Shown here: piece after piece, positions 1-64,000 of the stretch
Position numbering within the stretch: the stretch's first letter is position 1
How the letters are laid out: every line of letters starts with the position of its first letter
Assembly (NCBI RefSeq): GCF_020405205.1
Contig: NZ_CP084469.1
Location: 1,674,001-1,738,000 of the forward strand
Direction of reading: 5' to 3'
Source of the DNA: Natrinema salinisoli
Lineage (GTDB): Archaea; Halobacteriota; Halobacteria; Halobacteriales; Natrialbaceae
Length of the DNA: 64,000 nt
Translations under genes and position numbers: made by a program
The notes under the pieces: model-generated
What the model was told of the DNA's origin: nothing
The model's database searches: none
What the model saw: the letters and a program-made list of their open reading frames with translations, nothing else

Positions 1-75
1 TACGAATTTGCAACTCGCGAGTTCGGAAGTAGCGGACCGGTGTTAGCGGCACCAGTCCGCGAGAAGCTCCCGTAA
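1..75 (+). CDS. C-terminal end of an unidentified gene (partial)
   Basis: The first 75 bases read as an open frame of 24 codons ending in TAA. The stop lies 15 bases before the next plus-strand gene, so this is probably the tail of an upstream gene of the same operon that starts outside the window. The piece is too short to identify. It could also be chance open frame. Confidence 0.35.
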   Translation, partial: YEFATREFGSSGPVLAAPVREKLP

Positions 76-90
76 CAGCCCTACGGAAGC

Positions 91-492
91 ATGACAGATG
101 ACGAGACACGGGGTAATGAATGCCCCGACCGACAGGACGAATCGCGGCAATCAACTACCGTCTATCGCCAGCTGATCGAGGCGATCGACGTCCACGCCAG
201 CAATTTGCTCCAGGAAATCAACACTGATGAAACCCTCGAGCAAGACACCACTCGCGCAGCTAAACGACACTGCCGCGAGCTACGCGCGGAACTCGACTGT
301 CTGCGACGGCACCTCCCCGGAACGGACGAATGGAACCGCCAGACAAGTGGCAGGTGGGAGGGAAGCATCACGACCGCCAGTGGCCCCTTCGAGGCAGTGC
401 TCGAGGCGGCACGCCGCGGAGCCTTCGAAACCGAGGACACGCCCGAGGACGGGACCCAGCCGGACGAGACGGGAGGTGAGGGCGATGAGTGA
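91..492 (+). CDS. Hypothetical acidic protein, 133 aa
   Basis: This is an acidic, helix-rich protein without signal peptide or membrane segments. No domain is recognised. The ATG follows the preceding frame by 15 bases, and the 3' end (ATGAGTGA) overlaps the start of the broken gene at 485 by eight bases. That spacing matches the way the intact paralogue at 6644 overlaps its own upstream gene, so the two were probably co-transcribed. The acidic tail rich in Glu, Asp and Gly is typical of haloarchaeal plasmid proteins. Its function is unknown. Confidence 0.6.
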   Translation: MTDDETRGNECPDRQDESRQSTTVYRQLIEAIDVHASNLLQEINTDETLEQDTTRAAKRHCRELRAELDCLRRHLPGTDEWNRQTSGRWEGSITTASGPFEAVLEAARRGAFETEDTPEDGTQPDETGGEGDE

Positions 493-1380
493 GCACTAGA
501 GCACCAATTCCCCACACGAAGAACCCGCGGCCCTCAAAACTGAACTCGAGAACCTCAGAAAAAGAATCGCCGAGCTCGAGACAAAATTAGAGACGAAAGA
601 CGACCGGATCGACGAGATCGAGCGCGACCGCGATCGGCTCGAGGAGACCACTGCAACCCTCGAGGACCGACTCGAAGAGTGCGAACGCACACAAACGAAA
701 CAGGAAAACGCCGTCGATGCGGCGTTGAACAAAGCCGGAACGAACAAAGACCGAATTGAGGAACTACAGGCGCGAGAACTCGAGAAGGGCCACACCTCAG
801 AACCGACACCGTCGATCAACACGACCTCGAGATACGCGGCAACCGACTCGAGCGGGTCACCAGGGACGACGGCCGGACGTATTTCCGACTCCCCGAGAGT
901 GCCGACCCCCTCGACGACGGTACCGTCTCACTGGCCTACGGGGACTTGCTCCCGATCCAGCAGCTCGCGCGGATGGACGAGTAGGCGCTCCGGTCGACGG
1001 CGAACGCGTTACCGACCCGATTGGCCGCGAACCTATGGAAGGCCAGAGCCGACTCGAGTGTCGGCGACGATCCCTGGGGGACGGGGTGTAAGGGAGTCGA
1101 GGCCTCCGTCAAGGCGAGCGACCTGAAACACTGGATCCGACGCCAAGAAAACGGTATCAGCGAGACCTACGCCACAAAGCTCGTCTCGCGGGCGATCGAC
1201 GCGATCCTCGAGCTCTCGAGTCACCGGCTCGCCGTCCGCAAGCGGACCGAGCGGAAGAACGGCCTCGAGTACACCGAACGCCGGCTGGTTATCCCGACGG
1301 ACGTGGAGATCCCAGGCGAACCGACAGCCCGACCCACCGCAAACCAGCAAGCTCCGGAGACAGCTGACGTCCGCGGCTGA
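485..1380 (+). pseudogene. Broken paralogue of the coiled-coil protein encoded at 6644-7555
   Basis: Codon-by-codon reading shows a decayed copy of the gene at 6644-7555. An ATG at 485 is followed after four codons by TAG (497-499). The frame then continues as a Glu/Leu-rich coiled coil up to the shared 'ELQARELEKG' block. Around 790 one base is missing relative to the intact copy, shifting the frame. The new frame matches the intact middle domain, meets a TAG at 982-984 where the intact gene has GAG, and then matches through 'SDLKHWIRRQE' and 'ERKNGLEYTERRLV' to TGA at 1378-1380. Two stops plus a frameshift make this a clear pseudogene. The 3' flanks are also related, so a segment of roughly 1.1 kb was duplicated or acquired twice. 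Confidence 0.85.
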
Positions 1381-1600
1381 CCGCGGACAGTATCAGAACT
1401 ACCCTCTCGAGAGAGCTATCGTCTCTCTGATCACAACCGAACGACATCGCGTAGGCGGCTCGGAGCGAGGTCGGTAGTCGTCGGTCCGTCGCTCGAGCAG
1501 TCCTCGGCAGTCCACACTGGAGACGGCCACACGGAACCACCCGACGACGACGGCTGTCCACGGAGATACTGTGGAGACTCGAGCGAGTCGCGGTACAGCC
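1381..1600 (+). repeat. Diverged 3'-flank repeat, copy 1 (copy 2 at 7556-7760)
   Basis: This noncoding stretch follows the broken gene and shares patches with the DNA following the intact paralogue: 'CTCGAGAGAGC' then a 'TCTCTC' block shortly after the stop codon, and 'ACGGCTGTCCACGGA' around 1550 versus 'ACAGCTGTCCACGGA' around 7728. The order and spacing agree. The paralogous segment therefore extends beyond the coding part. No gene is seen here. Confidence 0.5.
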
Positions 1601-1735
1601 GCATCATTGGCCGGCGAATGAAACACCCCTCCCGCTGCGTGACGCGCGACGCATCCCCTTCGGACGTGATACGCCGTTGTGTTCTGAGACATGGAACTGG
1701 GCGAGAACGGAATCGAAGCCCCGCCGGAGGGTATT

Positions 1736-1754
1736 TGTAGCACAATGTGCTACA
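1736..1754. promoter_or_regulatory. Perfect inverted repeat upstream of the antitoxin gene (probable operator)
   Basis: TGTAGCAC-AAT-GTGCTACA is a perfect 8+3+8 inverted repeat ending ten bases before the ATG at 1764. Antitoxins of this type usually repress their own operon, and the position fits an autoregulatory operator. Binding by the neighbouring protein is inferred. Confidence 0.6.
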
Positions 1755-1763
1755 TCGTATACA

Positions 1764-2066
1764 ATGCCGTCGATCAGTGCTCGCATTCCAGACGAGGACG
1801 AGGGAAGGCTCGAGGAAGTAGCGGAGTTACTGGGCGAAGACAAGAGTACGGTGATTCGAAAGGCGCTCCGCGAAGGACTGTCGGATCTCCGAATCCGACT
1901 CGCGGTGCAGCAGTACCAGTCCGGCGAAATCTCGACGAATCAGGCCGCTCGAGTCGCCGGCGTGAGCGTCGCCCAGTGGCTTGAAATTGCCCGTGAACAC
2001 AATCTCACGAGTCAGCTCTCTCCCGACGATCTCGCTACCGATGCCGAGACCGCGCGGGAGCTATGA
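1764..2066 (+). CDS. UPF0175-family antitoxin (VapB-like)
   Basis: The protein has 100 residues. Its N-terminus resembles a ribbon-helix-helix DNA-binding segment ('DEDEGRLEEVAELLGEDKST' followed by 'VIRKALREGL'), and the middle carries a helix-turn-helix-like block ('EISTNQAARVAGVSVAQWLE') typical of UPF0175 (COG2886) antitoxins. The ATG at 1764 is chosen over upstream starts because the family begins with a short 'SISARIPDEDE' strand and because the operator lies just before it. The TGA overlaps the toxin ATG by four bases, so translation of the pair is coupled. Its role is to neutralise the PIN toxin and repress the operon. Confidence 0.8.
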   Translation: MPSISARIPDEDEGRLEEVAELLGEDKSTVIRKALREGLSDLRIRLAVQQYQSGEISTNQAARVAGVSVAQWLEIAREHNLTSQLSPDDLATDAETAREL

Positions 2067-2593
2067 CGCGCATCTACGTAGATGCGACGACGCTCATCGC
2101 ACTCGGAACGGTCGGCGAACTGTCGCTACTGCACTCGTTTGAGGGGACGCTCGTCGTCTTGCCATCGATTCGAGACGAAGTGACGACCGAACCGGCCAGG
2201 ACGAACCTTGAGGAGCTATGCAATGACGGCGAAATAAAGACAACAAAACCTGAGGTCGACTTAGACGACGAACGAGCGATGGATATCCTCGGAGAGTCCA
2301 CGGTGAACGGAGACGTCCGCATCGTTGCAGCGGTACTCGCTGATCTCGAGGCCGACAAACGGGTGGCAATTGTCTCGGACGACAGACGATTGCGAACCGT
2401 CGCTGACGGACTCGGCGCATGCGTCACCGGAACGATCGGCGTCATCGTGAGTGCGGTCGAAGCCGGCTTAGCTGAAGACGAAGCGAAAGCGGTCGTGCGT
2501 CGTGTCGACGAACACGGACTTCACATGACCGCCGAGCTCCGCGAAGAAGCGAATGCCCTCATCGAAGAGGCGTCCGCGACGAGCTCTGTCTGA
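2063..2593 (+). CDS. PIN-domain ribonuclease toxin (VapC-like, COG2405/DUF3368 type)
   Basis: This 176-residue protein begins 'IYVDATTLIALG', the PIN-domain first strand with the metal-binding Asp (D7). Further acidic residues at E39, D84 ('GDVRI') and D106/D107 ('VSDDRRLR') fit the PIN active site. Proteins of this type are RNases that cleave RNA when the antitoxin is lost. The C-terminal helical stretch (from about 120) is longer than in minimal VapC, as expected for the DUF3368 branch. It overlaps the UPF0175 antitoxin gene by four bases, the standard partner arrangement. All expected acidic residues are present, so the pair looks intact. Confidence 0.8.
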   Translation: MTRIYVDATTLIALGTVGELSLLHSFEGTLVVLPSIRDEVTTEPARTNLEELCNDGEIKTTKPEVDLDDERAMDILGESTVNGDVRIVAAVLADLEADKRVAIVSDDRRLRTVADGLGACVTGTIGVIVSAVEAGLAEDEAKAVVRRVDEHGLHMTAELREEANALIEEASATSSV

Positions 2594-2661
2594 TATCGGC
2601 GTCCCGTCATACGCTCTCAGATCCGGGACGGTTGGTATCAGAACAATACGTTCGTGGATCT

Positions 2662-5103
2662 TTACTCCTCGAGCGCCACCGACTGCCCGTTCAGCACGTC
2701 CGCCTCTGTCACGGTCGCTGTCCGATCGCCGAGGGTGTATTCACCCGCGTAGGGGACCGTAACTGAAGCTCTGCCGTTCTCACCGACTGCTACCTCCCGC
2801 TCGTACGCGAACGATTCGTCCGAAACGGACACCTCGGTGGTGACGGTGACGTTCTCTCCAGCCGATCCACGTACTTCGAGCGTCGCCCCAGGAACTAGTG
2901 CGAACGCTGCAGCATCCTCAGCGACGAAGATCGCCTGATAGTGGGCGAGAGCGGTGGTTCCGTTCCAACCGGCTCCTCGGTTCTCGAGCAACTGAGCCTG
3001 TGCCGTTTCGGGGGCCACCTCCCCGTCGTGGTCAGTGAGAACGACGTAGCCGACACGTCCATTGGACTGCTCGTACCAGTCGTCGGGGTCGGTTGTCGAC
3101 TGGAATTCAGCGTAATTACTCTGCGCATACCCGTAACCCTGGGATTCACCGTTCACAAAGTGGTTGTACATCCGGTTGTCGCCCCACTCGCTCAGCACGA
3201 AGTTCTCGGGGTACGTTCGGTTCGCGCCGTCGGCGTGGTCATCGATTGCACCGACTGCTTCGATCTGGGAGTCGCTGTAGGTGACGTTAGCCGTCAGCCC
3301 GGGCACGTAGATGAGGCTCAACCCGAACACGAGCACGCCGATACCGATGACGTACCCGAGCTTTCGACCGTCGGGAATCGAGATCGTCGGCCTGGAGGAA
3401 CTACCACCGTCAGCGGCTACCGAAGCATCACCTCGAGCGTCAGTTTCCGCGTCACGGAACGGAACCGGCGTTCGCGCCAGATCGACGACCGCGAACAACT
3501 GCACCAGCCCGAGTCCGGTGAGTACGGCCAGCGGGATCGCGAGTTGACCGGCGAAGCGAACCTGAATGCCGGCCAGGACGAGCAGATACCCAGCATACGT
3601 CCCGACGAGCAACCAGCCGGGTTCGTACCGACGGAACACGACCCACGCGACCCAGCCGAGTACTACGAGCGCGAGATAAAATCCCATCCCGAGCTGGTAC
3701 ATCGGGCCGAAGAAGACGGCGTACTCCGTAGCGAACAGCGAGGCCGTCTCGGTCGCCCCCTCGCGGAAGAAGAGGTCGTCGACGCGCGCCATCGCCTCGG
3801 CCCAGTCCTCGGGTTGCAACCGCCGGAACCCGTAGAGGCCGCCGGCCCCGACGAGGGCCTCGAGCGCGAGCAACCCGCCGAGATGAGCGTCGAGCCGCCG
3901 CCACAGTTCGCCAAGGCCGACCACGGCGATCGATCCGCCGAGCACCAGCGCCGGCATGGTCGAAACGAACTCCGCGTGCCAGCCCCAGCGGTGGTGGAGG
4001 GCCAGCGAGAGCGCACTCCCGAGCACCAATCCAGCGAGCAGCGGCAGGTTCGCACGTGCCGGCGAGACGTCGGCTCGAGCGTCCACCGCAACGCGGAGCG
4101 CGACGTACGCCGCAAGCGGGATCAATAGCAACGGCGAACCGCCCCAGCTGTGTATCCCGGCCGCGACCGAGAGGCCGAAGACGACGGCGACTGCCCACGT
4201 CGCAGGCGATTGGAGGTGTTCCCGAACCGCCCCGGACTCGCTCGTCCCGCCCTCGAGTCGACGCTGTAAATCGACGGCGAACCACGTCAGCGTCAGGAGC
4301 GTGACCCCGAACCAGAGGTACTGGTGGAGTTGATGGTCAATAAACCCGAGTCCCGTATAGACCGCATGAATGGGGGTCACTGCGAAGACGAGGACGGACG
4401 CGATTCCGACCCGAACGTCTCGAGTGAGCAAAACCGTACACTTGTAGACGACAACTCCAAGCGCGATCGAGGCGACGACGGGGAGCCACGCCGCGACCGT
4501 ATCAGCGGCCCCCTGCCCGCCCCCGAGCAGTTCGGCGAGGAACCAGTTGGTCGCGTGTGCGAGCGGTCGGGTCCCGAAGAGACTACCCGACGACTCCGTG
4601 AGAACACCGACGTCCGTCGGTCCCGACGATTTCGTGAGCAGGTCTTTCATCCAGTACCGGAAGTAGTAGGGATCGTTCCCCGGTGAGACGACGTACCCCT
4701 GCTGAAACACCGACCGATACGCCGTCATCCTGGCGCCAGCGACAACCAGCAGCGCTCCGAACAGTGCTGCCAGTGCACGGAGATCGATGCTGGTCCAGAA
4801 CCGCTCAAGATCGACTGCGGGTCCGGTATCGTTCACACGCGCTTCAAGGTCCTCACCCGTCAGCACCGATTCGATGACCGCTGGCTCCGCGATCTGATAC
4901 GCGCCGTCGACCTTCGTGACGATGCCACGCGAGACGAGTTCTCCGAACGTTCCCGAATCGAGATCGACATCGTCGAAGGTCCACGTCTCGTGATCGACAT
5001 CGACAGCAAGGACGGTCTCGAGTACGCGATCGCCGTCGTCGTGGTCGGCGAGAAACGACGCCGTGGCGTCCGAAACGTCGTCCGGATCGCCGTCAGTAGA
5101 CAT
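2662..5103 (-). CDS. aglB-like: STT3/AglB-like oligosaccharyltransferase with divergent catalytic motif
   Basis: The 813-residue protein starts with an HTH-like soluble stretch (about 1-100), followed by a dozen or so hydrophobic segments (about 105-600) and an extracytoplasmic C-terminal domain. Family marks are an acidic loop motif near residue 143 ('GNDPYYFRYW', metal binding) and 'GFIDHQLHQ' near 256, matching the DHH-type loop of AglB. AglB transfers lipid-linked glycans to Asn in the N-glycosylation sequon outside the membrane. In place of the usual WWDYG signature the protein has 'SEWGDNRMYN' near residues 632-641, so this is a divergent paralogue. It stands alone on the minus strand among accessory genes. 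It may modify the element's own surface proteins, but that is inference. Confidence 0.8.
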   Translation of the reverse strand: MSTDGDPDDVSDATASFLADHDDGDRVLETVLAVDVDHETWTFDDVDLDSGTFGELVSRGIVTKVDGAYQIAEPAVIESVLTGEDLEARVNDTGPAVDLERFWTSIDLRALAALFGALLVVAGARMTAYRSVFQQGYVVSPGNDPYYFRYWMKDLLTKSSGPTDVGVLTESSGSLFGTRPLAHATNWFLAELLGGGQGAADTVAAWLPVVASIALGVVVYKCTVLLTRDVRVGIASVLVFAVTPIHAVYTGLGFIDHQLHQYLWFGVTLLTLTWFAVDLQRRLEGGTSESGAVREHLQSPATWAVAVVFGLSVAAGIHSWGGSPLLLIPLAAYVALRVAVDARADVSPARANLPLLAGLVLGSALSLALHHRWGWHAEFVSTMPALVLGGSIAVVGLGELWRRLDAHLGGLLALEALVGAGGLYGFRRLQPEDWAEAMARVDDLFFREGATETASLFATEYAVFFGPMYQLGMGFYLALVVLGWVAWVVFRRYEPGWLLVGTYAGYLLVLAGIQVRFAGQLAIPLAVLTGLGLVQLFAVVDLARTPVPFRDAETDARGDASVAADGGSSSRPTISIPDGRKLGYVIGIGVLVFGLSLIYVPGLTANVTYSDSQIEAVGAIDDHADGANRTYPENFVLSEWGDNRMYNHFVNGESQGYGYAQSNYAEFQSTTDPDDWYEQSNGRVGYVVLTDHDGEVAPETAQAQLLENRGAGWNGTTALAHYQAIFVAEDAAAFALVPGATLEVRGSAGENVTVTTEVSVSDESFAYEREVAVGENGRASVTVPYAGEYTLGDRTATVTEADVLNGQSVALEE

Positions 5104-5171
5104 TGTCTGTCCGGTGAGTGTACGACGGCATCATTTTTTCGTTCCGAAGGGGAACCGACCGGATCGCAACG

Positions 5172-5336
5172 TTACCACACTTGCGCGCCCGGCGTCCCAC
5201 AATCGTCACAGATCACCGCGTCGTTTCCCTTGAAGCTGCCCCGCAGCAACTCCCCCTCCTCGCAAAACGCACAGGTTCTCCCTTTGAGGGCTGCAAGGAC
5301 GGGATGGTCAACGACAGAGTCGTCCGTTAGTTGCAT
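5172..5336 (-). CDS. Small two-CxxC zinc-finger protein, 54 aa
   Basis: The ATG at 5336 opens a 54-residue frame with two knuckles, 'CAFC' (residues 22-25) and 'CDDC' (43-46), separated by a basic loop 'LLRGSFKGND', ending in 'CGTPGAQVW'. This is a single zinc ribbon and resembles a widespread haloarchaeal family of small zinc proteins (I believe the HVO_A0556 type). Its frame is clean and its length normal. The role is probably regulatory through nucleic-acid or protein contacts, but is not known. It is transcribed toward the AglB-like gene, about 70 bases from its start. Confidence 0.75.
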   Translation of the reverse strand: MQLTDDSVVDHPVLAALKGRTCAFCEEGELLRGSFKGNDAVICDDCGTPGAQVW

Positions 5337-5524
5337 CTCGGTGGCACAAAATCATGATTAGGTTATAGTCTTTTTGTGAGAATGGAATATAGACCTGATC
5401 TCTTTCTGACGATCGCAGTCACTTCAGATCGATCTGCAGAAACGAAGCCGTTACATTCACAACTTCGAACATAATCTCCAGAAGATAGAATCTCTCTACA
5501 TAGTTAGAGTTCTAAGTACATAGA

Positions 5525-5770
5525 TTATCTATTATCTTTTCGAGGGTCATTGACAAGCTCGAATAACCGAGTTCCCTCATGAACGCATTCAATATGGCTA
5601 GCAGCCTCAAGAACTTCAAGTCGATTGTAGACGGTATTTCTTGAGTAGCCAGTCCAGTCGACTAACGCACCCTTTGTTACCCGGCCGTCTTTTAATTCGT
5701 CGAGGATTGCCTCGTCAGCTGGTCTGAGGTCGTCAGGATCCATCGATTTGCTGTTTTGTGCAGCCGCCAT
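5525..5770 (-). CDS. Winged helix-turn-helix regulator, 81 aa
   Basis: A short DNA-binding protein. Residues about 14-70 form a winged helix ('ADEAILDELKDGRVTKGALV' then 'WTGYSRNTVYNRLEVLEAA'), with a wing followed by 'FELVNDP'. Such proteins are common single-domain regulators in haloarchaeal accessory regions. The ATG at 5770 is preferred; 5776 (two residues longer) is also possible. Upstream lie a TATA-like element (about 5818-5826) and a 15-base palindrome (5828-5842), suggesting autoregulation or control of the divergent operon starting at 5946. Confidence 0.7.
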   Translation of the reverse strand: MAAAQNSKSMDPDDLRPADEAILDELKDGRVTKGALVDWTGYSRNTVYNRLEVLEAASHIECVHEGTRLFELVNDPRKDNR

Positions 5771-5827
5771 GCGCATATATCCCACTAGTACGCATTTAGA
5801 GCTGTTCCTGTGCACACTATATATGCA

Positions 5828-5842
5828 TGTGCAAATTGCACA
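5828..5842. promoter_or_regulatory. Palindromic operator candidate between divergent genes
   Basis: TGTGCAA-A-TTGCACA is a perfect 7+1+7 palindrome. It sits next to a TATA-like stretch serving the minus-strand wHTH gene and about 100 bases ahead of the plus-strand operon at 5946. A second half-like site, TGTGCACA, lies about 12 bases away near 5810. Binding by the wHTH protein is inferred from position. Confidence 0.45.
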
Positions 5843-5945
5843 AAAGCTAAGGTAGAAGAACTCTTATCAGGTAACAAGTACGGGGCATCTCAGAGAATTT
5901 GAGGCCGGTGTTTCAGGCACCGACCCCGTGCTGGAGCAACCAGCA

Positions 5946-6314
5946 ATGTCAACTACGACTACTACACACGAAACGATTTCGGATGCACAACAGGACGACA
6001 TCGTCCTTGAGCAATCAGGAAGCTACTACGGATACCTCGGAAAAGACGGCGAGGGATATCACCATCACGTCGATGGGGCCACGAACACCGTCTACGTGAC
6101 ACCAGATCGCGCTGAGCAATTCCTTCCCGACAATGCGGGACTGTACTGGTTTCGCGTTCGCGGCGAACTCGTTCATAGAGAAAAACTCGAGCAAAAGGAG
6201 GACCGCGAAAGGTGGATCGCGTACGTCGACTCGGTCCGAGGTTGGATAGACCGTCCGATCCACCTCGACGTCACGGAAATCTTCGCTGAGATGCACGAGG
6301 GAGATCAGCGATGA
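5946..6314 (+). CDS. Hypothetical protein, 122 aa, first gene of a four-gene overlapping operon
   Basis: No domain is recognised. The protein is soluble, with a small beta-rich N-terminal half ('SGSYYGYLGKDGEGYHHHVD') and a helical C-terminal half. The ATG at 5946 is preferred over the in-frame site at 5928, which would add a short proline-containing leader. Its stop overlaps the ATG of the next small frame by four bases, and all four genes to 7555 overlap in this way, so they are one transcript. The operon is next to conjugation-like genes and resembles plasmid accessory modules. Function unknown. Confidence 0.65.
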   Translation: MSTTTTTHETISDAQQDDIVLEQSGSYYGYLGKDGEGYHHHVDGATNTVYVTPDRAEQFLPDNAGLYWFRVRGELVHREKLEQKEDRERWIAYVDSVRGWIDRPIHLDVTEIFAEMHEGDQR

Positions 6315-6418
6315 CCAACGAACACCGAGTCACGGTCACACTCGAACTTGAGCACCCAATCACCCCTGGAGATCTTGAACGCGCCTACTGCGAAATTCTC
6401 GAGCAGGTGGACCAATGA
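6311..6418 (+). CDS. Very small protein, 35 aa, inside the operon
   Basis: This is a 35-residue frame (starts 'MTNEHRVTVTLELEHPITPG') that exactly fills the space between two neighbours: its ATG overlaps the previous stop by four bases and its stop overlaps the next ATG by four bases. The double ATGA linkage makes it likely to be translated. The sequence predicts a beta-strand followed by an amphipathic helix, as in a truncated ferredoxin-like half-domain. No known family is recognised. Confidence 0.55.
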   Translation: MTNEHRVTVTLELEHPITPGDLERAYCEILEQVDQ

Positions 6419-6651
6419 AAAGGGAATTCGCCCTTCAGTGGACGCCCGCCCATGGTCCAATGCGAAAGCTCGTCTTCGAACCCCAATCCGAGGGCGAATA
6501 CTCGTGGGCTCGCATCGAGTTCGAACTATGCGAGTCACAGTGGCGAGAAGTGGGTATCGAGTACCTCGAGGAAGTCTCATTCGTCAGTGACCACGGAGAA
6601 GAGACTGCGCCATCCCACCCTCATCTGGACGGAGGCGACACCGATGAGTAG
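6415..6651 (+). CDS. Hypothetical protein, 78 aa
   Basis: A small soluble protein with alternating hydrophobic and charged residues typical of a beta-sheet domain, ending in an acidic tail ('LDGGDTDE'). It overlaps the preceding and following genes by four and eight bases. No family is recognised. Its conserved placement just ahead of the coiled-coil gene suggests joint function with it. Confidence 0.6.
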   Translation: MKREFALQWTPAHGPMRKLVFEPQSEGEYSWARIEFELCESQWREVGIEYLEEVSFVSDHGEETAPSHPHLDGGDTDE

Positions 6652-7555
6652 CGTTCCTACCCCCGGTGAGGTCGACATCGATACACTCGTGCAGGCGATC
6701 GATCATCTCCAGGAACAAAACGAGCGACTCACCGAGCGCGTCGATACTCTCGAAAGTGACCTCGAACAGACCCAAGACAAACTCGAGGGGCTCGAAGCTG
6801 AGAAAGCAGACCTCCAGGAGACAAACGAACGCCTCCGTGCCCGTCTCAAGGACTGCGAACAGGAAACCACACGGCTTGACGCACTCACAGACGCTACGCG
6901 CAAGCGATCGGGAATGAACAAACAGCGTATCGAGGAACTCCAAGCGCGCGAACTCGAAAAGGGTGCACATCTCCTCGCAGAGACCGTCGATCATCATGAG
7001 ATCGATATCGACGGTGATCACCTCGAACGGATCACGAAAGCCAACGACCGAACCTACTATCGACTCCCCCAATCGGACGATCCACTCGACCGCGGTGGGA
7101 ACGTCGCACTTGCCCACGGTGACTTGCTGCCAATCCAGCAACTCTCCCGAATGGACGAGGAGATGCTTTGCTCGACGGCGAATGCGTTGCCAACGCGCTT
7201 AGCTGCAAAGCTGTGGAAAGCGCGTACTGACTCGAGCGTCGGTGATAACCTGTGGGAGTCCGGCTGCAAGGGGATCAAAGAATACGTCAAGGCGAGTGAC
7301 CTGAAACACTGGATCCGCCGACAGGAGCCCGGAACGAGCGAGACGTACGCAAAGAAGCTCGTCTCCCGAACGATCGATGCCGTGCTCGATCTCTCGAATC
7401 ATCGTGTTGCGGTTCGCAAACGGACTGAACGAAAGAACGGGCTCGAGTACACCGAACGTCGGCTCGTCCTTCCCACTGATGCAGCAATCCCGGGTGAGAC
7501 CCCGGACTCGAGCAAACCAGAACAAAATCCGGAGACAGCTGGCGTCCACAGGTAA
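6644..7555 (+). CDS. Coiled-coil protein with conserved C-terminal domain, 303 aa; intact paralogue of 485-1380
   Basis: The N-terminal third (about residues 12-105) is a continuous heptad pattern rich in Glu, Leu and Lys, predicting a long coiled coil and oligomerisation. After the marker 'MNKQRIEELQARELEKGAHL' comes a compact domain with 'TYYRLPQSDDP', 'LLPIQQLSRMDEEML', a basic 'LKHWIRRQE' helix and 'RTERKNGLEYTERRLV'. The last part looks like a winged-helix DNA-binding end with a basic beta-hairpin. I know this type of gene from haloarchaeal plasmids but not its function. A DNA-organising or partition-like role is a guess. The start at 6644 gives the eight-base overlap with the preceding gene. 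A broken copy lies at 485-1380. Confidence 0.75.
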   Translation: MSSVPTPGEVDIDTLVQAIDHLQEQNERLTERVDTLESDLEQTQDKLEGLEAEKADLQETNERLRARLKDCEQETTRLDALTDATRKRSGMNKQRIEELQARELEKGAHLLAETVDHHEIDIDGDHLERITKANDRTYYRLPQSDDPLDRGGNVALAHGDLLPIQQLSRMDEEMLCSTANALPTRLAAKLWKARTDSSVGDNLWESGCKGIKEYVKASDLKHWIRRQEPGTSETYAKKLVSRTIDAVLDLSNHRVAVRKRTERKNGLEYTERRLVLPTDAAIPGETPDSSKPEQNPETAGVHR

Positions 7556-7760
7556 CCGTAGACACTGGGTAGAACCCACCCTCGAGAGAGCGTAAATCTC
7601 TCACCACACAACACCCACACATCACGCAGACGGTTGGTTAGTAGGTTAGGTAGCTGTCGGTGGGTCTCTCGAGTGGTCCTTGGTGGTCACTTCCGAATAC
7701 GATCTCGAGCATCCATACCGGAGACGACAGCTGTCCACGGACTGTACTGAATATCGCCCT
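7556..7760 (+). repeat. Diverged 3'-flank repeat, copy 2
   Basis: This is the counterpart of 1381-1600: a CTCGAGAGAGC/TCTCTC block close to the stop codon and an 'ACAGCTGTCCACGGA' block further on. The remaining bases up to 7853 show no gene. The palindromic CTCGAGAGAG...CTCTC patch just after the stop may form a terminator-like hairpin. Confidence 0.45.
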
Positions 7761-7853
7761 CGAGATTACTAACCGTCACTCACCCCGGCCGTTACAGGGC
7801 CCTTACTGAAGCCCACGATCGTCGAATCCATCCATTCGACCGGCCACACACCG

Positions 7854-8285
7854 ATGGCACCAGCAATCGCTCACTATCTCGTCGGCGCATCGCTCCTGTT
7901 GTTGCTCATAACGCCCATCGCGCTCCGATATCGATTGGCACCGTGGATACCGTTGGGGCTCGTCGCGCTCGGTGGAATCTGGGGACTAGGGCCCGATTTC
8001 CACCATATCGCGCCCATCTATGAGACCGAATTGCGCGCGTTGCACGGCTCACCCTGGGTCGATCTCTTCGCCTTTCACTACACACTCGATCGGCCAGCCG
8101 TCCGCGCACAGTATGACGCGAGCGTCTTCGGATCGATCCTGGGATTTTTCGGCGCCGTCACGACATTCATGATTGCCACAGAGTTACGTACCCGAACTAA
8201 CCTCACAAATACGGCTTCCCCGCATCTTGTCGCACTGAGCGTGGCACTGCTCCTTCTCTTGTTTGTCGCCGCTACGAGTAGCTAA
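7854..8285 (+). CDS. Membrane protein, 143 aa
   Basis: Hydrophobic segments lie at about residues 8-24, 30-46, 92-108 and 124-141. A conserved-looking extracytoplasmic or interfacial motif 'GLGPDFHHIAP' follows the second helix, resembling the metal-binding 'PDxDH' motif of small membrane hydrolases of the DUF457/YdjM type, but the protein is shorter. It is monocistronic, with no close neighbour on the same strand. A metal-dependent membrane role is speculation. Confidence 0.6.
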   Translation: MAPAIAHYLVGASLLLLLITPIALRYRLAPWIPLGLVALGGIWGLGPDFHHIAPIYETELRALHGSPWVDLFAFHYTLDRPAVRAQYDASVFGSILGFFGAVTTFMIATELRTRTNLTNTASPHLVALSVALLLLLFVAATSS

Positions 8286-8343
8286 TTCGGCTCTATCACA
8301 CCCACTAATCAGATTACCAGAATTCCCAAGAGAAAGACGATCA

Positions 8344-8622
8344 TTACTCGTTCTGAAGCGAGTCTGCGATAGATTTGAGCTCGTTCTTGCGGAAGAGGGC
8401 CTCTGCTTTGTCTGGATTATCTTCATCTAACACGCCTATCTTCCAGAGAATTCCCGCCCGCATCTGTGACTTGGGAGGAAGACGGTTTGTATCAATCTCG
8501 TAGTCCACGGCGTCACAGATCGCAGCGAGAGCTTCCTTGGTGAAGGCAGTGGATTCTTGGCGTTCGTATCTCCCCACGGCCAGCCGAATCTCGTTCCGAA
8601 GGTCATCCACAGTCTGTGCCAT
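8344..8622 (-). CDS. Hypothetical protein, 92 aa
   Basis: A soluble, mostly helical acidic protein beginning 'MAQTVDDLRNEIRLAVGRYE'. The fold 'LRNEIRLAVGRYERQES...FTKEALAAICDAVDY' suggests a small helical DNA- or protein-binding domain. No family was recognised. It lies on the minus strand just downstream of the zinc-ribbon gene and the transfer operon and may be part of the same accessory block. Confidence 0.6.
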   Translation of the reverse strand: MAQTVDDLRNEIRLAVGRYERQESTAFTKEALAAICDAVDYEIDTNRLPPKSQMRAGILWKIGVLDEDNPDKAEALFRKNELKSIADSLQNE

Positions 8623-8760
8623 ACTGACACCAAGGAGGAGACTCGTCCTGTATATTTCGGCCGTGCATCGAGTACCTCACTATCTAGCGCGACAGAAATG
8701 CCATTCGAGCAGAACCAGTGTCTGGACGCGGTTTCGTCGACTGCCGCTGCAATCCACTCA

Positions 8761-8943
8761 TCATTTCAGGTTGAACGTATGCTCTCGAGTCGCATCGCAA
8801 CTGGGACAGACGTGCCGATACACGAGCTGCTTGCCGTCCGTTCGGCTCTCCCAGTTGCCCTTCTCGTCCACATACCCGCAGTCTGGACACTTCTTGTCCG
8901 TCGTTTCGTAGCGCCGTCGAATGCGCTCGAGCACTGTTGTCAT
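8761..8943 (-). CDS. Small zinc-ribbon protein, 60 aa (HVO_0649-like)
   Basis: Two knuckles, 'CPDCGYVDEKGNW' (residues 19-31) and 'CPSC' (46-49), with a conserved 'YRHVCPSCDATREH' end, match the pattern of the haloarchaeal HVO_0649-type small zinc-finger proteins as I remember them. It probably binds one zinc ion. The gene follows the primase-polymerase gene by about 60 bases on the same strand and may be the last gene of the transfer operon. Confidence 0.75.
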   Translation of the reverse strand: MTTVLERIRRRYETTDKKCPDCGYVDEKGNWESRTDGKQLVYRHVCPSCDATREHTFNLK

Positions 8944-9002
8944 ATGTCACACTACTACCGGTGCAAGTAAAAACGAGTTGGTCACTCACAACCCCTCCTC
9001 TG

Positions 9003-10160
9003 CTATAGTCTGAGAATTCCCTGCAACCGCCGAAGAAGAGATCCCTGTTGTGTCTCTCTCGAAAGATCAGACGACTGCTCTCGAGCCGTAGACCGACCTT
9101 CATATGTCTCGAGGCGGCGCTCGAGTTGTTCGATACGCGCGGTCTTTTCGGCCAGTTGTGTTTCGAGGGCCATCGTCTGCTTTCGAAGCAGCGAAACTCG
9201 CTCTTTGAGGTAGACCTGCTCACGATCTCGCGCGGACTCTACACCTTGAGCCGTCACTTCACTCTGTCCCGTCTTAGACGGCTCGTAGAACTCAGAGGTG
9301 TGCTCAATCGCTCGAGTGATCGTCTTCTCACCATACGTCGACCCATCCGCAAAGTGTACCTCTCCCCATTTCGGACGGTCCAATTTGGATCGTCGAAACA
9401 ATCGATCCATCTGGACGGCATGGCCACCTGTCCAGAACGCGAGCAAACAACACAACGCCATATCCGCCTCCGACTGACTCGTATATCCGACAGTCGACCC
9501 GTTCCAGAGACGGTCGAATTTATCGCCGTTCGATGCGTTTCGTGCTTTCTCGAGTAGTTCGTCGTCCGAGAGGGAAGGTGCCGAACCTGACTCTGGCGGA
9601 GACTCCTCAGGAACGCCGTCATCGCTCTCCCGAACGTACATTGAATGAACCTCCTCGAGTTCGCGTTGCCGATATTCGATTTGCGTTGGTGTTCCCGAGA
9701 CGAGATCGCCGGTAACTGTAAAATATCGGGCGTGGTCGTACATCTCGACGTGGCCACATCGATTGCGACCTTCGGGAAGCTCACCACGTACCAGAACGTG
9801 ATAGCCAGTCCCTGATGGCGAGACTTCCGTATACGAGTCTAACTGACCGACTATCGTTTTTGCTTGCTCCGTTGGCCGTCCAGTATCCGGGTCACGACAG
9901 TCGTCCAAGTCCACTCCGACAAGTGGATCAGACGTCGTAAACACAAACCCAACCCCATCGACTGGCGTCGAACCCGACTCCACATACTCGAGAGCACCCT
10001 CGAAATCACTCCACGTTCCCTCATCCGTTGTCGATGCGAACCCCGCTGTCTGGGGATCGATCGGTACCTTCGTCGTCTCGCCGTTGCGCTTGGTTTCTTT
10101 CCAGCAGATCCACTGGTCTCGAGTACGCAACATCTCCGGGACAGTTATTTCATCAATCAT
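9003..10160 (-). CDS. Primase-polymerase (PrimPol, NrS-1-like) with C-terminal coiled coil
   Basis: Residues 1-165 match the PrimPol catalytic domain of the phage NrS-1 polymerase/plasmid primase type. It shows 'QWICWKE', the metal-binding 'VGVDLDDC' (about 81-88), 'SPSGTGYHVLVRG' (114-126) with the nucleotide-binding Ser/His, and 'YDHARYFTVTG' (141-151). A small helical domain follows (about 205-300; 'SEADMALCCLLAFWTGGHA' and 'LDRPKWGE'), as in helix-bundle partners of such primases. The last 80 residues form a coiled coil rich in Leu, Glu and Arg. Such enzymes start DNA synthesis on single strands and suit element replication or conversion of transferred single-stranded DNA. It starts five bases after the VirB4-like stop, in the same operon. 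No helicase domain is fused. Confidence 0.8.
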   Translation of the reverse strand: MIDEITVPEMLRTRDQWICWKETKRNGETTKVPIDPQTAGFASTTDEGTWSDFEGALEYVESGSTPVDGVGFVFTTSDPLVGVDLDDCRDPDTGRPTEQAKTIVGQLDSYTEVSPSGTGYHVLVRGELPEGRNRCGHVEMYDHARYFTVTGDLVSGTPTQIEYRQRELEEVHSMYVRESDDGVPEESPPESGSAPSLSDDELLEKARNASNGDKFDRLWNGSTVGYTSQSEADMALCCLLAFWTGGHAVQMDRLFRRSKLDRPKWGEVHFADGSTYGEKTITRAIEHTSEFYEPSKTGQSEVTAQGVESARDREQVYLKERVSLLRKQTMALETQLAEKTARIEQLERRLETYEGRSTAREQSSDLSRETQQGSLLRRLQGILRL

Positions 10161-10165
10161 AGCTC

Positions 10166-12295
10166 TCAGTCAGAGTGCCCGAGGGAACGCTGACCGCCAC
10201 CCGTCGTGCGGTCAGAAACATCACCACTATCCTCAGACTGGCCGGGCAACTCCGATCCAGACTGTGACTTGGGCTCGAAGTCGATCACTGCCGTCTCGTC
10301 TTCCATCGCTCGGACTTCGATCCCGCGCCATTCACCGTCGACGCCGACGAGCGCTTCTGAGTAGCCTGTCCGATCGTTGCCAGGCACAGCCTCCTGGATG
10401 AAGCGCATCTGTGCGGAATTGAGTCCGAACTCGTCGGCCCACTCGCGATCCATGCCATCGAGATGGTGGAACTGCTTGATCGCACATTGATCGATAATCG
10501 CCTCTGATTCTGGGTGCTGGAAGAACTCGTCGACGGTCTGCGTCACAAGTCGAATCGAGAGGTCGTGATGACGGTGGTGCCGAAAGACAATCTCGAGGTA
10601 CTCGAGACTCGCTGCGTCCTGCATGATATAGCGAGCCTCGTCGATGACGAAGACGACCTCTTTGTCCGTCTCCTTTGCGCGCTCGTAGACCAGCGATATC
10701 AGCAACTGCATAATCAAGCTCGTGCTTCCACCGAGACTCCCCTCTTGCTGGGCGAGATCGAGATAAATCACCTTCTCGTCGCGAATATCGAACGCTGTCT
10801 CACGGCCCAGGTTCTCGTAGCGCCCGTCTTCTGCGAACGGCCGTAACTGGTCGATAAGCCACGTCGCATCGTCTCGAATCTTCGTCGCCTCCTCGTCCGT
10901 CCGGACGACGTATTCGGTCGGTGTCTCGACCATCTCTTCGAGGATATCGAGGACGTCTCGCATCGTCGGACTCTCCTTGTGATGAGTCGCGATATCGTCG
11001 GTGATACCATTCCTCGCATACGACTTCTCGATCGCCGTCTCCAGCGTAGTCCGCCGATCCCCGAGTGAAATCCCACGGAGCGCGAAGTAGTTCGACAGGA
11101 AACTCATCACGCTATCGAGCTTTTCCCGATACGGACTCGCGTCCTCACCCATCGCCTGCTGGACGCGTTCGGGCGTGGATTTGATTTCGAGCGGGTTCAG
11201 TCCCATATCCCCGCCGATCGTCACTCGTTCACCACCGAGCGCTTCGGCGACACCGGCCCAGTTGTTCAACGGCTCGAGGATGATCCCGATTCGGTCCTCG
11301 CTTTGCTCGATCGACCGGATGAAGTTCTGTTTCGAGCCGAACGATTTGCCAGAACCCGGATCGCCGATCGTGAACATCGCATAGCCGTTCTCTCGAGCGA
11401 ACGGATCGATCGCGACCGGGCTCTGATTCTTCCAGTGAGCACCGAATTCGACGCCACCGTCCTCGAGAATCGTCGCGTTGTGCGGCGACGCAAGCAGTGC
11501 ACCAACTGCCCCACCCAACGCAGTGGCCTCCCGACCGAACGGATTCGCGCCGATCGGGGCTGCAGCCTGAATTGCCAGATCCTGCTTGCAAATCGCCGTT
11601 TTCGGCGAGAGCCCAGCTGGCTGTTCACGAAGCCGACTGCGAATGACGCGAACGTCCTCGCGCAACACCTCACGTGAATCCGCGCGCACCGTAATGAACA
11701 TCCCCTGATCGAACACGCGACTCCCGTTCTCGACGCTTTTGTACGTCGACAGCGCCTCGTTGGCTCGCTCTTGGAGATAGCTCCCACGAACAGTTCGCTC
11801 GAGATCTGCATCGGCCTGAAGATCGTCGGCAACTCGCTGGAGTTCGTCTCGAGCTTGCTGTTGGCTCTTCGGTGTGACGTGAACCGTCAGATCGAACTCG
11901 ATGTCCGTGAGCTCGAAGAGGTCGGTTAGATAGCCATCCTTCGGATAGTCGGGATAATCGGCGATGTAGAGTGTGGAGGTCCACTGATCGCCAACACGAG
12001 CGGTCCGCGTATCCCACTCGATCGCTGCCGGTGCGATAACGTGCTGGTGATGCTCCGCGATCTCGTCGAGGACCTCACCTTCCTTACTCCCGTTCTTTAG
12101 GGCCGTCTCCTCGAGGAGATCCGCGAGCTCGACCTCCTCAGGATCCTCGGATCGCCAGTAGTCCCATGCAAACGCTACAAGAAGTGTGACCAGTGCCGTT
12201 CCCCCAATATAGAACGCAAGTCCGGCCTGGGTTCCCGAATCAGGAAGCGAACTCTGCAGTTGATCGACGATCGAAAGCATATGCATCGCGGTCAT
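10166..12295 (-). CDS. virB4-like: VirB4/TraC-type secretion ATPase
   Basis: The 709-residue protein has one hydrophobic segment at about 25-44, a VirB4 N-terminal region, and a FtsK/HerA-type ATPase core. Walker A is 'GDPGSGKS' (311-318), Walker B 'VVFVIDEA' (547-554), followed by the sensor strand 'IRLVTQTVDEF'. VirB4 ATPases power pilus assembly and substrate transport in type IV secretion and conjugation. The start codon overlaps the stop of the gene at 12292 by four bases, so translation is coupled. Position in an operon with PrgI-, VirB6- and VirB2-like genes supports the call. An archaeal HerA helicase is less likely because of the membrane segment and this context. Confidence 0.85.
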   Translation of the reverse strand: MTAMHMLSIVDQLQSSLPDSGTQAGLAFYIGGTALVTLLVAFAWDYWRSEDPEEVELADLLEETALKNGSKEGEVLDEIAEHHQHVIAPAAIEWDTRTARVGDQWTSTLYIADYPDYPKDGYLTDLFELTDIEFDLTVHVTPKSQQQARDELQRVADDLQADADLERTVRGSYLQERANEALSTYKSVENGSRVFDQGMFITVRADSREVLREDVRVIRSRLREQPAGLSPKTAICKQDLAIQAAAPIGANPFGREATALGGAVGALLASPHNATILEDGGVEFGAHWKNQSPVAIDPFARENGYAMFTIGDPGSGKSFGSKQNFIRSIEQSEDRIGIILEPLNNWAGVAEALGGERVTIGGDMGLNPLEIKSTPERVQQAMGEDASPYREKLDSVMSFLSNYFALRGISLGDRRTTLETAIEKSYARNGITDDIATHHKESPTMRDVLDILEEMVETPTEYVVRTDEEATKIRDDATWLIDQLRPFAEDGRYENLGRETAFDIRDEKVIYLDLAQQEGSLGGSTSLIMQLLISLVYERAKETDKEVVFVIDEARYIMQDAASLEYLEIVFRHHRHHDLSIRLVTQTVDEFFQHPESEAIIDQCAIKQFHHLDGMDREWADEFGLNSAQMRFIQEAVPGNDRTGYSEALVGVDGEWRGIEVRAMEDETAVIDFEPKSQSGSELPGQSEDSGDVSDRTTGGGQRSLGHSD

Positions 12296-13392
12296 TGATC
12301 GGCCCTCCGCTGATGATCGATCGTCGGATGATCGCGAATCGCATCCTCACCGTTGTCGTATTCGTGTTTCTCGCTGTTCCAGAAGTCCATCGAGAGGACG
12401 AACAGTTCGACCGTCGTGAGTCGATGTGCGGACCACCCCGGTACCTTCTGGACGAACTCCGTCTGAAGGCTCCGACATCGGTTCTCGAGTTTCTCGAACA
12501 TGGCCGCACGGATCTCTGCGTCGGCCATATCGTTCCGACGAGTCACGAACGGATTGACGAGAAAACCGACCACCGGAAACGAGGTGAGCTTCTCTGCAGG
12601 AGATTGTTCGTCCTGATAGCGGTCGTAGACTTCGAACGGATCGACTTGAACACCGATGAAGTATCGGATCTGCTGAGTTCCCTCGAGCTCTCGAGGACGT
12701 TGTTCGCGATATTCCTCGAGCAACTCCCTGAAAACCGGATTCTGCTTGACATCACTGTCGGTGAGCCGTCCGTCAATTCGATCGATCAGCTTTGCGACCG
12801 GAAACGGGCGAGTCGTCGCGTGGAACGTGAGAGTGAAATCGAGTTCTTTGTTCGCGAACTCCTCCCCGAGACGCTGTATCTGTGCCCAGTCACCGGACAT
12901 CGCGAAGTCCATGTTTCCGGGATCGATCTCGAGGTACGCTTCCATCGTGCCATCCGAACGTTCGATCGCACCCGTACCGGGCCACGCACGCCTGATATTC
13001 GTGAGATCCTGCGTTCGCTCGTCCGGTTTGAACGGCGTATAATTCACGAGCCCACCATCGGTACTCGACTCAGTGGACTCAGTCGTCGCCGCTGTACTGT
13101 ACGTGAATCGGGGACGTTTGCAGTAGTAGCGATAGATATCTCCCAGCCACGTCGAGGCTGGCAGATGACTCGGCGACGAGTAGACGATTGCACCACCGGC
13201 GATGACTCCCAAGAGAACAAACGGTACGATTGCACCATCGAGCCCAGTGAACCCACCAACGAGGAGACCTGCTATCGGAAATCCAAGCAGGACATAGACG
13301 TCGCCTTCCTCGATATTGAGTAGCGAGATTCGATTTTCTTCGCCCAGTTCATCCATGATTCGACGGCCAGCTGCATCTCTTTTGTGTGACAT
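12292..13392 (-). CDS. PrgI/VirB3-VirB4-N-like membrane protein, 366 aa
   Basis: After a short cytosolic start, two hydrophobic segments (about 32-48 and 51-70) precede a soluble domain of about 280 residues resembling the N-terminal, non-ATPase part of VirB4 (strand-rich, with 'AYLEIDPGNMDFAMSGDW' and 'TLTFHATTRPFPVAKL'). In Gram-positive conjugation systems the corresponding small PrgI-type membrane protein is often joined to or next to VirB4. It overlaps the VirB4-like gene by four bases. Its probable role is anchoring the ATPase at the membrane channel. Confidence 0.7.
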   Translation of the reverse strand: MSHKRDAAGRRIMDELGEENRISLLNIEEGDVYVLLGFPIAGLLVGGFTGLDGAIVPFVLLGVIAGGAIVYSSPSHLPASTWLGDIYRYYCKRPRFTYSTAATTESTESSTDGGLVNYTPFKPDERTQDLTNIRRAWPGTGAIERSDGTMEAYLEIDPGNMDFAMSGDWAQIQRLGEEFANKELDFTLTFHATTRPFPVAKLIDRIDGRLTDSDVKQNPVFRELLEEYREQRPRELEGTQQIRYFIGVQVDPFEVYDRYQDEQSPAEKLTSFPVVGFLVNPFVTRRNDMADAEIRAAMFEKLENRCRSLQTEFVQKVPGWSAHRLTTVELFVLSMDFWNSEKHEYDNGEDAIRDHPTIDHQRRADQ

Positions 13393-14535
13393 TCAGTAGT
13401 ACCCCGGATCGTTCTCAGTTCGACGGTACACCGGGATACCGTCCTGGCCATACGCGTCTGTCGCAACGTTATCGTGGTCGGTTCGTCCTCCAGTACTGCC
13501 GCTCGAGTCCTCTGATTGGGATGAGCCGCTACTCTGACGCATCTTCGAGACAGCAGAATAGCCGACAGCCGCTTTCGGTCCCCACGTCGCGGTTGTCGCT
13601 GCAGCAGCCGGACCAGCAACGACTCCAGCGCCGACTGCAGCACCTGCAGTCACTCCGACCCTTGTCGTTGCGCCGATTATGCTTGCCGTCATCGGACTCG
13701 CATACGCAAACGACTTCCAGACGATGACGATCGAAAGCAGTGGCAATGTTACCGCGAGAAGGTAGCTCAGGAACGAGCTGTCCGGAATAAGTGCGGAGTC
13801 CGTTCCCTCCCTGAACAGGAGCTCATAGCCCTTGAACAGTAGCGCCACCGGAATCGGCATGATCGCAAGCGGCACGAACTTCATACAGACCGTTCTCGAG
13901 ATCCGCGAAACGACGGGAAGATTGCCATATGCCAAAGCCAGCCCTATCGGCATCGCGTAAATCAGGATATACAACATGATATCGCGAAGGAAAAAGAGGG
14001 CTTGAAGGATCCACATCGCCGTGGCACCAACTCCCGTAAGGAAAAGCGCAAGGAGTGGATTCGGAATGGTTGTCAGAAGCAAGTCAGCCATATCGTCAGT
14101 AACTGTTGATATATCTGGCAGGAGCGCAATCGTGAATCCATCAACTATGTAAAGAACCAGAACGGCGAGCCAGTACCAGGTTACAATTAGAAACGCACCT
14201 GTCCAAGCGCTGCGTTTCGCTTTTCGAGTCTCGTATATACTGCCGATATTGAATATTCGAATCGTGTGCCGTCCCTGAATACAGGTCACAAGTAGTAACA
14301 ACGCAACAAGCATGATATCGCCAGCAACGAGACTGCTATGGATCTGCTCCCATGGCACGTTCGATGGCTGTCCGAACACGAATGCACCATTCGTTTCCGG
14401 GGTTGGTGTCCCAAAAATTTGAGCTGTGATCGTGTCATATCCATCTACCAACCCGTCCTGAAACCAACCAATGATCTTGTCAATTGCGTCTTCGAACCAC
14501 TTGCTCCCGATATCGGAGAATGACCACGTCAACAT
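13393..14535 (-). CDS. VirB6/TrbL-like polytopic channel protein, 380 aa
   Basis: About six to seven hydrophobic segments lie between residues 70 and 320, preceded by an amphipathic N-terminus ('FEDAIDKIIGWFQDGLVDG') and followed by an Ala/Gly-rich stretch (about 305-335) and a disordered Ser/Gly/Asp tail. This architecture is that of VirB6/TrbL inner-membrane channel components. Sequence identity to bacterial VirB6 is not obvious and the call depends on topology and operon position, between the lipoprotein and the PrgI-like protein. Its stop is directly next to the next start and its ATG overlaps the lipoprotein stop. Confidence 0.65.
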   Translation of the reverse strand: MLTWSFSDIGSKWFEDAIDKIIGWFQDGLVDGYDTITAQIFGTPTPETNGAFVFGQPSNVPWEQIHSSLVAGDIMLVALLLLVTCIQGRHTIRIFNIGSIYETRKAKRSAWTGAFLIVTWYWLAVLVLYIVDGFTIALLPDISTVTDDMADLLLTTIPNPLLALFLTGVGATAMWILQALFFLRDIMLYILIYAMPIGLALAYGNLPVVSRISRTVCMKFVPLAIMPIPVALLFKGYELLFREGTDSALIPDSSFLSYLLAVTLPLLSIVIVWKSFAYASPMTASIIGATTRVGVTAGAAVGAGVVAGPAAAATTATWGPKAAVGYSAVSKMRQSSGSSQSEDSSGSTGGRTDHDNVATDAYGQDGIPVYRRTENDPGYY

Positions 14536-15377
14536 TATGATAACTCCTCGATTTCGACATCACAATCATCAGAGTCTGTCTCAAGATAGTGGATCATATA
14601 CTCGAGAGCGAGATTCTCTTCATCGTGGGCCGCGAAGAGACGGACAGTGAACCGTCCGTTTCGTCCAACCGAGTTGCACTTCGATCGCGTACTTGCTGGT
14701 GAGAAGGGTCTTGTACTGCTATAGAGGAGAACAGTCTCGCCAGCAGGGATCGGTATTAATTCAGCATTCGCTTCAAACTCATCCTCCGGATCGTAGATCC
14801 CACTCTTCCCGACTTCATCATAGCTTTCGTGCGTCGGAAAGGGAACATCTCCTTCAAATCGTAACGCGGTAGCCGCAGTTGGGCCAGTTCCCCGGTTCGC
14901 CACAGAAAGGATCGCCTCTGCTTCCGTTTCGGAATCACTTGCTCCATCATACATTGCTTCGGGGTGGTCTCGCCCCAACCTGAGTTCCGAAATCTCGAGT
15001 TCTGGCTCGAGCGTAATCGACGTCGTCTCGACCGTCTGTCCGTCGGAGAGTCCAATGAGTTCGTACTCGCCAGGTGGATAGTCCGTCCCGACCTTGACCA
15101 TCGTGCGGGACACCCCCGATCCAATCGTTCGGCGAGCGAACAGTTCGCCGGAGGGGGCAACTACGTTCAACTGATCAACCGCGTCTCGCTCGAGTTCGAT
15201 CACCAGATCGAGATCGACCATTTCACTGCTATGGATGATCTCCCCACCGGAGTCAGCTGTTGGCTCGGTCTCTCCAGAATTACTCACCGTTGAACAACCG
15301 GCGAGGCTGGTGCTGATTCCAGTAAGAAGGCTTCCGAGGACGATGCGTCTGTGTGGGGTATATTGCGTATCTGTCAT
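14535..15377 (-). CDS. Secreted lipoprotein, 280 aa
   Basis: The start at 15377 gives a signal peptide with arginines before the hydrophobic core ('HRRIVLGSLLTGISTSLAGC'), a Tat-type lipobox ending at the conserved Cys, followed by an acidic Ser/Thr/Glu linker. The rest is a beta-rich extracytoplasmic domain; the carbohydrate-binding-like spacing of strands suggests an Ig-like or CARDB fold. The ATG overlaps the previous gene's stop by four bases (ATGA), which decides this start over the longer frame reaching 15509. It is probably a surface-exposed component of the secretion or pilus apparatus. Confidence 0.75.
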   Translation of the reverse strand: MTDTQYTPHRRIVLGSLLTGISTSLAGCSTVSNSGETEPTADSGGEIIHSSEMVDLDLVIELERDAVDQLNVVAPSGELFARRTIGSGVSRTMVKVGTDYPPGEYELIGLSDGQTVETTSITLEPELEISELRLGRDHPEAMYDGASDSETEAEAILSVANRGTGPTAATALRFEGDVPFPTHESYDEVGKSGIYDPEDEFEANAELIPIPAGETVLLYSSTRPFSPASTRSKCNSVGRNGRFTVRLFAAHDEENLALEYMIHYLETDSDDCDVEIEELS

Positions 15378-17077
15378 AGTGTTTCTCTGATTTTCAAGAA
15401 GGATCCGATCCGCTTCGCAGCGTTCAGTGCGACTGCGAAGGGAATTGCATATCGAACGAAATCGACCAGAAGCGTAAACCAGCCCGTCGGGGTCGCTAGT
15501 GGGTGCCACGTTTCGGTCGCTGTATCACCGACATACGCCGGGCTATGCGATCGCCACGAGCCCGGGTGGTACTCTGCCGTGTAGATTCCCGGTTGGTCGA
15601 TTGTGATCTCCGCAACGCCGTCCGCATTGGTCCGTACTCGCTGATCATCGATCGTAATGTATCCCTCGCGGGAATCATGGCCGATCACTGAGAATCGAGG
15701 ATCATCGAACGGACTCTCGAGCATGATTGGCGATCCCGTTTCGGCATCGCGAAGCGTGATCGCGACCGTCACCGCGGTCGCGTTCGAATCGACGATCTCG
15801 ACGGAGAGGTTACTCTCACGGATCTCGCGCTCTGATCCCCCGTCGGGTTCGACGATATCTGCGGAGACGCCACGAACGATTCCCTCGACAGTGACGGCAT
15901 CCGGATCGATGATATCGTGGCGAAGGGCGAGTCCGTACGATCGCGTGTATGTATCGGAGACCACATCGACGTCGACGTTCTCGTGGATCGATGGCTCCGG
16001 GGACGTACTCTCAGTTCCCCAGACCTCGAGAATCTCCGGGCCATCCCGGATGGGCTCTGTGCGCGGCCCCAACTCAGATGGATACGCATGGACGTATACC
16101 GGCAGTGCATCGGAGTCAACAGTCTCTCGGCCCCTCTGTGTTGCGTGGGTGAGTTCGTCCCAGTCAGTCTCTCGAGCGGTGTAATATCGCCACACGCCAC
16201 GGACCTTCGCTTCGCCATCGTCCGACAGCGTGTATCCGTGCCACGGCTGGGCTTGATAGATCGCAACGCCGCTGTCGCCGTTGGGATACGACGCATGATA
16301 GATCGATGTCCGCAGCTCATAGATTTCGACTTCGAGGTCCTGGGAGACGGTCACTCGGTCGGTACTCACCTCCGTCTCGTTGCCAACCCTGCTCTTGACT
16401 CGAGCACTGATGTCCGCCTCGAGCGTTAGCGTCGCCGACCCACCTCGGTCGAACTCGTAGTCGAAGGTCGGTGTCTGTGTCCCCCCGATGGTGTCGACGA
16501 CATCACCATCGCGCAGGAGTCGGATTTCGTCGATTCCGTGGGTTTGGATCGACGAGTTGTTTTCGAGGCGGATGCGATAATCGACGAGTCCACGGAGTTC
16601 GCCTTCTGGTGCGATGTAGTGAACCGTCTCAGTCGCGTCCAGATGCGCTCTCGTCGACGGATGAATCGCAAACGTCGTCACGTGGGCGTCGGCGATGAGT
16701 GTAGAATCCGTGATCGTCGCGTGCTCAGGATAAATGGAGGTTCTCGCATTGCCTCCATCGAGCGATTCGTAGTCGGATGCTGTCCACCGCTCGGCCGTGT
16801 CAGGGGGCGTTTTGAACGTGATGTCCGTACAGTTGCCGAGTTCCTGCATCACGGTCCGCTCTTCGCCGTATCGCTCCTCGTACTCGGCGTTACTTATGCA
16901 CGCATTCGGTGCGTTCGACCACAGCGTTGCTGTCTCGTTTTCGCCCAATCCGTGTTCGTCGGTGTCCATCTGGACCGAAGCGTCGGCGCTAACGATTCCG
17001 GTACCGCTGAGGGCAACGACGATTCCGACGGCCGCAAGGAGGTGTGTCCCTCCGAGTAGCCGTCCCTCGAATCGCAT
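15374..17077 (-). CDS. Large secreted membrane-anchored protein, 567 aa
   Basis: An N-terminal signal peptide (about residues 1-30) is followed by a 490-residue extracytoplasmic region rich in Thr, Asp and Glu with an Ig-like terminal domain ('ITIDQPGIYTAEYHPGS', about 495-515), then one hydrophobic segment near 535-553 and a short basic tail, so the protein is anchored by its C-terminus. Several Asn-X-Ser/Thr sequons could be glycosylated. Its place in the transfer operon between the VirB2-like gene and the lipoprotein suggests an adhesin or mating-pair surface component. No sequence family was recognised. Confidence 0.65.
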   Translation of the reverse strand: MRFEGRLLGGTHLLAAVGIVVALSGTGIVSADASVQMDTDEHGLGENETATLWSNAPNACISNAEYEERYGEERTVMQELGNCTDITFKTPPDTAERWTASDYESLDGGNARTSIYPEHATITDSTLIADAHVTTFAIHPSTRAHLDATETVHYIAPEGELRGLVDYRIRLENNSSIQTHGIDEIRLLRDGDVVDTIGGTQTPTFDYEFDRGGSATLTLEADISARVKSRVGNETEVSTDRVTVSQDLEVEIYELRTSIYHASYPNGDSGVAIYQAQPWHGYTLSDDGEAKVRGVWRYYTARETDWDELTHATQRGRETVDSDALPVYVHAYPSELGPRTEPIRDGPEILEVWGTESTSPEPSIHENVDVDVVSDTYTRSYGLALRHDIIDPDAVTVEGIVRGVSADIVEPDGGSEREIRESNLSVEIVDSNATAVTVAITLRDAETGSPIMLESPFDDPRFSVIGHDSREGYITIDDQRVRTNADGVAEITIDQPGIYTAEYHPGSWRSHSPAYVGDTATETWHPLATPTGWFTLLVDFVRYAIPFAVALNAAKRIGSFLKIRETL

Positions 17078-17117
17078 CAGGGCCTCCGACTCGAGAAGAC
17101 ACTTTCGCGGAGCAGCA

Positions 17118-17537
17118 TCACCATGGAATGAAGTTGACGCACTCGGCTAACGGAAGCCCCATCGTAGAGCCGGCAACCGTATACAGCGGTCCGAGGACCA
17201 GCAAGATGACCGCGGATTTCATCGCTGTCCGCTTGTGCATCTTTAGATCCTTCTTCTGCTCGAGGTTCATCGTGAACATTTCGACGAGCGAGTCGACTTG
17301 CCAGACGACGACCAGACCCATGAGGCCGATCGCGGTCGTGATCTGAAAGAAGCCGGAGATCATTCCGGGTAACCCTTCAGCGTCGCAAACGACGTTGTCC
17401 TGTGCGACGACCGGGTCGACAGCGATAACTGTCAATAGTGCAAGGGCCCCAAGACCAGTGCGTACGACTCGAGGGAATAGTTTGGGTGATTCGCCCGTCT
17501 CTTCTGAGTGGATTGAAATCGCGGGTTTCGAATACAT
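17118..17537 (-). CDS. Small three-helix membrane protein, VirB2/TrbC-like pilin candidate
   Basis: The 139-residue protein has a hydrophobic first segment (about 29-46) that could be a cleaved signal ending near 'PVVAQD', then two further hydrophobic segments (about 60-80 and 108-130) separated by a charged cytoplasmic loop ('NLEQKKDLKMHKRTAM'). Signal plus two helices is the layout of VirB2/TrbC conjugative pilins. It is the first gene of the operon, directly behind a strong TATA promoter, as expected for an abundant subunit. The length is somewhat above usual. Two Cys residues are present. Confidence 0.55.
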   Translation of the reverse strand: MYSKPAISIHSEETGESPKLFPRVVRTGLGALALLTVIAVDPVVAQDNVVCDAEGLPGMISGFFQITTAIGLMGLVVVWQVDSLVEMFTMNLEQKKDLKMHKRTAMKSAVILLVLGPLYTVAGSTMGLPLAECVNFIPW

Positions 17538-17599
17538 TGGTATGCTTTTCGATCGAAAGACGTCTTTCAGGGAATCTACCGTATAGATTCACAGGAACT

Positions 17600-17660
17600 T
17601 TTTCGATCGTCAAACTCAGTCCCCCGTTGCCAACTATATAAATTTCGTATATATTATACT
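17600..17660 (-). promoter_or_regulatory. AT-rich promoter of the transfer operon
   Basis: On the minus strand an AT-rich block contains TTTATATAG (about 17632-17645) preceded by more A/T runs (to about 17680). This is a good haloarchaeal TATA box for the operon starting at 17537, leaving a leader of about 70 bases. It is one of the most AT-rich spots in the surrounding 10 kb. Confidence 0.55.
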
Positions 17661-17733
17661 AGGAAATATAGAAAAGGAGTGTGAAAATATCGGATGCATA
17701 TAGGAGTCTAATACGTGTCCAAACACCACACTC

Positions 17734-17889
17734 TCAATCGATATCTAGGACAACCACATCGTTCACACGGCAATACGGGCACCGATCTCGGTCGCTTTCG
17801 AGCGTCGTCCCACAGTTTCGACACTCGAAGATTGTTGTAGTGGCTCGTCTGGGACGGTCGTAGAGCCATTCGAGAACGTTCAGCGTCAT
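17734..17889 (-). CDS. Small zinc-ribbon protein, 51 aa
   Basis: The ATG at 17889 gives a clean 51-residue protein with 'CRNC' and 'CPYC' knuckles, a one-zinc ribbon similar to the C-terminal end of transcription-associated zinc proteins. It overlaps the stop of the SWIM gene by four bases (ATGA), which supports this start over longer upstream frames. The two are expected to act together. Confidence 0.7.
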   Translation of the reverse strand: MTLNVLEWLYDRPRRATTTIFECRNCGTTLESDRDRCPYCRVNDVVVLDID

Positions 17890-18332
17890 TCGAGCCCTCG
17901 GCGACCAGTTCGAACACAGTTCCAGCAGGGAAACGAGTCTCCGGTCTCGGGGCAATCACAGTCTTCTCCCGACGCCACGTTTTCGGAGTCCGTTTGCGGA
18001 TCGGAGTGATCCGTCTTCCCGCGGGATTCGATTGTCTGTCCACCGTCGGTAGCGAGTTGCTGGTGAGTGACCGCCTGGACAATTGGCCGGCGAATCGCAA
18101 CTGCTACTCGGTGTTTGCATGCTCCCTCGTAGTGTTCGTCTGCAGGACACTCACACGCTGTTGGAATCCCGTTCGTGACGGTAACAACGTACTCGTGTTC
18201 GTCTGGTTTTGCGTGACTGCCGTTTTTGACGAGAACGCCCGTCGATGTGAGCGTGTATTCGAACGCTTCGTACTGTGCTCGTTTCGCCGTCCGGCGTGTA
18301 AACTCGAGTTTTGAGAGTGGGTTTGTCGACAT
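17886..18332 (-). CDS. SWIM zinc-finger protein, 148 aa
   Basis: A SWIM motif (CxCxnCxH) is visible as C60, C62, C72 and H74 ('CECPADEHYEGACKH'). A second cluster near the C-terminus ('CDCPETGDSFPCWNC') resembles a further zinc site. Proteins of this layout are common in haloarchaea, often encoded on plasmids, and bind DNA or partner proteins. The N-terminal 'NPLSKLEFTRRTAKRAQYEAFE' block is typical of the family. The minus-strand TATA-like TTTTTATG near 18380 lies in position for a short leader. Confidence 0.8.
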   Translation of the reverse strand: MSTNPLSKLEFTRRTAKRAQYEAFEYTLTSTGVLVKNGSHAKPDEHEYVVTVTNGIPTACECPADEHYEGACKHRVAVAIRRPIVQAVTHQQLATDGGQTIESRGKTDHSDPQTDSENVASGEDCDCPETGDSFPCWNCVRTGRRGLE

Positions 18333-18490
18333 TCAATTTTCACGCGAGGCCTGAGTGGCCCCGCGCCCTGCAGGGGCACATAAAAACGGGCGCTTGCTAG
18401 TGTGACACAGCAGAGTTCTTCGGTGAACGCTTGCTGTGCTTCCGTTAGAAGTGATTGAACCTCATATAGTCAGATTAGCGACTTTCTTCT

Positions 18491-18604
18491 GAGAATCTCG
18501 TCGTCGATATTCTCGGTGAAACTGTTCCACTTACTGCAAAGCGCGTTGTGGAAACAGGAAGCCCTACCCTCAAGGAGCGAACCGCGTCAGCGGTGAGCGA
18601 GTAG
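18491..18604 (+). mobile_element. IS200/IS605-type remnant: 3' end of tnpB
   Basis: Reading from 18491 to TAG at 18604 gives a frame ending 'AKRVVETGSPTLKERTASAV' then 'SE', which is the C-terminal signature of haloarchaeal TnpB proteins. Nothing upstream belongs to TnpB; the catalytic RuvC and zinc-finger parts are gone. The same DNA folds into a nested hairpin (18562-18606). The scar sits directly behind the truncated VapC gene on the opposite strand. Confidence 0.75.
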
Positions 18605-18606
18605 GG
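18562..18606 (+). ncRNA. Nested hairpin of TnpB right-end RNA (remnant of an omega/sot-type RNA)
   Basis: CCCTAC (18562-18567) pairs with GTAGGG (18601-18606), and inside it ACCGC (18581) pairs with GCGGT (18590-18594) around a GTCA loop. TnpB guide RNAs arise from exactly this right-end region overlapping the tnpB 3' end. Whether it is still transcribed without TnpB is unknown. Confidence 0.5.
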
Positions 18607-18702
18607 TGGGGAAGAAGTCACTGAACATGAAAATCGACCAGTCTCGACCTAATCGTCGATCTGATTCGGCAACTACTGTTCAGGCTGGGGACGTCTCGCT
18701 GT

Positions 18703-18750
18703 CTAAAGATGATCTGCAGAAAGGACTCCCGTATCCACGAGGACCGTCAT
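18703..18750 (-). pseudogene. Truncated vapC toxin (first 14 codons only)
   Basis: An ATG overlapping the antitoxin stop (ATGA, as in intact vapBC pairs) opens 'MTVLVDTGVLSADH', the usual first strand of a haloarchaeal PIN-domain VapC with its catalytic Asp. One codon later the frame ends in TAG (18703-18705), and the following sequence has no PIN similarity. The toxin was evidently cut by the IS200/IS605-type insertion whose scar lies just beyond. Confidence 0.75.
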
Positions 18751-19022
18751 CCGTAGAGGATCTCGTCGATATCGTCTTCGTCGGTTTCGACACCAGAACT
18801 GAACCGGTTTCGACCCATCGCCTCTTTCTCCGCCTCCGAGAGCGGAACCGTCGTATCTCGGAACGAGTCAATCACCTCGTCATGTGATTCGTACGCATTG
18901 TTAATGAGCTGTGTGAGTAATTCTTGTTCTGTGATGTTCGTCCCCGTCCGGAGTCGGATTTCGGCTTGAAGTTCCTCGAGGCGTGATTTCGTCCTCTCAT
19001 CCACCTCCACTGCTGTCGTCAT
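18747..19022 (-). CDS. VapB-type antitoxin, 91 aa (orphan)
   Basis: The start 'TTAVEVDERTKSRLEELQAE' and the 'DEDDIDEIL' end are characteristic of haloarchaeal VapB antitoxins paired with PIN toxins. The N-terminus is a DNA-binding segment of the AbrB/RHH kind; the C-terminus wraps the toxin. Its own toxin gene is destroyed after 14 codons, so this antitoxin is orphaned, but it could still repress transcription or cross-neutralise other VapC proteins. Confidence 0.8.
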   Translation of the reverse strand: MTTAVEVDERTKSRLEELQAEIRLRTGTNITEQELLTQLINNAYESHDEVIDSFRDTTVPLSEAEKEAMGRNRFSSGVETDEDDIDEILYG

Positions 19023-19479
19023 ACTCGTCAGTTAGATCCGAAATTAAGTGAAATCATCTACTCTTAGCTTTTCATAAGTTATCGAGTGACTTTCAAACAC
19101 CAATGCGGAATACAGAGCTCAATCAATTCTCAGAAGCGGTATCTCTTTCGTGTTAACCAACAATCTGTCCAAATAGAATGATGTTGGTTAATTCATTCTC
19201 CAAGAAGAACATTGACCTACTGGGAGGTCTCTTCTATCAGGATATCGGAATTGACTCGTAGTCGCATTGATGCTCACGTGTCGGATTGTCGTCTGAGCGA
19301 GTGTAGTCTATGCTGATTGCCTACAACACCAACCGACAGACACACGTGTAAAGTCTGATTAGTTGCGGCGAAGGAACAGTTAGGGAAATGATGGGACTGA
19401 GAGACTTTTTCAGCGATTGGGTACCATATAATTCGTTTGAATGCCAAATTATTAGTGTAGCGGCGACCAAGGGTTTCCA
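19023..19479. other. Intergenic stretch without recognised gene
   Basis: These 457 bases are relatively AT-rich and lie between the orphan antitoxin and the plus-strand wHTH operon. The last 60 bases contain A/T runs (for example around 19428-19445) that could be the promoter of the gene at 19480. No repeat, tRNA or conserved frame is seen. Confidence 0.5.
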
Positions 19480-20034
19480 ATGAGCGACCGGCCATCAATG
19501 TGGTCCGACGAGATGAATGCTGCAGATCGCGTGAGGCACGTGGCAGTAACCCGAACTACACCACGGAACGCAGGCTGGATTGCTGAGGAAGCAGGTGTTT
19601 CAAGAGACACTGCTGTCAAATATCTTGAACGGATGGCCGACCAAGGCGAACTTGTGGTCGTAGAAACAGCTGACGGAACGTGTTACAAACCAGACGACGT
19701 CACTCAGTTTCTTCGTGAAGTCCGGACACTTGCCGAAGAAGAGTCGGTAAACGATCTTACTGCGGAACTGCAGGCGATCGGTAACGAAATCGATTCGTGG
19801 AAATCGACCTACAATGTTGAGTCGCTCGAAGAACTTCGCCAGAGCATTGGAAGCAACGATCTCTCACCCGACGATCGAAGTGAACGCCTCGATATAATCG
19901 AGGAGTGGGAGTACAACGTTCAGATTCGCGAAGCGCTTCAGCTCGCAATCAGTCTCCAAAGTTCACTCACGAAGCTCGATACAGATTCACGGATCGAACA
20001 TCTCAACTCGGGAACGCTCCCGCAAGAAGGCTAA
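19480..20034 (+). CDS. Winged-HTH protein, 184 aa (DUF7342-like)
   Basis: Residues about 13-80 form a winged helix ('PRNAGWIAEEAGVSRDTAVK' plus 'YLERMADQGELVVV'), followed by a helical region to the C-terminus with charged heptads. This layout is typical of haloarchaeal DUF7342-type regulators. The next gene starts nine bases after the stop, so the two form an operon. A two-gene unit of an HTH protein and a small partner resembles a toxin-antitoxin locus of the antitoxin-first kind. Confidence 0.7.
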   Translation: MSDRPSMWSDEMNAADRVRHVAVTRTTPRNAGWIAEEAGVSRDTAVKYLERMADQGELVVVETADGTCYKPDDVTQFLREVRTLAEEESVNDLTAELQAIGNEIDSWKSTYNVESLEELRQSIGSNDLSPDDRSERLDIIEEWEYNVQIREALQLAISLQSSLTKLDTDSRIEHLNSGTLPQEG

Positions 20035-20043
20035 GACGAACGC

Positions 20044-20487
20044 ATGGTGATATTTCTTGCAGGCGGCCGGGGTTTCACCCGGCGCGAAGGACTTCGTCGT
20101 CTCAAAGAACGCCTCGAAAAGGAACCTGGGTTCTCAGATGTCCAGTACCGACCATCTCGGCTTCGTCCTCGATCCATCACTGCTAACGTTGACCCAGATA
20201 TGTTTCTCGGAGAATCATTTCCCCGAAAAGAGGCTACCTTCGAAGTGATGTGGCGGCCACGGGCCGGTATCGATGTCCAGCGTGTTCAGTGGGCGGATGA
20301 CGAGGTCAGTCTCGGATGGCACAAAGATGGCGATCATGAAGATCTTGGAACAACTCATTTCCAAATTGATACTGAGAATGAATTAGTCCACGAACCGGGA
20401 AATCTTGAGGCCGAAGCACCATTGAGCTTTTTAGAGGCATGTCTCCATCGATTGCCCAAGAAACTCGATGAAACAATTGCAAAGTGA
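20044..20487 (+). CDS. Partner protein of the wHTH gene, 147 aa (toxin-like candidate)
   Basis: A small basic-to-neutral protein with strand-rich middle 'VQRVQWADDEVSLGWHKDGD' and 'LGTTHFQID', resembling small TumE-like partner proteins of HTH antitoxins, although I cannot confirm the family. No nuclease motif is evident. It lies nine bases behind the HTH gene. Other explanations, such as a DNA-binding cofactor of the regulator, remain open. Confidence 0.6.
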   Translation: MVIFLAGGRGFTRREGLRRLKERLEKEPGFSDVQYRPSRLRPRSITANVDPDMFLGESFPRKEATFEVMWRPRAGIDVQRVQWADDEVSLGWHKDGDHEDLGTTHFQIDTENELVHEPGNLEAEAPLSFLEACLHRLPKKLDETIAK

Positions 20488-20627
20488 GTTCTGTCGATCC
20501 CGATCGGACGTAGCATTCTAACCAATTCACTCGCTGAACAGTTTATTTCTCAAACTAGCTCAACTAGTGTTGCTCCAATCATAATAAGACGAGTCGATAT
20601 AAGTTCAACATCATTATTTCACAGAAA

Positions 20628-20649
20628 TCCTACGACTGACGTCGTGGGA
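20628..20649. repeat. Hairpin TCCTACGAC-TGAC-GTCGTGGGA
   Basis: A nine-base stem with one G-T pair and a TGAC loop in a 280-base noncoding gap. The sequence resembles hairpins seen near ends of haloarchaeal IS200/IS605 elements, but no transposase residue is found here. A second small hairpin, GCCCA-GT-TGGGC, lies near 20716. It could equally be a terminator for the operon ending at 20487. Confidence 0.4.
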
Positions 20650-20769
20650 GTAGTCACGTAGCCCTCGAAGATTGAAGCGACACTAGACAAGGACCATTAA
20701 GGGCATCTGTCCGCTGCCCAGTTGGGCGCAATCCAGATGGGGACCCCTCCCGAAGACTGCCATATATTC

Positions 20770-20991
20770 TCAAAAGGTATTGCCAGGCCCAGCGACTCGC
20801 ACTTCGGACTTCGTGGCGAGGACGCGAAACTCTCCGACTGAGAATCTGACCTCGAGGTCATCGCTCGCCGAGTCGACGAGTTGCTTGAGCGCTTCGATAT
20901 CGATCACTCGGTGCAGTTGGTACGCGTCATGGTCGAGTCCTTGCTCTTCGAGCACGTCGACGATCTCGAGGAGGAGACTTCGATCACTCAT
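20770..20991 (-). CDS. Small HalOD1-like protein, 73 aa
   Basis: The protein ('LLLEIVDVLEEQGLDHDAYQ' ... 'LEVRFSVGEFRVLATKSEVRV') resembles the stand-alone HalOD1 output domain of haloarchaeal signalling proteins: two helices followed by a beta-hairpin. The start ATG at 20991 overlaps the ArdC-like gene's stop by eight bases, so the two are translationally coupled. A direct partnership is inferred. Confidence 0.55.
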   Translation of the reverse strand: MSDRSLLLEIVDVLEEQGLDHDAYQLHRVIDIEALKQLVDSASDDLEVRFSVGEFRVLATKSEVRVAGPGNTF

Positions 20992-21922
20992 CCTCACTCA
21001 CCTCACCGACAACGTCGATAATCCTCTCCGCTGTCGAACTGATCCGATTGAGACGTTCGAAGATGGCCTCCGGCTCGTCGCCTTGCCACGCAGCGAGATA
21101 GAACGCAGAGCCGCTCGTATCGAGCCCGAAGTACCGTCCAACAATGTAGCCGACCGCTTCGGACTCGAGTTCTCGTTTTGAACGGTCAGTCTCGTCCCCA
21201 CGATCACTGTGCAACAGTGCGTGGGCGTACTCGTGGATGAGCGTCACAGCGAGGTCGGCACTGTTCTCTCGGTCATGGACCTCCACCAGCGGTCGTTCCG
21301 CAGAAGAGCGATACTGACAGACGCCCTTGGCGTTACCGTGAGGCCATTCCTCGGGGGGAACGACCACGGCGTCTACCTCGAGCAACAGTGCTGCCTCGAG
21401 GAGGTGTGTGGCCACCTCGTCGCCCTCTCCGATTGCCTCGGTCTCGAGTTCGGGGAGTGACTCCCCTTCCGTCTGCGAGATATCGAACACTGGTGCTGGC
21501 CGAAAGCCGACGAGTCCCTTCTTCCATTCGCTAGGATCGGTCTCGTCGTACTCACACTCGCTCCGGTCGTGATACGATGCCGAGTTTCCACACTCGGGGC
21601 ATTTGCTCGCGATGATCGGTGCCCAGATCCAGATCGCTTTCTCGCCTTCCGTCACGTGCCGATCGAACTCGTTTTCCCACGTTCGGTAGCCGGCGATACG
21701 AGTCGCATGCGGACACTGGAGTTTGATCAACAGCGTGTTCCGAGGAGAATAGTCGTGGAACTCACTCTGGACGTCGAGCCACTCCTTGAACTGCTCGCTC
21801 GAGACGGCGTCGTCAACCTCGCCAACGAGTTCCTCGAGCCATGTTTCGATCGTACTGTGCATCTCGTCGTTCCTGGTGTTCGAATCGTCGAACGTTTCCC
21901 GGGTACAACTAGTCATAGTCAT
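20984..21922 (-). CDS. ardC-like: ArdC-like antirestriction protein with zinc metallopeptidase motif
   Basis: Residues 20-150 match the ArdC N-terminal single-strand-DNA-binding domain ('FHDYSPRNTLLI', 'GYRTWENEFDRHVTEGEKAI', 'WIWAPII'), here with an inserted knuckle 'CPECGNSASYHDRSEC' (about 108-123). The C-terminal part carries the zinc peptidase motif H230-E-Y-A-H234 with a following conserved 'ELESEAVGYIVGRYFGLD' helix, the third-ligand region. ArdC proteins protect incoming plasmid DNA from host restriction, so the gene fits a transferable element. The length, 312 residues, is normal. Confidence 0.85.
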   Translation of the reverse strand: MTMTSCTRETFDDSNTRNDEMHSTIETWLEELVGEVDDAVSSEQFKEWLDVQSEFHDYSPRNTLLIKLQCPHATRIAGYRTWENEFDRHVTEGEKAIWIWAPIIASKCPECGNSASYHDRSECEYDETDPSEWKKGLVGFRPAPVFDISQTEGESLPELETEAIGEGDEVATHLLEAALLLEVDAVVVPPEEWPHGNAKGVCQYRSSAERPLVEVHDRENSADLAVTLIHEYAHALLHSDRGDETDRSKRELESEAVGYIVGRYFGLDTSGSAFYLAAWQGDEPEAIFERLNRISSTAERIIDVVGEVSEDE

Positions 21923-22151
21923 GATTGAACGGCTATCTCGAACCTATCTCGAGAAGACCGCTGTCCGTCAGCGGGTCTCAAAAAAACTGGCAGGCAGTCA
22001 GAACCGATCCGACGCGGGACGAATTCATCGCGAACAGAGTAGGCGAAAGCCCGGCAGCGAACGGCTCTCGCCGTGAGCTGCCCGGACCGTGGAGGTGGGT
22101 GGGGTGGCGGGTAGTGGGTGATCGGGACCTAGGAAAAAGAGAGTAGAGTAC

Positions 22152-23000
22152 CTACTCCCACCACTGACTGCGCTCTGGGAATACAATGGTCGACCACCGA
22201 GTCAGTGCGATCGAACATCGTCCGTTGTACCAGTTCTTTGCGGCCGCCCTGAACCGCACCCGCTCGCCCTTACAGACCATCGTCTGCCGACTCTTCGACC
22301 AGATCGTAAACTTCGTTCGTCCCGTTTCGTCTTCGATCAATCCCACCTGTTGGATAGCCGTACTCGAGGGTTCCCACAGCTCAATTACGCGCCCGTCCAC
22401 GCTGACCTCTCCTCGGCTGATCTCCTCGAGTCTCCCAATCGGCACGATCGTCCCTGCTTCGTGTTGCATTTCCTCTTTCGTCGCCATCACCGCCTCGAAC
22501 AGCTCTGCGTCCTCGAGGACTCGACTTGCGATCCGTTTCGCGATTACCGCTCGTGTGTAGCCACCGGTGACGTCTTCGGCTAACCGCTGTGCCTGCCGAT
22601 TGATTTCTCCTACCTCCGTTCGCTCGAGTTCCTCACGAGGATCGGCTCGCTTGTTCGTCCGCTGGTCGCGACGTTCCTGTTCAACTACTGCTCTCGTTCG
22701 TTCCACCCGTCCCTCCTGTCGACCGACTGCCGCCTGGACACTGATCCGCTCGAGTTCCTCCTCTCTGGCTCGAATGCGTTCTTCCTGGGCCAGAGTCGCT
22801 CCATAGATCCGATCGTCGCTCGTATCGACGATTCCGTCTGGGTGGTTCGCATCTACCTTTGCCTGAATCTCCATCTCCACTGTGGCCCGGAACTCTGGAG
22901 TCTCATCGACGATATTCAGATGCTCTTCTCGAACGCCATCTTGTTCGTACGCTTGTTCATCGACCGAAACGACCTTGCTAACCGACTTCCTACTAGACAT
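22152..23000 (-). CDS. OB-fold DNA-binding protein (RPA-like), 282 aa
   Basis: The C-terminal third (about 190-275) is an OB-fold ('VSVDGRVIELWEPSSTAIQQ' followed by 'VGLIEDETGRTKFTIWSK'), as in archaeal RPA-type single-strand DNA-binding proteins. The N-terminal two thirds are helical and very charged, with a coiled coil (about 60-130). The ATG at 23000 ('MSSRKSVSK') is preferred to an upstream in-frame start. Proteins of this shape are typical of haloarchaeal plasmids and would coat single-stranded DNA in replication or transfer. Confidence 0.75.
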   Translation of the reverse strand: MSSRKSVSKVVSVDEQAYEQDGVREEHLNIVDETPEFRATVEMEIQAKVDANHPDGIVDTSDDRIYGATLAQEERIRAREEELERISVQAAVGRQEGRVERTRAVVEQERRDQRTNKRADPREELERTEVGEINRQAQRLAEDVTGGYTRAVIAKRIASRVLEDAELFEAVMATKEEMQHEAGTIVPIGRLEEISRGEVSVDGRVIELWEPSSTAIQQVGLIEDETGRTKFTIWSKSRQTMVCKGERVRFRAAAKNWYNGRCSIALTRWSTIVFPERSQWWE

Positions 23001-23095
23001 TGGAATTCTAACTTCCAAAGGCGCTCACTCGGCGTCTTTTCCGACACCACGACTCTCCAGCCTTAGCTCTCGTCGCACTCCAACGTTCCATCATA

Positions 23096-23147
23096 CGCGT
23101 CTCGCTCGCGCCTTCGCAAGCGCCCGTCAGGGCGCGAGCGAGACGCG
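23096..23147. repeat. 17-bp perfect inverted repeat with 18-base loop
   Basis: CGCGTCTCGCTCGCGCC (23096-23112) is the exact reverse complement of 23131-23147. The loop contains a further complementary patch that allows an alternative inner hairpin. It lies about 95 bases upstream of the OB-fold gene start, in a stretch of 835 bases without a recognised gene (23001-23835). Such a strong stem is unusual here and may be a replication, transfer or termination signal. Confidence 0.6.
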
Positions 23148-23421
23148 CCGATGTCCGAATCAACCAGCACCACGCGTCGATTCCACCGAAGCGAGTGTCC
23201 AGTTTTAAGCCGTTTTCGCGTCTGAGCGCGAGCGAAGACCGAAAGCGCGCTTAATACTGGTATCCGAAGAGCGTGTGCGAGCGGAGGGCAGAAGCGGCGA
23301 GTTGTGCGCACGATTCACGAGGAGAATAGAACAGAAACTAGAACTGACTGAACACCCGGCATGGGTGGGGTCCAACGGGCGAGTGCAGTCGACGAACCCC
23401 GACGACGAAAGCACCGTCGTT

Positions 23422-23472
23422 CGAGAGAGCGGAGCTCTCTCGTGATCACGAAAGACGCTTTGCGTCTTTCGT
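23422..23472. repeat. Two adjacent perfect hairpins
   Basis: CGAGAGAGC-GGA-GCTCTCTCG (23422-23442) is followed by the palindrome CGTGATCACG (23441-23450) and by ACGAAAGACGC-TTT-GCGTCTTTCGT (23448-23472; 11-base stem). The three structures touch or overlap. No reading frame explains them. They form, with the stem at 23096, a hairpin cluster over about 380 bases. Confidence 0.6.
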
Positions 23473-23672
23473 ACGACAACGAAGCGAGGCGCGCAGCGAG
23501 TCGCGGGAGTCGACTGTGCGAGGGGGTTGGAACGTGAGAGATTCGTTCGAAGGCCTCGATACGTGGAATACGATACAGACCAATTCAACAAGAGCTGTTC
23601 GTCAGACGATGTTCACTCGTCTCTGCGATCCCGCTCGGATATTTGCCAAGTTCTTCCTTGGAAGTTTCACCC

Positions 23673-23712
23673 CTCCCTGAAGGGCGAGGATTTCGCTTCG
23701 GATTTTCTGTAA
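23673..23712 (-). mobile_element. Possible IS200/IS605 end sequence
   Basis: The stretch 'CCTCCCTGAAGGGCGAGGATTT' and the flanking GCTTCGG resemble the antisense of the sequence that commonly lies at ends of haloarchaeal IS200/IS605 elements. No transposase frame adjoins it. This is recognised from memory of the motif only. Confidence 0.3.
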
Positions 23713-23835
23713 CACCCGTCGATCACCTTTTTACGAAGGAATAACACGGCCAGTATATCAGTGCCTAGGGCGACTTGATGCCTCAGTCGAAGCTTCCGAG
23801 GATATAGACTGTATACTGACGAACCTCGGTGGGGT

Positions 23836-24120
23836 TTAAGCCCACCAGAGATCTCGGTCGTGATTAGCGTCGAGCCAATCAACAGCGTCTGAGATGGATG
23901 TCAGTCGAACGTTATCCCGTCCGCCGCCCCCGTAGTATTCTGCGGGGGCTGATGGATCGCGGCCAAGGTCGCGAATTAGATCATCGACCCGACCTTGGTC
24001 CGATGACGCGGACCAGTTCTTCACTGTATCGACTTGTCGCTTACTCGCCCCGGTAACTTTTTCACGGACCATCTTTTCGACGATGTCCGCTTTCAGTTCC
24101 GAGTTTGACTTCCTCGCCAT
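23836..24120 (-). CDS. Hypothetical protein, 94 aa
   Basis: A small basic-to-neutral protein starting 'MARKSNSELKADIVEKMVRE', with a helical DNA-binding-like N-terminal half and a 'YYGGGGRDNVRLTSISDAVD' C-terminal half. The ATG at 24120 is preferred to one six bases upstream. It is found alone between the hairpin region and the divergent wHTH gene at 24227. Function unknown. Confidence 0.55.
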   Translation of the reverse strand: MARKSNSELKADIVEKMVREKVTGASKRQVDTVKNWSASSDQGRVDDLIRDLGRDPSAPAEYYGGGGRDNVRLTSISDAVDWLDANHDRDLWWA

Positions 24121-24226
24121 CGGCATCTAATCCTAACAGACCATTCTACTTAATGATGTTTATTCTGATAAACAGAGATGGGGTCACAGAGTAACACTTA
24201 TTAAGATATGAAGCTAGTGTTCGAGT

Positions 24227-24601
24227 ATGGCACAGACGGAGGACGCAAAAGCATACGCTGACGACACTACAATCACAGATATCCTCGGGGACCACCCACG
24301 AGCCAAGATTCTGACTGTGCTACTCTCCGAAGCGCCAAACGACATCAATATCACGGACATCGCACGGCTGGCCGGCCTCGAGCGAAAAACGGTCTACTCG
24401 CACCTTGACCCATTGCTTGCCTACGGGATCGTCGAAAAGTCACGGATGGTCGGTAACAGTACGATGTACCGAATCAACACGGACAACGAGGCCGCAAAGG
24501 CTCTCGGCAAGCTCGACCGCGAATTGATGCAGATCCTTGCCGCCAAGGAGGACGCTGGTGAACTTGATGAAGAAGGAACACCGATTGTCACCGAAAGCTA
24601 A
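24227..24601 (+). CDS. Winged-HTH regulator, 124 aa
   Basis: The core (about residues 14-85) is a MarR/ArsR-like winged helix ('LGDHPRAKILTVLLSEAPND', 'ITDIARLAGLERKTVYSHLD') followed by 'GIVEKSRMVGNSTMYRINTD', then a helical dimerisation tail. It is the nearest regulator upstream of the large ATPase gene at 24968 and divergent to the gene at 24120. Control of either is inferred. Confidence 0.75.
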   Translation: MAQTEDAKAYADDTTITDILGDHPRAKILTVLLSEAPNDINITDIARLAGLERKTVYSHLDPLLAYGIVEKSRMVGNSTMYRINTDNEAAKALGKLDRELMQILAAKEDAGELDEEGTPIVTES

Positions 24602-24967
24602 AAGCGGTCTGTAATGACTCCCACTCGTCGCTGCGGTCATAGAAGGTCATACTTTGCCTAATGATTACTGCGATAATGACTTCTGTAGTTTGGTGTGCTC
24701 AGACATCTGAATCACCGAGACGGTTAGGACGATTGAGAATCTAAATAAGATAGATAGAGGAGAACTCGAGGAAAAATACCAGTGAACAAGTCACCGTTAT
24801 CGCTCGTCGCAGAGCACTCTGGTAGCCGACCGGAACAATCGGTCATCTATTCCCGACATCTATTTATTAGATTTGCTATTATAATAGCGGTATTGAAAGT
24901 CACGACCCCAGAAGCGCTCACGCTACCGTCGGCATGAGCACTGTCTGTGGCAGACTTCGCTTAACCA
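24602..24967 (+). promoter_or_regulatory. Intergenic region with palindrome GCTATTATAATAGC upstream of the large ATPase
   Basis: Within these 366 bases the only marked element is a perfect 14-base palindrome at 24875-24888, centred about 87 bases before the ATG at 24968. It can serve as a TATA-like element and as a symmetric operator. The rest shows no gene or repeat. Confidence 0.45.
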
Positions 24968-27900
24968 ATGCCGACAGAGAAAGACGCGACGCCGATACCT
25001 GAGGAACCGACGACTGCATCTCTCGAGAACTCGAGTTCGACTACTGCTAGAGACGAGACCAGCAGTGACTCGAGTCCACAGATCAATGACGACACGACTG
25101 GAGTTCTCACGGACTCACAATCCCACGAGTTACGGACGTACATCGAAATTCGACCGTCGACGAACCCCCTCAACGCCACGGCCGTTTCACAGGCAACGTC
25201 ACTGCTGTACGAGAGTCTGCGAGAACTCTCACACTCAAGTGTCTGGTCGACACTGCGAACCAGAACCCAAAAACCGATCGTCGAGTGGCTACTCGTTGCT
25301 GACGGTCACTCAGACGCCAGCATTCGATATCTCGTCGGGACGACACACGACCCATTTCTCAGCGAGCTCGAGGCGATCCTTCGGACGTGGTTTCCGGACA
25401 CGTACGAATTGCGGCGAGTCGAGTGGCATCCGCGTCAAATCGAAGCCTCGCGTTCGATACCCACGGAAAACGAGCGTTCGTCGTCATCGACTGTCGGCGA
25501 TTGCGAGACACGGACGTGCCGAGAGCAACCGTACGTCACCGGTGTCGAGTATCGCGCTACTGCCGAAGTCCGCCGGGACTGGCAGACTTCGCTCGCAACG
25601 TTCGACGAGATCACTGATCGTTCCTCACAGCGACGGTCGGACGAAGACGAGTCGAAATCACGTCGCGTCCCGATCGCAACGCTCGTCGAAACGCTCTGCG
25701 ATTCGGCCGTCCCCATCGTGTATCAGGTCGTCTGTTGCCCGATCGGCGATCAGCGGGCAGATGCGGAACAGTACCGATACGACCTCGAGCGCAGCCTCGT
25801 CACGCCCGCTGATCGTTTCTTCGAGTTCGTTTTCCCGAAAGCGGACGAGAAACCCGATCCGAGACATCTCTCCCCCTCCTACCGAGACCGCCTCGCCGAT
25901 CTCGAGACGCGAGACCTCCGACGGACGTTCTGTCTCTCCGCTCGAGCGGTGGCGTTCGCAGATGAGCGCGATCGGGAGCACGCTGACGCGATCGTTCACA
26001 GTCTCGCGAGCGTATTCGGACATCTGAGCGGGCCGTTTCATACCGTTCGAGGGCACGTCACCACGGACAGCAACCTCCACACGGGCACGCTTCCACCTGG
26101 GAGCCGACTCTTCGTAGCGATCCGTGAGCGAACCTGTCCCGAACCGACGTACGACTCCCTCGAAACCCGCCTTCCGTGGAAGACACACGAGAGTGCTGGT
26201 ATCGTCGTCTCGCCCGAGGAACTTCCCGGATTCTGTCTGATCGATGGCGTCGGTCTGACGCCGACCGGGCAACGAGCACTCGGCGCTCGACAATCCGAAC
26301 GAACCGGGCTTCCACTGCCATCACCGACCGATCTCGAGCGATATACGGGGACTGGTCAAGCGCTCTGTATGCCCCTCACTGATGACCGCCAACCATACGA
26401 GAACTCGTTCGTCCTTCCGCCATCGCTTCAGGACAGACATCTCTTCGTCGTCGGCGATACGGGTTCGGGGAAATCCGTCCTCACGGCGGGAGCAATGCTT
26501 TCGAACCTCGAGGCGACGGACGGTCCGGAGATCCTCTTCGATTACAAGGGTGGTGGGACAGCCGAAGAATACCTCCGAGCACACTACGCAGAACACGGCG
26601 ACCTCGAGAACGTCCGCTACTTCGACCTCACGAAACTATTGCCCGCACTCTCGATCTTCGATATCAGGTCACTACTCGACGCCGGCCTCTCACGCGAGGA
26701 AGCGCGATCGAGGATTGCGGGTCACTACGAGGAAATCCTCGCGGGATTGATGGGCGAAGAACAGTACTACGGGGCGACGGAATCGACGAAGGCGATCCGA
26801 AACCACCTTCGGGCATTGTTCGATCCGATTCACGGCTCTGAGACCGTCTCGCACAAAGACCTCTATCGAGCGCTTCAGCGCACGCTGAGTGATCGAACGC
26901 CACCGCCGACCTCGGATGACCGACTCACCGAATACTTCGCCGGATTGCTCGAGCGCGACCGAGACGTCTTCAACAAGGTCCTCGGCGGTGCCGTGGCTCG
27001 AGTCGAGATCATCGCGACCGACGATCGGCTGGCACCGTTATTCGATCACGTCCATACACTCCCAGAATCAGACGACCGCAACGAAAATGGTGACCACGAG
27101 ACTCTCGAGGATTCGTCTCCGCACTTCGATTTCATCGATGCCATCAACGATGATGTGGTCATCATCTTCGATTTTGGCGGGATGGAAGAGCGAATCAAAC
27201 GCGCGCTGACGCTCGTCCTCCTCTCGAATCTGTGGACGGCACTGAAAGCGCGATCAAAGAGCCCGGAAATGGCCGAAAACCCTCTCTTAGTCAATTTATA
27301 TCTCGAGGAAGCGAAAGACGTCGTCGCAACGCAACTGGTCGATACGCTCCTCTCGCAGGGGCGATCGTTCGGCCTCTCCCTCATGCTTGGCGTTCAGTTT
27401 CCGAGCCAGCTCGATTCACCGGATCCGTCGAATCACACGTATGAGGAAGCCCTCAACGAGATTGGGACGTTCATCGTCGGCAACGTTAGCATCGAAGACG
27501 ATCTCGCAAAGGCGCTCGCGACCGATACCATTCCGCCGAAGCACGTCGCCAGACGCCTCGCAGCCATTCGCCACGGCGAGTGGCTCGTCCGCCCTGCTGC
27601 GGAGTTCGGCTCACCCGTTCCACGGCCGTTTCTCGGACGATCACTGCCCGCACCTGACGGTCACCCAGTGAGTGAGACTCCTCTCGATGATGAGCGATCA
27701 CAGGCTTTCGAAACCGTATTCGAACTCACTGCACTCGAGACGTGGAAAGAATTTGGACTCAGTCATGAAATCCATCCTTCCAGAAGCGACACAGCGGGCG
27801 GTGAGAACGGAGCAGATGACGTCGATGACGACCCTCGTGAGGAGATACTTCGAGTAGATTCCCTACTGCCACACACGAGGCGACTCCCCGATTGCGTGAG

Positions 27901-28813
27901 CTACGACGAATCGGTCCATGCCCTCTGCTGTGGATCGTGTGAAAATCGTTATGACCCGACTATCGAAGGCATGAAACGGGCGATCGAGTGCTGTCATACA
28001 CTCACGGATGTCGATTCGGACGATATCCCCGTCTGTGATGTCAATCTCAAACTTACGCCCGAAGAGCGCGACGTCTCTGAGTGGAGCGATCGCCAACTAC
28101 TCTTCTTACAGACGGTGTACAACGCTCAGCAGCTTCGATATGATCCTCTCGAGTACGCTCTCCTTCAGGACTCGATGATCAGACTCCAGGAGTACGTCGG
28201 GATTGAAACCGACGAGATTGCTCCACTACTTGACGCCGACCTCCTCAGACACGATACGGATCACCCACATCGGCTATACTCAGTCTCTTCGGAAGGCCGA
28301 TCTGCAATCGGTGAAAGCTATCGCAAAGGTGTCGATTACGGCCACGGAGTCGGTGATCTCGACGAGTCCAGTGAACACGTCTTCGGGATTGAGGTCACTC
28401 GGCAGTATCTCGAAGAGGCGTATGCGGCGAATCCACAATCGGACGTCACCGAGGTTATTCCCTATTACGAACTCGACGATCAACACCGACTCGACCTCGC
28501 GGGTGTGAGTGATGATGGTGAGATTATCGTGACAGCCGAGGTCGAACGGATCAACCACGATATCGGACGTGCGGTGCCCGACGACTTCGATAAAATGGCT
28601 GCCTGTGACCCCGAGGCCGCAATCTGGGTCGTTATGAAACAGGCCGATGGACACAGACTGCTCTCGGCGCTCAACGACCCACTCGAGGGTGACCCACGGG
28701 TCGAGAAAACGTATGCAAAGACCACACCACCCCAACAGTTCCGGATCGACACGCCAGGGATGACGGCGGTCTATCCTGCAGAGTGGCTCCGGGATCACTC
28801 ACCAGAGCCGTAA
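24968..28813 (+). CDS. Very large VirD4/HerA-type ATPase with extra C-terminal domains, 1281 aa
   Basis: The N-terminal 480 residues are strand- and helix-mixed without clear membrane segments. The ATPase core follows: Walker A 'GDTGSGKS' (496-503), 'FDYKGGG', an acidic strand 'DDVVIIFDFGG' near 735, and the probable Walker B 'LLVNLYLEEAKD' (about 773-783) with 'GRSFGLSLMLGVQFPSQL' after it, as in TraG/VirD4/HerA proteins. A Cys-rich knuckle follows ('CCGSCENRY' about 983, 'ECCH' near 1005). The last 150 residues resemble a PD-(D/E)XK fold ('RLDLAGV' with Asp about 1175 and 'TAEVE' near 1189). It is probably the coupling ATPase of the transfer system. The nuclease-like domain is an inference from motifs. 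Confidence 0.7.
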   Translation: MPTEKDATPIPEEPTTASLENSSSTTARDETSSDSSPQINDDTTGVLTDSQSHELRTYIEIRPSTNPLNATAVSQATSLLYESLRELSHSSVWSTLRTRTQKPIVEWLLVADGHSDASIRYLVGTTHDPFLSELEAILRTWFPDTYELRRVEWHPRQIEASRSIPTENERSSSSTVGDCETRTCREQPYVTGVEYRATAEVRRDWQTSLATFDEITDRSSQRRSDEDESKSRRVPIATLVETLCDSAVPIVYQVVCCPIGDQRADAEQYRYDLERSLVTPADRFFEFVFPKADEKPDPRHLSPSYRDRLADLETRDLRRTFCLSARAVAFADERDREHADAIVHSLASVFGHLSGPFHTVRGHVTTDSNLHTGTLPPGSRLFVAIRERTCPEPTYDSLETRLPWKTHESAGIVVSPEELPGFCLIDGVGLTPTGQRALGARQSERTGLPLPSPTDLERYTGTGQALCMPLTDDRQPYENSFVLPPSLQDRHLFVVGDTGSGKSVLTAGAMLSNLEATDGPEILFDYKGGGTAEEYLRAHYAEHGDLENVRYFDLTKLLPALSIFDIRSLLDAGLSREEARSRIAGHYEEILAGLMGEEQYYGATESTKAIRNHLRALFDPIHGSETVSHKDLYRALQRTLSDRTPPPTSDDRLTEYFAGLLERDRDVFNKVLGGAVARVEIIATDDRLAPLFDHVHTLPESDDRNENGDHETLEDSSPHFDFIDAINDDVVIIFDFGGMEERIKRALTLVLLSNLWTALKARSKSPEMAENPLLVNLYLEEAKDVVATQLVDTLLSQGRSFGLSLMLGVQFPSQLDSPDPSNHTYEEALNEIGTFIVGNVSIEDDLAKALATDTIPPKHVARRLAAIRHGEWLVRPAAEFGSPVPRPFLGRSLPAPDGHPVSETPLDDERSQAFETVFELTALETWKEFGLSHEIHPSRSDTAGGENGADDVDDDPREEILRVDSLLPHTRRLPDCVSYDESVHALCCGSCENRYDPTIEGMKRAIECCHTLTDVDSDDIPVCDVNLKLTPEERDVSEWSDRQLLFLQTVYNAQQLRYDPLEYALLQDSMIRLQEYVGIETDEIAPLLDADLLRHDTDHPHRLYSVSSEGRSAIGESYRKGVDYGHGVGDLDESSEHVFGIEVTRQYLEEAYAANPQSDVTEVIPYYELDDQHRLDLAGVSDDGEIIVTAEVERINHDIGRAVPDDFDKMAACDPEAAIWVVMKQADGHRLLSALNDPLEGDPRVEKTYAKTTPPQQFRIDTPGMTAVYPAEWLRDHSPEP

Positions 28814-29626
28814 CTCACACGAGTGCGTGGTTTTCCCTTCTACAGCGTCTCTCTATCCGAACTCGAGTTCCATTACAGGCCCATACGGCGTTTCGCGTCT
28901 GTTCTGCGCTTGAGACACCACGTATGCATCACAGATCTGGCCCTCCACTGTTCATAATCGACCAAATCATCCGCAAGGACTGCTGTGGGCAGTTTCTCGA
29001 GGACGAACTAGGTGGGCCGACCGATCTGCTATTGCATCCCTGTCTGCCAAACTCGATCCCGCTTGCTCGAGTCGCGGTCGCGAGACGGGGTAGTAACTGT
29101 ACATCCTCATCGCATGAACTCGCCTGAGAAGGCCCCCTCTTCGATATCCTCCGTTCGAATTACCCTCGAGCGTTCTCTGTCTTGATGACGGAATCGGAGC
29201 TATGGGTGGAGGGAAATTCCACTACGTTCTCGAGTAGTTGGTCGAAATCGACTGTTCAAAACCGATAAACGAGGTCCGATTATGGAGGGTTCAGCCACCT
29301 CGTTTCGGTCTCTTTTGCTGGCGCGAATACGCTTCTGGTATGCCCGCTTCGCTTCACTAGACCCGTTTCAGGAAGCCTACTCGAGTTGTAGGATGATTCC
29401 AAATCCTTCTTTCTCTGTTCCTAGGATTTCCAGCTATTGCCGCACAACATCACCTTGCGGAGGTTAGAGGTGATTATGATCGTCTGTACCGAAACAAGAA
29501 CGGATCCGTGAGTGCTGTGACTGGTAATCCGATCTATGATTTTCACTATGGCCTACTGCACATGGTGAGTGGCACTGGCCCAACAGAGACGGTATGTTCA
29601 CAGCCAACGGTGAGTCCTTCTGTCTA
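28814..29626. other. Junction region between accessory block and core genes, no supported gene
   Basis: About 810 bases without a convincing gene. Short open frames exist on both strands but show neither protein character nor a start signal. The region separates the last accessory gene (24968-28813) from the core minus-strand gene uppP. No tRNA, integrase or direct-repeat end was found. If the left block is an integrated element, its right boundary should lie here. Confidence 0.5.
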
Positions 29627-30454
29627 TCACACAAGGAGAGAAACGATTCCCCCACCGACGATCGCGAGTCCGCCGAGACCGAAACAGACGACCCAGAACG
29701 GGACGCGATCCACGACGCGCATGAGGGCGTCGATGGTGAGGTAGCCGACGATAGCGCTGAAACTCAGTGCCACCACCGCGGGGCCAGGATCAATCCCGGG
29801 GAGACCGCCGGCACCTGCGACGGTGAGCGCGGCCGCACCGAGACTCGCCGGGATCGACAGCAGGAAGGAAAGCCGAAAGGCCGCGGGCGGGTCGTAGCTG
29901 CGAAACAGCAGCGCGCTCGTCGTCACTCCCGACCGGGAGATTCCGGGCAAGATCGCGACGCCCTGTACGGCACCGACCAGAACCGAGTCTAGCAGGGTCG
30001 GCGCCTCGCGAAACGCCATCGAGACCGACTCGGAGGCGAGCTGGAGGACTCCCGTCAGGACCAGCAGGACGCCGATGGCCGCGATGAAGACGCCGCCGGT
30101 GAGCTGCCCGGCGAGGTCGACCGCGTATACGTACAGCGGGATCCCCACGAGGCCGGTCATCGTCGAGGCGACGACGACGTACGACGCGATCGCGTTCTCA
30201 CCGGCGTACGCGCTGGCGGGTCGCCAGCCGGGCACCGCGCGAAGGGCCGTGGTAATGTCGTCGCGGAAGTAGACCGCCGCCGAGAGCGTCGTGCCGACCT
30301 GCAAGAACAGCGCCAGTTGCACCGCGACTGCGGGGTCGGTACCGACGACCGTCAGGAACAGCGCCAGATTGCCCTGACTCGAGACGGGCAACCATTCGAC
30401 GATCCCCTGGACGATTCCGGCGAGTATCGCGACGACGAATTCCGCGCGGGTCAC
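29627..30454 (-). CDS. uppP: Undecaprenyl-diphosphate phosphatase (UppP/BacA family)
   Basis: Eight hydrophobic segments and both family motifs are present: 'GIVQGIVEWLPVSSQGN' at the N-terminus (acidic Glu and Ser) and 'LPGISRSGVTTSALL' in the middle. UppP removes phosphate from polyprenyl diphosphate at the outer face of the membrane, recycling the lipid carrier; in haloarchaea the substrate would be dolichyl-type diphosphate for glycosylation. The start is taken as GTG at 30454 because the TATA element (TATTTAA, minus strand, 30481-30487) lies about 27-33 bases upstream, giving a leaderless transcript. The length is 275 residues. Confidence 0.85.
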   Translation of the reverse strand: MTRAEFVVAILAGIVQGIVEWLPVSSQGNLALFLTVVGTDPAVAVQLALFLQVGTTLSAAVYFRDDITTALRAVPGWRPASAYAGENAIASYVVVASTMTGLVGIPLYVYAVDLAGQLTGGVFIAAIGVLLVLTGVLQLASESVSMAFREAPTLLDSVLVGAVQGVAILPGISRSGVTTSALLFRSYDPPAAFRLSFLLSIPASLGAAALTVAGAGGLPGIDPGPAVVALSFSAIVGYLTIDALMRVVDRVPFWVVCFGLGGLAIVGGGIVSLLV

Positions 30455-30536
30455 TGGTGATAGTGGACGAGCACGACCACTTAAATACGCGCGATTTGAA
30501 CCGATCGTAGGGTGTTCCAACGGGGCGACGGACCGG

Positions 30537-32339
30537 TCATTCGACAGTCACGCTCTTGGCGAGGTTCCGCGGCTTGTCGATCGATCGGCCCAGCAGGTTG
30601 GCGACCCAGTAAGCGACCAGCTGCAACTGGACGTTCGCGAGTACTGACGCCCCGAGATCGTCGATCGCGGGGATCTCGAGGACGTGATCGGCGTATCGCG
30701 TCGCGTCGGATTCCCCGTCGGTGATCGCCACGACGGGGGCGTCACGTGCTTCGACCTCTTTGACGTTTCCGATCGTCTTCCGCGCGGTTTCGCCGTCGCC
30801 GGTAGCGATCGCGAACACCAGCGTGTTCTCGGTCACGAGCGCGAGCGGGCCGTGTTTCAGTTCGCCGGCAGCGAACCCCTCCGCGTGGCGGTAGGTAATC
30901 TCCTTCATTTTCAGCGCTCCCTCGAGCGCGACCGGATAGTGGTACCCTCGGCCGATGAAGAAGTAGGCGTCCGCGTCGACGAACGCTTCGGCCACCGACC
31001 GAGCGTTCGTCGTCTCGAGGACCGTCTGGACCTGGCCGGGGATGTCCCGGAGGGCCTCGAGCTCCGCCCGCGTCGGGTCGGCGCCGAGGTCGAAGGCGAG
31101 CAGGGCGAGCGCGAGTTGCTGACTCGCGAACGTCTTCGTCGCGGCGACCCCGATCTCGGGGCCGGCCCTGATGTAGAGGACGTGGTCGCACTCCCGCGCG
31201 GCCGAACTGCCGACCGTGTTGGTCACCGCGAGCGTCGTCGCTCCGGCGCGGTCGGCCTCGCGCAGGGCGCGCAACGTGTCGGCGGTCTCGCCGCTCTGGG
31301 TAACGCCGATCACGAGCGTGGACTCGTCGACGGGGACGCGATCGCTCGCGTACTCGCTGGCGAGGAACGCCTGTGCGCTCACGCCGGCCGTCCGGAGCCG
31401 CTCCGCGCCGAACATCGCCGCGTGGTACGACGTACCACAGGCGACGAACTGGATCGGCCCCGTGTGGTCGAGGTCGTCGAGTTCCTCGAGTCGAACCGTC
31501 CCCTCGAGTTCGTCGATCCGGCCGCGGAGACACTGACGCAGGGAGGTTGGCTGCTCGTGGATCTCCTTGAGCATGTAGTGGTCGTAGCCGCTCTTCTCCG
31601 CGTCTTCGGGATCCCACGCGACCGTTTCCGTCGGCCGATCGACGGGATGTCCATCGGCGTCGGTGACCGCTACGCCGTCGGAAGAGAGCCGAGCGAAGTC
31701 GCCGTCCTCGAGGTAGCAGACCCGATCCGTGTGCTCGACGAACGCGGGGACGTCGCTCGCGAGATACGTGCCGGTCTCACCGAGGCCGACGACCAGCGGC
31801 GAGTCCTGCCGCGCAGCGTACACCGTCTCCGACCCCTCGAAGACCGCTGCGATCGCGTAACTGCCCTCGAGCTGGTCGATCGCCAGCTGAAACGCCTCTT
31901 CCTGGTCCGCACCGCGGTCGAGATAACGGCCGATCAGGTGCGGGACGACCTCGGTGTCGGTCTCGCTTCGAAACTCGACACCGGCGTCAGCGAGATCGTC
32001 GCGTAGCCGCTGGTAGTTCTCGATAATTCCGTTGTGAACGACGGCGACCCGCTCCCGTTCGTCGCAGTGAGGGTGGGCGTTGGCGTCGGACGGCGCGCCG
32101 TGCGTGCTCCAGCGCGTGTGGCCGATCCCGGTCGTTTCGCCCGCGAGCTCCCGGCGTGAGACGACTGCCTCGAGGGCCGACAGCTCGCCAGCGGCCTTGG
32201 AGACCGTCATCGACGGCGTCGGGACGGCCAGGCCGGCGGAGTCGTAGCCGCGGTACTCGAGTGCCGACAGCCCGTCGAGGACGACGTCGACGGCGTCGTC
32301 CCCGCCAGCAGAACCGACGTAGCCGATGATTCCACACAC
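30537..32339 (-). CDS. glmS: Glutamine-fructose-6-phosphate transaminase (isomerizing)
   Basis: The protein begins 'MCGIIGYVG' with the N-terminal nucleophile Cys2 of the class II glutamine amidotransferase. The glutaminase domain (about 1-220) includes 'GHTRWSTHG', and two SIS sugar-isomerase domains follow (about 270-590; 'GTSYHAAMFG', 'GVTQSGETADTL' and the C-terminal 'LAKSVTVE'). It makes glucosamine-6-phosphate, the first step toward UDP-GlcNAc. The start is GTG at 32339. The nucleotidyltransferase gene ends two bases upstream of the start, so the two are one operon. Confidence 0.95.
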   Translation of the reverse strand: MCGIIGYVGSAGGDDAVDVVLDGLSALEYRGYDSAGLAVPTPSMTVSKAAGELSALEAVVSRRELAGETTGIGHTRWSTHGAPSDANAHPHCDERERVAVVHNGIIENYQRLRDDLADAGVEFRSETDTEVVPHLIGRYLDRGADQEEAFQLAIDQLEGSYAIAAVFEGSETVYAARQDSPLVVGLGETGTYLASDVPAFVEHTDRVCYLEDGDFARLSSDGVAVTDADGHPVDRPTETVAWDPEDAEKSGYDHYMLKEIHEQPTSLRQCLRGRIDELEGTVRLEELDDLDHTGPIQFVACGTSYHAAMFGAERLRTAGVSAQAFLASEYASDRVPVDESTLVIGVTQSGETADTLRALREADRAGATTLAVTNTVGSSAARECDHVLYIRAGPEIGVAATKTFASQQLALALLAFDLGADPTRAELEALRDIPGQVQTVLETTNARSVAEAFVDADAYFFIGRGYHYPVALEGALKMKEITYRHAEGFAAGELKHGPLALVTENTLVFAIATGDGETARKTIGNVKEVEARDAPVVAITDGESDATRYADHVLEIPAIDDLGASVLANVQLQLVAYWVANLLGRSIDKPRNLAKSVTVE

Positions 32340-32341
32340 TG

Positions 32342-33523
32342 TTACTGCACCTCCGTTTCGTGGTCGATCGTCCCGCGAACGGTCGCCCCCGCGTGGAGGA
32401 CGGCATCGGAGCCGACGATCGTGCCCGGCGCGTAGGTGACGCCACCGCCGTCGCGGACGCGATCCGCGAGCAACGCGCCCAGTCGCTCGTTCTCGTGAAC
32501 GCGATTACCGACGCGAACGTCACCCGGTCCGCCGACGACGGTCGAGCCGGTGCCGACCCGGACGTTGCGCCCGGTGACACAGTCGACGAGCGTCGCCCCC
32601 GAACCGACGCGCGTGTCGGCGTCGATGACGCTGTGTTCGACGATCGCGTTCGCCCCGACCGTCACGTTGTCACCGAGTACGGCGTTCGGTCCGACGACGG
32701 ATCCGGGACCGACGACGCAATCGGCCGAAATCACGACCGGTTCGACGATCGTCGCCGACTCGTGAATTCGAGCGTCCGGCGACACCGTACTCTCGACGCC
32801 GTCGACTCGCTCGAGAAGCGCCGCTGAGACGGTGAGCAGGTCCCACGGATAGGTCGCATCGATCCAGACGCCGTCGGACGTAACGCCCCGGACGGTTTCC
32901 CCGGCGGCGATCGCGTTCGCGATCCCGTCGGTGAGCGAGTACTCGTTCAGCTGTGGGTCCGGCACCCGGAGATACTCGAACAGCTCCGGCTCGAACACGT
33001 AGACGCCCGCGTTGAGCTGGTAGGTGCGGTCGTCGCTGGGGTGTTCGACGATCTCCGTGACGTAACCGTCGTCGTCACAGATTACGCCGCCGTACTCGTC
33101 GACGTCCTCGTGGCGAATGAGCCCGAGCGTCGCGATCGCGTCGTCGCCGTCGTCGTAGGCAGCGAGCACGTCCTCGACGATCCGCTGGGCCACGAGCTGA
33201 TCACCGTTGAGAACGAGTCGCGGCTCCGAGACGTCCGGTTCGGCCGCCAGCAGGGCGTGACCGCTCCCGAGTTGTTTCTCCTGCACGACGTACTCGAGGG
33301 CGGCGTCGCGATACGTCGATCCGAAATGAGACTGGACATGGGTCCGACCGTAGCCGACGACGACGGTGATCTCCGTGATTCCGGCGTCGACGAGCGCATC
33401 GAAAACGTGCTCGAGAATGGGTTTGGTGGCCGCGGGAAGCATCGGCTTGGGCCGATGCTTCGTCAGCGGCCGCAGACGGGCACCCTCACCCGCCGCGAGA
33501 ACCACCGCAGAACGAATAGGCAT
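32342..33523 (-). CDS. glmU-like: GlmU-like sugar-1-phosphate nucleotidyltransferase
   Basis: The N-terminal half is a nucleotidyltransferase domain ('AVVLAAGEGARLRPLTKHRP' with the Lys of 'KPMLPAATKP'), and the C-terminal half (about 245-390) is a left-handed beta-helix of hexapeptide repeats ('ADCVVGPGSVVGPNAVLGDN'). This layout is that of the archaeal bifunctional GlmU-type or glucose-1-phosphate thymidylyltransferase family. Being next to glmS favours UDP-GlcNAc synthesis. The ATG at 33523 follows a TATA-like element (about 33545-33555) by about 25 bases, so the transcript is probably leaderless. Confidence 0.85.
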   Translation of the reverse strand: MPIRSAVVLAAGEGARLRPLTKHRPKPMLPAATKPILEHVFDALVDAGITEITVVVGYGRTHVQSHFGSTYRDAALEYVVQEKQLGSGHALLAAEPDVSEPRLVLNGDQLVAQRIVEDVLAAYDDGDDAIATLGLIRHEDVDEYGGVICDDDGYVTEIVEHPSDDRTYQLNAGVYVFEPELFEYLRVPDPQLNEYSLTDGIANAIAAGETVRGVTSDGVWIDATYPWDLLTVSAALLERVDGVESTVSPDARIHESATIVEPVVISADCVVGPGSVVGPNAVLGDNVTVGANAIVEHSVIDADTRVGSGATLVDCVTGRNVRVGTGSTVVGGPGDVRVGNRVHENERLGALLADRVRDGGGVTYAPGTIVGSDAVLHAGATVRGTIDHETEVQ

Positions 33524-33665
33524 AGTTGGAGTGACAGTAACCAACTATTATTAGTTTTGTGGCTCGGAGTATCGCCTGTTACCGCCTCGCAAGGGCTGCT
33601 TGGCGGTAAACAAAACATGCCGAGAATGTGTAATAAAAGCGCTATTACACCGTTCCCTATCCCGT

Positions 33666-33858
33666 TCAGTCAACCGTCTCGGGCTTCCCGTCGATCGTCT
33701 CGGTGTGGCGACCCCGACGCGCTCGAAACCGCGGTCCGTGTTTCGCGACGAGATCCGCGAGCAGTCTGCCTCCCGATCGGCGCCTGAACGATCGGGTACT
33801 CGATCTCGAGGGTCGAACAGAGCGGCGTCTGTAGCGCCGGTTCTCCGCTCTCGCTCAT
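33666..33858 (-). pseudogene. Internally deleted nitronate monooxygenase-like remnant
   Basis: The ATG at 33858 overlaps the moaC stop (ATGA) and opens 'LCSTLEIEYPIVQAPIG', the N-terminal signature of nitronate monooxygenases. After 29 residues the similarity stops. In the neighbouring frame the remaining bases read a plausible protein tail ('LLADLVAKHGPRFRARRGRH'), ending at TGA 33666-33668. A large internal deletion with a frameshift explains both. The origin of the tail is not certain. Confidence 0.55.
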
Positions 33859-34355
33859 GCCCGGTGCTTCTCCTTCGTAAGCACCCGCACGTTCTCGATT
33901 CCGGTGTCGGGATACTGCCCCTCGTCGTCCTTTTCGATCGCCTTGACCATGTCCCAGACGACGTTCAGGCCGGTGGTGACGCCCTCGAGGGCCTCCATTT
34001 CACATCCCGTCTTGCCGGTGGTTTCGACCGCGACCTGTAGCTCGATCCGAGCGTCACCGAGCGAAAAGTCGGTGTCGACGTTCGTGATCGGGATCTGGTG
34101 ACACATCGGGATCGTCTCCCAGGTGTGCTTGACGGCCTGAATCGCGCCGACGCGGGCGGTCGCGAGCACGTCGCCCTTGCCGACTTCGTCGTCTCGAATC
34201 GCTGCGATCGTCGACGGCTGGAGGCGGATCTCCCCGGCCGCGACCGCGCGGCGTTCGCTGTCGGGCTTGTCGCCGACGTCGACCATCTGGACGTCGCCCT
34301 CGTCCGTCGTGTGCGTGAGGTCGTCTGCTCCCGACGCGTCGTCGTCCTCACTCAT
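33855..34355 (-). CDS. moaC: Cyclic pyranopterin monophosphate synthase MoaC
   Basis: A 166-residue protein with the MoaC fold: 'MVDVGDKPDSERRAVAAGEI', 'GDVLATARVGAIQAVKHTWE', 'IPMCHQIPITNVDTDF' and 'KTGCEMEALEGVTTGLNVVW'. It forms the pyranopterin precursor of molybdenum cofactor. The ATG at 34355 overlaps the preceding gene's stop by eight bases. Its own stop overlaps the remnant at 33858. Confidence 0.95.
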   Translation of the reverse strand: MSEDDDASGADDLTHTTDEGDVQMVDVGDKPDSERRAVAAGEIRLQPSTIAAIRDDEVGKGDVLATARVGAIQAVKHTWETIPMCHQIPITNVDTDFSLGDARIELQVAVETTGKTGCEMEALEGVTTGLNVVWDMVKAIEKDDEGQYPDTGIENVRVLTKEKHRA

Positions 34356-35775
34356 CCGAATCACCCCACAGGGCCGCGGGGAGTTCGTCCAACATATCGG
34401 ACGCGAGGAAGCCGTGCTCGTCCCCCTCGGCCAGCCGCTCGCCCGCGAGGCCGTTGACGTGTGCGGCCGCGGCGGCCGCGTCGAGCGGCTCGGCACTCTC
34501 GAGCAACGCGGCAACGAGGCCCGCGAGCGTGTCGCCGGTCCCGCCGACTTTCATCCCGACGGTGCCGGATCGGCTGATTCGGGTTCGCTCGCCGTCAGTG
34601 ACGACGTCGGCGGCACCCTTCGCGAGGACGACGTGTCCTAACTCGGCCGCGAACGCCTCGATTTCGTCGGCCGCCGCGGCCAGGTCGTCCGTGTCCGGAC
34701 CGCCCATCCTCGCTAGTTCGCCTCGGTTGGGCGTACAGACCAGCGTCGCGTCCGTCTCGAGTTCCGGCACGACCTCGAGCGCGTCCGCGTCGACGACCGC
34801 CCGGCCGGTATAGGACTCGAAGAACTGCTGGACGGCCTCGAGCGTCTCGTCGGCGGTGCCGATACCGGGACCGATAACGACGACGTTGTCGTATCGCTCG
34901 GCCGTCTCGAGCAGGTCGTCGGCTACCTCGGGTGTGAGCAGTTCGCTGTCGTAGGACTGGACGATGAGGTCCTCGCTGTAGCCCTGAATCTCGCCGGCGA
35001 CGGAGTCGGGCGCCGCGACGAAGGAGAGCTCCGCGCCGGCCCGCAGCGCGGCCTGGGCAGCGAGCGCCGGCGCACCGGTGTAGGGTCCGCCGCCGATGAT
35101 GTAGGGCCGTCCCTCGCGGTTGTCGGGGCGAGCGAGGCGAACGTCGCCGGGGCCGACGAACCGCTCCGCCGCGGCCGGGATGCCGATGTCCGCGACGGTA
35201 ACCGCGGCGTCGAGGGCCTCGAGCCCCGGCTTCGCGTCGTGGAACGTGACCACGTGATCGGCTTCGACGCCGTTGTCCGCGTGGTCGCCCGCGTCGGCGT
35301 CGAAACCTGACGGGACGTCGACCGCGACGACCGTCGCGTCGGTCTCGTTGATCGCTGCGGACGCGGTCGCTGCAGGCTCCCGAAGCTCGCCGCTGATTCC
35401 GGTCCCGAGCATCGCGTCGACGACGACGTCCGCCTCCGGGAGATCGAACCCGCTCGAGTCGGTCACCGCTCGCGTGTCGTAGTCGGCTTTCTCGAGGGCC
35501 TTCCAGTTCTCGCGGGCGATCTCGGTCCCGATCAGCTCCGCGCGGCCGAGCAACAGGGTCGTGACGTCGTACTCGTCCAGGAAGCGAGCGGCCACGAAGG
35601 CGTCGCCGCCGTTGTTGCCGCGGCCGGCGACGACGACGACGCGAGCGCCCGGGTCGGCGATTGCTCGGATCTCGCGGGCGACTGCGTGCCCGCTCGACTC
35701 CATCAACTGCTTTCGCGGTACGCCCAGCGCCGCGGCGTTTTCGTCGACGGCGGCCATTCGCTCGCCTGTAATCAT
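34348..35775 (-). CDS. nnr: Bifunctional NAD(P)H-hydrate epimerase/dehydratase
   Basis: The N-terminal domain (about 1-205) is the YjeF-N epimerase ('VVVVAGRGNNGGDAFVAARF'), and the C-terminal domain (about 220-475) is the ADP-dependent dehydratase of the ribokinase-like fold ('VCTPNRGELARMG', 'VGGTGDTLAGLVAALLE'). The enzyme repairs hydrated NADH and NADPH. The ATG at 35775 ('MITGERMAAVDENAAALG') is chosen over a longer frame with a non-family extension. The next gene, moaC, overlaps by eight bases, suggesting co-transcription without shared pathway. Confidence 0.95.
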   Translation of the reverse strand: MITGERMAAVDENAAALGVPRKQLMESSGHAVAREIRAIADPGARVVVVAGRGNNGGDAFVAARFLDEYDVTTLLLGRAELIGTEIARENWKALEKADYDTRAVTDSSGFDLPEADVVVDAMLGTGISGELREPAATASAAINETDATVVAVDVPSGFDADAGDHADNGVEADHVVTFHDAKPGLEALDAAVTVADIGIPAAAERFVGPGDVRLARPDNREGRPYIIGGGPYTGAPALAAQAALRAGAELSFVAAPDSVAGEIQGYSEDLIVQSYDSELLTPEVADDLLETAERYDNVVVIGPGIGTADETLEAVQQFFESYTGRAVVDADALEVVPELETDATLVCTPNRGELARMGGPDTDDLAAAADEIEAFAAELGHVVLAKGAADVVTDGERTRISRSGTVGMKVGGTGDTLAGLVAALLESAEPLDAAAAAAHVNGLAGERLAEGDEHGFLASDMLDELPAALWGDSDE

Positions 35776-35850
35776 GCGCGAGGGTTCGACCGGCCGACCG
35801 TTGAAGATTGCGGACGATACGCTCAATCCGTCGTAGCCCTAACTGCCGCC

Positions 35851-36348
35851 ATGAACGTCTTCTGGCTCGACGAGGATCCGCGGCTCGCCGCGCGCTATCA
35901 CTGCGACCAGCACGTGAACAAGCTGTTGCTCGAGGCCGCGCAAGTGCTGTGTACCGCGGCCCGAGAGAACGGCTACGAGGCGGACTTTCTCTACGGATCG
36001 ACCCACGTCAACCACCCCGTGACCAAGTGGGCGACGGAATCGCGTGCCAACTGGCTCCGGCTTCGGGACCACGCCGACGCCCTCAACGCGGAGTTCGTGG
36101 GCCGCTACGACAAAGCGGACGATCACGCGAGCTGGACGGTTATCGACCGCATCGATCCCGATCGCATCGCGTTCCCGTCCGAGGAACCGACGCCGCGCCC
36201 GCAGGCGATGCCCGACGAGTACAAACGACCCGACGACCCGGTTACCGCGTATCGGGCGTACTACGCCGGGGAGAAAGCCGACTGGGCGGAGTGGAACCAT
36301 ACGGAAGAACCGCCGTGGCTCGAGGCCCGACTGGCCGCACTCGACTGA
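35851..36348 (+). CDS. Conserved protein, 165 aa (pyrimidine-dimer-glycosylase-like)
   Basis: The start 'MNVFWLDEDPRLAARYHCDQ' and 'HVNKLLLEAAQVLCTAARE' resemble the small family of DNA glycosylase-like proteins found in phages and haloarchaea ('DxDPxxAAxxHCDKHVVK'). A DNA-repair role is plausible but unproven. It is divergent from nnr with only 75 bases between the starts and has a normal length. Confidence 0.65.
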   Translation: MNVFWLDEDPRLAARYHCDQHVNKLLLEAAQVLCTAARENGYEADFLYGSTHVNHPVTKWATESRANWLRLRDHADALNAEFVGRYDKADDHASWTVIDRIDPDRIAFPSEEPTPRPQAMPDEYKRPDDPVTAYRAYYAGEKADWAEWNHTEEPPWLEARLAALD

Positions 36349-36520
36349 AGGGACCGATTCGAAATCGCTTATCTCGCCGGGATGGCCGGCTCAAGTGTCC
36401 GTCCCCGAGGTCTCCGCGGATAGTTCGCGTCGTGCGAACCCACCACGATAACGATTATTGATTTCTAATTCCAAAACTATATTTACGAATATATAAATCC
36501 GCTCGGTCCCGAGACGGTAC

Positions 36521-36658
36521 ATGCAACGGAGCGAACACAGCGAGTTTTTCGAGGCCGATCCGATCCGACAGCCCGACGTTGAGGTATACATGCCCGGGAC
36601 GCCGACCCGGTCGTTCCTGGAATACATCGAGGTGGCCGCCCACGTACTGTTTCGATAG
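36521..36658 (+). CDS. Small acidic protein, 45 aa
   Basis: An ATG at 36521, about 25 bases after an A/T-rich TATAAAT block (36491-36497), starts 'MQRSEHSEFFEADPIRQPDV', ending at TAG. Pro- and Thr-rich middle part and a short hydrophobic end. No family is known to me. Promoter placement supports a real leaderless gene, though its size leaves doubt. Confidence 0.5.
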   Translation: MQRSEHSEFFEADPIRQPDVEVYMPGTPTRSFLEYIEVAAHVLFR

Positions 36659-36834
36659 CCGTCTTCACAGTCCGATGACTGTCTTCGTAGCGCGTCACCG
36701 CTGAACGGTGAGCGCGAGGACTCCCTACCTTTCGAGTACCGAACTGAAGCGGGCCACTTCGTCCGAGTCGACCCGATATCGCTGTCTCGAGCCGGTGCGC
36801 TCGACTCGACGTCTCGATTCCGGACGCGATCGTC

Positions 36835-37113
36835 TCAATACCGGATCTCGAACCCGTCCTCGCCCTGTGGTTCCCCGTACTCCGCTTCGACGTCGTCGAC
36901 CTGGGCCGCGGGACTGCCCGTGTGACACCACTCGACCATTGACTCGACAACGTCCTCGGGCCCTTCGAAGACCGCTTCGACGCGACCGTCCTCGAGGTTC
37001 TTCACCCAGCCGTCGACGCCCTTCTCTCGGGCCGTATCGCGGGTAGTTGCGCGATAGTAGACGCCCTGTACCGTGCCCGAGACGGAGACGTGTGCGCGGG
37101 TTCGGTCTGCCAT
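36835..37113 (-). CDS. acyP: Acylphosphatase
   Basis: The 92-residue protein has the acylphosphatase signatures 'VSGTVQGVYYRATTRDTA' (with the substrate-binding Arg) and 'GWVKNLEDGRVEAVFEG' (with the catalytic Asn), and the usual length. It hydrolyses acyl phosphates. The ATG at 37113 is the family start. It is divergent from the RNA exonuclease gene. Confidence 0.95.
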   Translation of the reverse strand: MADRTRAHVSVSGTVQGVYYRATTRDTAREKGVDGWVKNLEDGRVEAVFEGPEDVVESMVEWCHTGSPAAQVDDVEAEYGEPQGEDGFEIRY

Positions 37114-37270
37114 GTGCGAGCACTCGACGGCAACGGACAAAAATCCGGCTCCGTCGGCCCGACGGCGATCGGTACAGTTCGATCTCGAGCGGGATGGTTT
37201 CGAGACCGACTCCTTCGAATTCCGGCGGAAAGCGACAAGCCGAGGTACCTCGAGCCCGTACGTCGTTCCA

Positions 37271-38281
37271 GTGACGGTACGGCATCGAGACGGAATCCAT
37301 TTCGAAGATCAGACCGGCGAACCACGGGTGGTCGCCGACGCCCGGAGCGCTGCCGGTACGGTCAACGTGGTGAGCCACGCCCACGCGGATCACACGTTTC
37401 GCGCGACGCCGGAAACCGTCGTCTGCTCGCCCGAAACGGCTGCGATTGCCAAGGCCCGAACGGGATCCGGCTTCGAGTACGCGGAACGGGCTCCCGGCAT
37501 CGAACTCGTCCCCGCCGGCCACGTCGTCGGCTCGCGGGCGGCGATCATCGACCTCGCAGACGCGACCGAGGGGTCACTCTCAGGCCACTACTGCTACACC
37601 GGTGACTTCTCCATTCGGGATCGGTGCTACCTCGAGGGGTTCGATCCTCACGCGGTCGACGCGGACGCGCTGATCATGGAGACGACGTACGGCTTGCCGA
37701 AGTACCGACTTTCCGCACAGGACGAGCTCGAGGCCGCGATTTCCGACTGGCTGTGCAACAACGACGACCGGCCGCTCTTTCTGTTCGGCTACTCGCTGGG
37801 TCGCTCCCAGAAACTCCAGTGGCTTGCTGGCGAGGCGACGAGCGGTCGCGAGATCCTGGTTTCCGAGTCGATTCGCGACGTCAACCGAGCCATCGAAGCG
37901 GCGACCGACCTCCAGTTCCCGGGCGAGCGCTACGACTCGCTTCGCCGGCTGACCGACGAGATCGTGGTCCTCCCGTCGAATCAGGCCCGGGCGGACTGGG
38001 TCGAGACGGCCGTAGAGCGCGAGGACGGACTGAAGGCGGGCTTTTCGGGCTGGGCCGTCGACGATTCCTTCCGCTATCGGGGCGGCTACGACGTCACGTT
38101 CCCGCTCACGGATCACTGTGATTTCGACGAACTGCTCGAGACGGTCCGCGCCATCGACCCCGAGATCGTCTACACGACCCACGGGTTCGACGAGGCGTTC
38201 GCGGACGTCCTCGCGACGGAGCACGGCTATCGGGCACAGCCCCTGAAGCGAAACCAGACTACGCTCGAGGAATTCCGCTAA
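37271..38281 (+). CDS. Metallo-beta-lactamase-fold RNA exonuclease (mRNA 3'-end processing factor-like)
   Basis: The zinc motif 'VVSHAHADHTF' and later 'VPAGHVVGSRAAIIDLA', the aspartate at 'YTGDFS', and a C-terminal conserved His ('YTTHGFDE') identify the beta-CASP/beta-lactamase family of archaeal mRNA 3'-end processing nucleases. GTG at 37271 starts 'TVRHRDGIHFE', the usual family N-terminus; a longer frame would add 66 atypical residues overlapping the divergent acylphosphatase gene. It acts on RNA in the cytoplasm. Confidence 0.85.
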   Translation: MTVRHRDGIHFEDQTGEPRVVADARSAAGTVNVVSHAHADHTFRATPETVVCSPETAAIAKARTGSGFEYAERAPGIELVPAGHVVGSRAAIIDLADATEGSLSGHYCYTGDFSIRDRCYLEGFDPHAVDADALIMETTYGLPKYRLSAQDELEAAISDWLCNNDDRPLFLFGYSLGRSQKLQWLAGEATSGREILVSESIRDVNRAIEAATDLQFPGERYDSLRRLTDEIVVLPSNQARADWVETAVEREDGLKAGFSGWAVDDSFRYRGGYDVTFPLTDHCDFDELLETVRAIDPEIVYTTHGFDEAFADVLATEHGYRAQPLKRNQTTLEEFR

Positions 38282-38529
38282 TGGGCATCATCGACCGCTT
38301 CGAAGAGGAATACCTGGCCGTCTCGAGCGAGCGCGCGTCGGTACGGGAGCTCCTCGAGTTGTTCGTCGGAGCGGTGTTGTTCGTCCTCGGCGCGAGCGCA
38401 CTGGCCTATTACCTGCTCGGCCGGTGGATCGCACTCTGGATCGCCGCGGCCCTCGTCGTCGTCTTCGGCATCACGCTCCTCTCGCAAGCCTACTGGGCCG
38501 TGACCGGTCGCGAGGATTACGAGCGATGA
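38281..38529 (+). CDS. Small membrane protein, 82 aa
   Basis: An N-terminal charged stretch (about 1-25) precedes two hydrophobic segments (about 26-45 and 50-70). Its ATG shares one base with the previous gene's stop (TAATG), so it is translated with the exonuclease. No family is recognised. Confidence 0.75.
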   Translation: MGIIDRFEEEYLAVSSERASVRELLELFVGAVLFVLGASALAYYLLGRWIALWIAAALVVVFGITLLSQAYWAVTGREDYER

Positions 38530-38613
38530 TACGGTCACCTCCCGGTTGGAATCGGTTCACGGGCTCGAGAAGCAGTTCTCACGCTCGAGAGGGCATCGAC
38601 GTCCGGCCCGCAC

Positions 38614-38931
38614 TCACGCTGATTCTTCGTAGCGGCGAGCGCCGAGGATCATTCGGGCAGTGAGTCCAACGACTCCCACGATGAACACGACCCACATGGC
38701 GTCGGCGCCGTCGAAGACGCTCGTGTACTCGATCAGTGCGACGACCAAGATGAGCACCGCGACGTACAGCGTATTCGTTCCGATAAAATCAGCCAGTCCC
38801 TCTTCGTCGGCGACCCGGTCCGAGTCATAGCCCGCAATCAATCGAACCATCCCGAAATACTTTATTAGGACACCGAGCGCTCCGACGAAGGCTGCAGCCC
38901 CGATCAGCGAGATGACTGAGCCGCTTGCCAT
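38614..38931 (-). CDS. Membrane protein, 105 aa (DUF3784-like)
   Basis: Three hydrophobic segments are visible (about 5-25, 54-70 and 79-97). Between the first two is 'GMVRLIAGYDSDRVADEEGL', which matches the characteristic loop of the DUF3784 family. Function unknown. The gene is monocistronic. Confidence 0.7.
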   Translation of the reverse strand: MASGSVISLIGAAAFVGALGVLIKYFGMVRLIAGYDSDRVADEEGLADFIGTNTLYVAVLILVVALIEYTSVFDGADAMWVVFIVGVVGLTARMILGARRYEESA

Positions 38932-38999
38932 ACGAAATACGTGACAACCTATTCACAAAGCTGTTCCGAGCGACTCGGAGCGGCCGGCGAACGGGACCC

Positions 39000-39881
39000 T
39001 CAATCGCCGGTTCGCAGGTGGTGAAAGATGTATGTCTGAGCGTACCCCGCATACTCCCCGCCGAGTCGTTCGCGAATCGCTCGAGAGGTGTCGGCGTACG
39101 AGCCGCGATCGCAGTCCGGATAGTGCTCCTCGATCGCCGATTTGATCCACGTGTCGAGCGGGACTGCCTCGTCGAAGCCCAGCGAGAAGAGGAGGACGCA
39201 GTCAGCCACTTTGTCGCCGACGCCGACGAACTGCGTCAGGTACTCCCGCGCCGTCTCGTACTCGAGATCACGCGCTTCCTCCGGGTGAGCCTCGCCGCCG
39301 GCGACCATCTCGGCGGTTCGAACGACGTAGGGCGCGCGGTATCCCAGCCCGAGCTCGCGGAGTTCGGCTTCTGTCGCGGTTGCGAGTTGCGCCGGCGTCG
39401 GGAACGCGTGGTAGGTCTCGTCCTCGAACGTGAACTCGTCTCCGTACTCGCGGGCCAGCGTCGAGACCATGGTGTGGATGCGACTGACACGCATCTGGGC
39501 CGAGCAGATGAACGAGATCAGCGTCCCGAAGGGTGGATCCTGCACGAGCCGCATCCCGCGGTGGGCCTCGTAGGCTTCCCGGAGCAGCTGATCGTCCGGC
39601 CCGGCTGCGACTATCGCCTCGAGGTCGTCGTCCAGGCGTAACAGTTGTCGGACGACCGGTTCGGCGTCGGTCGTCGATTCCCACTCGAGAACGCCGTCGC
39701 GGGTTCGAACCCGGATCACATCTCTCTCGACGAACGTCGAATACCAGGCGTCGGGAGCCGGCGCGCCGCCGTACATCTCGCCGTCCTCGCGACGCCAGAG
39801 GTAGCTCTGACCGCTTTCGAGAGTACGATACAGGTCGAGTCCGCCGGCGAGGTCGTCGATTGGGATGGTCCCCGTCTCCAT
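39000..39881 (-). CDS. ogg-like: HhH-GPD DNA glycosylase (OGG1/AlkA type)
   Basis: This 293-residue protein has an OGG N-terminal domain ('LYRTLESGQSYLWRRE'), an HhH-GPD core (about 115-265) with the helix-hairpin-helix 'LTQFVGVGDKVADCVLLFSL' and the catalytic Asp in 'PLDTWIKSAIEEHY'. The conserved Lys of bifunctional OGG enzymes falls in the hairpin region. It removes oxidised or alkylated bases. The start 'METGTIPIDD' is usual for haloarchaeal members. Confidence 0.9.
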   Translation of the reverse strand: METGTIPIDDLAGGLDLYRTLESGQSYLWRREDGEMYGGAPAPDAWYSTFVERDVIRVRTRDGVLEWESTTDAEPVVRQLLRLDDDLEAIVAAGPDDQLLREAYEAHRGMRLVQDPPFGTLISFICSAQMRVSRIHTMVSTLAREYGDEFTFEDETYHAFPTPAQLATATEAELRELGLGYRAPYVVRTAEMVAGGEAHPEEARDLEYETAREYLTQFVGVGDKVADCVLLFSLGFDEAVPLDTWIKSAIEEHYPDCDRGSYADTSRAIRERLGGEYAGYAQTYIFHHLRTGD

Positions 39882-40033
39882 TCGTTCGAGCCTTTGAGGG
39901 CTCGGCTATCTGCCTTTCGGACCGGTGGGCGATGTGCCACGCCCTGTGCCATCGACCAGTGGCCAGCCCGCACAGTCGTTGACCACCCGCAGTGAGGCGA
40001 ACCTTCTTACTGGAGGCGATACAACAGCTACGT

Positions 40034-40522
40034 ATGGATTGCAGGGTCGTCGTCGAAGCTGCCGTGCCGGTATTCGACGTTGAAACGGAAGACGAGGCGA
40101 TCCGTATCGCCATCTCGAAGACGGGCGAGATGTTGAACCCTGACCTCAATTACGTCGAGATCAACATGGGCGAGCGTACCTCCCCATCGGGAGAAGAGCT
40201 CCCCCCCGCGTTCATCGCGGCCGACGAAGCGCTCGTCGCGCTCGAACTGGAGATGACCGTCTTCAACGTCGAGCGCGAGGAACACGCCTCGCGGATCGCA
40301 CGGAAGGAGATCGGACAGCTTCTCGAGAACATCCCGCTCGAGGTCATACAGGTCGACGTCCTCGAAGATGAGGACGGCGAGGAGTCGACCGAAACCGACG
40401 GCGAATCGTCCGACAGCGAGCAGACGGATCAAACCGAGACGACCAGCGCTTCGGCGGCCGACGAAACTGGCGACGCGGACGACGAGGAGATCCTTCCCGA
40501 GTTCGAGGACCTCGTCGAATAG
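40034..40522 (+). CDS. UPF0212 (DUF555) protein, 162 aa
   Basis: The ATG at 40034 starts 'MDCRVVVEAAVPVFDVETED', the DUF555 beginning; 'ISKTGEMLNPDLNYVEINMG' and 'ADEALVALELEMTVFNVE' follow, then an acidic tail typical of haloarchaeal members. The family is archaea-specific and of unknown function. Confidence 0.9.
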   Translation: MDCRVVVEAAVPVFDVETEDEAIRIAISKTGEMLNPDLNYVEINMGERTSPSGEELPPAFIAADEALVALELEMTVFNVEREEHASRIARKEIGQLLENIPLEVIQVDVLEDEDGEESTETDGESSDSEQTDQTETTSASAADETGDADDEEILPEFEDLVE

Positions 40523-40785
40523 GACACGGACCAGTCGGGAGATCTCGCGATCGGATCGGTCGTTCGATTCCGATCGTCCGATTCGAAACGCCGAGTAGCT
40601 GTGCGGGACGAAGACCGAAGCCGAAAGCGACGGTGCGTTTCCATCTCAACGAACGATTATTCTGAGACAACGATCTGCAAGCCTGCGATCGACTGACTAA
40701 TTAGGTCTGTAGCGTTCAATCTATATGTATCAGTGAACGGTCTTGCCAGTCGGTGACTGGGTGATCTGAGGACGCGACGAGATTC

Positions 40786-41022
40786 TCAGTCTGCGGTTGC
40801 GGCGACTGCTTCCTGCTCCCCTTCCCGCATGTTCGTCGTGATTCCCTCAGCGATCGCAAAAACAGCGGCCTTGTGGTCGGTTTTCGACTTGTGAATCGAT
40901 GTCGGCCGAATCCCGAGCGATTCGTATTCACCGAGGTCGATCTGACAATTGTCCCACTCTGCGCACTGATTCGATACCTCCGCGAGAAGACCGTGAAGGT
41001 GAATGAGCTCCTGTTTCTTCAT
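40786..41022 (-). CDS. UPF0058 family protein, 78 aa
   Basis: The start 'MKKQELIHLHGLLAEVSNQC' is the family signature; the rest ('LGIRPTSIHKSKTDHKAAVF') matches too. Length is usual. The function of this archaeal family is not known. The ATG at 41022 is chosen over an upstream codon. Confidence 0.9.
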   Translation of the reverse strand: MKKQELIHLHGLLAEVSNQCAEWDNCQIDLGEYESLGIRPTSIHKSKTDHKAAVFAIAEGITTNMREGEQEAVAATAD

Positions 41023-41313
41023 AACCATCCGGTCCTACCCACCGCAGGGTTATATTATTATCTTGAGTCGCGTTAACACACAGCCCGTGTTGACCGTACG
41101 GATTATCACGGAACGAGGGGGTTCGAATGGAGTCCCTACGTGATTGAAATCGAATGCCTCCGTCGGGGTAGGACCCAGTTAGTTAGAGTAATAACTCCTT
41201 TCGATCAAGTTTCGGGTACGTTGTGTTCGGAGAGTTAAACCGTGACTACTGCCGGAAAGACAGTTGTACGGCCGGTGTTATTATGTTTGAGTGACATTAT
41301 AGTCAACGCCGTC

Positions 41314-41493
41314 CTATCCGAGCTGTTTCAACGTCTGCAGATCGCGATCCGTCCGCATGAACTCGGCCGTCCGACGGGATGCGTGGCAGTTCGGACAGTG
41401 GAACATCTTGGCGGCCGCAGGAAGTTCGTCCGGAGAAGTCTGCCAGTCTTTCGTACATTCTGGACACAGCAGTTGGACGGTCGTTCTGTCCAT
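41314..41493 (-). CDS. Small zinc-binding protein, 59 aa (DUF7836-like)
   Basis: 'CPECTKDWQTSPDELP' and 'FHCPNCHASRRTAEF' form a two-knuckle zinc ribbon of the haloarchaeal DUF7836-type. Start 'MDRTTVQLLCPEC' at 41493. It lies just downstream of the tfb gene on the same strand, about 100 bases after its stop. Confidence 0.8.
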   Translation of the reverse strand: MDRTTVQLLCPECTKDWQTSPDELPAAAKMFHCPNCHASRRTAEFMRTDRDLQTLKQLG

Positions 41494-41599
41494 GGCATAC
41501 TCTTTCACATGAGTATTGATAAACGTTGTCGCAGTTCTACAGACCCAAAAAGACCACCCGCGTCAGCGCGACGCGACAGATGACAGCCGTCGAACCCCG

Positions 41600-42580
41600 T
41601 TATGCGGGGGCAGCCGTATCCGAGGCCTCGAGCAGCTCCTTGTACCGGTTTCGGATAGTCACTTCGGAGATGCTGGCGACTTCGCTGACTTCGTTCTGGG
41701 TGACCTTCTCGTTGGTCAAGAGCGCGGCGGCGTACACCGCTGCCGCGGCGAGGCCGACCGGCGACTTGCCGCTGTGGACGCCTTCCTGACGGGCCGACTC
41801 GAGCAGTTCGCGGGCCATTCGCTCGGTCTCGTCGGAGAGGTCGAGGTCGCTGACGAACCGCGGCACGTAATGTTCGGGGTCGGCCGGCTTGACCTCGAGG
41901 CCGAGCTCCCGGATGATGTAGCGGTACGTGCGGGTCAGTTCCATCTTCTCGACGCGGGAGACGGCCGAAATCTCGTCGAGGCTTCGCGGCGTGCCGGCCT
42001 GTCGGGCGGCGGCGTACAGCGAGGACGTCGCGACGCCCTCGATGGAGCGGCCCGGCAGCAGGTCTTCCTCGAGCGCGCGGCGGTAGATGACCGACGCAGT
42101 TTCTCGGACGTTCTCTGGGAGGCCAAGCGCGGAAGCCATCCGGTCGATCTCACCGAGCGCCTGCTTGAGGTTGCGCTCTTTGGAGTCGCGGGTGCGGAAG
42201 CGCTCGTTCCAGGTGCGCAGGCGCTGCATCTTCTGGCGCTGGCGGCTCGAGAGCGAGCGGCCGTAGGCGTCCTTGTCCTGCCAGCCGATGTTCGTCGAGA
42301 GTCCCTGGTCGTGCATCATGTTGGTCGTGGGTGCACCGACGCGGGACTTCTCGTCCTTCTCGGCGGAGTCGAAGGCACGCCATTCGGGGCCGCGGTCGAT
42401 CTCGTCTTCCTCGACGACCAGTCCACAGTCCGTACAGACCGTTTCGGCGTGCTCGTCGTCCGAGATCAGTCGACCGCCACACTCCGGGCAGTGTTCCTGT
42501 TCGGACGATACTGCCGTGCTTTCGTCTTCCGTCTCTGTCTCCTTCTCGTTCGTATATGTTCGGATGCTTGTATCTGTCAT
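41600..42580 (-). CDS. tfb: Transcription initiation factor IIB
   Basis: N-terminal zinc ribbon 'CPECGGRLISDDEHAETVCT' then 'DCG' (about residues 31-53), the B-finger region ('GLVVEEDEIDRGPEWRAFDS'), then two cyclin-like repeats (about 120-320; 'LSSRQRQKMQRLRTWNERFR' and 'KSPVGLAAAAVYAAALLTNE'). It binds TBP and BRE-TATA DNA and recruits RNA polymerase. Haloarchaea carry several TFB paralogues. The length, 326 residues, is normal. Confidence 0.97.
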   Translation of the reverse strand: MTDTSIRTYTNEKETETEDESTAVSSEQEHCPECGGRLISDDEHAETVCTDCGLVVEEDEIDRGPEWRAFDSAEKDEKSRVGAPTTNMMHDQGLSTNIGWQDKDAYGRSLSSRQRQKMQRLRTWNERFRTRDSKERNLKQALGEIDRMASALGLPENVRETASVIYRRALEEDLLPGRSIEGVATSSLYAAARQAGTPRSLDEISAVSRVEKMELTRTYRYIIRELGLEVKPADPEHYVPRFVSDLDLSDETERMARELLESARQEGVHSGKSPVGLAAAAVYAAALLTNEKVTQNEVSEVASISEVTIRNRYKELLEASDTAAPA

Positions 42581-42649
42581 GGTGTATCGGGTGGGTTACT
42601 CGGGGCTCCCGGGTGGGGTAATCCAGAAGAAACCCGGTCGCCTCAGCTA

Positions 42650-42720
42650 ACATAGGGTAAGGCCGAAAGCCATATAAAGGTTTCGCCTACTTTATAAACT
42701 AACTGGATTTGCTATTATAT
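42650..42720 (-). promoter_or_regulatory. Tandem TATA elements upstream of tfb
   Basis: On the minus strand CTTTATATGG (about 42671-42680) and TTTATAAAG (about 42690-42700) are suitably placed TATA boxes, with the start codon about 70-100 bases away. Two start sites are possible. More A/T-rich sequence continues to 42745. Confidence 0.5.
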
Positions 42721-42793
42721 AGGTTCCGGTTATATATTCATTAATCGTTTACGACTTGGCGGAGTTCGGAGCCGCCTCGATACGCAGCGACGT

Positions 42794-43081
42794 TCACTCG
42801 ACGGTGAAGAGATGACCGTCCTGCGGGACGTCGAATAGCCCGACTCGAGCACCGGCGTCGAGCCACGCGTGCCCGTACGAAAACGACGCGAGTGCGTTGA
42901 CGAGGTCACCCTGTTCTTGGAAGTGATTGCCGTCCTCCAGGTAGGACGCCGCCATCTCGTAGCAGTCCGCGGCCGCGTCCGCCATCGGCGTCCCCTCGGG
43001 CGGGGCGATCGTCGCCGCCTCGAGCGCCTCGGTGAGCAGTTCTCCGTAGCGGTTCGTCTTCTCCTCGAGATCGGCGGCCAT
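42794..43081 (-). CDS. DUF357 family protein, 95 aa
   Basis: A helical protein with the DUF357 pattern 'DAAADCYEMAASYLEDGNHF' followed by 'QEQGDLVNALASFSYGHAWL'. The ATG at 43081 ('MAADLEEKTNRYGELL') is the family start. Function unknown in archaea. Confidence 0.9.
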   Translation of the reverse strand: MAADLEEKTNRYGELLTEALEAATIAPPEGTPMADAAADCYEMAASYLEDGNHFQEQGDLVNALASFSYGHAWLDAGARVGLFDVPQDGHLFTVE

Positions 43082-43191
43082 GGTCGGTCCTCGTCGCTCG
43101 AGTCCGTAAGTGCGTCGTCTCAGCTGCGCAGCTGATTCGTCACTGCGAGCGGAGCGGGTCACCGGTCGAATTTCGATCGACCGATCGCGTC

Positions 43192-45249
43192 TTAGTCGAC
43201 GCGTCGGGCGATCGCTGCTGCGGCGAGCAGGGCGACGAGTGCTGCGGTGATACCGAAGCCGGGCACGCTATCGCCCGACTCCTCGGCCATCTCGCCGTCG
43301 CCATCCTGGTCGCTCATTTCGTTACTTCCGTCTTCACCGTCCATCGAGTCGCCGTCGTCCATGCCGTCCGTATCGTCACCCTCGACCGTGACGCTGGCGG
43401 ACGCCATGACCGGTCCCCCAGCAGCCGCGTAGGGACCGTCGGCTCCACCCTCGCTCTCGAGGAAATCGTACTCCTCGTCGGCGTCGGTATCCTGATGCGC
43501 CATCGCGAAGACGTCGGCGTCAGCCGTCACCGGATCGTCCAACGTGATCTCGACGTCCTCGTGCGTGCCGGGTCCGAGGTACGCGCTCGTGCCGCGAACG
43601 CTGTCGAAGACCGCGCCGTCGGCGAGCGTGCTGTCGTGAACCGTCACGAACCCGCCGTCGTGGAGCGTCACCGATTCGACGGTGATCGTCTCGCCGTCAC
43701 CCTCCTGATCCATCGCATCGACCGTCGCCGGAACGGTCAGCTTGGCCGTGTCCACGACGGCCTCACCGTTCGCAGTGTACGGACCGTCGTCCTCACCCTC
43801 GCTCGCGGCGAAGTCGTATGCCTCGTTGTCGTTCGTATCCTGATGCGCCATCGGCACGACCGTCTGGCTGTCCGTCAGGCGCTCGTCGAACGTGATCTCG
43901 ACGTCCTCGTGCGTGCCGGCCTCGAGGTACTCGCTCGTGCCGACGACGCTCCCGAAGACGTTTCCGCCGAACAGGCTGGCGTCGTGAACCGTCACGAAGC
44001 CGCCCTCGGAGAGATCGACCCGATCGATCGTCATCGTCGTGCCGTCCGACGACTGTGCCGAGGCGGACACGGCGGCCGAAACCGTCACGTCACCGTCGTC
44101 CATCACGATGTCGCCGTCAGTCGTGTACGGGCCGTCCTCCTCGCCCTCGCTGGCGGGGAAGTCGTATTTGTTGTTGTCGTTCGTGTCCTGGTGCGCCATT
44201 CCGAACAGCGCGCCGTCCTCCTCGAGTTCGTCGTCGAGGCGGATCACGACGTCGCGGTGCAGTCCCGGCTCGAGGTACTCGCTCGTGCCGCGGATGCTCT
44301 CGAACACCGCGCCGTCCGCGATGGTGCTGTCGTGCATCGTGACGAAGCCGCCTTCGGGGACGTAGACTTCGTCCACGACCACGGAGCTGCCGCCGGAGGA
44401 CTGGTTCGCGAACGAAACGGTCGCGTCGTCGCTCACTGTCACGTCAGTCGGTGCCATCACCGGGTCGCCGTTCGCGTTCGCGTACGGCCCGTCGTCGGCT
44501 CCCTCGCTCGTCGCGAAGTCGTACGTCTCGTTGTCGTTCGAATCCCGGTGTGCCATCGGGTACACCGTCTCGTCGCCCTCGAGGGGCTCGTCGAGCGTTA
44601 CGCGGACGTTCTCGTGAACGCCGGCCTCGAGGTAGTCGCTCGTGCCGCGGATGCTCTCGAAGACCGCGCCGTCCGCGATCGAACTGTCGTGGACCGTCAC
44701 GAAGCCGCCCTCCGCGAGCTCGACGCGATCGACGACGACGCTGTCGCCGGTCGTCGGCTGCTCGCTCATCTCGAGGTCGGCCGAGACGGTTACCTCGGCG
44801 TCTGCCATCACGATGTCACCGTCGACGGTGTAGGGACCGTCCGCCTCGCCGTTGCTCGAGACGAACGAGTACACTCGGTCGTCGTCGCTATCGGTGTGTG
44901 GCATCGCGAACAGCGTGTCGTCCGCCGAGATCTGTTTCTCGAGGTGGACGGTGACGTTCTCGTGCGTGCCGGACTCGAGATACGCGCTCGAGCCGACGAC
45001 GCTACCGAGCGTCTCACCGTCACCCAGCGAGCTGTCGTGGATCGTCACGAAGCCGCCCTCGGGGAGCGTCACTTCGTCGACGACGACAGTTGATCCGCCC
45101 GACGTCTGTGCGTCGAAGGTCACTGCCGCCTGGTCGTCCTGTGCTATCGCAGTCGACGCGTCTGTCGCGCCGACCGCACCCGCCGTCCCGGCCAGCATCG
45201 CGCTGACCAAAACGACGGCTCCCATCAGTACTGCGCTGTATTGGCGCAT
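43192..45249 (-). CDS. PGF-CTERM surface protein with five DUF7282-like repeats, 685 aa
   Basis: A signal peptide (about 1-30) is followed by five repeats of about 115 residues, each with 'VVVDEV...EGGFVTVHDSS', 'GTSEYLE.G.HE', 'MAHQDTNDN..YDF' and 'GPY...G..VM'. A Glu/Asp/Gly/Ser-rich linker and the C-terminal 'VPGFGITAALVALLAAA' PGF-CTERM sorting segment follow; archaeosortase processes such ends and attaches lipid. The repeats suggest an extended cell-surface protein. The ATG at 45249 is preferred to GTG nine bases upstream. Confidence 0.85.
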   Translation of the reverse strand: MRQYSAVLMGAVVLVSAMLAGTAGAVGATDASTAIAQDDQAAVTFDAQTSGGSTVVVDEVTLPEGGFVTIHDSSLGDGETLGSVVGSSAYLESGTHENVTVHLEKQISADDTLFAMPHTDSDDDRVYSFVSSNGEADGPYTVDGDIVMADAEVTVSADLEMSEQPTTGDSVVVDRVELAEGGFVTVHDSSIADGAVFESIRGTSDYLEAGVHENVRVTLDEPLEGDETVYPMAHRDSNDNETYDFATSEGADDGPYANANGDPVMAPTDVTVSDDATVSFANQSSGGSSVVVDEVYVPEGGFVTMHDSTIADGAVFESIRGTSEYLEPGLHRDVVIRLDDELEEDGALFGMAHQDTNDNNKYDFPASEGEEDGPYTTDGDIVMDDGDVTVSAAVSASAQSSDGTTMTIDRVDLSEGGFVTVHDASLFGGNVFGSVVGTSEYLEAGTHEDVEITFDERLTDSQTVVPMAHQDTNDNEAYDFAASEGEDDGPYTANGEAVVDTAKLTVPATVDAMDQEGDGETITVESVTLHDGGFVTVHDSTLADGAVFDSVRGTSAYLGPGTHEDVEITLDDPVTADADVFAMAHQDTDADEEYDFLESEGGADGPYAAAGGPVMASASVTVEGDDTDGMDDGDSMDGEDGSNEMSDQDGDGEMAEESGDSVPGFGITAALVALLAAAAIARRVD

Positions 45250-45516
45250 GACCCTCACTGCCCGGAGTACTTAAAAAAGGATTTTCCGAACTCGGACCGC
45301 ACTCCCGTGGGACTCCGACCGGACTCGGACCCAAATTCGACCCAAAACGTCCGTTCGGAGTCGACGGCCTCCCGCGAAACGAACCGCGCAGGCACAGCAA
45401 TGTGTAATCACTGCTGTCGCAGTAATCAATGATAGCGTACGGACCGACGCCGAACCGTCGGTATCGGATTCCGAACTATCGTGGAGAACGAAATCGGCAG
45501 GAAAACGGAGACACCC

Positions 45517-45828
45517 TCAGTCGAGGGTGATCCACAGCAGAAAGCTTAGACCGGCCGTCTGCGCGATGTTGATCGCCATCTGGGTCTGCCAGACGATCAT
45601 CGGAACCAGGGACTCGTTGTGCCACCACGCCGAGAGGTCCGGATCGATCAGGTAGTAGTAGAGAACGAGCGCGTTCTCGAGCAACAGGAACACTGCGAAG
45701 ACGAGGAGGCCGAGCGTATGCTTCGACTTGAACGTCAGGTAGTTACGGCCCCAAATGTAGCCTAACCCCAGCAGTAACACGACGTTGAGGGCAGTTGCGA
45801 CCTTCGCAGCGGCGATCCAGAGGCTCAT
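45517..45828 (-). CDS. Membrane protein, 103 aa
   Basis: Three or four hydrophobic segments (about 5-22, 35-55, 80-100) with aromatic-rich loops. The ATG at 45828 follows a good GGAGG by six bases, which decides it over a TTG 18 bases upstream. It lies 55 bases behind the HTH gene on the same strand and may be its target or partner. Confidence 0.75.
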   Translation of the reverse strand: MSLWIAAAKVATALNVVLLLGLGYIWGRNYLTFKSKHTLGLLVFAVFLLLENALVLYYYLIDPDLSAWWHNESLVPMIVWQTQMAINIAQTAGLSFLLWITLD

Positions 45829-45883
45829 CTGTTCCTCCGTTGGCAACGATATGCGATATACTCTTTCCCAAATTCGTCCATAC

Positions 45884-46159
45884 TTACTCCACCTGCTCGA
45901 TTATCTGCTCGACTGTTTCCCAATGATGGCGCGTGCGATCCGTCGGCAGGTAAATCGCACCGTAATCGTCGCCGCTCTTCGTCACGATGTCGTTCTCGAG
46001 GAGCACGTCGAGATGGTGACGAATCGTCTTGTAATCGAGCTCGAGCGCCTCCGCGAGTTGGTTGGCGTTTCGCGGTTGTTCGTCGAGCGCGTTGAGGATG
46101 CGGACGCGGTTCGTGCCGCCGCGAGTGCCGGTCAGCACGTACCACAGTGCCGCCTCCAT
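45884..46159 (-). CDS. ArsR-type winged-HTH regulator, 91 aa
   Basis: The wing-helix core ('NRVRILNALDEQPRNANQLA', 'LELDYKTIRHHLDVLLENDI') is that of small ArsR/TrmB-like archaeal regulators; a helical tail follows. The ATG at 46159 ('MEAALWYVLTGTRGG') is used because the longer frame needs a TTG. It probably regulates the membrane protein downstream. Confidence 0.8.
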   Translation of the reverse strand: MEAALWYVLTGTRGGTNRVRILNALDEQPRNANQLAEALELDYKTIRHHLDVLLENDIVTKSGDDYGAIYLPTDRTRHHWETVEQIIEQVE

Positions 46160-46471
46160 TACCCGGGGCAACTCACTCGACTGTCTTAAACTATCACGTA
46201 TGGGGAATCATAACCGCAATCGACGGACGGGACGCTTTTTACTTGGTCCAGAGCCCGCTGGATCGGCGGCCACTGAGGACCGGCCGCCCCCGTGTCGTTT
46301 GGAACCGCCACGTGCTCGAATTGAGAACGTCCCGCTCGAGTGTGATCCCAGTGCTGTCCGCTCGAGTGTGCCCTCTCTATCGGGCAGAACGGAGCACAGG
46401 GCCGTCGTCGCAACAGGGATCACTTGCTGAGAGCGCAAGGGGTTTAGGGTACTCTACCCTACACCTGATAC

Positions 46472-47797
46472 ATGAGCGACCAGCCACGCGTCGAGATATA
46501 TACCAAAACGGACTGTCCCTATTGTGAGAAGGCCAAGGACCTTTTCGACAGCAAAGATATCGAGTACGAGACGTACAACGTCACCGGCGACGACGACCTC
46601 TTCGAGGAGATGGTCGAGCGCGCGGACGGCCGTCAGACCGCCCCCGAAGTGTTCATCGACGACGAACTGATCGGCGGCTGGGACGACACCAGCGCACTCA
46701 ACGAGACGGGCGAACTCGACGAGAAACTCGGGATCGCCACCGAGGACACCGACGAGATCCTCGAGCACCGGAAACTCATCATCGCCGGCACCGGAATCGC
46801 CGGGCTGACCGCCGCGATCTACGCCGGCCGCTCGAACAACGAGCCGCTCGTCATCGAGGGCGACGAACCCGGCGGCCAGCTCACCCTGACCACCGACGTC
46901 GCGAACTACCCCGGCTTCCCCGACGGGATCGGCGGCCCGGAGCTGGTCAACAACATGAAAGAGCAGGCCACACAGTTCGGCGCCGAACTGAAAAACGGCA
47001 TCATCGAGTCCGTCGACGACTCGAGTCGACCGTTCCGCGTCGAACTCACGAACGGCGACGTCTACACTGCCGACGCCGTCATCGCCGCTTCGGGTGCTAG
47101 CGCCCGAACCCTCGGCATCCCCGGCGAGGACGAGCTCATGGGCTACGGCCTCTCGACCTGTGCGACCTGTGACGGCGCGTTCTTCCGTGGCGAGGACATG
47201 CTCGTCGTCGGCGGCGGCGACGCCGCCATGGAGGAAGCTACCTTCCTCACGAAGTTCGCCGACACCGTCTACATCGCCCACCGCCGCGAGGAATTCCGCG
47301 CAGAGGACTACTGGGTCGACCGCGTCCAGGAGAAGGTCGAGGACGGCGAGATCGAAATCATGACGAACACCGAACTGATCGAGATTCACGGCTCCCAGGC
47401 GGAGGGCGTCGACCACGTCACCCTCGTCGAAAACGAGCAGGGCCACCCTACCGACCGTCTCGACGACCCCGAAACCGAGGAGTTCGACTTCGACGTCGGG
47501 GCCGTCTTCTTCGCGATCGGCCACACCCCCAACACGGGCTACCTCGAGGACACCGGCGTCGAAACGGACGACGAAGGCTACCTCCGGACCAAAGGCGGCG
47601 ACGGCGGCGACCAGACCGAAACCGACGTCCCCGGCATCTTCGGCGCCGGCGACGTCGTCGACTACCACTACCAGCAGGCCGTGACCGCTGCCGGAATGGG
47701 CTCGAAGGCTGCACTCGATGCCGACGAATACCTCGAGGACCTCGAGCGAGCCGACTCGAGTGCGGAGGAAGCGGAGCCAGCGGCGGCAGACGACTGA
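46472..47797 (+). CDS. trxB-like: Glutaredoxin-thioredoxin reductase fusion protein, 441 aa
   Basis: Residues 1-90 are a glutaredoxin domain with redox motif C15-P-Y-C18 and 'APEVFIDDELIGG'. From about 100 a full thioredoxin reductase follows: 'GTGIAGLTAAIYAGRSNNEP' (FAD), C230-A-T-C233 active site, 'VVGGGDAAMEEATFL' (NADPH), and 'GIFGAGDVVD' near the C-terminus. The fused electron carrier can pass electrons within one chain. The tail is acidic with Glu/Ala. A TATA-like stretch lies about 240 bases upstream. The fusion is known in some haloarchaea. Confidence 0.92.
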   Translation: MSDQPRVEIYTKTDCPYCEKAKDLFDSKDIEYETYNVTGDDDLFEEMVERADGRQTAPEVFIDDELIGGWDDTSALNETGELDEKLGIATEDTDEILEHRKLIIAGTGIAGLTAAIYAGRSNNEPLVIEGDEPGGQLTLTTDVANYPGFPDGIGGPELVNNMKEQATQFGAELKNGIIESVDDSSRPFRVELTNGDVYTADAVIAASGASARTLGIPGEDELMGYGLSTCATCDGAFFRGEDMLVVGGGDAAMEEATFLTKFADTVYIAHRREEFRAEDYWVDRVQEKVEDGEIEIMTNTELIEIHGSQAEGVDHVTLVENEQGHPTDRLDDPETEEFDFDVGAVFFAIGHTPNTGYLEDTGVETDDEGYLRTKGGDGGDQTETDVPGIFGAGDVVDYHYQQAVTAAGMGSKAALDADEYLEDLERADSSAEEAEPAAADD

Positions 47798-48401
47798 CGA
47801 CGATTGCGACAGCGGACGAGAGCTGTCGTTCCGAGCGTATCCGATAGTTACGTCTCGTCGTAAGACCTCGTTTTCCAGAAGTCGGTTGTGATTCGACGGC
47901 TCTCCAGCCCACCACATGTCACCAGCGATTTCGCTGTGGAATCGATCGGTGATTCGGTAATCCGGAGTACACGATCGCACCGGTATCTATACCGAGAGCA
48001 CCACCGAGCTACAGCCGAGAATAAGAACGCGTGCTCGAGGAGAAATGTGACGATCCAGTCGATACGGCTGCTGGGTATCGTCGGTTAGCTACAACTCACG
48101 ACTGCCGTTCGATCGTGGCAAGTTGCCCGAGAGCATTCGGCTGCAGTGTGGTGTACTGGATAGTCTCAAAACAAGGTACCTTTTCGAGTTTGTCGGACGC
48201 TTAGTCTCCTACCCTCCGTTTTGGCTGCCGAGTACGGTAGTGATCCCACGTCACCCATCAGACCAACTCGGTCGCTGATACGATGTCGTCGGGTCGGCTA
48301 TGCCTCGTGACTGAGCGACGCGACGCTGTCGCTGGGTGGTGTAGCGCCCAATAAAAGAAACCGCGGAAATTAGGGCCGGCGTGAGCCGGTGGTTCTACAG
48401 C
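47798..48401. other. Convergent intergenic stretch without recognised gene
   Basis: About 600 bases between the reductase stop and the stop of the S-layer gene on the opposite strand. Short frames are present but none has a start signal, domain or composition of a protein. No strong repeat was found. Terminators for both genes are expected here but no clear hairpin was seen. Confidence 0.5.
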
Positions 48402-50897
48402 TTAGTTCTGGCGGCGGAGTGCCAGCATTGCTGCGCCGAGCAGCGCGACGAGTGCGACGCCGACACCGAAGCCGGGCGTTCCGTCGGAGCTGCCGTCGTC
48501 GGAGCTGCCGTCGTCGGAGCTGCCGTCGTCGGAGCTGCCGTCGTCGGAGCTGCCGTCGTCGGAGCTGCCGTCGTCGGAGGTACCATCGTCGGAGGTATCC
48601 TCAGTGGAGACGGTCAGCGTACCGGACTTTTCGGTTTCGCCGTCAACGATCAGTTCCCACTCGTAGTCGCCTTTCTCAGCGCCTTCGAGGAGGGTTGCAC
48701 CGTCGACGATCGTGTCGCTTGCGCCGCCCTCAAGTTCGAGGGTGTCGTTGTACAGCGTCTCACCGTCGAAGACGAATTCGACGTCTTCGGAGGCACTGAA
48801 GTCGTTGACGTTCTCGGCGGAGATCGTACCGGTGACGTCGTCACCAACCACGGGTTCGGCCGGGTCGGTGGAGACGTCGTAGCTGAAGTCCTGCGGTTCG
48901 TCGCCTTCGGTCAGCACGGAGTCGACCTCAGCGTTGTCGACACCAGAGGCGGAGGCACGGAGGGTGAACTCGGTGCCTGCCTCGTAGTCACTGAAGTCGA
49001 ACGTGGTCGAGAACGATCGGTCGCTCTCGGTATCGACGCCGTCGTTCAGGACGAAGTTACCGGAGGATCGGGCTCGCGTGGAGATCTCCGTACCGGGCGC
49101 GAGGTTGGTATCTCCCGTCAGGGTAGCGTTCGTGGCCGGGACGCTCTCAACGTTGTCGTCCCATTCGAGGTCGCGCTCTTCCACGGTGAAGCTGGATTCG
49201 ACTTCCACTTCGTCATCCTCGTCTTCGACGAAGGCGTTCCGGTCGTCTACCGTGAACGTCATGTCGTAGTCATCAGCAGTCAGGTTCTGACCGTAGTGGT
49301 CTTCAACCGTGCTGATCTCGAGTCGGAGGTCGCCGTCGTACTCATTGATGTTGAGGATGTTGACGGTGAGGTTGTCCTCTCCACTCGCGGTACTGGTGTT
49401 CCAGGTGTGTGCCTCAGCGTTCGCACCGGGATCTGCCTGCTCGATCTCGATGTTGATGCCCGACGCATTGAGTATGCTACTCATGTTGTCGCCGTCGCTT
49501 ACGCCGTTGGAGTTGAGGTTATCGAACCAGCCCTCAGAGCCGAAGTCCTCGATGGTCACGATCGCGTGATCTTCTTCGGCGATGAGGTCGGTCTCGGTAA
49601 CCGTTGCTTCTTCGTAGTCCTCAATGCCGACAACGTCATCTGCACCAGGTGCAGTGTTGAGCGTCGGTGCACCGGACTGGCTCTTTTCGGAGAGCGTCAG
49701 GAAGGCGCTGTCGCCCTCGTTGACGATCTCTCGATCAGTAGTGTCCCAGCTCTGGCCGACGAGTAGTTCGTAGTCACCGGCACCGAGTGGGGTCGTTATG
49801 GGATCAGTGTTTGGCGTGTAGTTGATATACGTATTTTCGATGGAGACATCGTCTTCGTGGACGCTCCATGCATCTTCGTCCCCAGTTTCACCGTTGCTAC
49901 CGGCAATGACGGTGTTGAACTGGAGCGTAATCTGGTCGTATCCATCGTCGGACTCGTCCTCGAACTGGACGACCGATTCGTAGTTAACCTCTTCGCGGTC
50001 GCCGATCTTCACGGCACCGCGATCGGTCTCTTCGAGGTCGACGGTAACGTTGACGACGTCACCGCGCTCGCCAACGTAGCTGCCTTCGGTGAAGGCCGTT
50101 TCGACACTGTCGTCACGGACTTCGACCGTTGCGGTGTCTTCGGCAGTCGTGTCGACGGACTCGACGGTGAAGTTGTATTCACCAGCGTCGATGCCCGAGA
50201 AGTTCGCGACGAAGTCGCCACGGGCCTGCAGGCCGATGACGTCTTCCTCTGCGTCACTCCCCACGACGTTCTGTCCGTCGGTCGCGAAGATCTGAACGAG
50301 ATCATCGTGGTCGAGACCGTCCGCGCTCACGTTCGCCTGGAACGTCGGACGACCCGAGTCGATCGCGAGGGTCGTGTTGGCGGAGGTCGCACCGTTGATG
50401 TTAGTCACCGATGCGTCGTCGAAGCTCGCGTCAATGTTCTGGACGCGAACGCTGAAGTCGCCTTCTTCGCTGTTGCCTACCTCAAGGTAGTGAGCACCAC
50501 TTTCGAGGTTGGTCGAGTCAACGACGACGAAGTTTGGTCCAGTCGTAACTTGACTTGAGATCTCTGTCTCATCGACGCCAAAGTCGTCTGCAGCGACGCT
50601 GGGGTCATCGTAGACTGTCAGTCCGCGCTGCCAGTCGTCGCTGGCATCAGAGACGTTCTTGTACAGGTCAACTTCAGAATTGCCGTTACCTCCGAGGTCG
50701 TAGACGGCAATCTGTCCCTGGTAAACGTTACCAGAGAGGTCGGTTACACTGCTGGCAACGTTCGCACCGGTGCCGTTGCCGTCAGCGTCGTTGGGATATG
50801 CAGCTGCTGCACCGGCCATGGACACTACGGAGAGTACCATGAGCGCGGCCAGGATCACTGCACGACCCTTTTTGCGATATGTCGTTTCGTTTGTCAT
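48402..50897 (-). CDS. S-layer-type surface glycoprotein with PGF-CTERM, 831 aa
   Basis: Signal peptide (about 1-34, 'VILAALMVLSVVSMAGAAAA'), a long acidic extracytoplasmic region with many Asn-X-Thr/Ser sequons ('NVSD', 'NVSA', 'NFTV'), an end domain with 'LFNDT/YNDT'-like strands, a Gly/Ser/Asp repeat spacer and 'TPGFGVGVALVALLGAAMLA' then basic end, the PGF-CTERM segment. These are the marks of the haloarchaeal S-layer glycoprotein family, with the BGTF-type surface domain at the N-terminus. The strong AT-rich promoter region upstream supports high expression. Confidence 0.9.
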   Translation of the reverse strand: MTNETTYRKKGRAVILAALMVLSVVSMAGAAAAYPNDADGNGTGANVASSVTDLSGNVYQGQIAVYDLGGNGNSEVDLYKNVSDASDDWQRGLTVYDDPSVAADDFGVDETEISSQVTTGPNFVVVDSTNLESGAHYLEVGNSEEGDFSVRVQNIDASFDDASVTNINGATSANTTLAIDSGRPTFQANVSADGLDHDDLVQIFATDGQNVVGSDAEEDVIGLQARGDFVANFSGIDAGEYNFTVESVDTTAEDTATVEVRDDSVETAFTEGSYVGERGDVVNVTVDLEETDRGAVKIGDREEVNYESVVQFEDESDDGYDQITLQFNTVIAGSNGETGDEDAWSVHEDDVSIENTYINYTPNTDPITTPLGAGDYELLVGQSWDTTDREIVNEGDSAFLTLSEKSQSGAPTLNTAPGADDVVGIEDYEEATVTETDLIAEEDHAIVTIEDFGSEGWFDNLNSNGVSDGDNMSSILNASGINIEIEQADPGANAEAHTWNTSTASGEDNLTVNILNINEYDGDLRLEISTVEDHYGQNLTADDYDMTFTVDDRNAFVEDEDDEVEVESSFTVEERDLEWDDNVESVPATNATLTGDTNLAPGTEISTRARSSGNFVLNDGVDTESDRSFSTTFDFSDYEAGTEFTLRASASGVDNAEVDSVLTEGDEPQDFSYDVSTDPAEPVVGDDVTGTISAENVNDFSASEDVEFVFDGETLYNDTLELEGGASDTIVDGATLLEGAEKGDYEWELIVDGETEKSGTLTVSTEDTSDDGTSDDGSSDDGSSDDGSSDDGSSDDGSSDDGSSDGTPGFGVGVALVALLGAAMLALRRQN
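48483..48580. repeat. 15-bp minisatellite coding for GSSDD spacer
   Basis: Six tandem copies of GGAGCTGCC-GTCGTC (15 bases, reading GSSDD on the minus strand) followed by two varied copies lie near the 3' end of the surface-glycoprotein gene. Repeat number can change by slippage while keeping the frame, altering the length of the cell-wall-spanning spacer. Confidence 0.9.
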
Positions 50898-51328
50898 TTA
50901 TGTTGTATTATCGTTGTATTTCGATTAGTTAGCGATCGATTCACCGGGAGTGCGAGTCATCGTCGGCAACGCATCGGTTCCGACTTCGGGACTCACACCG
51001 GGTAGGGGTGTTCCATTCTTTTTAAGCTTTGAGTAATAAGCTTTCTGGAAACATAGTACGCTGATATTATTCGGTAAAAGTCTATTAATCGGGGCCCTGA
51101 TACCTCTTTCTGCCTCAATAATGTACTGGCATAAGTATCAAGAGAACAACTGCTAGTCGACTGGATCGTCGATATTATTACTACAATATTACTTTAATTA
51201 TCTCCGATAGTCGGACCGTTTCGGCGATCCGATATCCGAGTTCGAGGTGAGATAGTATTACCTGAGATATAAACTATTGAATTAATAAAATTATAATAAG
51301 AAATTAAATGTATTCTAACAGGAGAGCA
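50898..51328 (-). promoter_or_regulatory. AT-rich upstream region of the surface glycoprotein gene
   Basis: A minus-strand TATA-like CTTAAAAAG lies near 51021-51030, giving a leader of about 100 bases, longer than the usual short or absent leader, as known for S-layer genes. From 51030 to 51310 the DNA is strongly AT-rich without genes and could be an enhancer-like upstream region for TetR or S-layer promoters. No gene is seen. Confidence 0.5.
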
Positions 51329-51943
51329 CTACCGCGCGTCTTCTCTCGTGCGCACGGCCGAGTCAAGATAATTAATGAGTTCGGTATGGATATTCGCGAG
51401 CCATTCGTCGTCGTCAGTACTCGAGCGCCGCAGCACCGTCCCAATAAACACCGTCTGAAGCGTCTCGGCGACGGCGTCCGGATCGCACTCGAGGAACGCA
51501 CCGCTATTGATTCCCGCCCGGAGAACCGTTGCGAGTGACTCTTTGAAAATTCGGTCGCTTCTGGTGAAGTGCTCCCGATACTCCGAATCGTGGACCGCAC
51601 GGGCCCGCAGCTCGAGAATCGTCGTCAGAAATCCGTGCCACTCGTCGTCGACGTCGGTCGCGAACCACCACTCGAGAATCTCCTCGAGTCGCCCTTTCGG
51701 GTCGTCGACAGCGTCGTTCCCGAACTCGGATTCGAACTGCTCGAGCAGGTATTCGAGACACGCGAGTACCAGCGCGTCCTTGTTCTCGTAGTGATGATAG
51801 ACGAGCGATGGACTCTGCTCGAGTTCATCACCGATCGTCTGCATCGTCAAGTCCGCGTAGCCGTGCTCGTTGAGACTCCGGTAAGTCGCCGCCAGAATCT
51901 TTTCGCAGGTGTCCGTCGGATCGTCGAAGACGTCACTGGGCAC
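51329..51943 (-). CDS. TetR-family transcriptional regulator, 204 aa
   Basis: The N-terminal HTH ('KILAATYRSLNEHGYADLTM' followed by 'QTIGDELEQSPSLVYHHYEN') is the TetR DNA-binding domain; the remaining helices form the ligand-binding domain. The start is GTG at 51943. The gene is divergent from the exporter operon and probably represses it until a hydrophobic compound binds. Confidence 0.9.
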   Translation of the reverse strand: MPSDVFDDPTDTCEKILAATYRSLNEHGYADLTMQTIGDELEQSPSLVYHHYENKDALVLACLEYLLEQFESEFGNDAVDDPKGRLEEILEWWFATDVDDEWHGFLTTILELRARAVHDSEYREHFTRSDRIFKESLATVLRAGINSGAFLECDPDAVAETLQTVFIGTVLRRSSTDDDEWLANIHTELINYLDSAVRTREDAR

Positions 51944-52076
51944 TGTCGTCCACCTCTCGCCTCATCTTCGCTACCGAGTCGGACCACGGGAGGCGTGAAT
52001 CGGTCGCGAACGCCACTACTGAGTCGTACGGGTTCATTCAGCGATACATCACGCTACGGTGGCATAATCGATTTGA

Positions 52077-52092
52077 TTGAACGTTCATTCAA
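52077..52092. promoter_or_regulatory. TetR operator candidate
   Basis: TTGAACGTTCATTCAA contains the 10-base palindrome TGAACGTTCA with a repeat of TTCA. It lies in the divergent promoter region between the TetR gene and the exporter operon, a few bases before a TATA-like AAGTTATACC. A related half-site, GGTTCATTCA, is near 52031. Confidence 0.5.
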
Positions 52093-52168
52093 AGAAGTTA
52101 TACCGGTGGCGTCCCGCTTGTATTGCAATGAGTGACGGTCAGTTTCTCGAACATGTTTCCCAAGGAAT

Positions 52169-53830
52169 ATGGGCGACAGCAACGTCAACAGCGACGTTCG
52201 AGTCGAACGCGGGGTGGATTTGGTGAATCAGCGCCGCGGTGTCGCCCTCACACTCGCCGTCGTGACTATCGTCGGAGTCCTCGCTCCCCTCACCGTAACG
52301 GCGACGCTGGCACAGCAAGGCGGCGAGTTGACGCGTGGCGAACCGGACCTCGAGCTCGTCGACTCGAACCCGGATGTCACCCCAGGGACGGAGACGACTC
52401 TCGAGGTGACCCTCAAAAACAACGGCGATCTGCATACCGGTGCACAGGCTGACCGGGTACTCACGGCTCGCGGTGTGACCGCCGAGATTTCCGACGCCGA
52501 TCCGTTCGAATCGGCGTCCGGTGAAGTCGCGGTCGGTCCAATTCAGGACGGAGCAATCGGGACGGCCCCACTTTCGATCGAAGTACCGGAAGACGTCGAG
52601 CCTGGTACTTACGATGTCCAGGTCGACGTCGAGTACGACTACACCAACCGAGTCTCGGACGCCTCGAGCTCACAACAGCGACTTACGAAGACTCAGACCC
52701 TCGATTTCCGTGTAACGGTTCCCGACGAGCCCCGGTTCGACGTCTCGGATGTCACGACCGACGTCGCTCCCGGCGAGAGCGGCGACGTGACGATGGAGAT
52801 CGAGAACACGGGAGGAAAACCGGCAAATCATACGCGCGCGTCCGCGACCGGGTTCGGAGGCGTGACGATCGACGGCGCAACGAGCCAGATCTCCATTGGC
52901 GACCTCGAACCCAACGAATCGACGACGACCACCGTCGAGGCGGCGATCGCCGAGTCGACCAGTGCGACGGACAAGCCCCTCGAGGTATCGTTCACGTACG
53001 CGGACAAAGCCGGTATCGATCGGACGACCGACCCCGTTCGAACGACGATGTCACTGACGGCAGCCCAATCGTTCTCGATTCGAAACCTCGAGGACACCCT
53101 CGCCGTCGGATACGAGGGAGACGTGACGGGCGAAGTCGTCAACGACGGGCCGGGTCCGATCGACGATGCGGTGCTCGTCGTCGAACCGATGAGCGATTCG
53201 CTGTTCGTCGAGGACACCCGGTACGCCCTCCCCGAACTGAAACAGGGCGAAGCCGCCGACTTCCGGTACCCGACCGACGTGAGCGGACAGGCCGACGCGG
53301 GAGCGCGCCAGCTGCGCTTTACCGTCGAATACACCGGCAACGGCGATGCGACGCTCCAAGACGGTCCGATCTCCGAGCGAGTCGTCGTCGACGCCCGGAC
53401 CGACGAGTTCTCGGTCAGCGACGACGGCGCGTCGGTCAGGCAGGGCGAAACCAGCGACCTCGTGCTCGAGATCACGAACGAACGCCCGGAGACGCTGTCG
53501 AACATCGATGCCAGACTGTACACCGAAGGGGCGCTCGACGCCCCCGACGACGAGGCGTTCGTCAAGGAACTCAAGCCGGGCGAATCGGCCGAGATTCCGT
53601 TCGAGATTACGGCCGGATCGGACGCGAGCGTCGAGACGCATCCGGTCGAGCTGGACTTCGAGTACGACACCGAACGCGGAGAGACGGTCCTCTCGGATGT
53701 CTATCAGCACCCGATCGAGGTCGAAGCCGGCGAGGACGACGGTGGCGGGTTCTCGTCAATCATCGTCGGGATACTCGGTGCGCTCGCAGTGAGTGGAATC
53801 GGCATCGGCCTCTGGGTGCGACAACGCTAA
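52169..53830 (+). CDS. Secreted CARDB/NEW3-like protein, partner of the RND exporter, 553 aa
   Basis: An N-terminal hydrophobic segment (about 24-47) acts as a signal or anchor, followed by repeated CARDB/alpha-galactosidase-NEW3-like beta domains ('DVAPGESGDVTMEIENTGG', 'VRQGETSDLVLEITNERPET') and a C-terminal hydrophobic segment ('SIIVGILGALAVSGIGIGLW') and short basic tail. The RND gene starts three bases after its stop. Such COG1361-type proteins accompany archaeal RND transporters and may act as periplasmic-like adaptors. Confidence 0.8.
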   Translation: MGDSNVNSDVRVERGVDLVNQRRGVALTLAVVTIVGVLAPLTVTATLAQQGGELTRGEPDLELVDSNPDVTPGTETTLEVTLKNNGDLHTGAQADRVLTARGVTAEISDADPFESASGEVAVGPIQDGAIGTAPLSIEVPEDVEPGTYDVQVDVEYDYTNRVSDASSSQQRLTKTQTLDFRVTVPDEPRFDVSDVTTDVAPGESGDVTMEIENTGGKPANHTRASATGFGGVTIDGATSQISIGDLEPNESTTTTVEAAIAESTSATDKPLEVSFTYADKAGIDRTTDPVRTTMSLTAAQSFSIRNLEDTLAVGYEGDVTGEVVNDGPGPIDDAVLVVEPMSDSLFVEDTRYALPELKQGEAADFRYPTDVSGQADAGARQLRFTVEYTGNGDATLQDGPISERVVVDARTDEFSVSDDGASVRQGETSDLVLEITNERPETLSNIDARLYTEGALDAPDDEAFVKELKPGESAEIPFEITAGSDASVETHPVELDFEYDTERGETVLSDVYQHPIEVEAGEDDGGGFSSIIVGILGALAVSGIGIGLWVRQR

Positions 53831-53833
53831 CCG

Positions 53834-56371
53834 ATGCCCGACCTCGACGAGATCTGGGACCGTGACGCCTCGGCGGAAACCGAGTCATCCCTCAACAGCC
53901 GCCTCAATGCCGTTATTACCGACCATCCCTGGCGGATCGTCCTCGCGTTCGCCGTGATCACCGTGTTGATGATCGGCGGCATGGGAGGTGGCGGCGGACA
54001 GCAGGCCGGTACCGACCAGTTCACCGACGGGCTCGAGGAACAGGAGGCCCTCGAGGACATGCAGGACGACTTCCAGCGGCAGGGTCGCGACGGCGGCGGC
54101 TCGACCGCGAACCTGTTCATCACCGACGAGCGAAACACCCTGTCGAAGGAGAGCCTCCTCCGGATGCTCGAGTTTCAGGAGCGTGCCGAAACCGAAGACG
54201 GGCTCAGAGTCACGTCGTCGACGAGCCCGGCGTCACTGGTCGCCCAGCAACTCGATCCGGAGGCGGAAACGCCCGAGGAGCAGCGGCGCGTTCTCGAGCG
54301 GACCTCGCAACGACAGTTAGAATCAGCGATCGCGGATGCCGACGAGACTGCAGGATTGCCGGTGAGCACGGACTTCACCCGGGAATCGGCACAGGCGGAC
54401 GTCGCTCAGATCGCGGTTACCTACGATACGCCACCGAACGCTGATACGGACGACAGGGCCGAATTGCAGACTGGAACGGCCGAGCTGGCCGACGAGATCG
54501 ACGGCTACGAGACGGGCGAGAACGTCGAGGTGTTCGGCGACGCGATCATCGAGCAGGAGACGCTCCAACTGCTTGGAGACACTGCGATCGTCGTCTTCCC
54601 GGCCGCGCTCGTGTTAATCATGTTCTTCTTGCTGGTCGCATATCGGGACCCGATCGACCTCACGTTGGGGCTGATCGCGCTGGTGATGACGATGATCTGG
54701 ACGTTCGGGTTCATGGGCTACGCGGGGATTCCGTTCTCGGATTCGCTGATTACGGTGTTCCCGCTGTTGCTCGCCGTCGGAATCGACTTCGGCATCCACA
54801 TCATCAATCGGTATCGCGAGGAACGAGCGGCAGGAGCGGCGATCGGCGACGCGATGGGCATCACGACGAGACAGCTCTCGGGGGCGTTCCTGATCGTCAC
54901 GATAACGACCGTCATCGGGTTCGCCGCGAACCTGACGAGCTCGCTGTCGCAACTCCGGGACTTCGGTATCGTCGCCGCCGTCGGCATCATCTTCACGTTC
55001 CTCATCTTCGGCGTGTTCCTGCCCGCCGGGAAGGTCGGACTGGATCGATTACGGGCGGGGACTCGAATTCCGAACTTCGGCACGAGCCCGCTCGGAAACG
55101 AGGATTCGATACTCGGTCGGATCCTGCCCGTAGGAACGAAAGCCGCACGGATCGCTCCGGTAATCGTCCTCGTGAGCGCGCTCGTCTTCGGCGCCGCAGC
55201 GGCCGGCTACGGAACCGGCGTCGACACGGAGTTCTCCCAGGAGGCGTTCTTCCCGGATGAAGATCGGATCGCCCAGTACGAACGCCTCCCCGAACCGTTC
55301 GCACCCAGCGAGTACACGTTCATGACCGTGCTCGAGTACCTCGAGGAAGACTTCGATCAGGGATTCGTGGGGTCGGTGACGGTCTACGTCGACGATCCCG
55401 ACGTGCGATCGGACGCCGCCTTCCGCGAGGTCGACCGCGCGATCACGAATCCCCCCGACGCGTTCGTCCAGAGCGACCGGCGTGCGGACGCCGACAGCAT
55501 CATCAGCGTCATGGAGCGACGCGAGGAAACCGACCCCGAGTTCGCGGCGACGGTCACGCGAACCGACTCGAACAACGACGGCTTGCCGGATCGAGACGTC
55601 GATCGGGTCTACGACGAGCTGCTCGAGGAGGACAACGCGCGGCAGTACGTCACGAGCGATCGGAGCGCGACCCGGATCGTGTATCAGGTCGACGTCGACG
55701 CCGACCAGACCGAGGCGACGAACGCCGCCGAGGAGGTCGCCGAGGGGATGAACATGGACGCGACGGCGACGGGTAGTCTGGTGGTCAACCAGGCCGTCAT
55801 CGACCGCATCAGCGAGTCGGCGATCAGGAGCCTGATCGTCGCCTTCGTTCTCACCGCGATCTTCCTGATGCTCTCTTACTGGTGGCTCGAGGGGCGGATG
55901 ATCTACGGCGTGATCAACCTCGTTCCGGTCCTCGTCACCGTCGCGATGCTCGCCGCGTCGATGCGCCTCTTCGACGTGCCGCTCTCGCCGTTCAACGCCC
56001 CCATCCTGTCGGTCTCGATCGGCCTCGGCGTCGACTACACGGTGCACTTCATGCACCGGTTCGTCGACGAGTACGAGTCGGGGGCCGACGTGCACCAGGC
56101 GCTGGCGGTCACGGTTCGCGGAACCGGCGGTGCCCTGACCGGCAGTATGCTCACGACCGTCTGCGGACTCGGCGTGTTGTACCTCGCCTTGATCCCGCTG
56201 ATCATGGAGTTCGGACTCCTGCTCGCGCTGGGGGTCTTCTACGCCTACCTCACGTCGATCCTCCTGCTCCCGTCGACGATCGTCGTCTGGGATCGCCTCG
56301 AGCGGCGGTTCGGTCCGATCGGTGACGTTCGGTGGCGGGCGGCTGCTCGGTCTCTGACTGGAAGACGGTAG
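53834..56371 (+). CDS. RND-superfamily exporter (MmpL type), 845 aa
   Basis: Hydrophobic segments group in two halves (about 30-50 and 240-420; 460-480 and 680-820) around two extracytoplasmic loops, the layout of MMPL/HAE RND transporters. A conserved helix 'PLLLAVGIDFGIHIINRYRE' and its second-half counterpart 'VSIGLGVDYTVHFMHRFVDE' carry the Asp residues for proton or sodium coupling. It exports lipophilic compounds or lipids. It is in an operon with the CARDB-like protein, controlled by the divergent TetR gene. Confidence 0.9.
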   Translation: MPDLDEIWDRDASAETESSLNSRLNAVITDHPWRIVLAFAVITVLMIGGMGGGGGQQAGTDQFTDGLEEQEALEDMQDDFQRQGRDGGGSTANLFITDERNTLSKESLLRMLEFQERAETEDGLRVTSSTSPASLVAQQLDPEAETPEEQRRVLERTSQRQLESAIADADETAGLPVSTDFTRESAQADVAQIAVTYDTPPNADTDDRAELQTGTAELADEIDGYETGENVEVFGDAIIEQETLQLLGDTAIVVFPAALVLIMFFLLVAYRDPIDLTLGLIALVMTMIWTFGFMGYAGIPFSDSLITVFPLLLAVGIDFGIHIINRYREERAAGAAIGDAMGITTRQLSGAFLIVTITTVIGFAANLTSSLSQLRDFGIVAAVGIIFTFLIFGVFLPAGKVGLDRLRAGTRIPNFGTSPLGNEDSILGRILPVGTKAARIAPVIVLVSALVFGAAAAGYGTGVDTEFSQEAFFPDEDRIAQYERLPEPFAPSEYTFMTVLEYLEEDFDQGFVGSVTVYVDDPDVRSDAAFREVDRAITNPPDAFVQSDRRADADSIISVMERREETDPEFAATVTRTDSNNDGLPDRDVDRVYDELLEEDNARQYVTSDRSATRIVYQVDVDADQTEATNAAEEVAEGMNMDATATGSLVVNQAVIDRISESAIRSLIVAFVLTAIFLMLSYWWLEGRMIYGVINLVPVLVTVAMLAASMRLFDVPLSPFNAPILSVSIGLGVDYTVHFMHRFVDEYESGADVHQALAVTVRGTGGALTGSMLTTVCGLGVLYLALIPLIMEFGLLLALGVFYAYLTSILLLPSTIVVWDRLERRFGPIGDVRWRAAARSLTGRR

Positions 56372-56453
56372 ACTGTCTCGGCCAATCAGTTGTCTAATTA
56401 CGTGTTCTTCCGTCGTTCTACCCCGTTCTGGTAGACGGATGTGACGGGTCCCG

Positions 56454-57365
56454 TTACCGTGGCGAATCGGCTCGTTCGTCGAGCGGATCCGAATCGACCC
56501 TGACGGAGGCGTACACACGTTCGGCCCACTCGCGTGCGATCGGTTCGTCAGTATCGACGAACACCTGCATGAGCCCCGTCGCCTCGTCGTACCCTCCGAT
56601 CCCGACGTGGTCATCAAAAATTGCGAGCCCATACGGGAGAGTGCCGAGCGTTCGGAGCGCGAGATGTCCATCCTCGATCGCCTTCTGGGCACGCTCGGGG
56701 TACATCTCGAAGAGCTTCTCGGCGCTACTGGGTAAGTAGATGATTTCCGTGTCGGTGTCCTCGAACAATTGTCTGTGGAACTCGCCCAGGGCGAGCGGTG
56801 CCATGTGGGTCGTGTTGAATCCTCGAAACGTCTCCGACTTCCGGACGAGTGCCATGAACCGCTCGACGGGACGGTAGGGGTCGTCCGGTTCCGCGACGGT
56901 GATCGTCGAGTCTATGAACGGTTCGAGGACGAAGTCCCGATGATCGTCACAGATTGCATCGAGGAGGGGCGTTAGTCTATGTGCGGTCCGTACGTTCGCC
57001 TCGAACCGGAGTATCTCCTCTGCGATGACCGTGCCGCGCCAGGTCAGCTGAAATCTCCCGTCGACCTTCTCGACGAATTCCTGCTCGCCGAGCCACTGTA
57101 TGTAGCGGTGGCTCGTCGCTCGTGAGATGGCGAGTCGTTCTTCGATCTCTCTGCGGTCGAGCGATTCCTGCAGGAGCGCTTCGAGGACGGGGCCGTGCCG
57201 GACGATGTCGCCGAGGAGCTCCGTGTCGACGCGGTCGCCCGCAGCTTCCAGCCGCTCGCCGAGATAGCGGCGATTCCGCTCGTTTTCCAGGATCGCCTCG
57301 AGGACTGGCGACCCAGGTGGCGGACGGCCGTCGTCATGCAGTTGGTCGTCTCGGTCAGGCACCAT
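56454..57365 (-). CDS. HTH regulator with effector-like C-terminal domain, 303 aa
   Basis: Residues about 45-115 form a winged helix ('ALLQESLDRREIEERLAISR' followed by 'ATSHRYIQWLGEQEFVEK'), and the remaining 190 residues form a ligand-type domain ('FNTTHMAPLALGEFHRQLF', 'GYDEATGLMQVFVDTDEP'). This is a DUF1724-type archaeal regulator layout. ATG at 57365 is preferred to GTG nine bases upstream. It is divergent from the FAD oxidase operon and may regulate it. Confidence 0.85.
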   Translation of the reverse strand: MVPDRDDQLHDDGRPPPGSPVLEAILENERNRRYLGERLEAAGDRVDTELLGDIVRHGPVLEALLQESLDRREIEERLAISRATSHRYIQWLGEQEFVEKVDGRFQLTWRGTVIAEEILRFEANVRTAHRLTPLLDAICDDHRDFVLEPFIDSTITVAEPDDPYRPVERFMALVRKSETFRGFNTTHMAPLALGEFHRQLFEDTDTEIIYLPSSAEKLFEMYPERAQKAIEDGHLALRTLGTLPYGLAIFDDHVGIGGYDEATGLMQVFVDTDEPIAREWAERVYASVRVDSDPLDERADSPR

Positions 57366-57514
57366 GGCACTCACTCACTATACAGAGGGTATCGCAGATA
57401 GTAAGTCTATCTCGCACACGATTTGAAACCCGTCTCACCGCCTGAAGCGGGACTTTCTCCATCGAACGCTGCTCGATAGGTGAGGCCAACAGCCGTGCCG
57501 TCGTTCAGTTTGGT

Positions 57515-58951
57515 ATGGAACGACACACCATTCCCGGCGAAAAGATCGAACGGTTCGACGCGGGATTCCACGGCGACTTGATTCGTGCAGGCGACGCCGA
57601 CTACGACGGCGCCCGCGCGATATGGAACGGGATGGTCGACAAGCGTCCGGCCCTGATCGCTCGGTGTCGAGGCGTCGCTGACGTCATCACCGCGGTGAAC
57701 TTCGCGCGCGAAAACGAACTCGGAGTCGCGGTACGCGGTGGCGGCCACAACGTTGCCGGGACCGCCGTCTGCGACGACGGACTCGTTATCGACCTCTCCG
57801 AGATGCGGAGCGTGCGCGTGGACCCTGACACACCTACTGCGTGGGTCCAGGCGGGTGCCACGTGGGCGGACGTGGACCACGAAACCCAGGCGTTCGGGCT
57901 GGCGACGCCCGGCGGCCTCGTCTCGGAGACGGGTGTCGCAGGACTGACGCTCGGTGGCGGGCTCAGTCACTTCCGCTGCAAGTACGGCTTGACCTGTGAC
58001 AACCTCGTATCCGTAGACCTGGTCACGGCCGACGGCGACTACCTGACCGCCAGCGAGGACGAGCGCGAGGAGCTCTTCTGGGGGTTGCGCGGTGGTGGCG
58101 GCAACTTCGGCGTCGTCACCGGCTTCGAGTTCGACCTCCACACCGTCGGACCCGAGGTGGCGATGTGTTTGGTGTTCTATTCGGGAGATCGAATGGCCGA
58201 GCGTCTACGAGCCTACCGCGAATACGTCGCATCCGCACCCGAGGAAGTCAGCACGCTCACCTTGTCGGGCGTGATGCCCGACGCGGAACTCTTCCCAGCG
58301 GATGCGGTCGACGAAACCAAGATCGCAATCGCGGGCTGTTATGCGGGATCGATAGCGGACGGCGAGCGTGCGCTGATGCCCCTTCGGGAGTTCGGCGAGC
58401 CGATCGCCGATTTCAGCGGGACAATGCCGTACGTGGAATTGCAGCGACTCTTCGACGAGGACTACCCCGACGGCATGCGCTACTACTGGAAGTCGCTGTA
58501 TCTCGACGGCCTGTCGGAGTCCGCCATCGATCGCATCACCTACTGGACCGGTGTGGCTCCCTCGCCGCTGTCGACGGTCGACGTTTGGCAGTTAGGTGGC
58601 GCGATCGAGCAGGTCGACGCCGAGGACAGTGCGTTCGTGGGCCGGCACGCTCCCTTCCTGCTGGGCGTCGAAGCTAACTGGGAGCGGCCGGAGAACGACG
58701 ATGCCAACGTCGAGTGGGTGCGTGACTGTCTCGAGGACATGCGCCAGTTCTCGGACGGTTCGGTCTACCTGAACTTCCCGGGATTCCTCGAAGGGGGTGA
58801 GGACATGATGCGGACCACGTTCGGGTCGAAATACGACCGACTGGTCGCACTGAAGGACAGGTACGATCCGACGAATCTCTTCAGCCGGAATCAGAACATA
58901 ACGCCGTCCGGGGCCGTGCAAACCGACGGTGGGGATAGCACCGATGAGTGA
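57515..58951 (+). CDS. FAD-linked oxidase (berberine-bridge type), 478 aa
   Basis: The FAD-binding PCMH domain is clear ('GVAVRGGGHNVAGTAVCDDG', 'TPGGLVSETGVAGLTLGGGL') and the C-terminal BBE segment ends with 'RYDPTNLFSRNQNITPS'. A Cys ('HFRCKYGLTCDNLVSVDLV') and His in this region suggest bicovalent FAD attachment. Such enzymes oxidise sugars or small alcohols. The next gene overlaps by eight bases. Confidence 0.9.
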   Translation: MERHTIPGEKIERFDAGFHGDLIRAGDADYDGARAIWNGMVDKRPALIARCRGVADVITAVNFARENELGVAVRGGGHNVAGTAVCDDGLVIDLSEMRSVRVDPDTPTAWVQAGATWADVDHETQAFGLATPGGLVSETGVAGLTLGGGLSHFRCKYGLTCDNLVSVDLVTADGDYLTASEDEREELFWGLRGGGGNFGVVTGFEFDLHTVGPEVAMCLVFYSGDRMAERLRAYREYVASAPEEVSTLTLSGVMPDAELFPADAVDETKIAIAGCYAGSIADGERALMPLREFGEPIADFSGTMPYVELQRLFDEDYPDGMRYYWKSLYLDGLSESAIDRITYWTGVAPSPLSTVDVWQLGGAIEQVDAEDSAFVGRHAPFLLGVEANWERPENDDANVEWVRDCLEDMRQFSDGSVYLNFPGFLEGGEDMMRTTFGSKYDRLVALKDRYDPTNLFSRNQNITPSGAVQTDGGDSTDE

Positions 58952-59240
58952 ACTCGAGCGCGAAACGATAGGAGCCCCCCGGCGACCGTCGACCGCCCGC
59001 GTCGTGTTCGTGAGTTCACTCTGGGTTTCGGTCGGCGTTCTACTGGTCGCAGCTGCGATTCCCCTCACGCGCGATACGCTCCCAGTACAGAGTGGAACTG
59101 TACAGGCAATGACCGTCGTTGGCGTCGTTCTCGCCGAGGCTATCGTGTTGCACGTCGGTTACGGTGCTCTCGTAGCATTCGTCGAGCCGCCGATTCGAGA
59201 GTTACTCGATGGAGACTCCGCATGGAACTCCTCGGATTGA
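58944..59240 (+). CDS. Small membrane protein, 98 aa
   Basis: Two hydrophobic segments (about 22-42 and 54-78) in a protein starting 'MSELERETIGAPRRPSTARV'. It overlaps the oxidase stop by eight bases and the exporter start by nineteen. It may be an accessory subunit of the exporter. No family is recognised. Confidence 0.75.
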   Translation: MSELERETIGAPRRPSTARVVFVSSLWVSVGVLLVAAAIPLTRDTLPVQSGTVQAMTVVGVVLAEAIVLHVGYGALVAFVEPPIRELLDGDSAWNSSD

Positions 59241-60190
59241 GCCTCGTATCGATCGCCGTCTTCGTCGGATTCGGGTTGCTAGTCGGTGTTCTGTTCGGGT
59301 TCTTCGGGATGGGTGGGTCGTTCCTCGTCACGCCAGCGCTGCTCGTCCTCGGCTACCCGACGACAGTGGCAGTCGGGAGCGGACTCGGCTTCGTATTCGG
59401 GACCAGTGTCGTGGGCGCGCTCAGTCACCGCACTCACGGTCAGATCGACTACAAGCTCGTCGCGTCGCTGACGGTGGCTATGACCGCCGGGATCGAAGTC
59501 GGGAAACGAGCGGTCGTGGTACTGGACGGGTTCGGGTCGGCCGACCTCGTGATCGCCGTCGCGTACATCGGCCTTCTCGCCCTCGTCGGATTGTTCACCC
59601 TGCACGATGCGCGCCATGAGGACGACGGTTATCTCGGTGCTGATCTCACCGATCGTGTTCAAACGCTTGACTGTCCGCCGATGGTGTCGGTAACTGGTGA
59701 CGTCAGGGTGTCGGTCTGGGTTATCCTGGCTATCGGTGGGGTCGTCGGAACGCTCTCGGGATTCCTCGGTGTCGGTGGTGGATTCCTGCTACTGCCCGCG
59801 ATGATGTATGGACTCGGCGTTCCCGCTGGAATCGCCGTCGGAACTGACATCCTTCAAATCACCGTGTCAGGTGCGTTCGGCACGTTCGTCTACGCACGTA
59901 CCGGCGCGGTTTCCCTCCCCGTCGTTGGTTCGCTACTCGTGGGAAGCGCGTTCGGTGCTCGCATCGGTGCCGTAGCATCCGCGCTCGTCCACGAGGACGA
60001 GATCAGGGAATACTTCGCAGCAGTGCTGCTCGCAGGGAGCCTCGCTGTGACTCTGAAAACGCTGAGTGCGCTACTCGGCGTTGCAGCGCTTCACACGGCA
60101 AGTATAGTTCTCATTTTTGGCGCGGCGATCGCAGTGAGTGCTACGGTAGTACTTGCTGCCACCGGACGTGTACGTGCCTCTGCGCCATGA
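59222..60190 (+). CDS. TauE/SafE-family anion exporter, 322 aa
   Basis: Eight to nine hydrophobic segments in two halves, each with the family's Gly-rich start ('GLLVGVLFGFFGMGGSFLVT' and 'VGTLSGFLGVGGGFLLLPAM'). Members export sulfite or other organic anions. It is the last gene of the operon with the FAD oxidase, so it may remove an anionic product of that enzyme. The ATG overlaps the previous gene by nineteen bases. Confidence 0.85.
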   Translation: MELLGLSLVSIAVFVGFGLLVGVLFGFFGMGGSFLVTPALLVLGYPTTVAVGSGLGFVFGTSVVGALSHRTHGQIDYKLVASLTVAMTAGIEVGKRAVVVLDGFGSADLVIAVAYIGLLALVGLFTLHDARHEDDGYLGADLTDRVQTLDCPPMVSVTGDVRVSVWVILAIGGVVGTLSGFLGVGGGFLLLPAMMYGLGVPAGIAVGTDILQITVSGAFGTFVYARTGAVSLPVVGSLLVGSAFGARIGAVASALVHEDEIREYFAAVLLAGSLAVTLKTLSALLGVAALHTASIVLIFGAAIAVSATVVLAATGRVRASAP

Positions 60191-60280
60191 ACTCCGAATG
60201 CGTCGTACCCAGAGCCCCGTCTTTCTCATGACGCAGGCTCAACTGAGACGTTACTAATCCAACGACGAGAGGAAGCACAA

Positions 60281-60374
60281 CTGCCGGAAGAAGATTCGAC
60301 CACCCGACCAGCAATAGATGCTCGGAAACGGCCGATTTCGGCCACCTGCTCTCGCGTTGCTCGACCTTGTTCAG
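60281..60374 (+). repeat. Direct repeat copy A of the aroQ 3' end (partner 63201-63293)
   Basis: About 80 of 94 positions match 63201-63293 by eye with one gap. On the minus strand 60374-60344 reads 'LNKVEQRESR', identical to the end of chorismate mutase, but the stop is TGG instead of TAG. The hairpin GGCCGA-TT-TCGGCC (60330-60343) is conserved, with its outer base pair changed from A-T in copy B to G-C here. Beyond 60374 no aroQ sequence continues, so copy A is a truncated duplicate. Confidence 0.85.
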
Positions 60375-60446
60375 GTAGCCGTTTTCTCAGTCTTCCGCGG
60401 ACTGTCTGCAGGTGCGTTTTATGAATTTGGAATGCGTATAGTTATC

Positions 60447-61442
60447 ATGGACCATACTCGATTCACACCCGATCTCGAACTTGACGAGCTTTCCCCGGAC
60501 GAGGCCTTCGCCACGTTGGGCAACGAAATACGGCTAGACATCATCCGCGTACTCTGGCGGGCAGGTGCCACCTACGAATACGACGACGGCTCTGACGCCG
60601 TCGAGCCAGTGCCGTATTCTGAGTTACAAACCGTGATTGATATCGACGATAACGGGAAGTTCAACTACCACCTCTCGAAACTCGCTCCCCATTTCGTCCG
60701 ACGAACTGACGACGGATACCGGCTGAGCAGTGCGGGGAAGCAGATCGCCAGAACGGTGATAGCCGTATCCGGAGCGGGGCGCCTCGACTTCTCTCGAGAG
60801 CTCGACGAGAGTTGTCCGTTATGCGGGGCAGCCGTTGCGGTCACCTACGAGGATCAATGGCTCCGAGTCAGGTGTACCGAGTGCTACGGATTGTTCGGGG
60901 ATCAGGCACCGGTTGGGACGCTCTTCCTTACGAACTATCCAGCGGCAGGTCTGACGACCCGTGACTCTGAGCAAGCACTCGCAACCGGACTCTATCGGTG
61001 TGCTCTCGACATAACCTATCTGATGTATGGAATCTGTCGTGAGTGTGCAGGACAGATCTCGTCGTCGGTGACGGTCTGTGACGTGCACGAAGTGCAAAAC
61101 GATCAGCCCTGCGACACCTGTGGAACACCGTTCCCGGTTTGGGCAGACATGAAGTGTGATACCTGTGGGTTCGCCAAGCGGTTGCCAGTCGAGATGTTCG
61201 CGACTGGTCTCGTCTTGGCAACCGAACTGACCGGCAATCCCGAGTTGGACATCGACTCACCGGCGGTCGACGAGGCCATCGAACTGCTTCAGAACAGCGT
61301 GGAGACCGATGTCTCGACGAACCCTCTCCGCGTATCGCTTTCTATCGAGGTCGACACGACGGTGTTCACTCTCACGTTGGACGACGAGATGAACATGGTC
61401 GAATTCGACCGGGAGCCGCGGACTGACACCGTTGTTTCGTAA
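60447..61442 (+). CDS. ArsR-like HTH regulator with several zinc knuckles, 331 aa (DUF7351-like)
   Basis: The N-terminus ('PDEAFATLGNEIRLDIIRVL' ... 'YHLSKLAPHFVRRTDDGYRL') is a winged helix. The middle has Cys pairs 'CPLC', 'CTEC', 'CREC', 'CDTC' (twice), so two or more zinc ribbons follow. The C-terminal 80 residues are helical and strand-rich. Proteins of this shape are common haloarchaeal regulators. The ATG at 60447 ('MDHTRFTPDLELDELSPDEA') is preferred to one at 60432. It is the first gene of the segment flanked by the repeats. Confidence 0.8.
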   Translation: MDHTRFTPDLELDELSPDEAFATLGNEIRLDIIRVLWRAGATYEYDDGSDAVEPVPYSELQTVIDIDDNGKFNYHLSKLAPHFVRRTDDGYRLSSAGKQIARTVIAVSGAGRLDFSRELDESCPLCGAAVAVTYEDQWLRVRCTECYGLFGDQAPVGTLFLTNYPAAGLTTRDSEQALATGLYRCALDITYLMYGICRECAGQISSSVTVCDVHEVQNDQPCDTCGTPFPVWADMKCDTCGFAKRLPVEMFATGLVLATELTGNPELDIDSPAVDEAIELLQNSVETDVSTNPLRVSLSIEVDTTVFTLTLDDEMNMVEFDREPRTDTVVS

Positions 61443-61671
61443 TCCGGACACGTCTGCCCCTGTTGGAGAAATATTATTCTCCTAACACATAAGTTCGATC
61501 TCAACGCTAGCACTAGCTGCTCGGATCAGAACACGATCCGGCAGTGTGACGTCCGTTACGCGGAGGTGCCCCGAGGCGACACAAGCGGCGGAACGGACGG
61601 CACAGGAGGTGATGAATGACCATGATAAGCAAATCGATGCCGAACAGCGAGTGTACCACGGGGGTAACTCC

Positions 61672-62214
61672 ATGACCGCAGTAGATCGCGGCAAGCAGGA
61701 TCGCGTCCTCGATTGGGGCGGTTTCCCTGGCCGCTGGGAGATCACGCGTTCGACAGCGGACACGGACGGCGAACTGTTGGAGATGCGATTCGAGATCGAA
61801 ACCGTCCCGGAAGAAGGCCCGTTCGTCCACACCCATCCACACGCCGAGGAGCGCTACGAAGTGGTTTCAGGTGTGCTGGAAGTGTACGTAGACGGGGACT
61901 GGATCGAGGTAACGGCTGGTGAGCAACACACCGTCCCTCCAGGCACGGCCCATACGTTCAGGAACGCCACCCCCGTCGAGATCGTAAACGTCCACGAGCC
62001 CGCCCTACAGCACGAGGCGTTCTTCCGGCGGTTCCATCAGCTCGTCACGGAGCGGGGTGTGTCGTTGCCTCCGGAGGGATTCAACGACATCCTGCTGTTA
62101 GCGATGCTGACGACGGAACACGAGGAAGACATCTACGCGGTGAGCCCGCCGCATTGGGTCTTCAAGACCCTGACTGTCCTCGGCCGTGTGTTGGGGTACC
62201 GTGTGCCTGACTAA
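61672..62214 (+). CDS. Cupin-domain protein, 180 aa
   Basis: The cupin barrel is evident with 'HTHPHAEERYEVVSGVLEVY' and 'VPPGTAHTFRN', which carry the metal-binding His, Glu and His residues, followed by a helical end. The ATG at 61672 follows GGGGGT; a longer start at 61612 behind GGAGGT is also possible. It may be a dioxygenase-like or sugar-binding enzyme. Within the repeat-flanked segment it lies between the regulator and the cupredoxin. Confidence 0.75.
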   Translation: MTAVDRGKQDRVLDWGGFPGRWEITRSTADTDGELLEMRFEIETVPEEGPFVHTHPHAEERYEVVSGVLEVYVDGDWIEVTAGEQHTVPPGTAHTFRNATPVEIVNVHEPALQHEAFFRRFHQLVTERGVSLPPEGFNDILLLAMLTTEHEEDIYAVSPPHWVFKTLTVLGRVLGYRVPD

Positions 62215-62267
62215 CTGACACCCCAGATAACACCAGTGACTTCCAGTAATACGATTCGAAATCGACA

Positions 62268-63068
62268 ATGACCCGATCACCAGATCATCGAATGGAAAAA
62301 CCGGATGCGTCGACCAGTCAACCGACCAGCCGACGCAGAACCGTTCTCAGAGCTACCGGACTCGGCGCGGCGCTCCCGATACTCGGAGACGTTGCTACGG
62401 CGAAAGAGAACGCTTCTGAACCGCCAAACGAGCGGGATGAAGCCGATACTGCCAGCCCACCGATTATCCACTCCCACTTCGGCTATTCAGGGACGAGTGA
62501 CGACGAGATTCCAAACCGGTTGGAGCCGGACGAGACCATCGACCTCCACGTCGACGAGGACAAAATCGACGATTCGAATCTCCCGGCCCTGACGGTCGAG
62601 TTCGGTGCGTTCCACTTCGACCCCGTGGGGCTTCACGTGGAGCCGGGGGCAATCGTCGAATTCGTATTCAACACTCCGGAGCACACGGCGACGGCGTACC
62701 ATCCGGGTCAAGAACGTCAGCAACGCGTCCCCGACGGCGTTCCGGCGTTCTCATCGACGGTCAACGAGCACCACGGGTTCTGGCTCTATCGCTTCGAGAA
62801 AGAAGGCGTGTATGACCTGTTCTGTGCCCCACATGAATGGGGTGGGATGGGCATGCGAATCGTCGTCGGTGACGATCCGGGTGGTGTCGTGCGGGCTCCT
62901 GGCCGTCCGCCGCTTCCGATGACCGGTGCACTCCTCGGGACGGGACTAGACGGGAACATCGGCCACCCAGACATGGAACCGCAGCACATCATCGACAACG
63001 GGCCGATCTCTGGGCACGACCTGGGTATCGATCTCGAGGTAACGATAACGGCTCCAAGTCCAACCTGA
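62268..63068 (+). CDS. Tat-exported cupredoxin (halocyanin-like), 266 aa
   Basis: A Tat signal ('RRRTVLRATGLGAALPI') precedes a cupredoxin domain with the type-1 copper ligands: His in 'PEHTATAYHP', Cys in 'LFCAPHEWGGMGM', and the following His and Met. It may carry electrons at the outer face of the membrane or sense copper. The ATG at 62268 or 62292 is possible; both leave the signal intact. It is the last gene before the second repeat copy. Confidence 0.85.
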   Translation: MTRSPDHRMEKPDASTSQPTSRRRTVLRATGLGAALPILGDVATAKENASEPPNERDEADTASPPIIHSHFGYSGTSDDEIPNRLEPDETIDLHVDEDKIDDSNLPALTVEFGAFHFDPVGLHVEPGAIVEFVFNTPEHTATAYHPGQERQQRVPDGVPAFSSTVNEHHGFWLYRFEKEGVYDLFCAPHEWGGMGMRIVVGDDPGGVVRAPGRPPLPMTGALLGTGLDGNIGHPDMEPQHIIDNGPISGHDLGIDLEVTITAPSPT

Positions 63069-63200
63069 TATCTAACCTATTTTGACTGCTGCTTTCTGTG
63101 AACGAGTAGAACAGAGTGAACGATACAGTTCCCGTACGCTGTACGCAACGCCTGTCTGCTGAACGATTTCTGTGTTATCGATCGACGAACGAAAGAGCAA

Positions 63201-63293
63201 CTGACGGAAGAAGACTCAGCCACCCGAACAGCAACAGAGGCCCGAAACAGCCGATTTCGGCTACCTGCTCTCCCGCTGCTCGACCTTGTTCAG
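63201..63293 (-). repeat. Direct repeat copy B: 3' end of aroQ with hairpin
   Basis: This copy covers the last eleven codons of the intact aroQ gene and about 60 bases beyond. The hairpin AGCCGA-TT-TCGGCT (63249-63262) directly follows, and includes, the stop codon and looks like a termination signal. See copy A at 60281-60374. Confidence 0.85.
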
Positions 63294-63596
63294 TTCGATC
63301 AACAGCCGAAAGATCGCCTTGACGAGGTTCGCGTCGACATCGAACTGTTCGGCGTTATCGCCCGCTCGCTCCATGACCTGCTGTTCCTGTTTCTCGTCGG
63401 TCGTCGGCAGGCCCTGTTCGTCTTTGACCGCCGCGATCGTGTCCGCGACGTACGTTCGCTGCGCGATCAGTTCGACGATCTCCTGATCGATCGTCCGAAT
63501 CTCCTCGCGCAGTTCGTCGAGGTCCATCTCCTCGGGCGTGCGATCCTCGTCGTCGATTCCGCCGTCCGTCTCCGTGTCCGTTGGCTCTCGAGTCAT
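63261..63596 (-). CDS. aroQ: Chorismate mutase (AroQ type)
   Basis: A helical protein of 111 residues with the AroQ pattern: 'MDLDELREEIRTIDQEIVEL', 'IAQRTYVADTIAAVKDEQG', and 'KQEQQVMERAGDNAEQFDVD', ending 'LNKVEQRESR'. It converts chorismate to prephenate for Phe and Tyr synthesis. The ATG overlaps the shikimate kinase stop by four bases. The N-terminal 20 residues are an acidic haloarchaeal extension. Confidence 0.93.
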   Translation of the reverse strand: MTREPTDTETDGGIDDEDRTPEEMDLDELREEIRTIDQEIVELIAQRTYVADTIAAVKDEQGLPTTDEKQEQQVMERAGDNAEQFDVDANLVKAIFRLLIELNKVEQRESR

Positions 63597-64000
63597 GTCG
63601 TTCGTGTTCCGTCCGTTCGCGTCCCCAGTAATCGTGTCGTTCCGTCGCGCTCGGTCCACCGGGTCTGGACCGCCTCGAGCGAGTCGCGATCCCCGACGGC
63701 GACGTAGCTTGGCCCCGTGCCGGACAGGGAAACACCGGCGACGTCGGGCAAGGCGTCGATCATCGGCCCGGTCGAGAACTCGAGGGCGGCCGCGAAGGCG
63801 AAGCCGTTGACGGTCATCGCCTCGCCGTAGCGGCCGTCGAGCGCGAGTTCTTCGACCAGCCGGGCCATCGGGGCGACGCGTTCGCAGGCCGAGACGTCGG
63901 CGTCGGCGCTGTAAGACTGTTCGGGCGGCGTGTAGACCAGCGCGTGCCAGTCGACTTCCTCGCGGGCGAGCAACGCATCGGCCGTGTTGTCGGTGACCGT
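63593..64000 (-). CDS. aroK: Archaeal shikimate kinase (GHMP type), C-terminal part
   Basis: The frame runs off the window end, and the visible 135 residues show the GHMP-kinase end: 'GVSLSGTGPSYVAVGDRDSL' (phosphate-binding motif 3) and 'ARLVEELALDGRYGEAMTVN'. Shikimate kinase followed by chorismate mutase is the usual haloarchaeal order. It overlaps aroQ by four bases. Confidence 0.88.
   Translation of the reverse strand, partial: TVTDNTADALLAREEVDWHALVYTPPEQSYSADADVSACERVAPMARLVEELALDGRYGEAMTVNGFAFAAALEFSTGPMIDALPDVAGVSLSGTGPSYVAVGDRDSLEAVQTRWTERDGTTRLLGTRTDGTRTT

Follow-up and report, generated by a model that had tools for sequence, protein, structure and literature searches.

Conjugative plasmids without a recognisable relaxase have been reported from archaea, and archaeal conjugation without such an enzyme is a standing question (PMC3158045, PMC9905601, PMC12857230). 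Integrated elements that carry VirB4, VirD4 and HerA-type genes are already known from haloarchaea (PMC9259645). The pR1SE-like vesicle plasmids carry vesicle gene clusters, namely ORF6–9 and ORF17–25 (PMC10818511). In bacteria, the TraC1 and Sog primases are transferred into the recipient, where ArdC also acts (PMC7213743).

Here, we analysed a stretch of 64,000 nucleotides from Natrinema salinisoli (hereafter the window), in which channel genes of the VirB4/VirB6 type are followed by a gene for a primase-polymerase (PrimPol). As judged from its sequence, the locus is probably an integrated conjugative element in a Natrinema-group chromosome, or the still-selected descendant of one, possibly no longer mobile, that would export single-stranded DNA and leave synthesis of the second strand to the PrimPol; we assign this reading a probability of about 0.6. 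The module brings a channel, a motor ATPase and a primase together and is found in many haloarchaeal genera, including the manipulable Haloferax. Its recurrent insertion beside aglB, the gene of an N-glycosylation enzyme, calls for an explanation.

The channel operon

The operon comprises the following genes:

9003..10160, minus strand: NrS-1-type PrimPol, 385 aa, with a helicase-binding domain and a C-terminal coiled coil (PF22763)
10166..12295, minus strand: VirB4 ATPase, 709 aa (NCBIfam, PDB and Pfam matches)
12292..13392, minus strand: PrgI/VirB3-like protein, 366 aa, two membrane helices plus a soluble domain (position and hydropathy)
13393..14535, minus strand: VirB6/TrbL-type polytopic protein, 380 aa (PF19590, TrbL_3)
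14535..15377, minus strand: Tat-type lipoprotein, 280 aa (RR motif and LAGC lipobox; conserved in relatives)
15374..17077, minus strand: secreted, C-terminally anchored protein, 567 aa (signal peptide; conserved in relatives)
17118..17537, minus strand: VirB2-like pilin candidate, 139 aa (weak PF04956 match, model topology)

The seven minus-strand genes that the initial annotation placed at 9003–17537 are all present as reading frames with zero internal stops. They were said to overlap mostly by four bases, which is true for only two of the six junctions (secreted protein/lipoprotein and PrgI-like/VirB4). The other junctions are one 1-base overlap, one abutting pair and gaps of 5 bases (VirB4/PrimPol) and 40 bases (VirB2-like/secreted protein), a spacing from which co-transcription of the PrimPol gene with the channel genes may be inferred. 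Because the gene order is kept across tens of haloarchaeal genomes and dN/dS lies between 0.06 and 0.28 in all eight genes tested, indicating purifying selection, the operon is more than a chance arrangement. An Rfam scan of window positions 1–32000 gave no match.

The VirB4 protein matches the NCBIfam VirB4 CD1110 family with an E-value of 2e-39, under the equivalog cut-off of that model, and its scores likewise stay under the equivalog thresholds set for individual bacterial families. Pfam PF19044 (TraG P-loop) is matched at E 1e-7, and a VirB4 structure, 4ag5, was the sole match in the PDB (E 1e-7). The Walker A motif at 311–318 reads GDPGSGKS and the Walker B motif near 547–554 reads VVFVIDEA, both as described before. 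The initial annotation had itself named clustering with HerA as an outcome that would count against it; the protein instead matches profiles and the crystal structure of VirB4. VirB6/TrbL identity is likewise borne out, with an E-value of 8e-207 for PF19590. Taken together, the VirB4 and VirB6 profiles and the VirB4 structure match uphold the proposal of a conjugation-like apparatus of the VirB4/VirB6 type.

The remaining membrane proteins are assigned with less certainty. The PrgI identity fits by position and topology, but a family or clear fold match is absent: zero family profiles matched the protein, its profile-profile comparison with VirB4 was negative, and its low-confidence AlphaFold model (pLDDT 48) resembled the N-terminal part of an R388 T4SS chain only weakly (Z 2.8). 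For the VirB2-like candidate, weak matches to PF04956 in 17 of 30 relatives (best E 0.004) are consistent with a pilin, but the fold search with its AlphaFold model, a low-confidence prediction of two helices besides a signal helix (pLDDT 63), gave no decisive match. Neither the lipoprotein nor the 567-aa secreted protein matched a known family. Fusexin was considered as an identity for the latter and found no support in the PDB sequence search, in which no sequence was matched, that of the Fsx1 structure included; the fusexin profile (HAP2/fusexin, PF10699) was silent everywhere, in the control genomes too.

An insertion between aglB and bacA

The operon is real, but its end at 17537 is not the end of the feature, which reaches from about 5.38 to 29.6 kb. 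The initial annotation had overlooked a probable coupling ATPase, ArdC-like and SSB-like genes and the surrounding insertion:

5380..29620, no strand: whole insertion, ends approximate, flanked by aglB and bacA
20984..21922, minus strand: ArdC-like protein with a single-stranded DNA-binding domain and an HExxH protease domain (PF08401 and PF06114, above cut-off)
22152..23018, minus strand: RPA/SSB-like OB-fold protein, 288 aa (NCBIfam replication factor A)
24968..28813, plus strand: HerA/TrwB-type ATPase, 1281 aa (PF01935 and PF10412, above cut-off)

The element has a defined insertion site with empty sites in relatives. The distance between aglB and bacA is 24.5 kb here and 107–485 bp (matched ends) in relatives without the element, and the GC content is 50–58% over about 4–30 kb compared with 58–69% around it. 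The window lies within a 4.19-Mb contig, and the genome has two smaller contigs that bear module copies of their own. The same site is filled by 19–121 kb in seven further genomes of this genus (G002, G007, G010, G019, G021, G024 and G028). Copies of the element are truncated or reduced to remnants in G019, G022, G013, G028 and G017; the better-preserved copies have in common the VirB2-like, secreted, VirB6, PrgI-like, VirB4, PrimPol and ATPase genes and two genes of unknown function. A tyrosine integrase (PF00589) was not matched inside the occupied aglB–bacA sites, flanking direct repeats of at least 11 bp were not seen at the insertion, and no paper on this insertion site was found in the literature searched, which omitted most subscription journals.

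The ArdC-like gene, whose HExxH motif reads HEYAH, and the RPA/SSB-like gene, whose match to NCBIfam replication factor A (E 7e-19) is under cut-off, lie between the channel operon and the gene of the 1281-aa ATPase. This ATPase has a Walker A motif, matches the structures of HerA (central domain) and TrwB, and is about 30% identical to the protein directly after VirB4 on plasmids. Its homology and position make it a probable coupling protein; against this, a membrane helix was not predicted in it. The ATPase lineage is found in 6 of the 29 genera of the family. Eight genomes with this lineage were examined. In two of them, the ATPase gene lies no more than 3 kb from bacA or aglB; in another three, a gene resembling aglB or glmS is found at a distance of up to about 9 kb, some of these genes being only 40–56% identical and possibly paralogues. 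ArdC and SSB genes occur near the ATPase gene in four of the eight.

The VirB4 tree gives at least two origins for the copies at the aglB–bacA site, with plasmid copies interspersed. By synonymous distances, the window is closer to G002/G010 in its ATPase, VirB2-like and secreted-protein genes and closer to G024/G021 in VirB4 and PrimPol. Since these distances shift along the element, modules have apparently been exchanged by recombination between copies on chromosomes and on plasmids.

These data bear on whether the locus is a domesticated DNA-exchange system with a role like that of Ced/Ted, in which the element is fixed and the machine moves chromosomal DNA rather than itself. The fixed site across the genus, the lack of an integrase match and the purifying selection on the genes all agree with such a role, and Ced provides a precedent of a domesticated system (PMC9905601). 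However, the patchy occupancy, the truncated copies and the spread of sizes have the look of a mobile element undergoing decay, the VirB4 tree speaks against a single origin, and the PrimPol and ArdC genes fit an invading element better. We therefore consider domestication unlikely.

Further observations were made in and around the insertion. A short hairpin-forming sequence of the CCGCACAACATCACCTTGCGG type lies at 29440–29463, between the ATPase gene and bacA; it is kept in G002, G010, G021 and G024 and did not turn up in any further locus searched. It might serve in termination, in recombination or as an origin of transfer, and folding of the ATPase–bacA intergenic stretch showed little covariation. 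The aglB gene adjoining the insertion (window 2662–5103; also locus L059 of G017) occurs in two forms whose upstream sequences differ, and G017 has an intact-looking aglB and an N-terminal aglB remnant across scraps of the element, as if the elements carried or replaced aglB. A 367-aa coiled-coil protein (window 6452–7555) is common to five elements, with three copies within the G007 insertion. At 19480–20487, a DUF7342 winged-helix gene and its 147-aa partner, possibly a toxin-antitoxin or regulator pair, share 78–82% identity with a gene pair of a Natribaculum breve plasmid. Outside the insertion, a DUF3368/PIN-like protein (window 2063–2593) gave a match at E 1e-13 to PDC-S70, a candidate defence family of PADLOC.

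The linked primase and the missing relaxase

The PrimPol matches PF22763 (E 2e-28) and the NrS-1 primase structures in the PDB (E 2e-48), and its DxD motif (residues 84–86) and His121 are invariant across 14 relatives. Its identity is accordingly specified as the NrS-1 type, with catalytic motifs from which activity is predicted and a helicase-binding domain. The tight linkage to the channel genes proposed earlier also held: besides the short gap in the window, the PrimPol gene stands beside virB4 in nine genomes of the genus.

We compared 80 named haloarchaeal loci, which were picked by similarity to the window VirB4 and hence do not sample archaeal T4SSs at random. Of these, 62 have a primase downstream of VirB4; among the 72 loci whose downstream sequence extends for 7.5 kb or more, the figure is 60. 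An NrS-1-type PrimPol is present in 36 of the 80 (31 after a coupling ATPase and 5 directly after VirB4, as in the window); another 26 have a PriS-type primase (PF01896) accompanied by a partner gene. Within the genus of the window, a PrimPol lies at most 9 kb downstream of 37 of the 47 VirB4 matches, and 37 of the 53 strong PrimPol matches follow a VirB4. The literature searched, from which most subscription journals were missing, contained no paper on VirB4–primase linkage in haloarchaea. Separately, the L092 contig, labelled as the MAG of a PVC-group bacterium, carries VirB6, PrgI, VirB4 (81%) and PrimPol of the haloarchaeal family, with PrimPol directly after VirB4, and is probably a mis-binned haloarchaeal contig.

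The PrimPol may only replicate the element, which counts against a role in transfer: the locus would then be a conjugation module in which the PrimPol is merely the replication protein, and the neighbourhood would reflect the organisation of a plasmid backbone. NrS-1-type PrimPols are replication enzymes, and 16 of the 53 strong PrimPol matches in the genus have no VirB4 match nearby. On the other hand, the position behind the channel and coupling genes is taken by either of two unrelated primases, and the PrimPol gene is still beside virB4 in chromosomal copies whose ATPase has moved away. We regard this explanation as a serious possibility, at somewhat below even odds.

The initial annotation had reported no relaxase, and our searches agree: no Pfam relaxase was matched in the insertion, and the two families searched genome-wide, PF03432 and PF08751, were silent in six genomes in which the controls worked. 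It had also raised the idea of double-stranded transfer, which we set aside because no gene supports it; ArdC, SSB and PrimPol point to single-stranded DNA. A T4SS-derived system for protein secretion, rather than a DNA transporter, would account for the lack of a relaxase, as bacterial T4SSs without one are often protein exporters (PMC3158045). Nevertheless, the linked primases and genes for handling single-stranded DNA, the presence of the module on many plasmids, and the proven archaeal conjugation of pT33-3 without a recognised relaxase (PMC12857230) make this explanation very improbable.

We thus favour an integrated conjugative element, because VirB4, VirB6 and PrimPol could be assigned together with a coupling-type ATPase, because sites are empty in some relatives and occupied in others, with genes under purifying selection and recombination with plasmid copies, because a primase follows in most loci with two unrelated types in one slot, and because ArdC, SSB and ATPase genes occur together in other genera. 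Against this reading stand the several truncated copies, the lack of a predicted membrane helix in the ATPase and the failure to find a relaxase, a tyrosine integrase in the occupied sites or flanking direct repeats. In such an element, VirB4 and the membrane proteins would build the channel and pilus, and the 1281-aa ATPase would feed single-stranded DNA into the channel. ArdC and SSB would shield the strand in the recipient, where PrimPol and a host helicase would make the complementary strand, by analogy with the bacterial TraC/Sog primases; an unrecognised nuclease would stand in for the relaxase. The gene content suggests that haloarchaea may transfer single-stranded DNA from cell to cell without the nicking enzyme that bacteria usually employ. 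A bolder and rather doubtful proposal is that the locus represents a relaxase-independent family of conjugative elements in archaea: an archaeo-eukaryotic primase would be a dedicated transfer part, with two unrelated types swapped at one operon position, and the single-stranded DNA would be made by the unrecognised nuclease.

Comparison with known systems

In comparison with the fsx1-bearing haloarchaeal integrated elements, which are chromosomal insertions with VirB4, VirD4/TraD and HerA-type genes (PMC9259645), the element is similar in kind. The fsx1-bearing elements have a fusexin gene and XerC/D recombinases; here neither was found, the fusexin profile being silent in controls too. PrimPol linkage and the aglB–bacA site are not mentioned in the available text for the fsx1-bearing elements. 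The pNOB8/pING family and pT33-3 likewise have a VirB4 ATPase and no recognised relaxase, together with a VirD4-like ATPase that the probable coupling protein here would match, and are described with only those two T4SS homologues (PMC12857230), whereas the present element also has VirB6/TrbL, a VirB2-like pilin candidate, ArdC, SSB and PrimPol.

Like Ced/Ted, the locus is chromosomal conjugation-type machinery with a VirB4/HerA-type motor and membrane proteins of the VirB6 type and, as a candidate here, the VirB2 type (PMC9905601). However, Ced/Ted are domesticated importers (PMC9905601), whereas the present locus is an inserted element whose site is empty in some relatives; the CedB model gave a weak match here (E 4e-4), far under cut-off. 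A primase gene in the transfer region is shared with TraC1 of RP4 and Sog of IncI1 (PMC7213743). TraC1 shares an ArdC-type domain (PMC7213743), whereas the ArdC-like protein is separate here, and TraC1 and Sog have TOPRIM-type domains in relaxase-based systems (PMC7213743), in contrast to the archaeo-eukaryotic primases without a relaxase described here. Finally, the PrimPol shares the catalytic and helicase-binding domains of the NrS-1 primase-polymerase (PDB 6k9a, 7rr3) and differs from it in the C-terminal coiled coil that replaces the helicase and in its linkage to a T4SS.

Follow-up and report, generated by a model that had tools for sequence, protein, structure and literature searches.

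What is the role of a group of strong hairpins that lies in a gene-free region, just upstream of a gene for a predicted OB-fold DNA-binding protein? The question is raised by a 64,000-nucleotide stretch of Natrinema salinisoli DNA (contig NZ_CP084469.1, positions 1,674,001 to 1,738,000), referred to here as the window. An earlier note had described four hairpin features at 23096-23472 as one cluster and had offered a plasmid replication origin, an origin of transfer or a regulatory RNA as explanations.

Hairpins and an inserted repeat

All four features were found in the window sequence where the earlier note had placed them. They are listed here with three further features of the same region.

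23096-23112 with 23131-23147, no strand assigned: 17-bp perfect stem with an 18-nt loop, core hairpin H1; a homologous stem occurs in 75 of 77 related leaders
23199-23260, no strand assigned: long-arm stem, CCAGTTTTAAG (23199-23209) pairing with CTTAATACTGG (23250-23260), one mismatch
23386-23516, no strand assigned: outer 5' hairpin, arms 23386-23393 and 23509-23516, located by eye; an equivalent hairpin occurs in relatives
23417-23476, no strand assigned: 60-bp dispersed double-hairpin repeat with TCGT/ACGA ends, holding the three features below
23422-23430 with 23434-23442: 9-bp stem
23441-23450: 10-base palindrome
23448-23458 with 23462-23472: 11-bp stem

Apart from the 17-bp stem, the window has no perfect stem of at least 12 bp with a loop of 3-20, and one 12-bp stem in total arose in six dinucleotide shuffles of its 64 kb. 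When nested stems were taken separately, the stretch 23019-23535 held six stems of at least 9 bp, above every one of 200 shuffles of the same stretch (maximum 2).

The hairpins were real; their description as a single cluster was not sustained. A blastn comparison of 22000-25000 with relatives showed that Natrinema ejinorense (locus L009) lacks exactly bases 23417-23476, with identities of 90% over 22038-23416 and 97% over 23477-23535. Because L009 matches the window and yet is without exactly these bases, the hairpins are two things. As read from this comparison, three of the four (the last three of the list) are one 60-bp insertion, an unrelated small repeat separate from the hairpin-rich element. 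The 17-bp stem, by the same kind of reading, is the core of a conserved, predicted cis element of about 530 nt before the OB gene. Conservation in related elements, which the earlier note had named as a check, was observed for the 17-bp stem, while the other three were absent at the N. ejinorense site.

The inserted repeat occupies the loop of the outer 5' hairpin (23386-23516) and has no target duplication. The host chromosome contains 7 other similar places (E up to 4e-4), and a similar repeat was seen within the tail hairpin of loci L094/L013 and L100. It resembles the small mobile repeats of Haloquadratum. Such repeats invade palindromes there, and SMR-A elements occur in PATEs and IS605-type elements, according to extracts of PMC3119063. 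Shortness, terminal inverted repeats, insertion into a hairpin and the lack of a target duplication are shared with the SMR-type repeats; these measure 80-110 bp in the same extracts, against 60 bp for 23417-23476, and the likeness is one of form. It may also be noted that the end of the 5' arm of H1 can pair with the loop at 23113-23130 (GCGCCC with GGGCGC), giving an alternative inner hairpin; by eye on the loops, this recurs in other subfamilies with another sequence.

The OB-fold unit, its setting and its ends

The hairpins belong to a larger unit of about 1.5 kb, which consists of the ~530-nt leader, the OB gene and a tail, and which has transfer-type genes nearby in the window.

23004-23535, minus strand: leader of the OB gene, a hairpin-rich cis element; homologous leaders stand before OB genes across Halobacteria
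22152-23003, minus strand: gene for a predicted OB-fold, RPA-like single-stranded-DNA-binding protein, 283 aa, ATG at 23003
22045-22151, minus strand: tail, with a T-run after the OB stop codon, a C-rich stretch, a terminal hairpin (22050-22085) and the end motif GGGCTTTC
20984-21922, minus strand: ArdC-like/ImmA-IrrE antirestriction gene beside the OB gene (Pfam ArdcN, E 3.4e-5; Peptidase_M78, E 1.1e-4)
24968-28813, plus strand: TraG/VirD4/HerA-like ATPase (Pfam DUF87, E 5.3e-6; TrwB_AAD_bind, E 2.4e-5)
10166-12295, minus strand: VirB4-like conjugation ATPase (NCBIfam conju_CD1110, E 1.8e-39, below the model's cut-off)

The interval 23096-23472 therefore proved too narrow, although its placing upstream of an OB-fold gene was confirmed by the homologous leaders. 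The window and L009 are alignable over 22038-23535, the 60-bp insert excepted, and the left end of the leader in the window was set where the L009 match stops. In most copies the leader extends to the start codon, where a short variable hairpin often adjoins the ATG. Conserved parts were found past the T-run too. Among the loci searched, mostly chosen for holding an OB gene, and in the host's own genome, the 200-nt core occurred only before OB genes.

Similarity of the protein to RPA-type OB-folds is confined to its C-terminal third. NCBIfam PRK07217 (replication factor A) matched residues 173-279 with E 6.5e-19, far below the cut-off of the model, and phmmer matched PDB 2kbn (E 2.2e-10). With an AlphaFold model of mean pLDDT 70, whose N-terminal half is helical or predicted with low confidence, the best Foldseek match was 2ken (E 3.1e-4), the sole one under 0.001. 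No catalytic motif was noticed in an alignment of 34 sequences. The same alignment gave the family a mosaic look: residues ~100-140 and the C-terminal domain each come in alternative versions, and these are variously combined. In two relatives (G003 and G013; loci L178 and L179) the OB protein is ~32% identical to that of the window, the leader segments are 74-84% identical at the DNA level, and these segments adjoin TraG. Either the leader is conserved beyond the protein or it was exchanged by recombination; parts of it are better conserved than the protein encoded behind it.

DNA of the unit matched in 88 of 125 genomes of the family (E up to 0.001), the match being doubtful in the 9 whose best E was above 1e-10. 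The host has four full-length protein copies on three replicons, that of the window included, and one partial copy. Among genome contigs a scan found 75 loci, and the titles of 74 of these are haloarchaeal. A contig of a Syntrophomonadaceae MAG (L082) carries part of a haloarchaeal OB unit (87% identity, 46 residues), probably through a binning error. By tblastn, 197 of 72,556 plasmid records matched the OB protein, 149 of them over at least 80% of its length; pNRC100 and pJ7-1 were among them, both with the long leader. No match to the OB protein appeared in 50,697 phage records. The unit is found across Halobacteria, largely on plasmids and conjugative-type elements, in one to several copies per genome, chromosomes included.

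This distribution goes against the plasmid replication origin that the earlier note had considered: there are multiple copies per genome, some of them chromosomal, and the smallest plasmid with a full-length protein match was 81.5 kb among the 60 of 197 records listed.

The association of the hairpins with a transfer-type element was borne out by the VirB4-like and TraG/HerA-like ATPases together with the ArdC-like protein, which also matched a PHROG anti-restriction protein (E 4.5e-9). These three genes belong to an integrated conjugative-type element in the window; between ~5 and 30 kb the G+C content of the window is lower than in the remainder. Elsewhere the association with conjugation genes was partial. 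Among ten annotated plasmid regions, four came from MPF_T-typed plasmids and six did not. The association with TraG was counted from 84 strong matches, partial OB matches and a few TraG fragments being excluded and orientation not being counted. A strong TraG/HerA-like match lay on the same contig for 53 of the 116 OB places (within 15 kb for 29, within 25 kb for 39) and was missing from the contig for 63, these being raw counts among the OB places listed, with no chance baseline and with many draft assemblies. When 44 weak, 100-residue TraG matches were added, 81 places shared a contig with a match (46 within 15 kb, 62 within 25 kb) and 35 of 116 had none. On pJ7-1 and at L149 and L150, a primase and/or a primase-associated protein is followed by small genes and the OB gene, mostly on one strand. 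Seven TraG relatives of 69-77% identity had neither OB nor ArdC in the ~9 kb upstream; members of that TraG family can therefore occur without the OB unit.

The leader might be an origin of transfer (oriT), with the OB protein as an accessory factor of the relaxosome. Its hairpins do adjoin an OB-fold gene in conjugative-type elements, and there is a precedent in ICESt3, whose OB-fold proteins OrfL and OrfM are relaxosome factors (PMC12614216, in part). We nevertheless regard an oriT as quite improbable, given that genomes hold several copies, that a single plasmid record has up to 4-5 matching places, and that PLSDB classes all 197 matching plasmid records as non-mobilizable. An unsystematic look recognised neither a relaxase nor a nic site.

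The ends of the unit were compared among 90 copies. In 48 of them a left-end motif, GAAAGCC/T, was present at a distance of 464-723 nt ahead of the gene, when ~4 were expected from background. A right-end motif of type I or II followed the OB gene in 78, being GGGCTTTC in 40 and GCAGCCAC[AG]ACC in 38. The window copy has the right motif and lacks the left one, GAAAGCCC. For ten of the closest relatives the blastn match ended on the left at 23301 and on the right at 22043 or no more than 17 bases from it, on different flanks; the outer leader beyond 23301 was still alignable in close relatives, though more divergent. In many pairs of copies the flanks change abruptly at the ends of the unit, and partial copies exist. 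Sharp ends and partial copies suggest a possible mobile cassette.

Such a cassette would be transposon-like, in the manner of PATEs or IS605: its hairpin ends (GAAAGCCC on the left, GGGCTTTC or GCAGCCACGACC on the right) would be recognised by a transposase acting in trans, and the OB gene would be cargo or a mobility protein. The frequencies of the end motifs, the abrupt flanks and the partial copies all agree with this, as do the small repeats that insert in the hairpins of the unit, in the way reported for SMR-A in PATEs and IS605-type elements (extracts of PMC3119063). With the haloarchaeal PATE/IS200-IS605-type elements of that source the unit shares palindromes or hairpins near both ends, invasion by small repeats and, as judged by eye, the absence of target duplications. 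It differs from them in encoding an OB-fold protein, where those elements are too short to code or carry TnpA/TnpB, in having no transposase, in a large conserved internal structure that exceeds what those extracts describe for PATEs, and in orthologous positions that are retained in plasmid lineages. Moreover, when the joined flanks of 43 copies were searched against the collected loci, no junction-spanning match and no clean empty site was obtained. One loose case, the flanks of L038 lying ~280 nt apart in L016 at 67-76% identity, was not clean. With the missing target duplication and the missing left motif of the window copy also on this side, we judge the cassette unlikely, though still a substantial contender.

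Two apparent links to a transposase or TnpB were examined and dropped. At L085 the tail motif follows a TnpB gene, but an IS605-type hairpin precedes the motif there, and at L037 what lies near TnpB is a truncated leader. In one plasmid family, a ~4.9-kb segment adjoining the left end of the unit distinguishes L036/L041 from L038/L045, as though recombination had taken place at that end.

Paired arms and the strand that folds

Pairing was examined in 77 leaders; 8 of 85 (L102, L052, L078, L120, L051, L076, L026 and L070) had been dropped as masked or as unalignable by eye. H1 was found in 75 of the 77, with 24 distinct arm pairs. The arms were paired leader by leader with an aligner that scores G-T and A-C alike, and gave 410 Watson-Crick pairs, 3 G-T, 4 A-C, 3 other mismatches and 9 bulges. 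In 24 of 24 cases the own arms outscored the mean of swapped arms, the search pattern fixing the four innermost pairs equally for own and swapped arms. The complementarity of H1 is thus kept while its sequence changes. The long-arm stem has several arm versions between subfamilies, and its pairing is largely, not perfectly, kept.

A second hairpin near the gene (CCACG/CGTGG versus CCGCGATG/CATCGCGG) gave a perfect stem of at least 5 bp in 45 of the 77 leaders and none in 32. It was given no weight as a conserved feature, several of the 45 being other small stems. RNAalifold returned a poor consensus for a mixed alignment of 45 leaders because domains are swapped among them; a homogeneous set of 21 worked.

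By eye, archaeal BRE/TATA sequences are not conserved in the stems: arms with TTAAA are confined to the clade of the window and are non-TATA elsewhere. The candidate TATA promoter CTTAAAACTGG was rejected, being a stem arm whose sequence differs between clades.

To see which strand is the more structured, the last 260 nt of each leader were folded and compared with dinucleotide shuffles, for 30 of the 77 leaders drawn at random and then for the other 47; the leaders are related, and neither these counts nor those of pairing are independent trials. With DNA parameters, z was more negative for the template strand of the OB gene in 61 of 77 leaders (26/30 and 35/47); with RNA parameters this held for 59 of 77 (22/30 and 37/47). 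For 23019-23301 of the window, RNA parameters gave -5.28 for the template and -2.83 for the sense strand, and DNA parameters gave -3.33 and -1.77, respectively. SRP RNA of related genomes served as the control, with 15 of 25 fetched loci in the z test and 24 loci in the pair counts. With RNA parameters the control favoured the RNA strand in 12 of 15, and with DNA parameters it showed no clear preference (6/15). The part of the leader from -480 to -260 had weak z on both strands and little strand preference, and z was weak in the tail too.

Exceptions to Watson-Crick pairing were counted as well. In pairs predicted on both strands the ratio of G-T to A-C was 35:37 for 21 leaders and 64:74 for 77, compared with 33:15 for SRP RNA. 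When pairs from either strand were pooled, it was 64:48, 84:82 and 51:25, respectively, the balance being less clean in the set of 21 (64:48). The signature of Rfam-type RNAs, a sense folding bias with an excess of G-U over A-C, was thus not seen in the leaders by composition-controlled z or in the pairs common to both strands, while the SRP control behaved as RNA. Rfam itself had 0 gathering-level matches in the window and, on locus L041, sub-threshold matches of microRNA or sRNA type with none above threshold. No tRNA was present in the window.

These results bear on the possibility that the leader is a structured 5' untranslated RNA through which the OB mRNA is autoregulated, an SSB-like protein binding its own mRNA. 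The leader of T4 gene 32, an SSB mRNA, is reportedly autoregulated; the haloarchaeal unit is similarly structured just before the start codon of a gene for a single-stranded-DNA-binding protein, and differs in that its strand tests, once base composition is controlled for, do not point to the sense RNA. The reach of the element to the start codon in most copies, the variable hairpin that often stands beside the ATG and the T-run after the stop codon would all suit an mRNA leader. So would the raw RNA folding energy of the last 260 nt, a measure that ignores base composition, which was lower for the sense strand in 76 of 77, with a G-U fraction of 0.114 for the sense strand and 0.068 for the other. 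Against these stand the composition-controlled z with either set of parameters, the near equality of G-T and A-C exceptions in pairs common to both strands, the lack of an above-threshold Rfam match and the conserved parts beyond the T-run. Together, the strand tests argue against a sense mRNA leader and for a DNA structure with the template strand favoured, and we hold the mRNA leader to be rather unlikely. The regulatory RNA of the earlier note is weakened to the extent that a sense-strand RNA of the OB gene was meant. An antisense RNA is compatible with the z test, but is not favoured by the counts of exception pairs.

A possible role at DNA entry

Elements with which the unit may be compared are known from bacteria. 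There, Frpo/ssi sequences take on a fold in the entering strand and mimic a duplex promoter; they stand immediately before ssb in leading regions, and SSB stimulates Frpo single-stranded-DNA promoters (PMC11541004, in part). A search of the main text of that article found no mention of 'archaea'. The haloarchaeal unit likewise has a hairpin-rich noncoding region directly upstream of a gene for a single-stranded-DNA-binding protein, with antirestriction and transfer genes nearby in the window, and its template strand folds better than shuffles. It differs in its larger leader (~530 nt), in stems without a conserved promoter core, and in a core that was seen before OB genes only, while copies of Frpo stand ahead of several genes. 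The lack of a conserved promoter core in the stems is why we do not file the unit as Frpo. The two would be analogous in anatomy, with homology in sequence not shown.

Our preferred explanation, put forward tentatively and with somewhat less than even confidence, is that the hairpin element is a DNA element that works single-stranded at the entry of the conjugative-type element into the cell. The unit would then comprise an RPA-like OB-fold gene, a ~530-nt hairpin DNA element before it and a terminal hairpin behind it, carried on haloarchaeal plasmids and integrated conjugative-type elements. When such an element enters a recipient in single-stranded form, the hairpin element, as the template strand of the OB gene, may fold. 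The folded DNA may offer a double-stranded platform on which RNA polymerase or primase of the host could start; in this way the OB protein would be made at once, second-strand synthesis would be started at once, or both. Starting from what was computed, namely the unit, its spread, the conserved pairing, the partial association with conjugation genes and the template-favoured folding that is better than in shuffles, we infer that the element works single-stranded, that it acts as a promoter or a site of priming, and that it does so at entry.

No description of the unit was found in the titles and abstract openings of the open-licence PMC literature. To our knowledge, the establishment of conjugative DNA in an archaeal recipient is largely open. 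The leader could conceivably be the first archaeal start site on single-stranded DNA: in haloarchaeal conjugative elements, a conserved ~530-nt fold of the entering strand would switch on the RPA-like protein while the DNA is not yet duplex, perhaps along with second-strand synthesis, and this fold would have arisen independently of bacterial Frpo. This wider claim we consider doubtful, yet worth stating. A conserved noncoding fold joined to a single-stranded-DNA-binding protein on many haloarchaeal plasmids, with pNRC100 of the model Halobacterium NRC-1 among the carriers, is a testable candidate for the entry step.

Follow-up and report, generated by a model that had tools for sequence, protein, structure and literature searches.

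The question raised by this locus is how a conjugative element of a haloarchaeon could be nicked for transfer when no relaxase is recognised beside its mating genes. Archaeal conjugative systems having VirB4 and VirD4 together with few or no recognisable relaxases have been described from 2011 to 2025 (PMC3158045, PMC9905601, and PMC12857230). In the genome of Natrinema salinisoli, to which the window studied here belongs (64,000 nucleotides of contig NZ_CP084469.1), the relaxase model PF03432 has no match, and PF13814 gives partial, sub-threshold matches only, none of them in the coupling-protein gene. Among PLSDB plasmids, all 141 that carry a homologue of the coupling protein and all 99 that carry the plasmid-branch form of its C-terminal module are typed by MOB-suite as non-mobilizable, meaning that they have no recognised relaxase, and several of these plasmids possess an MPF_T mating apparatus according to the same kind of typing. 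The answer proposed here, with a probability of roughly 0.6, is that the coupling protein of the element is a haloarchaeal type IV secretion system (T4SS) coupling ATPase fused to a MOBC-like relaxase, which would both nick the element and pump it. An earlier note on this DNA had read the 1281-residue reading frame as a VirD4/HerA-like ATPase, had taken a Cys-rich knuckle and an acidic pattern as hints of a nuclease, and had suggested that such a nuclease could stand in for the missing relaxase; structure prediction and conservation of the acidic residues in orthologues were named as checks.

The reading frame opens with ATG, and its ATPase assignment is borne out by Pfam matches of the window protein to DUF87, the HerA central domain (27.1 bits against a cut-off of 23.2), and to TrwB_AAD_bind (23.9 bits against 20.5), while the Walker A motif, GDTGSGKS, lies exactly where it had been placed. 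Among 48 relatives, DUF87 is found in 38, TrwB_AAD_bind in 37, and TraG-D_C in 19. The NCBIfam HerA models score the window protein far under their cut-off, which leaves it short of full HerA family membership. An AlphaFold2 model of the motor (residues 50-955, pLDDT 84.4) superposes on DndH-C (Z 26.0), VirB4 (Z 24.2), TrwB (Z 24.0 over 381 residues, 3.8 Å), and HerA (Z 23.2); because these values are close together, the fold alone cannot choose among the four families, and it is the gene context, namely the linkage to a T4SS, that decides. Two hallmarks of a coupling protein, a TrwB/TraD-type P-loop motor and genetic linkage to VirB4, are present. The protein is thus similar to the VirD4/TrwB/TraG coupling proteins in its TrwB_AAD_bind motor, its structural match to TrwB, and its VirB4 linkage, but differs from them in carrying a C-terminal nuclease module and in lacking a transmembrane helix (highest 19-residue hydropathy of 1.45 in a hydropathy scan), so that the N-terminal anchor typical of VirD4 and TrwB is absent. 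A viral packaging ATPase was also considered and ruled out because viral contigs contain no relative of either the whole protein or the C-terminal module.

The element that encodes the protein lies in a stretch of lowered GC content (about 0.55 against about 0.65, at roughly 5-29.6 kb of the window), and its genes are listed in Table 1 together with the parts of the coupling protein. The plasmid branch has the virB6 and virB3-like genes, virB4, and then immediately the coupling gene in one T4SS operon, and Halobacterium pNRC200 carries virB4, coupling-protein, and primase genes in this order with overlapping ends. VirB4 accompanies a strong homologue in all 39 genomes that have one and is also present in 21 of 61 others, a manual tally for which the Fisher p value of about 1e-12 is only indicative because the genomes are related. 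In several congeneric species, homologous elements are likewise neighbours of uppP. A conserved, apparently non-coding stretch (29200-29480; about 78-80% identity in three relatives) lies between this gene and the coupling gene and may mark an end or the origin of the element. At two other loci, VirB4 adjoins uppP and no coupling protein was found there; these seem to be degenerate copies occupying that same chromosomal position.

Table 1. Positions in the window of genes of the element and of the parts of the coupling protein
Feature	Position	Strand	Basis
Primase-like protein adjoining virB4	9003..10160	-	NrS1-1_pol-like_HBD 2.3e-28
VirB4-type ATPase of the element	10166..12295	-	P-loop_TraG 1.2e-7
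Conserved VirB4 partner gene, VirB3-like position	12292..13392	-	synteny; identity inferred
TrbL/VirB6 channel protein	13393..14535	-	TrbL_3, 7.8e-207
Conserved T4SS-cluster protein, secreted or membrane-bound	15374..17077	-	
Small VirB2-pilin-like protein, signal-like segment and two hydrophobic stretches	17118..17537	-	sequence and synteny; identity inferred
ArdC-like antirestriction protein	20984..21922	-	ArdcN 3.4e-5
RPA/SSB-like OB-fold protein whose gene recurs upstream of that for the coupling protein	22152..23018	-	
T4CP/HerA-like ATPase (1281 aa) ending in a winged helix and a PD-(D/E)XK domain	24968..28813	+	
ATPase motor, residues about 440-935, TrwB/HerA/VirB4/DndH fold	26285..27772	+	
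Walker A GDTGSGKS, residues 496-503	26453..26476	+	
Walker B-like VIIFDF, residues 731-736	27158..27175	+	position from sequence
Cys-rich knuckle, C987/C988/C991 and C1008/C1009	27926..27994	+	
Winged-helix domain, residues about 1040-1115	28085..28312	+	predicted structure
PD-(D/E)XK nuclease domain, residues about 1130-1275	28355..28792	+	predicted structure and alignment
H1137, invariant, first nuclease helix	28376..28378	+	
D1176, invariant, strand 2	28493..28495	+	
E1191-x-E1193, invariant, strand 3	28538..28546	+	
D1206 (invariant) and K1209 (invariant in 70 coupling-protein C-termini only)	28583..28594	+	

The window contains no tyrosine integrase (the nearest lies about 45 kb further left), so the limits of the element are approximate. 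Rfam and tRNA scans of the window returned nothing. A sequence of about 81 bases (18534-18614) recurs in at least 11 other haloarchaeal loci, 74-96% identical, in both orientations and with up to 3 copies per locus; it has no Rfam match and is probably a miniature insertion-sequence end or a small RNA. The segments 919-1218 and 7097-7396 are direct repeats of each other with 75% identity: part of the coiled-coil gene at 6452-7555 is present a second time beyond an aglB-like gene, which suggests duplication or rearrangement at the left side of the element. The AglB-like oligosaccharyltransferase itself (2662-5103) stands beside a run of glycosylation and sugar-nucleotide genes, including those in the 14 kb preceding the window, which places a surface-glycan island next to the conjugative element. 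Passages of PMC9259645 describe integrated mobile elements of haloarchaea that contain fusexin, VirB4, HerA, and TraG/VirD4, the same class of gene content by that paper's annotation; those passages mention neither a nuclease domain on the coupling protein nor a relaxase.

The nature of the C-terminal module was examined by aligning 70 C-termini from named haloarchaeal genomes and folding residues 955-1281 of the window protein with this alignment in AlphaFold2. The last ~240 residues are predicted with a mean pLDDT of 90.4 to form a winged helix and then a PD-(D/E)XK core, not an unrelated fold. Past the winged helix, the model of residues 955-1281 has helix 181-199, strands 208-214, 220-226, and 232-239, helix 245-258, strand 263-268, and helix 271-282, and this modelled alpha-beta-beta-beta-alpha-beta order is that of the PD-(D/E)XK superfamily. 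In domain-wise VIA alignments the first half of the model matches MarR-type winged helices, and the second half matches EcoT38I, YaeQ, SPO1766, PaqCI, Can2, the BspD6I small subunit, and LlaBIII (Z 6-7), all of which we take to be PD-(D/E)XK proteins. These alignments, rather than Foldseek, are the source of the fold matches, for Foldseek on the two-domain model found nothing under 0.001 in either the PDB or the viral libraries; likewise, Pfam, NCBIfam, and PADLOC matched no family on the C-terminus. Even though the VIA matches are middling, with a best Z of 7.4, the assignment is strong, since the matches agree with one another throughout the list, the model is confident, and the invariant residues fall in fitting positions.

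The conserved residues fall where an active site would be expected in such a fold. H1137, D1176, E1191, E1193, and D1206 are invariant in the 70 C-termini, and across a diverse set of 28 sequences that spans all three architectures of the module the invariant positions are M1070, G1129, D1130, H1137, D1176, E1191, E1193, D1206, W1220, L1235, and G1264. Such invariance of D1176 and E1191-x-E1193 in both sets is far beyond chance and answers the question about orthologues; the acidic pattern, which the earlier note had put near 1175-1191, was correct within two residues. These residues correspond to the Asp and (D/E)-x-K of the classic site with the lysine replaced by glutamate, and the same E-x-E also occurs in MOBC sequences. 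K1209, which the model places in the helix after the strand with the two glutamates, is conserved only among coupling-protein C-termini and is not invariant in the 28-sequence set. Taken together, the model and the alignments strongly indicate a PD-(D/E)XK nuclease domain, for which DNA cleavage is predicted. The two hints of the earlier note fared differently: both the knuckle and the acidic pattern exist and the latter sits within the fold, but the knuckle, whose region gives a weak, sub-threshold TRASH-like match, occurs only in the branch of the window protein and is absent from the plasmid branch, which can be aligned to the window protein only from about residue 1022 onward. The knuckle is a lineage-specific addition outside the core.

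A PD-(D/E)XK relaxase is known in the MOBC enzymes (PMC12857230), and the module was compared with these. MobC proteins were taken from nine bacterial plasmid records, with relatives standing in for the MobC of CloDF13 itself. The MobC sequences aligned first have invariant H114, D148, and E161-x-E163 past a winged helix, and the profile alignment brings the winged helix, His, Asp, and Glu-x-Glu of the two families into register. Profiles were required for this, as hhalign of a single sequence against one MobC was uninformative. The module scores 33.1 against MOBC, where 200 column-shuffled profiles have a mean of 13.7, an SD of 2.5, and a maximum of 23.1; the nuclease parts by themselves score 24.1 (shuffled mean 11.8, maximum 18.9 in 150 shuffles) and the winged helices 22.9 (shuffled 10.7). 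The controls, haloarchaeal NucS (15.9, z 1.7) and Mrr (9.8, z -0.8), are within or near the null. The profile comparison thus places the module specifically closer to MOBC than to NucS or Mrr, at the level of likeness that NucS and Mrr have to each other (24.6), and the relation may therefore reach only the superfamily level. PF13814 (Replic_Relax), the Pfam model of MOBC, matches none of the 70 modules nor the window protein, and for this reason the module is not filed as a MOBC member; it is the manner of working of a MOBC relaxase that it appears to share. MOBC relatives were not found in viral contigs either.

Genetic arrangement adds to this comparison. In six of the nine bacterial records, mobC comes immediately after a coupling-protein gene, with an overlap in one, and this gene order is the domain order of the haloarchaeal fusion. 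MOBC proteins, such as MobC of CloDF13-type plasmids and TraX of pAD1, differ in being separate bacterial proteins of 240-250 aa and in the K/R/Y residues after E-x-E. MOBC enzymes are not known to become covalently linked to DNA. The T4SS operon, the plasmids with no recognised relaxase, and the MOBC-like profile and gene order support the suggestion that the nuclease may substitute for the missing relaxase. Other haloarchaeal coupling proteins have, in place of this module, a different C-terminal tail with a winged helix, a domain having invariant H-D, PD, and E-x-E-T-T-T, and then a primase-like DNA-binding domain. Profile alignment of this second tail with MOBC (22.5, z 4.9) brings PD and E-x-E into register, its alignment with the first module is weak (z 2.3), and 68 of 69 plasmids carrying it are typed as non-mobilizable. 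Haloarchaeal coupling proteins may therefore have a nuclease-like tail as a rule.

The module is present in 115 of 242 genomes in a sample of the haloarchaeal class and is found in three architectures. It ends coupling proteins of 1150-1500 residues, ends shorter HerA/TrwB-type ATPases of 800-890 residues, and occurs as predicted stand-alone winged-helix nucleases of 270-310 residues, two of five of which are near tyrosine integrase genes. These stand-alone proteins are paired divergently with a conserved gene of about 275 aa and are candidate trans-acting relaxases or regulators. The window itself is chromosomal; its genome has two further homologues of the coupling protein on other contigs, and homologues are also on plasmids, including that of Halobacterium salinarum NRC-1 (pNRC200, gene VNG_RS11050). 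Between orthologues 77-85% identical, dN/dS is about 0.06-0.07 in the module, about 0.11-0.12 in the ATPase, and 0.26-0.35 in the N-terminal 180 residues; the module, with the lowest value in the protein, is thus under strong purifying selection.

The ATPase family, nuclease fold, conserved site, T4SS linkage, purifying selection, and MOBC-like profile were computed, and a pathway of transfer can be proposed beside them. The winged helix would recognise the origin of transfer of the element, and the putative metal-dependent nuclease, with H1137, D1176, E1191, E1193, and D1206, would cut one strand there, strand and site specificity being expected of it. The ATPase hexamer, already on the DNA, would pump the freed strand to the VirB4/VirB6 channel, the RPA-like protein would coat the strand, and the primase of the element would restart synthesis in the recipient. 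A further proposal, which we hold tentatively and at somewhat below even odds, is that the relaxase is permanently fused to the coupling ATPase, so that the nickase stays in the donor and the strand is exported without a covalent pilot protein. Several points count against a fused relaxase. Relaxases normally act as separate proteins; no oriT was identified for the element; the coupling gene of the window is 12.5 kb away from the virB4 operon; and the shorter ATPase form is on chromosomes without homologues of the window's T4SS genes within roughly 18 kb around it.

The main competing explanation is a DNA-end processor without site specificity, in which HerA-NurA-like degradation or resection would supply single strands for transport or repair and no oriT would be nicked. 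The HerA-family character of the motor is compatible with this, and the single-stranded DNA for archaeal Ced/Ted transfer has been suggested to come from HerA-NurA resection (PMC9905601). However, the module has a PD-(D/E)XK fold rather than the RNase H-like fold of NurA, is preceded by a winged helix, resembles MOBC and not NucS or Mrr in its profile, and exists in stand-alone versions without an ATPase, which make such a processor rather unlikely. A HerA-type anti-phage or anti-plasmid ATPase-nuclease carried as cargo for defence or exclusion would fit the weak PADLOC matches of the ATPase to mad8 and HerA models and the presence of DndH among its best structural matches. The mad8 model also matches VirB4, so its match is generic, and the gene lies within T4SS operons and tracks VirB4 in its presence; given the operon context, a defence role is rated as improbable. 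HerA-NurA and HerA defence complexes do pair a HerA-type motor with a nuclease, but in the haloarchaeal protein the nuclease is PD-(D/E)XK and fused in cis, and its context is a T4SS rather than repair or defence.

The module could also have lost catalysis and only recognise the transfer origin or a separate relaxosome, with another protein doing the nicking. Replacement of the lysine of the classic D-(D/E)XK motif by E1193, together with the restriction of K1209 to the coupling-protein family, could be explained in this way. Since MOBC relaxases have the same H, D, and E-x-E pattern and the acidic residues are fully invariant within the region of lowest dN/dS, loss of catalysis is considered very improbable.

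A coupling ATPase fused to a MOBC-like relaxase is accordingly the reading preferred here, and it makes the module a concrete and widespread candidate for the missing archaeal relaxase, one that can be tested directly by mutating the five invariant residues. If it is true, it would explain why typing tools label such plasmids as non-mobilizable. A nickase retained in the donor would, if true, set this transfer apart from the relaxase-piloted mode that is classic for bacteria, and the fused nickase would possibly be a general answer to the problem of the missing archaeal relaxase.
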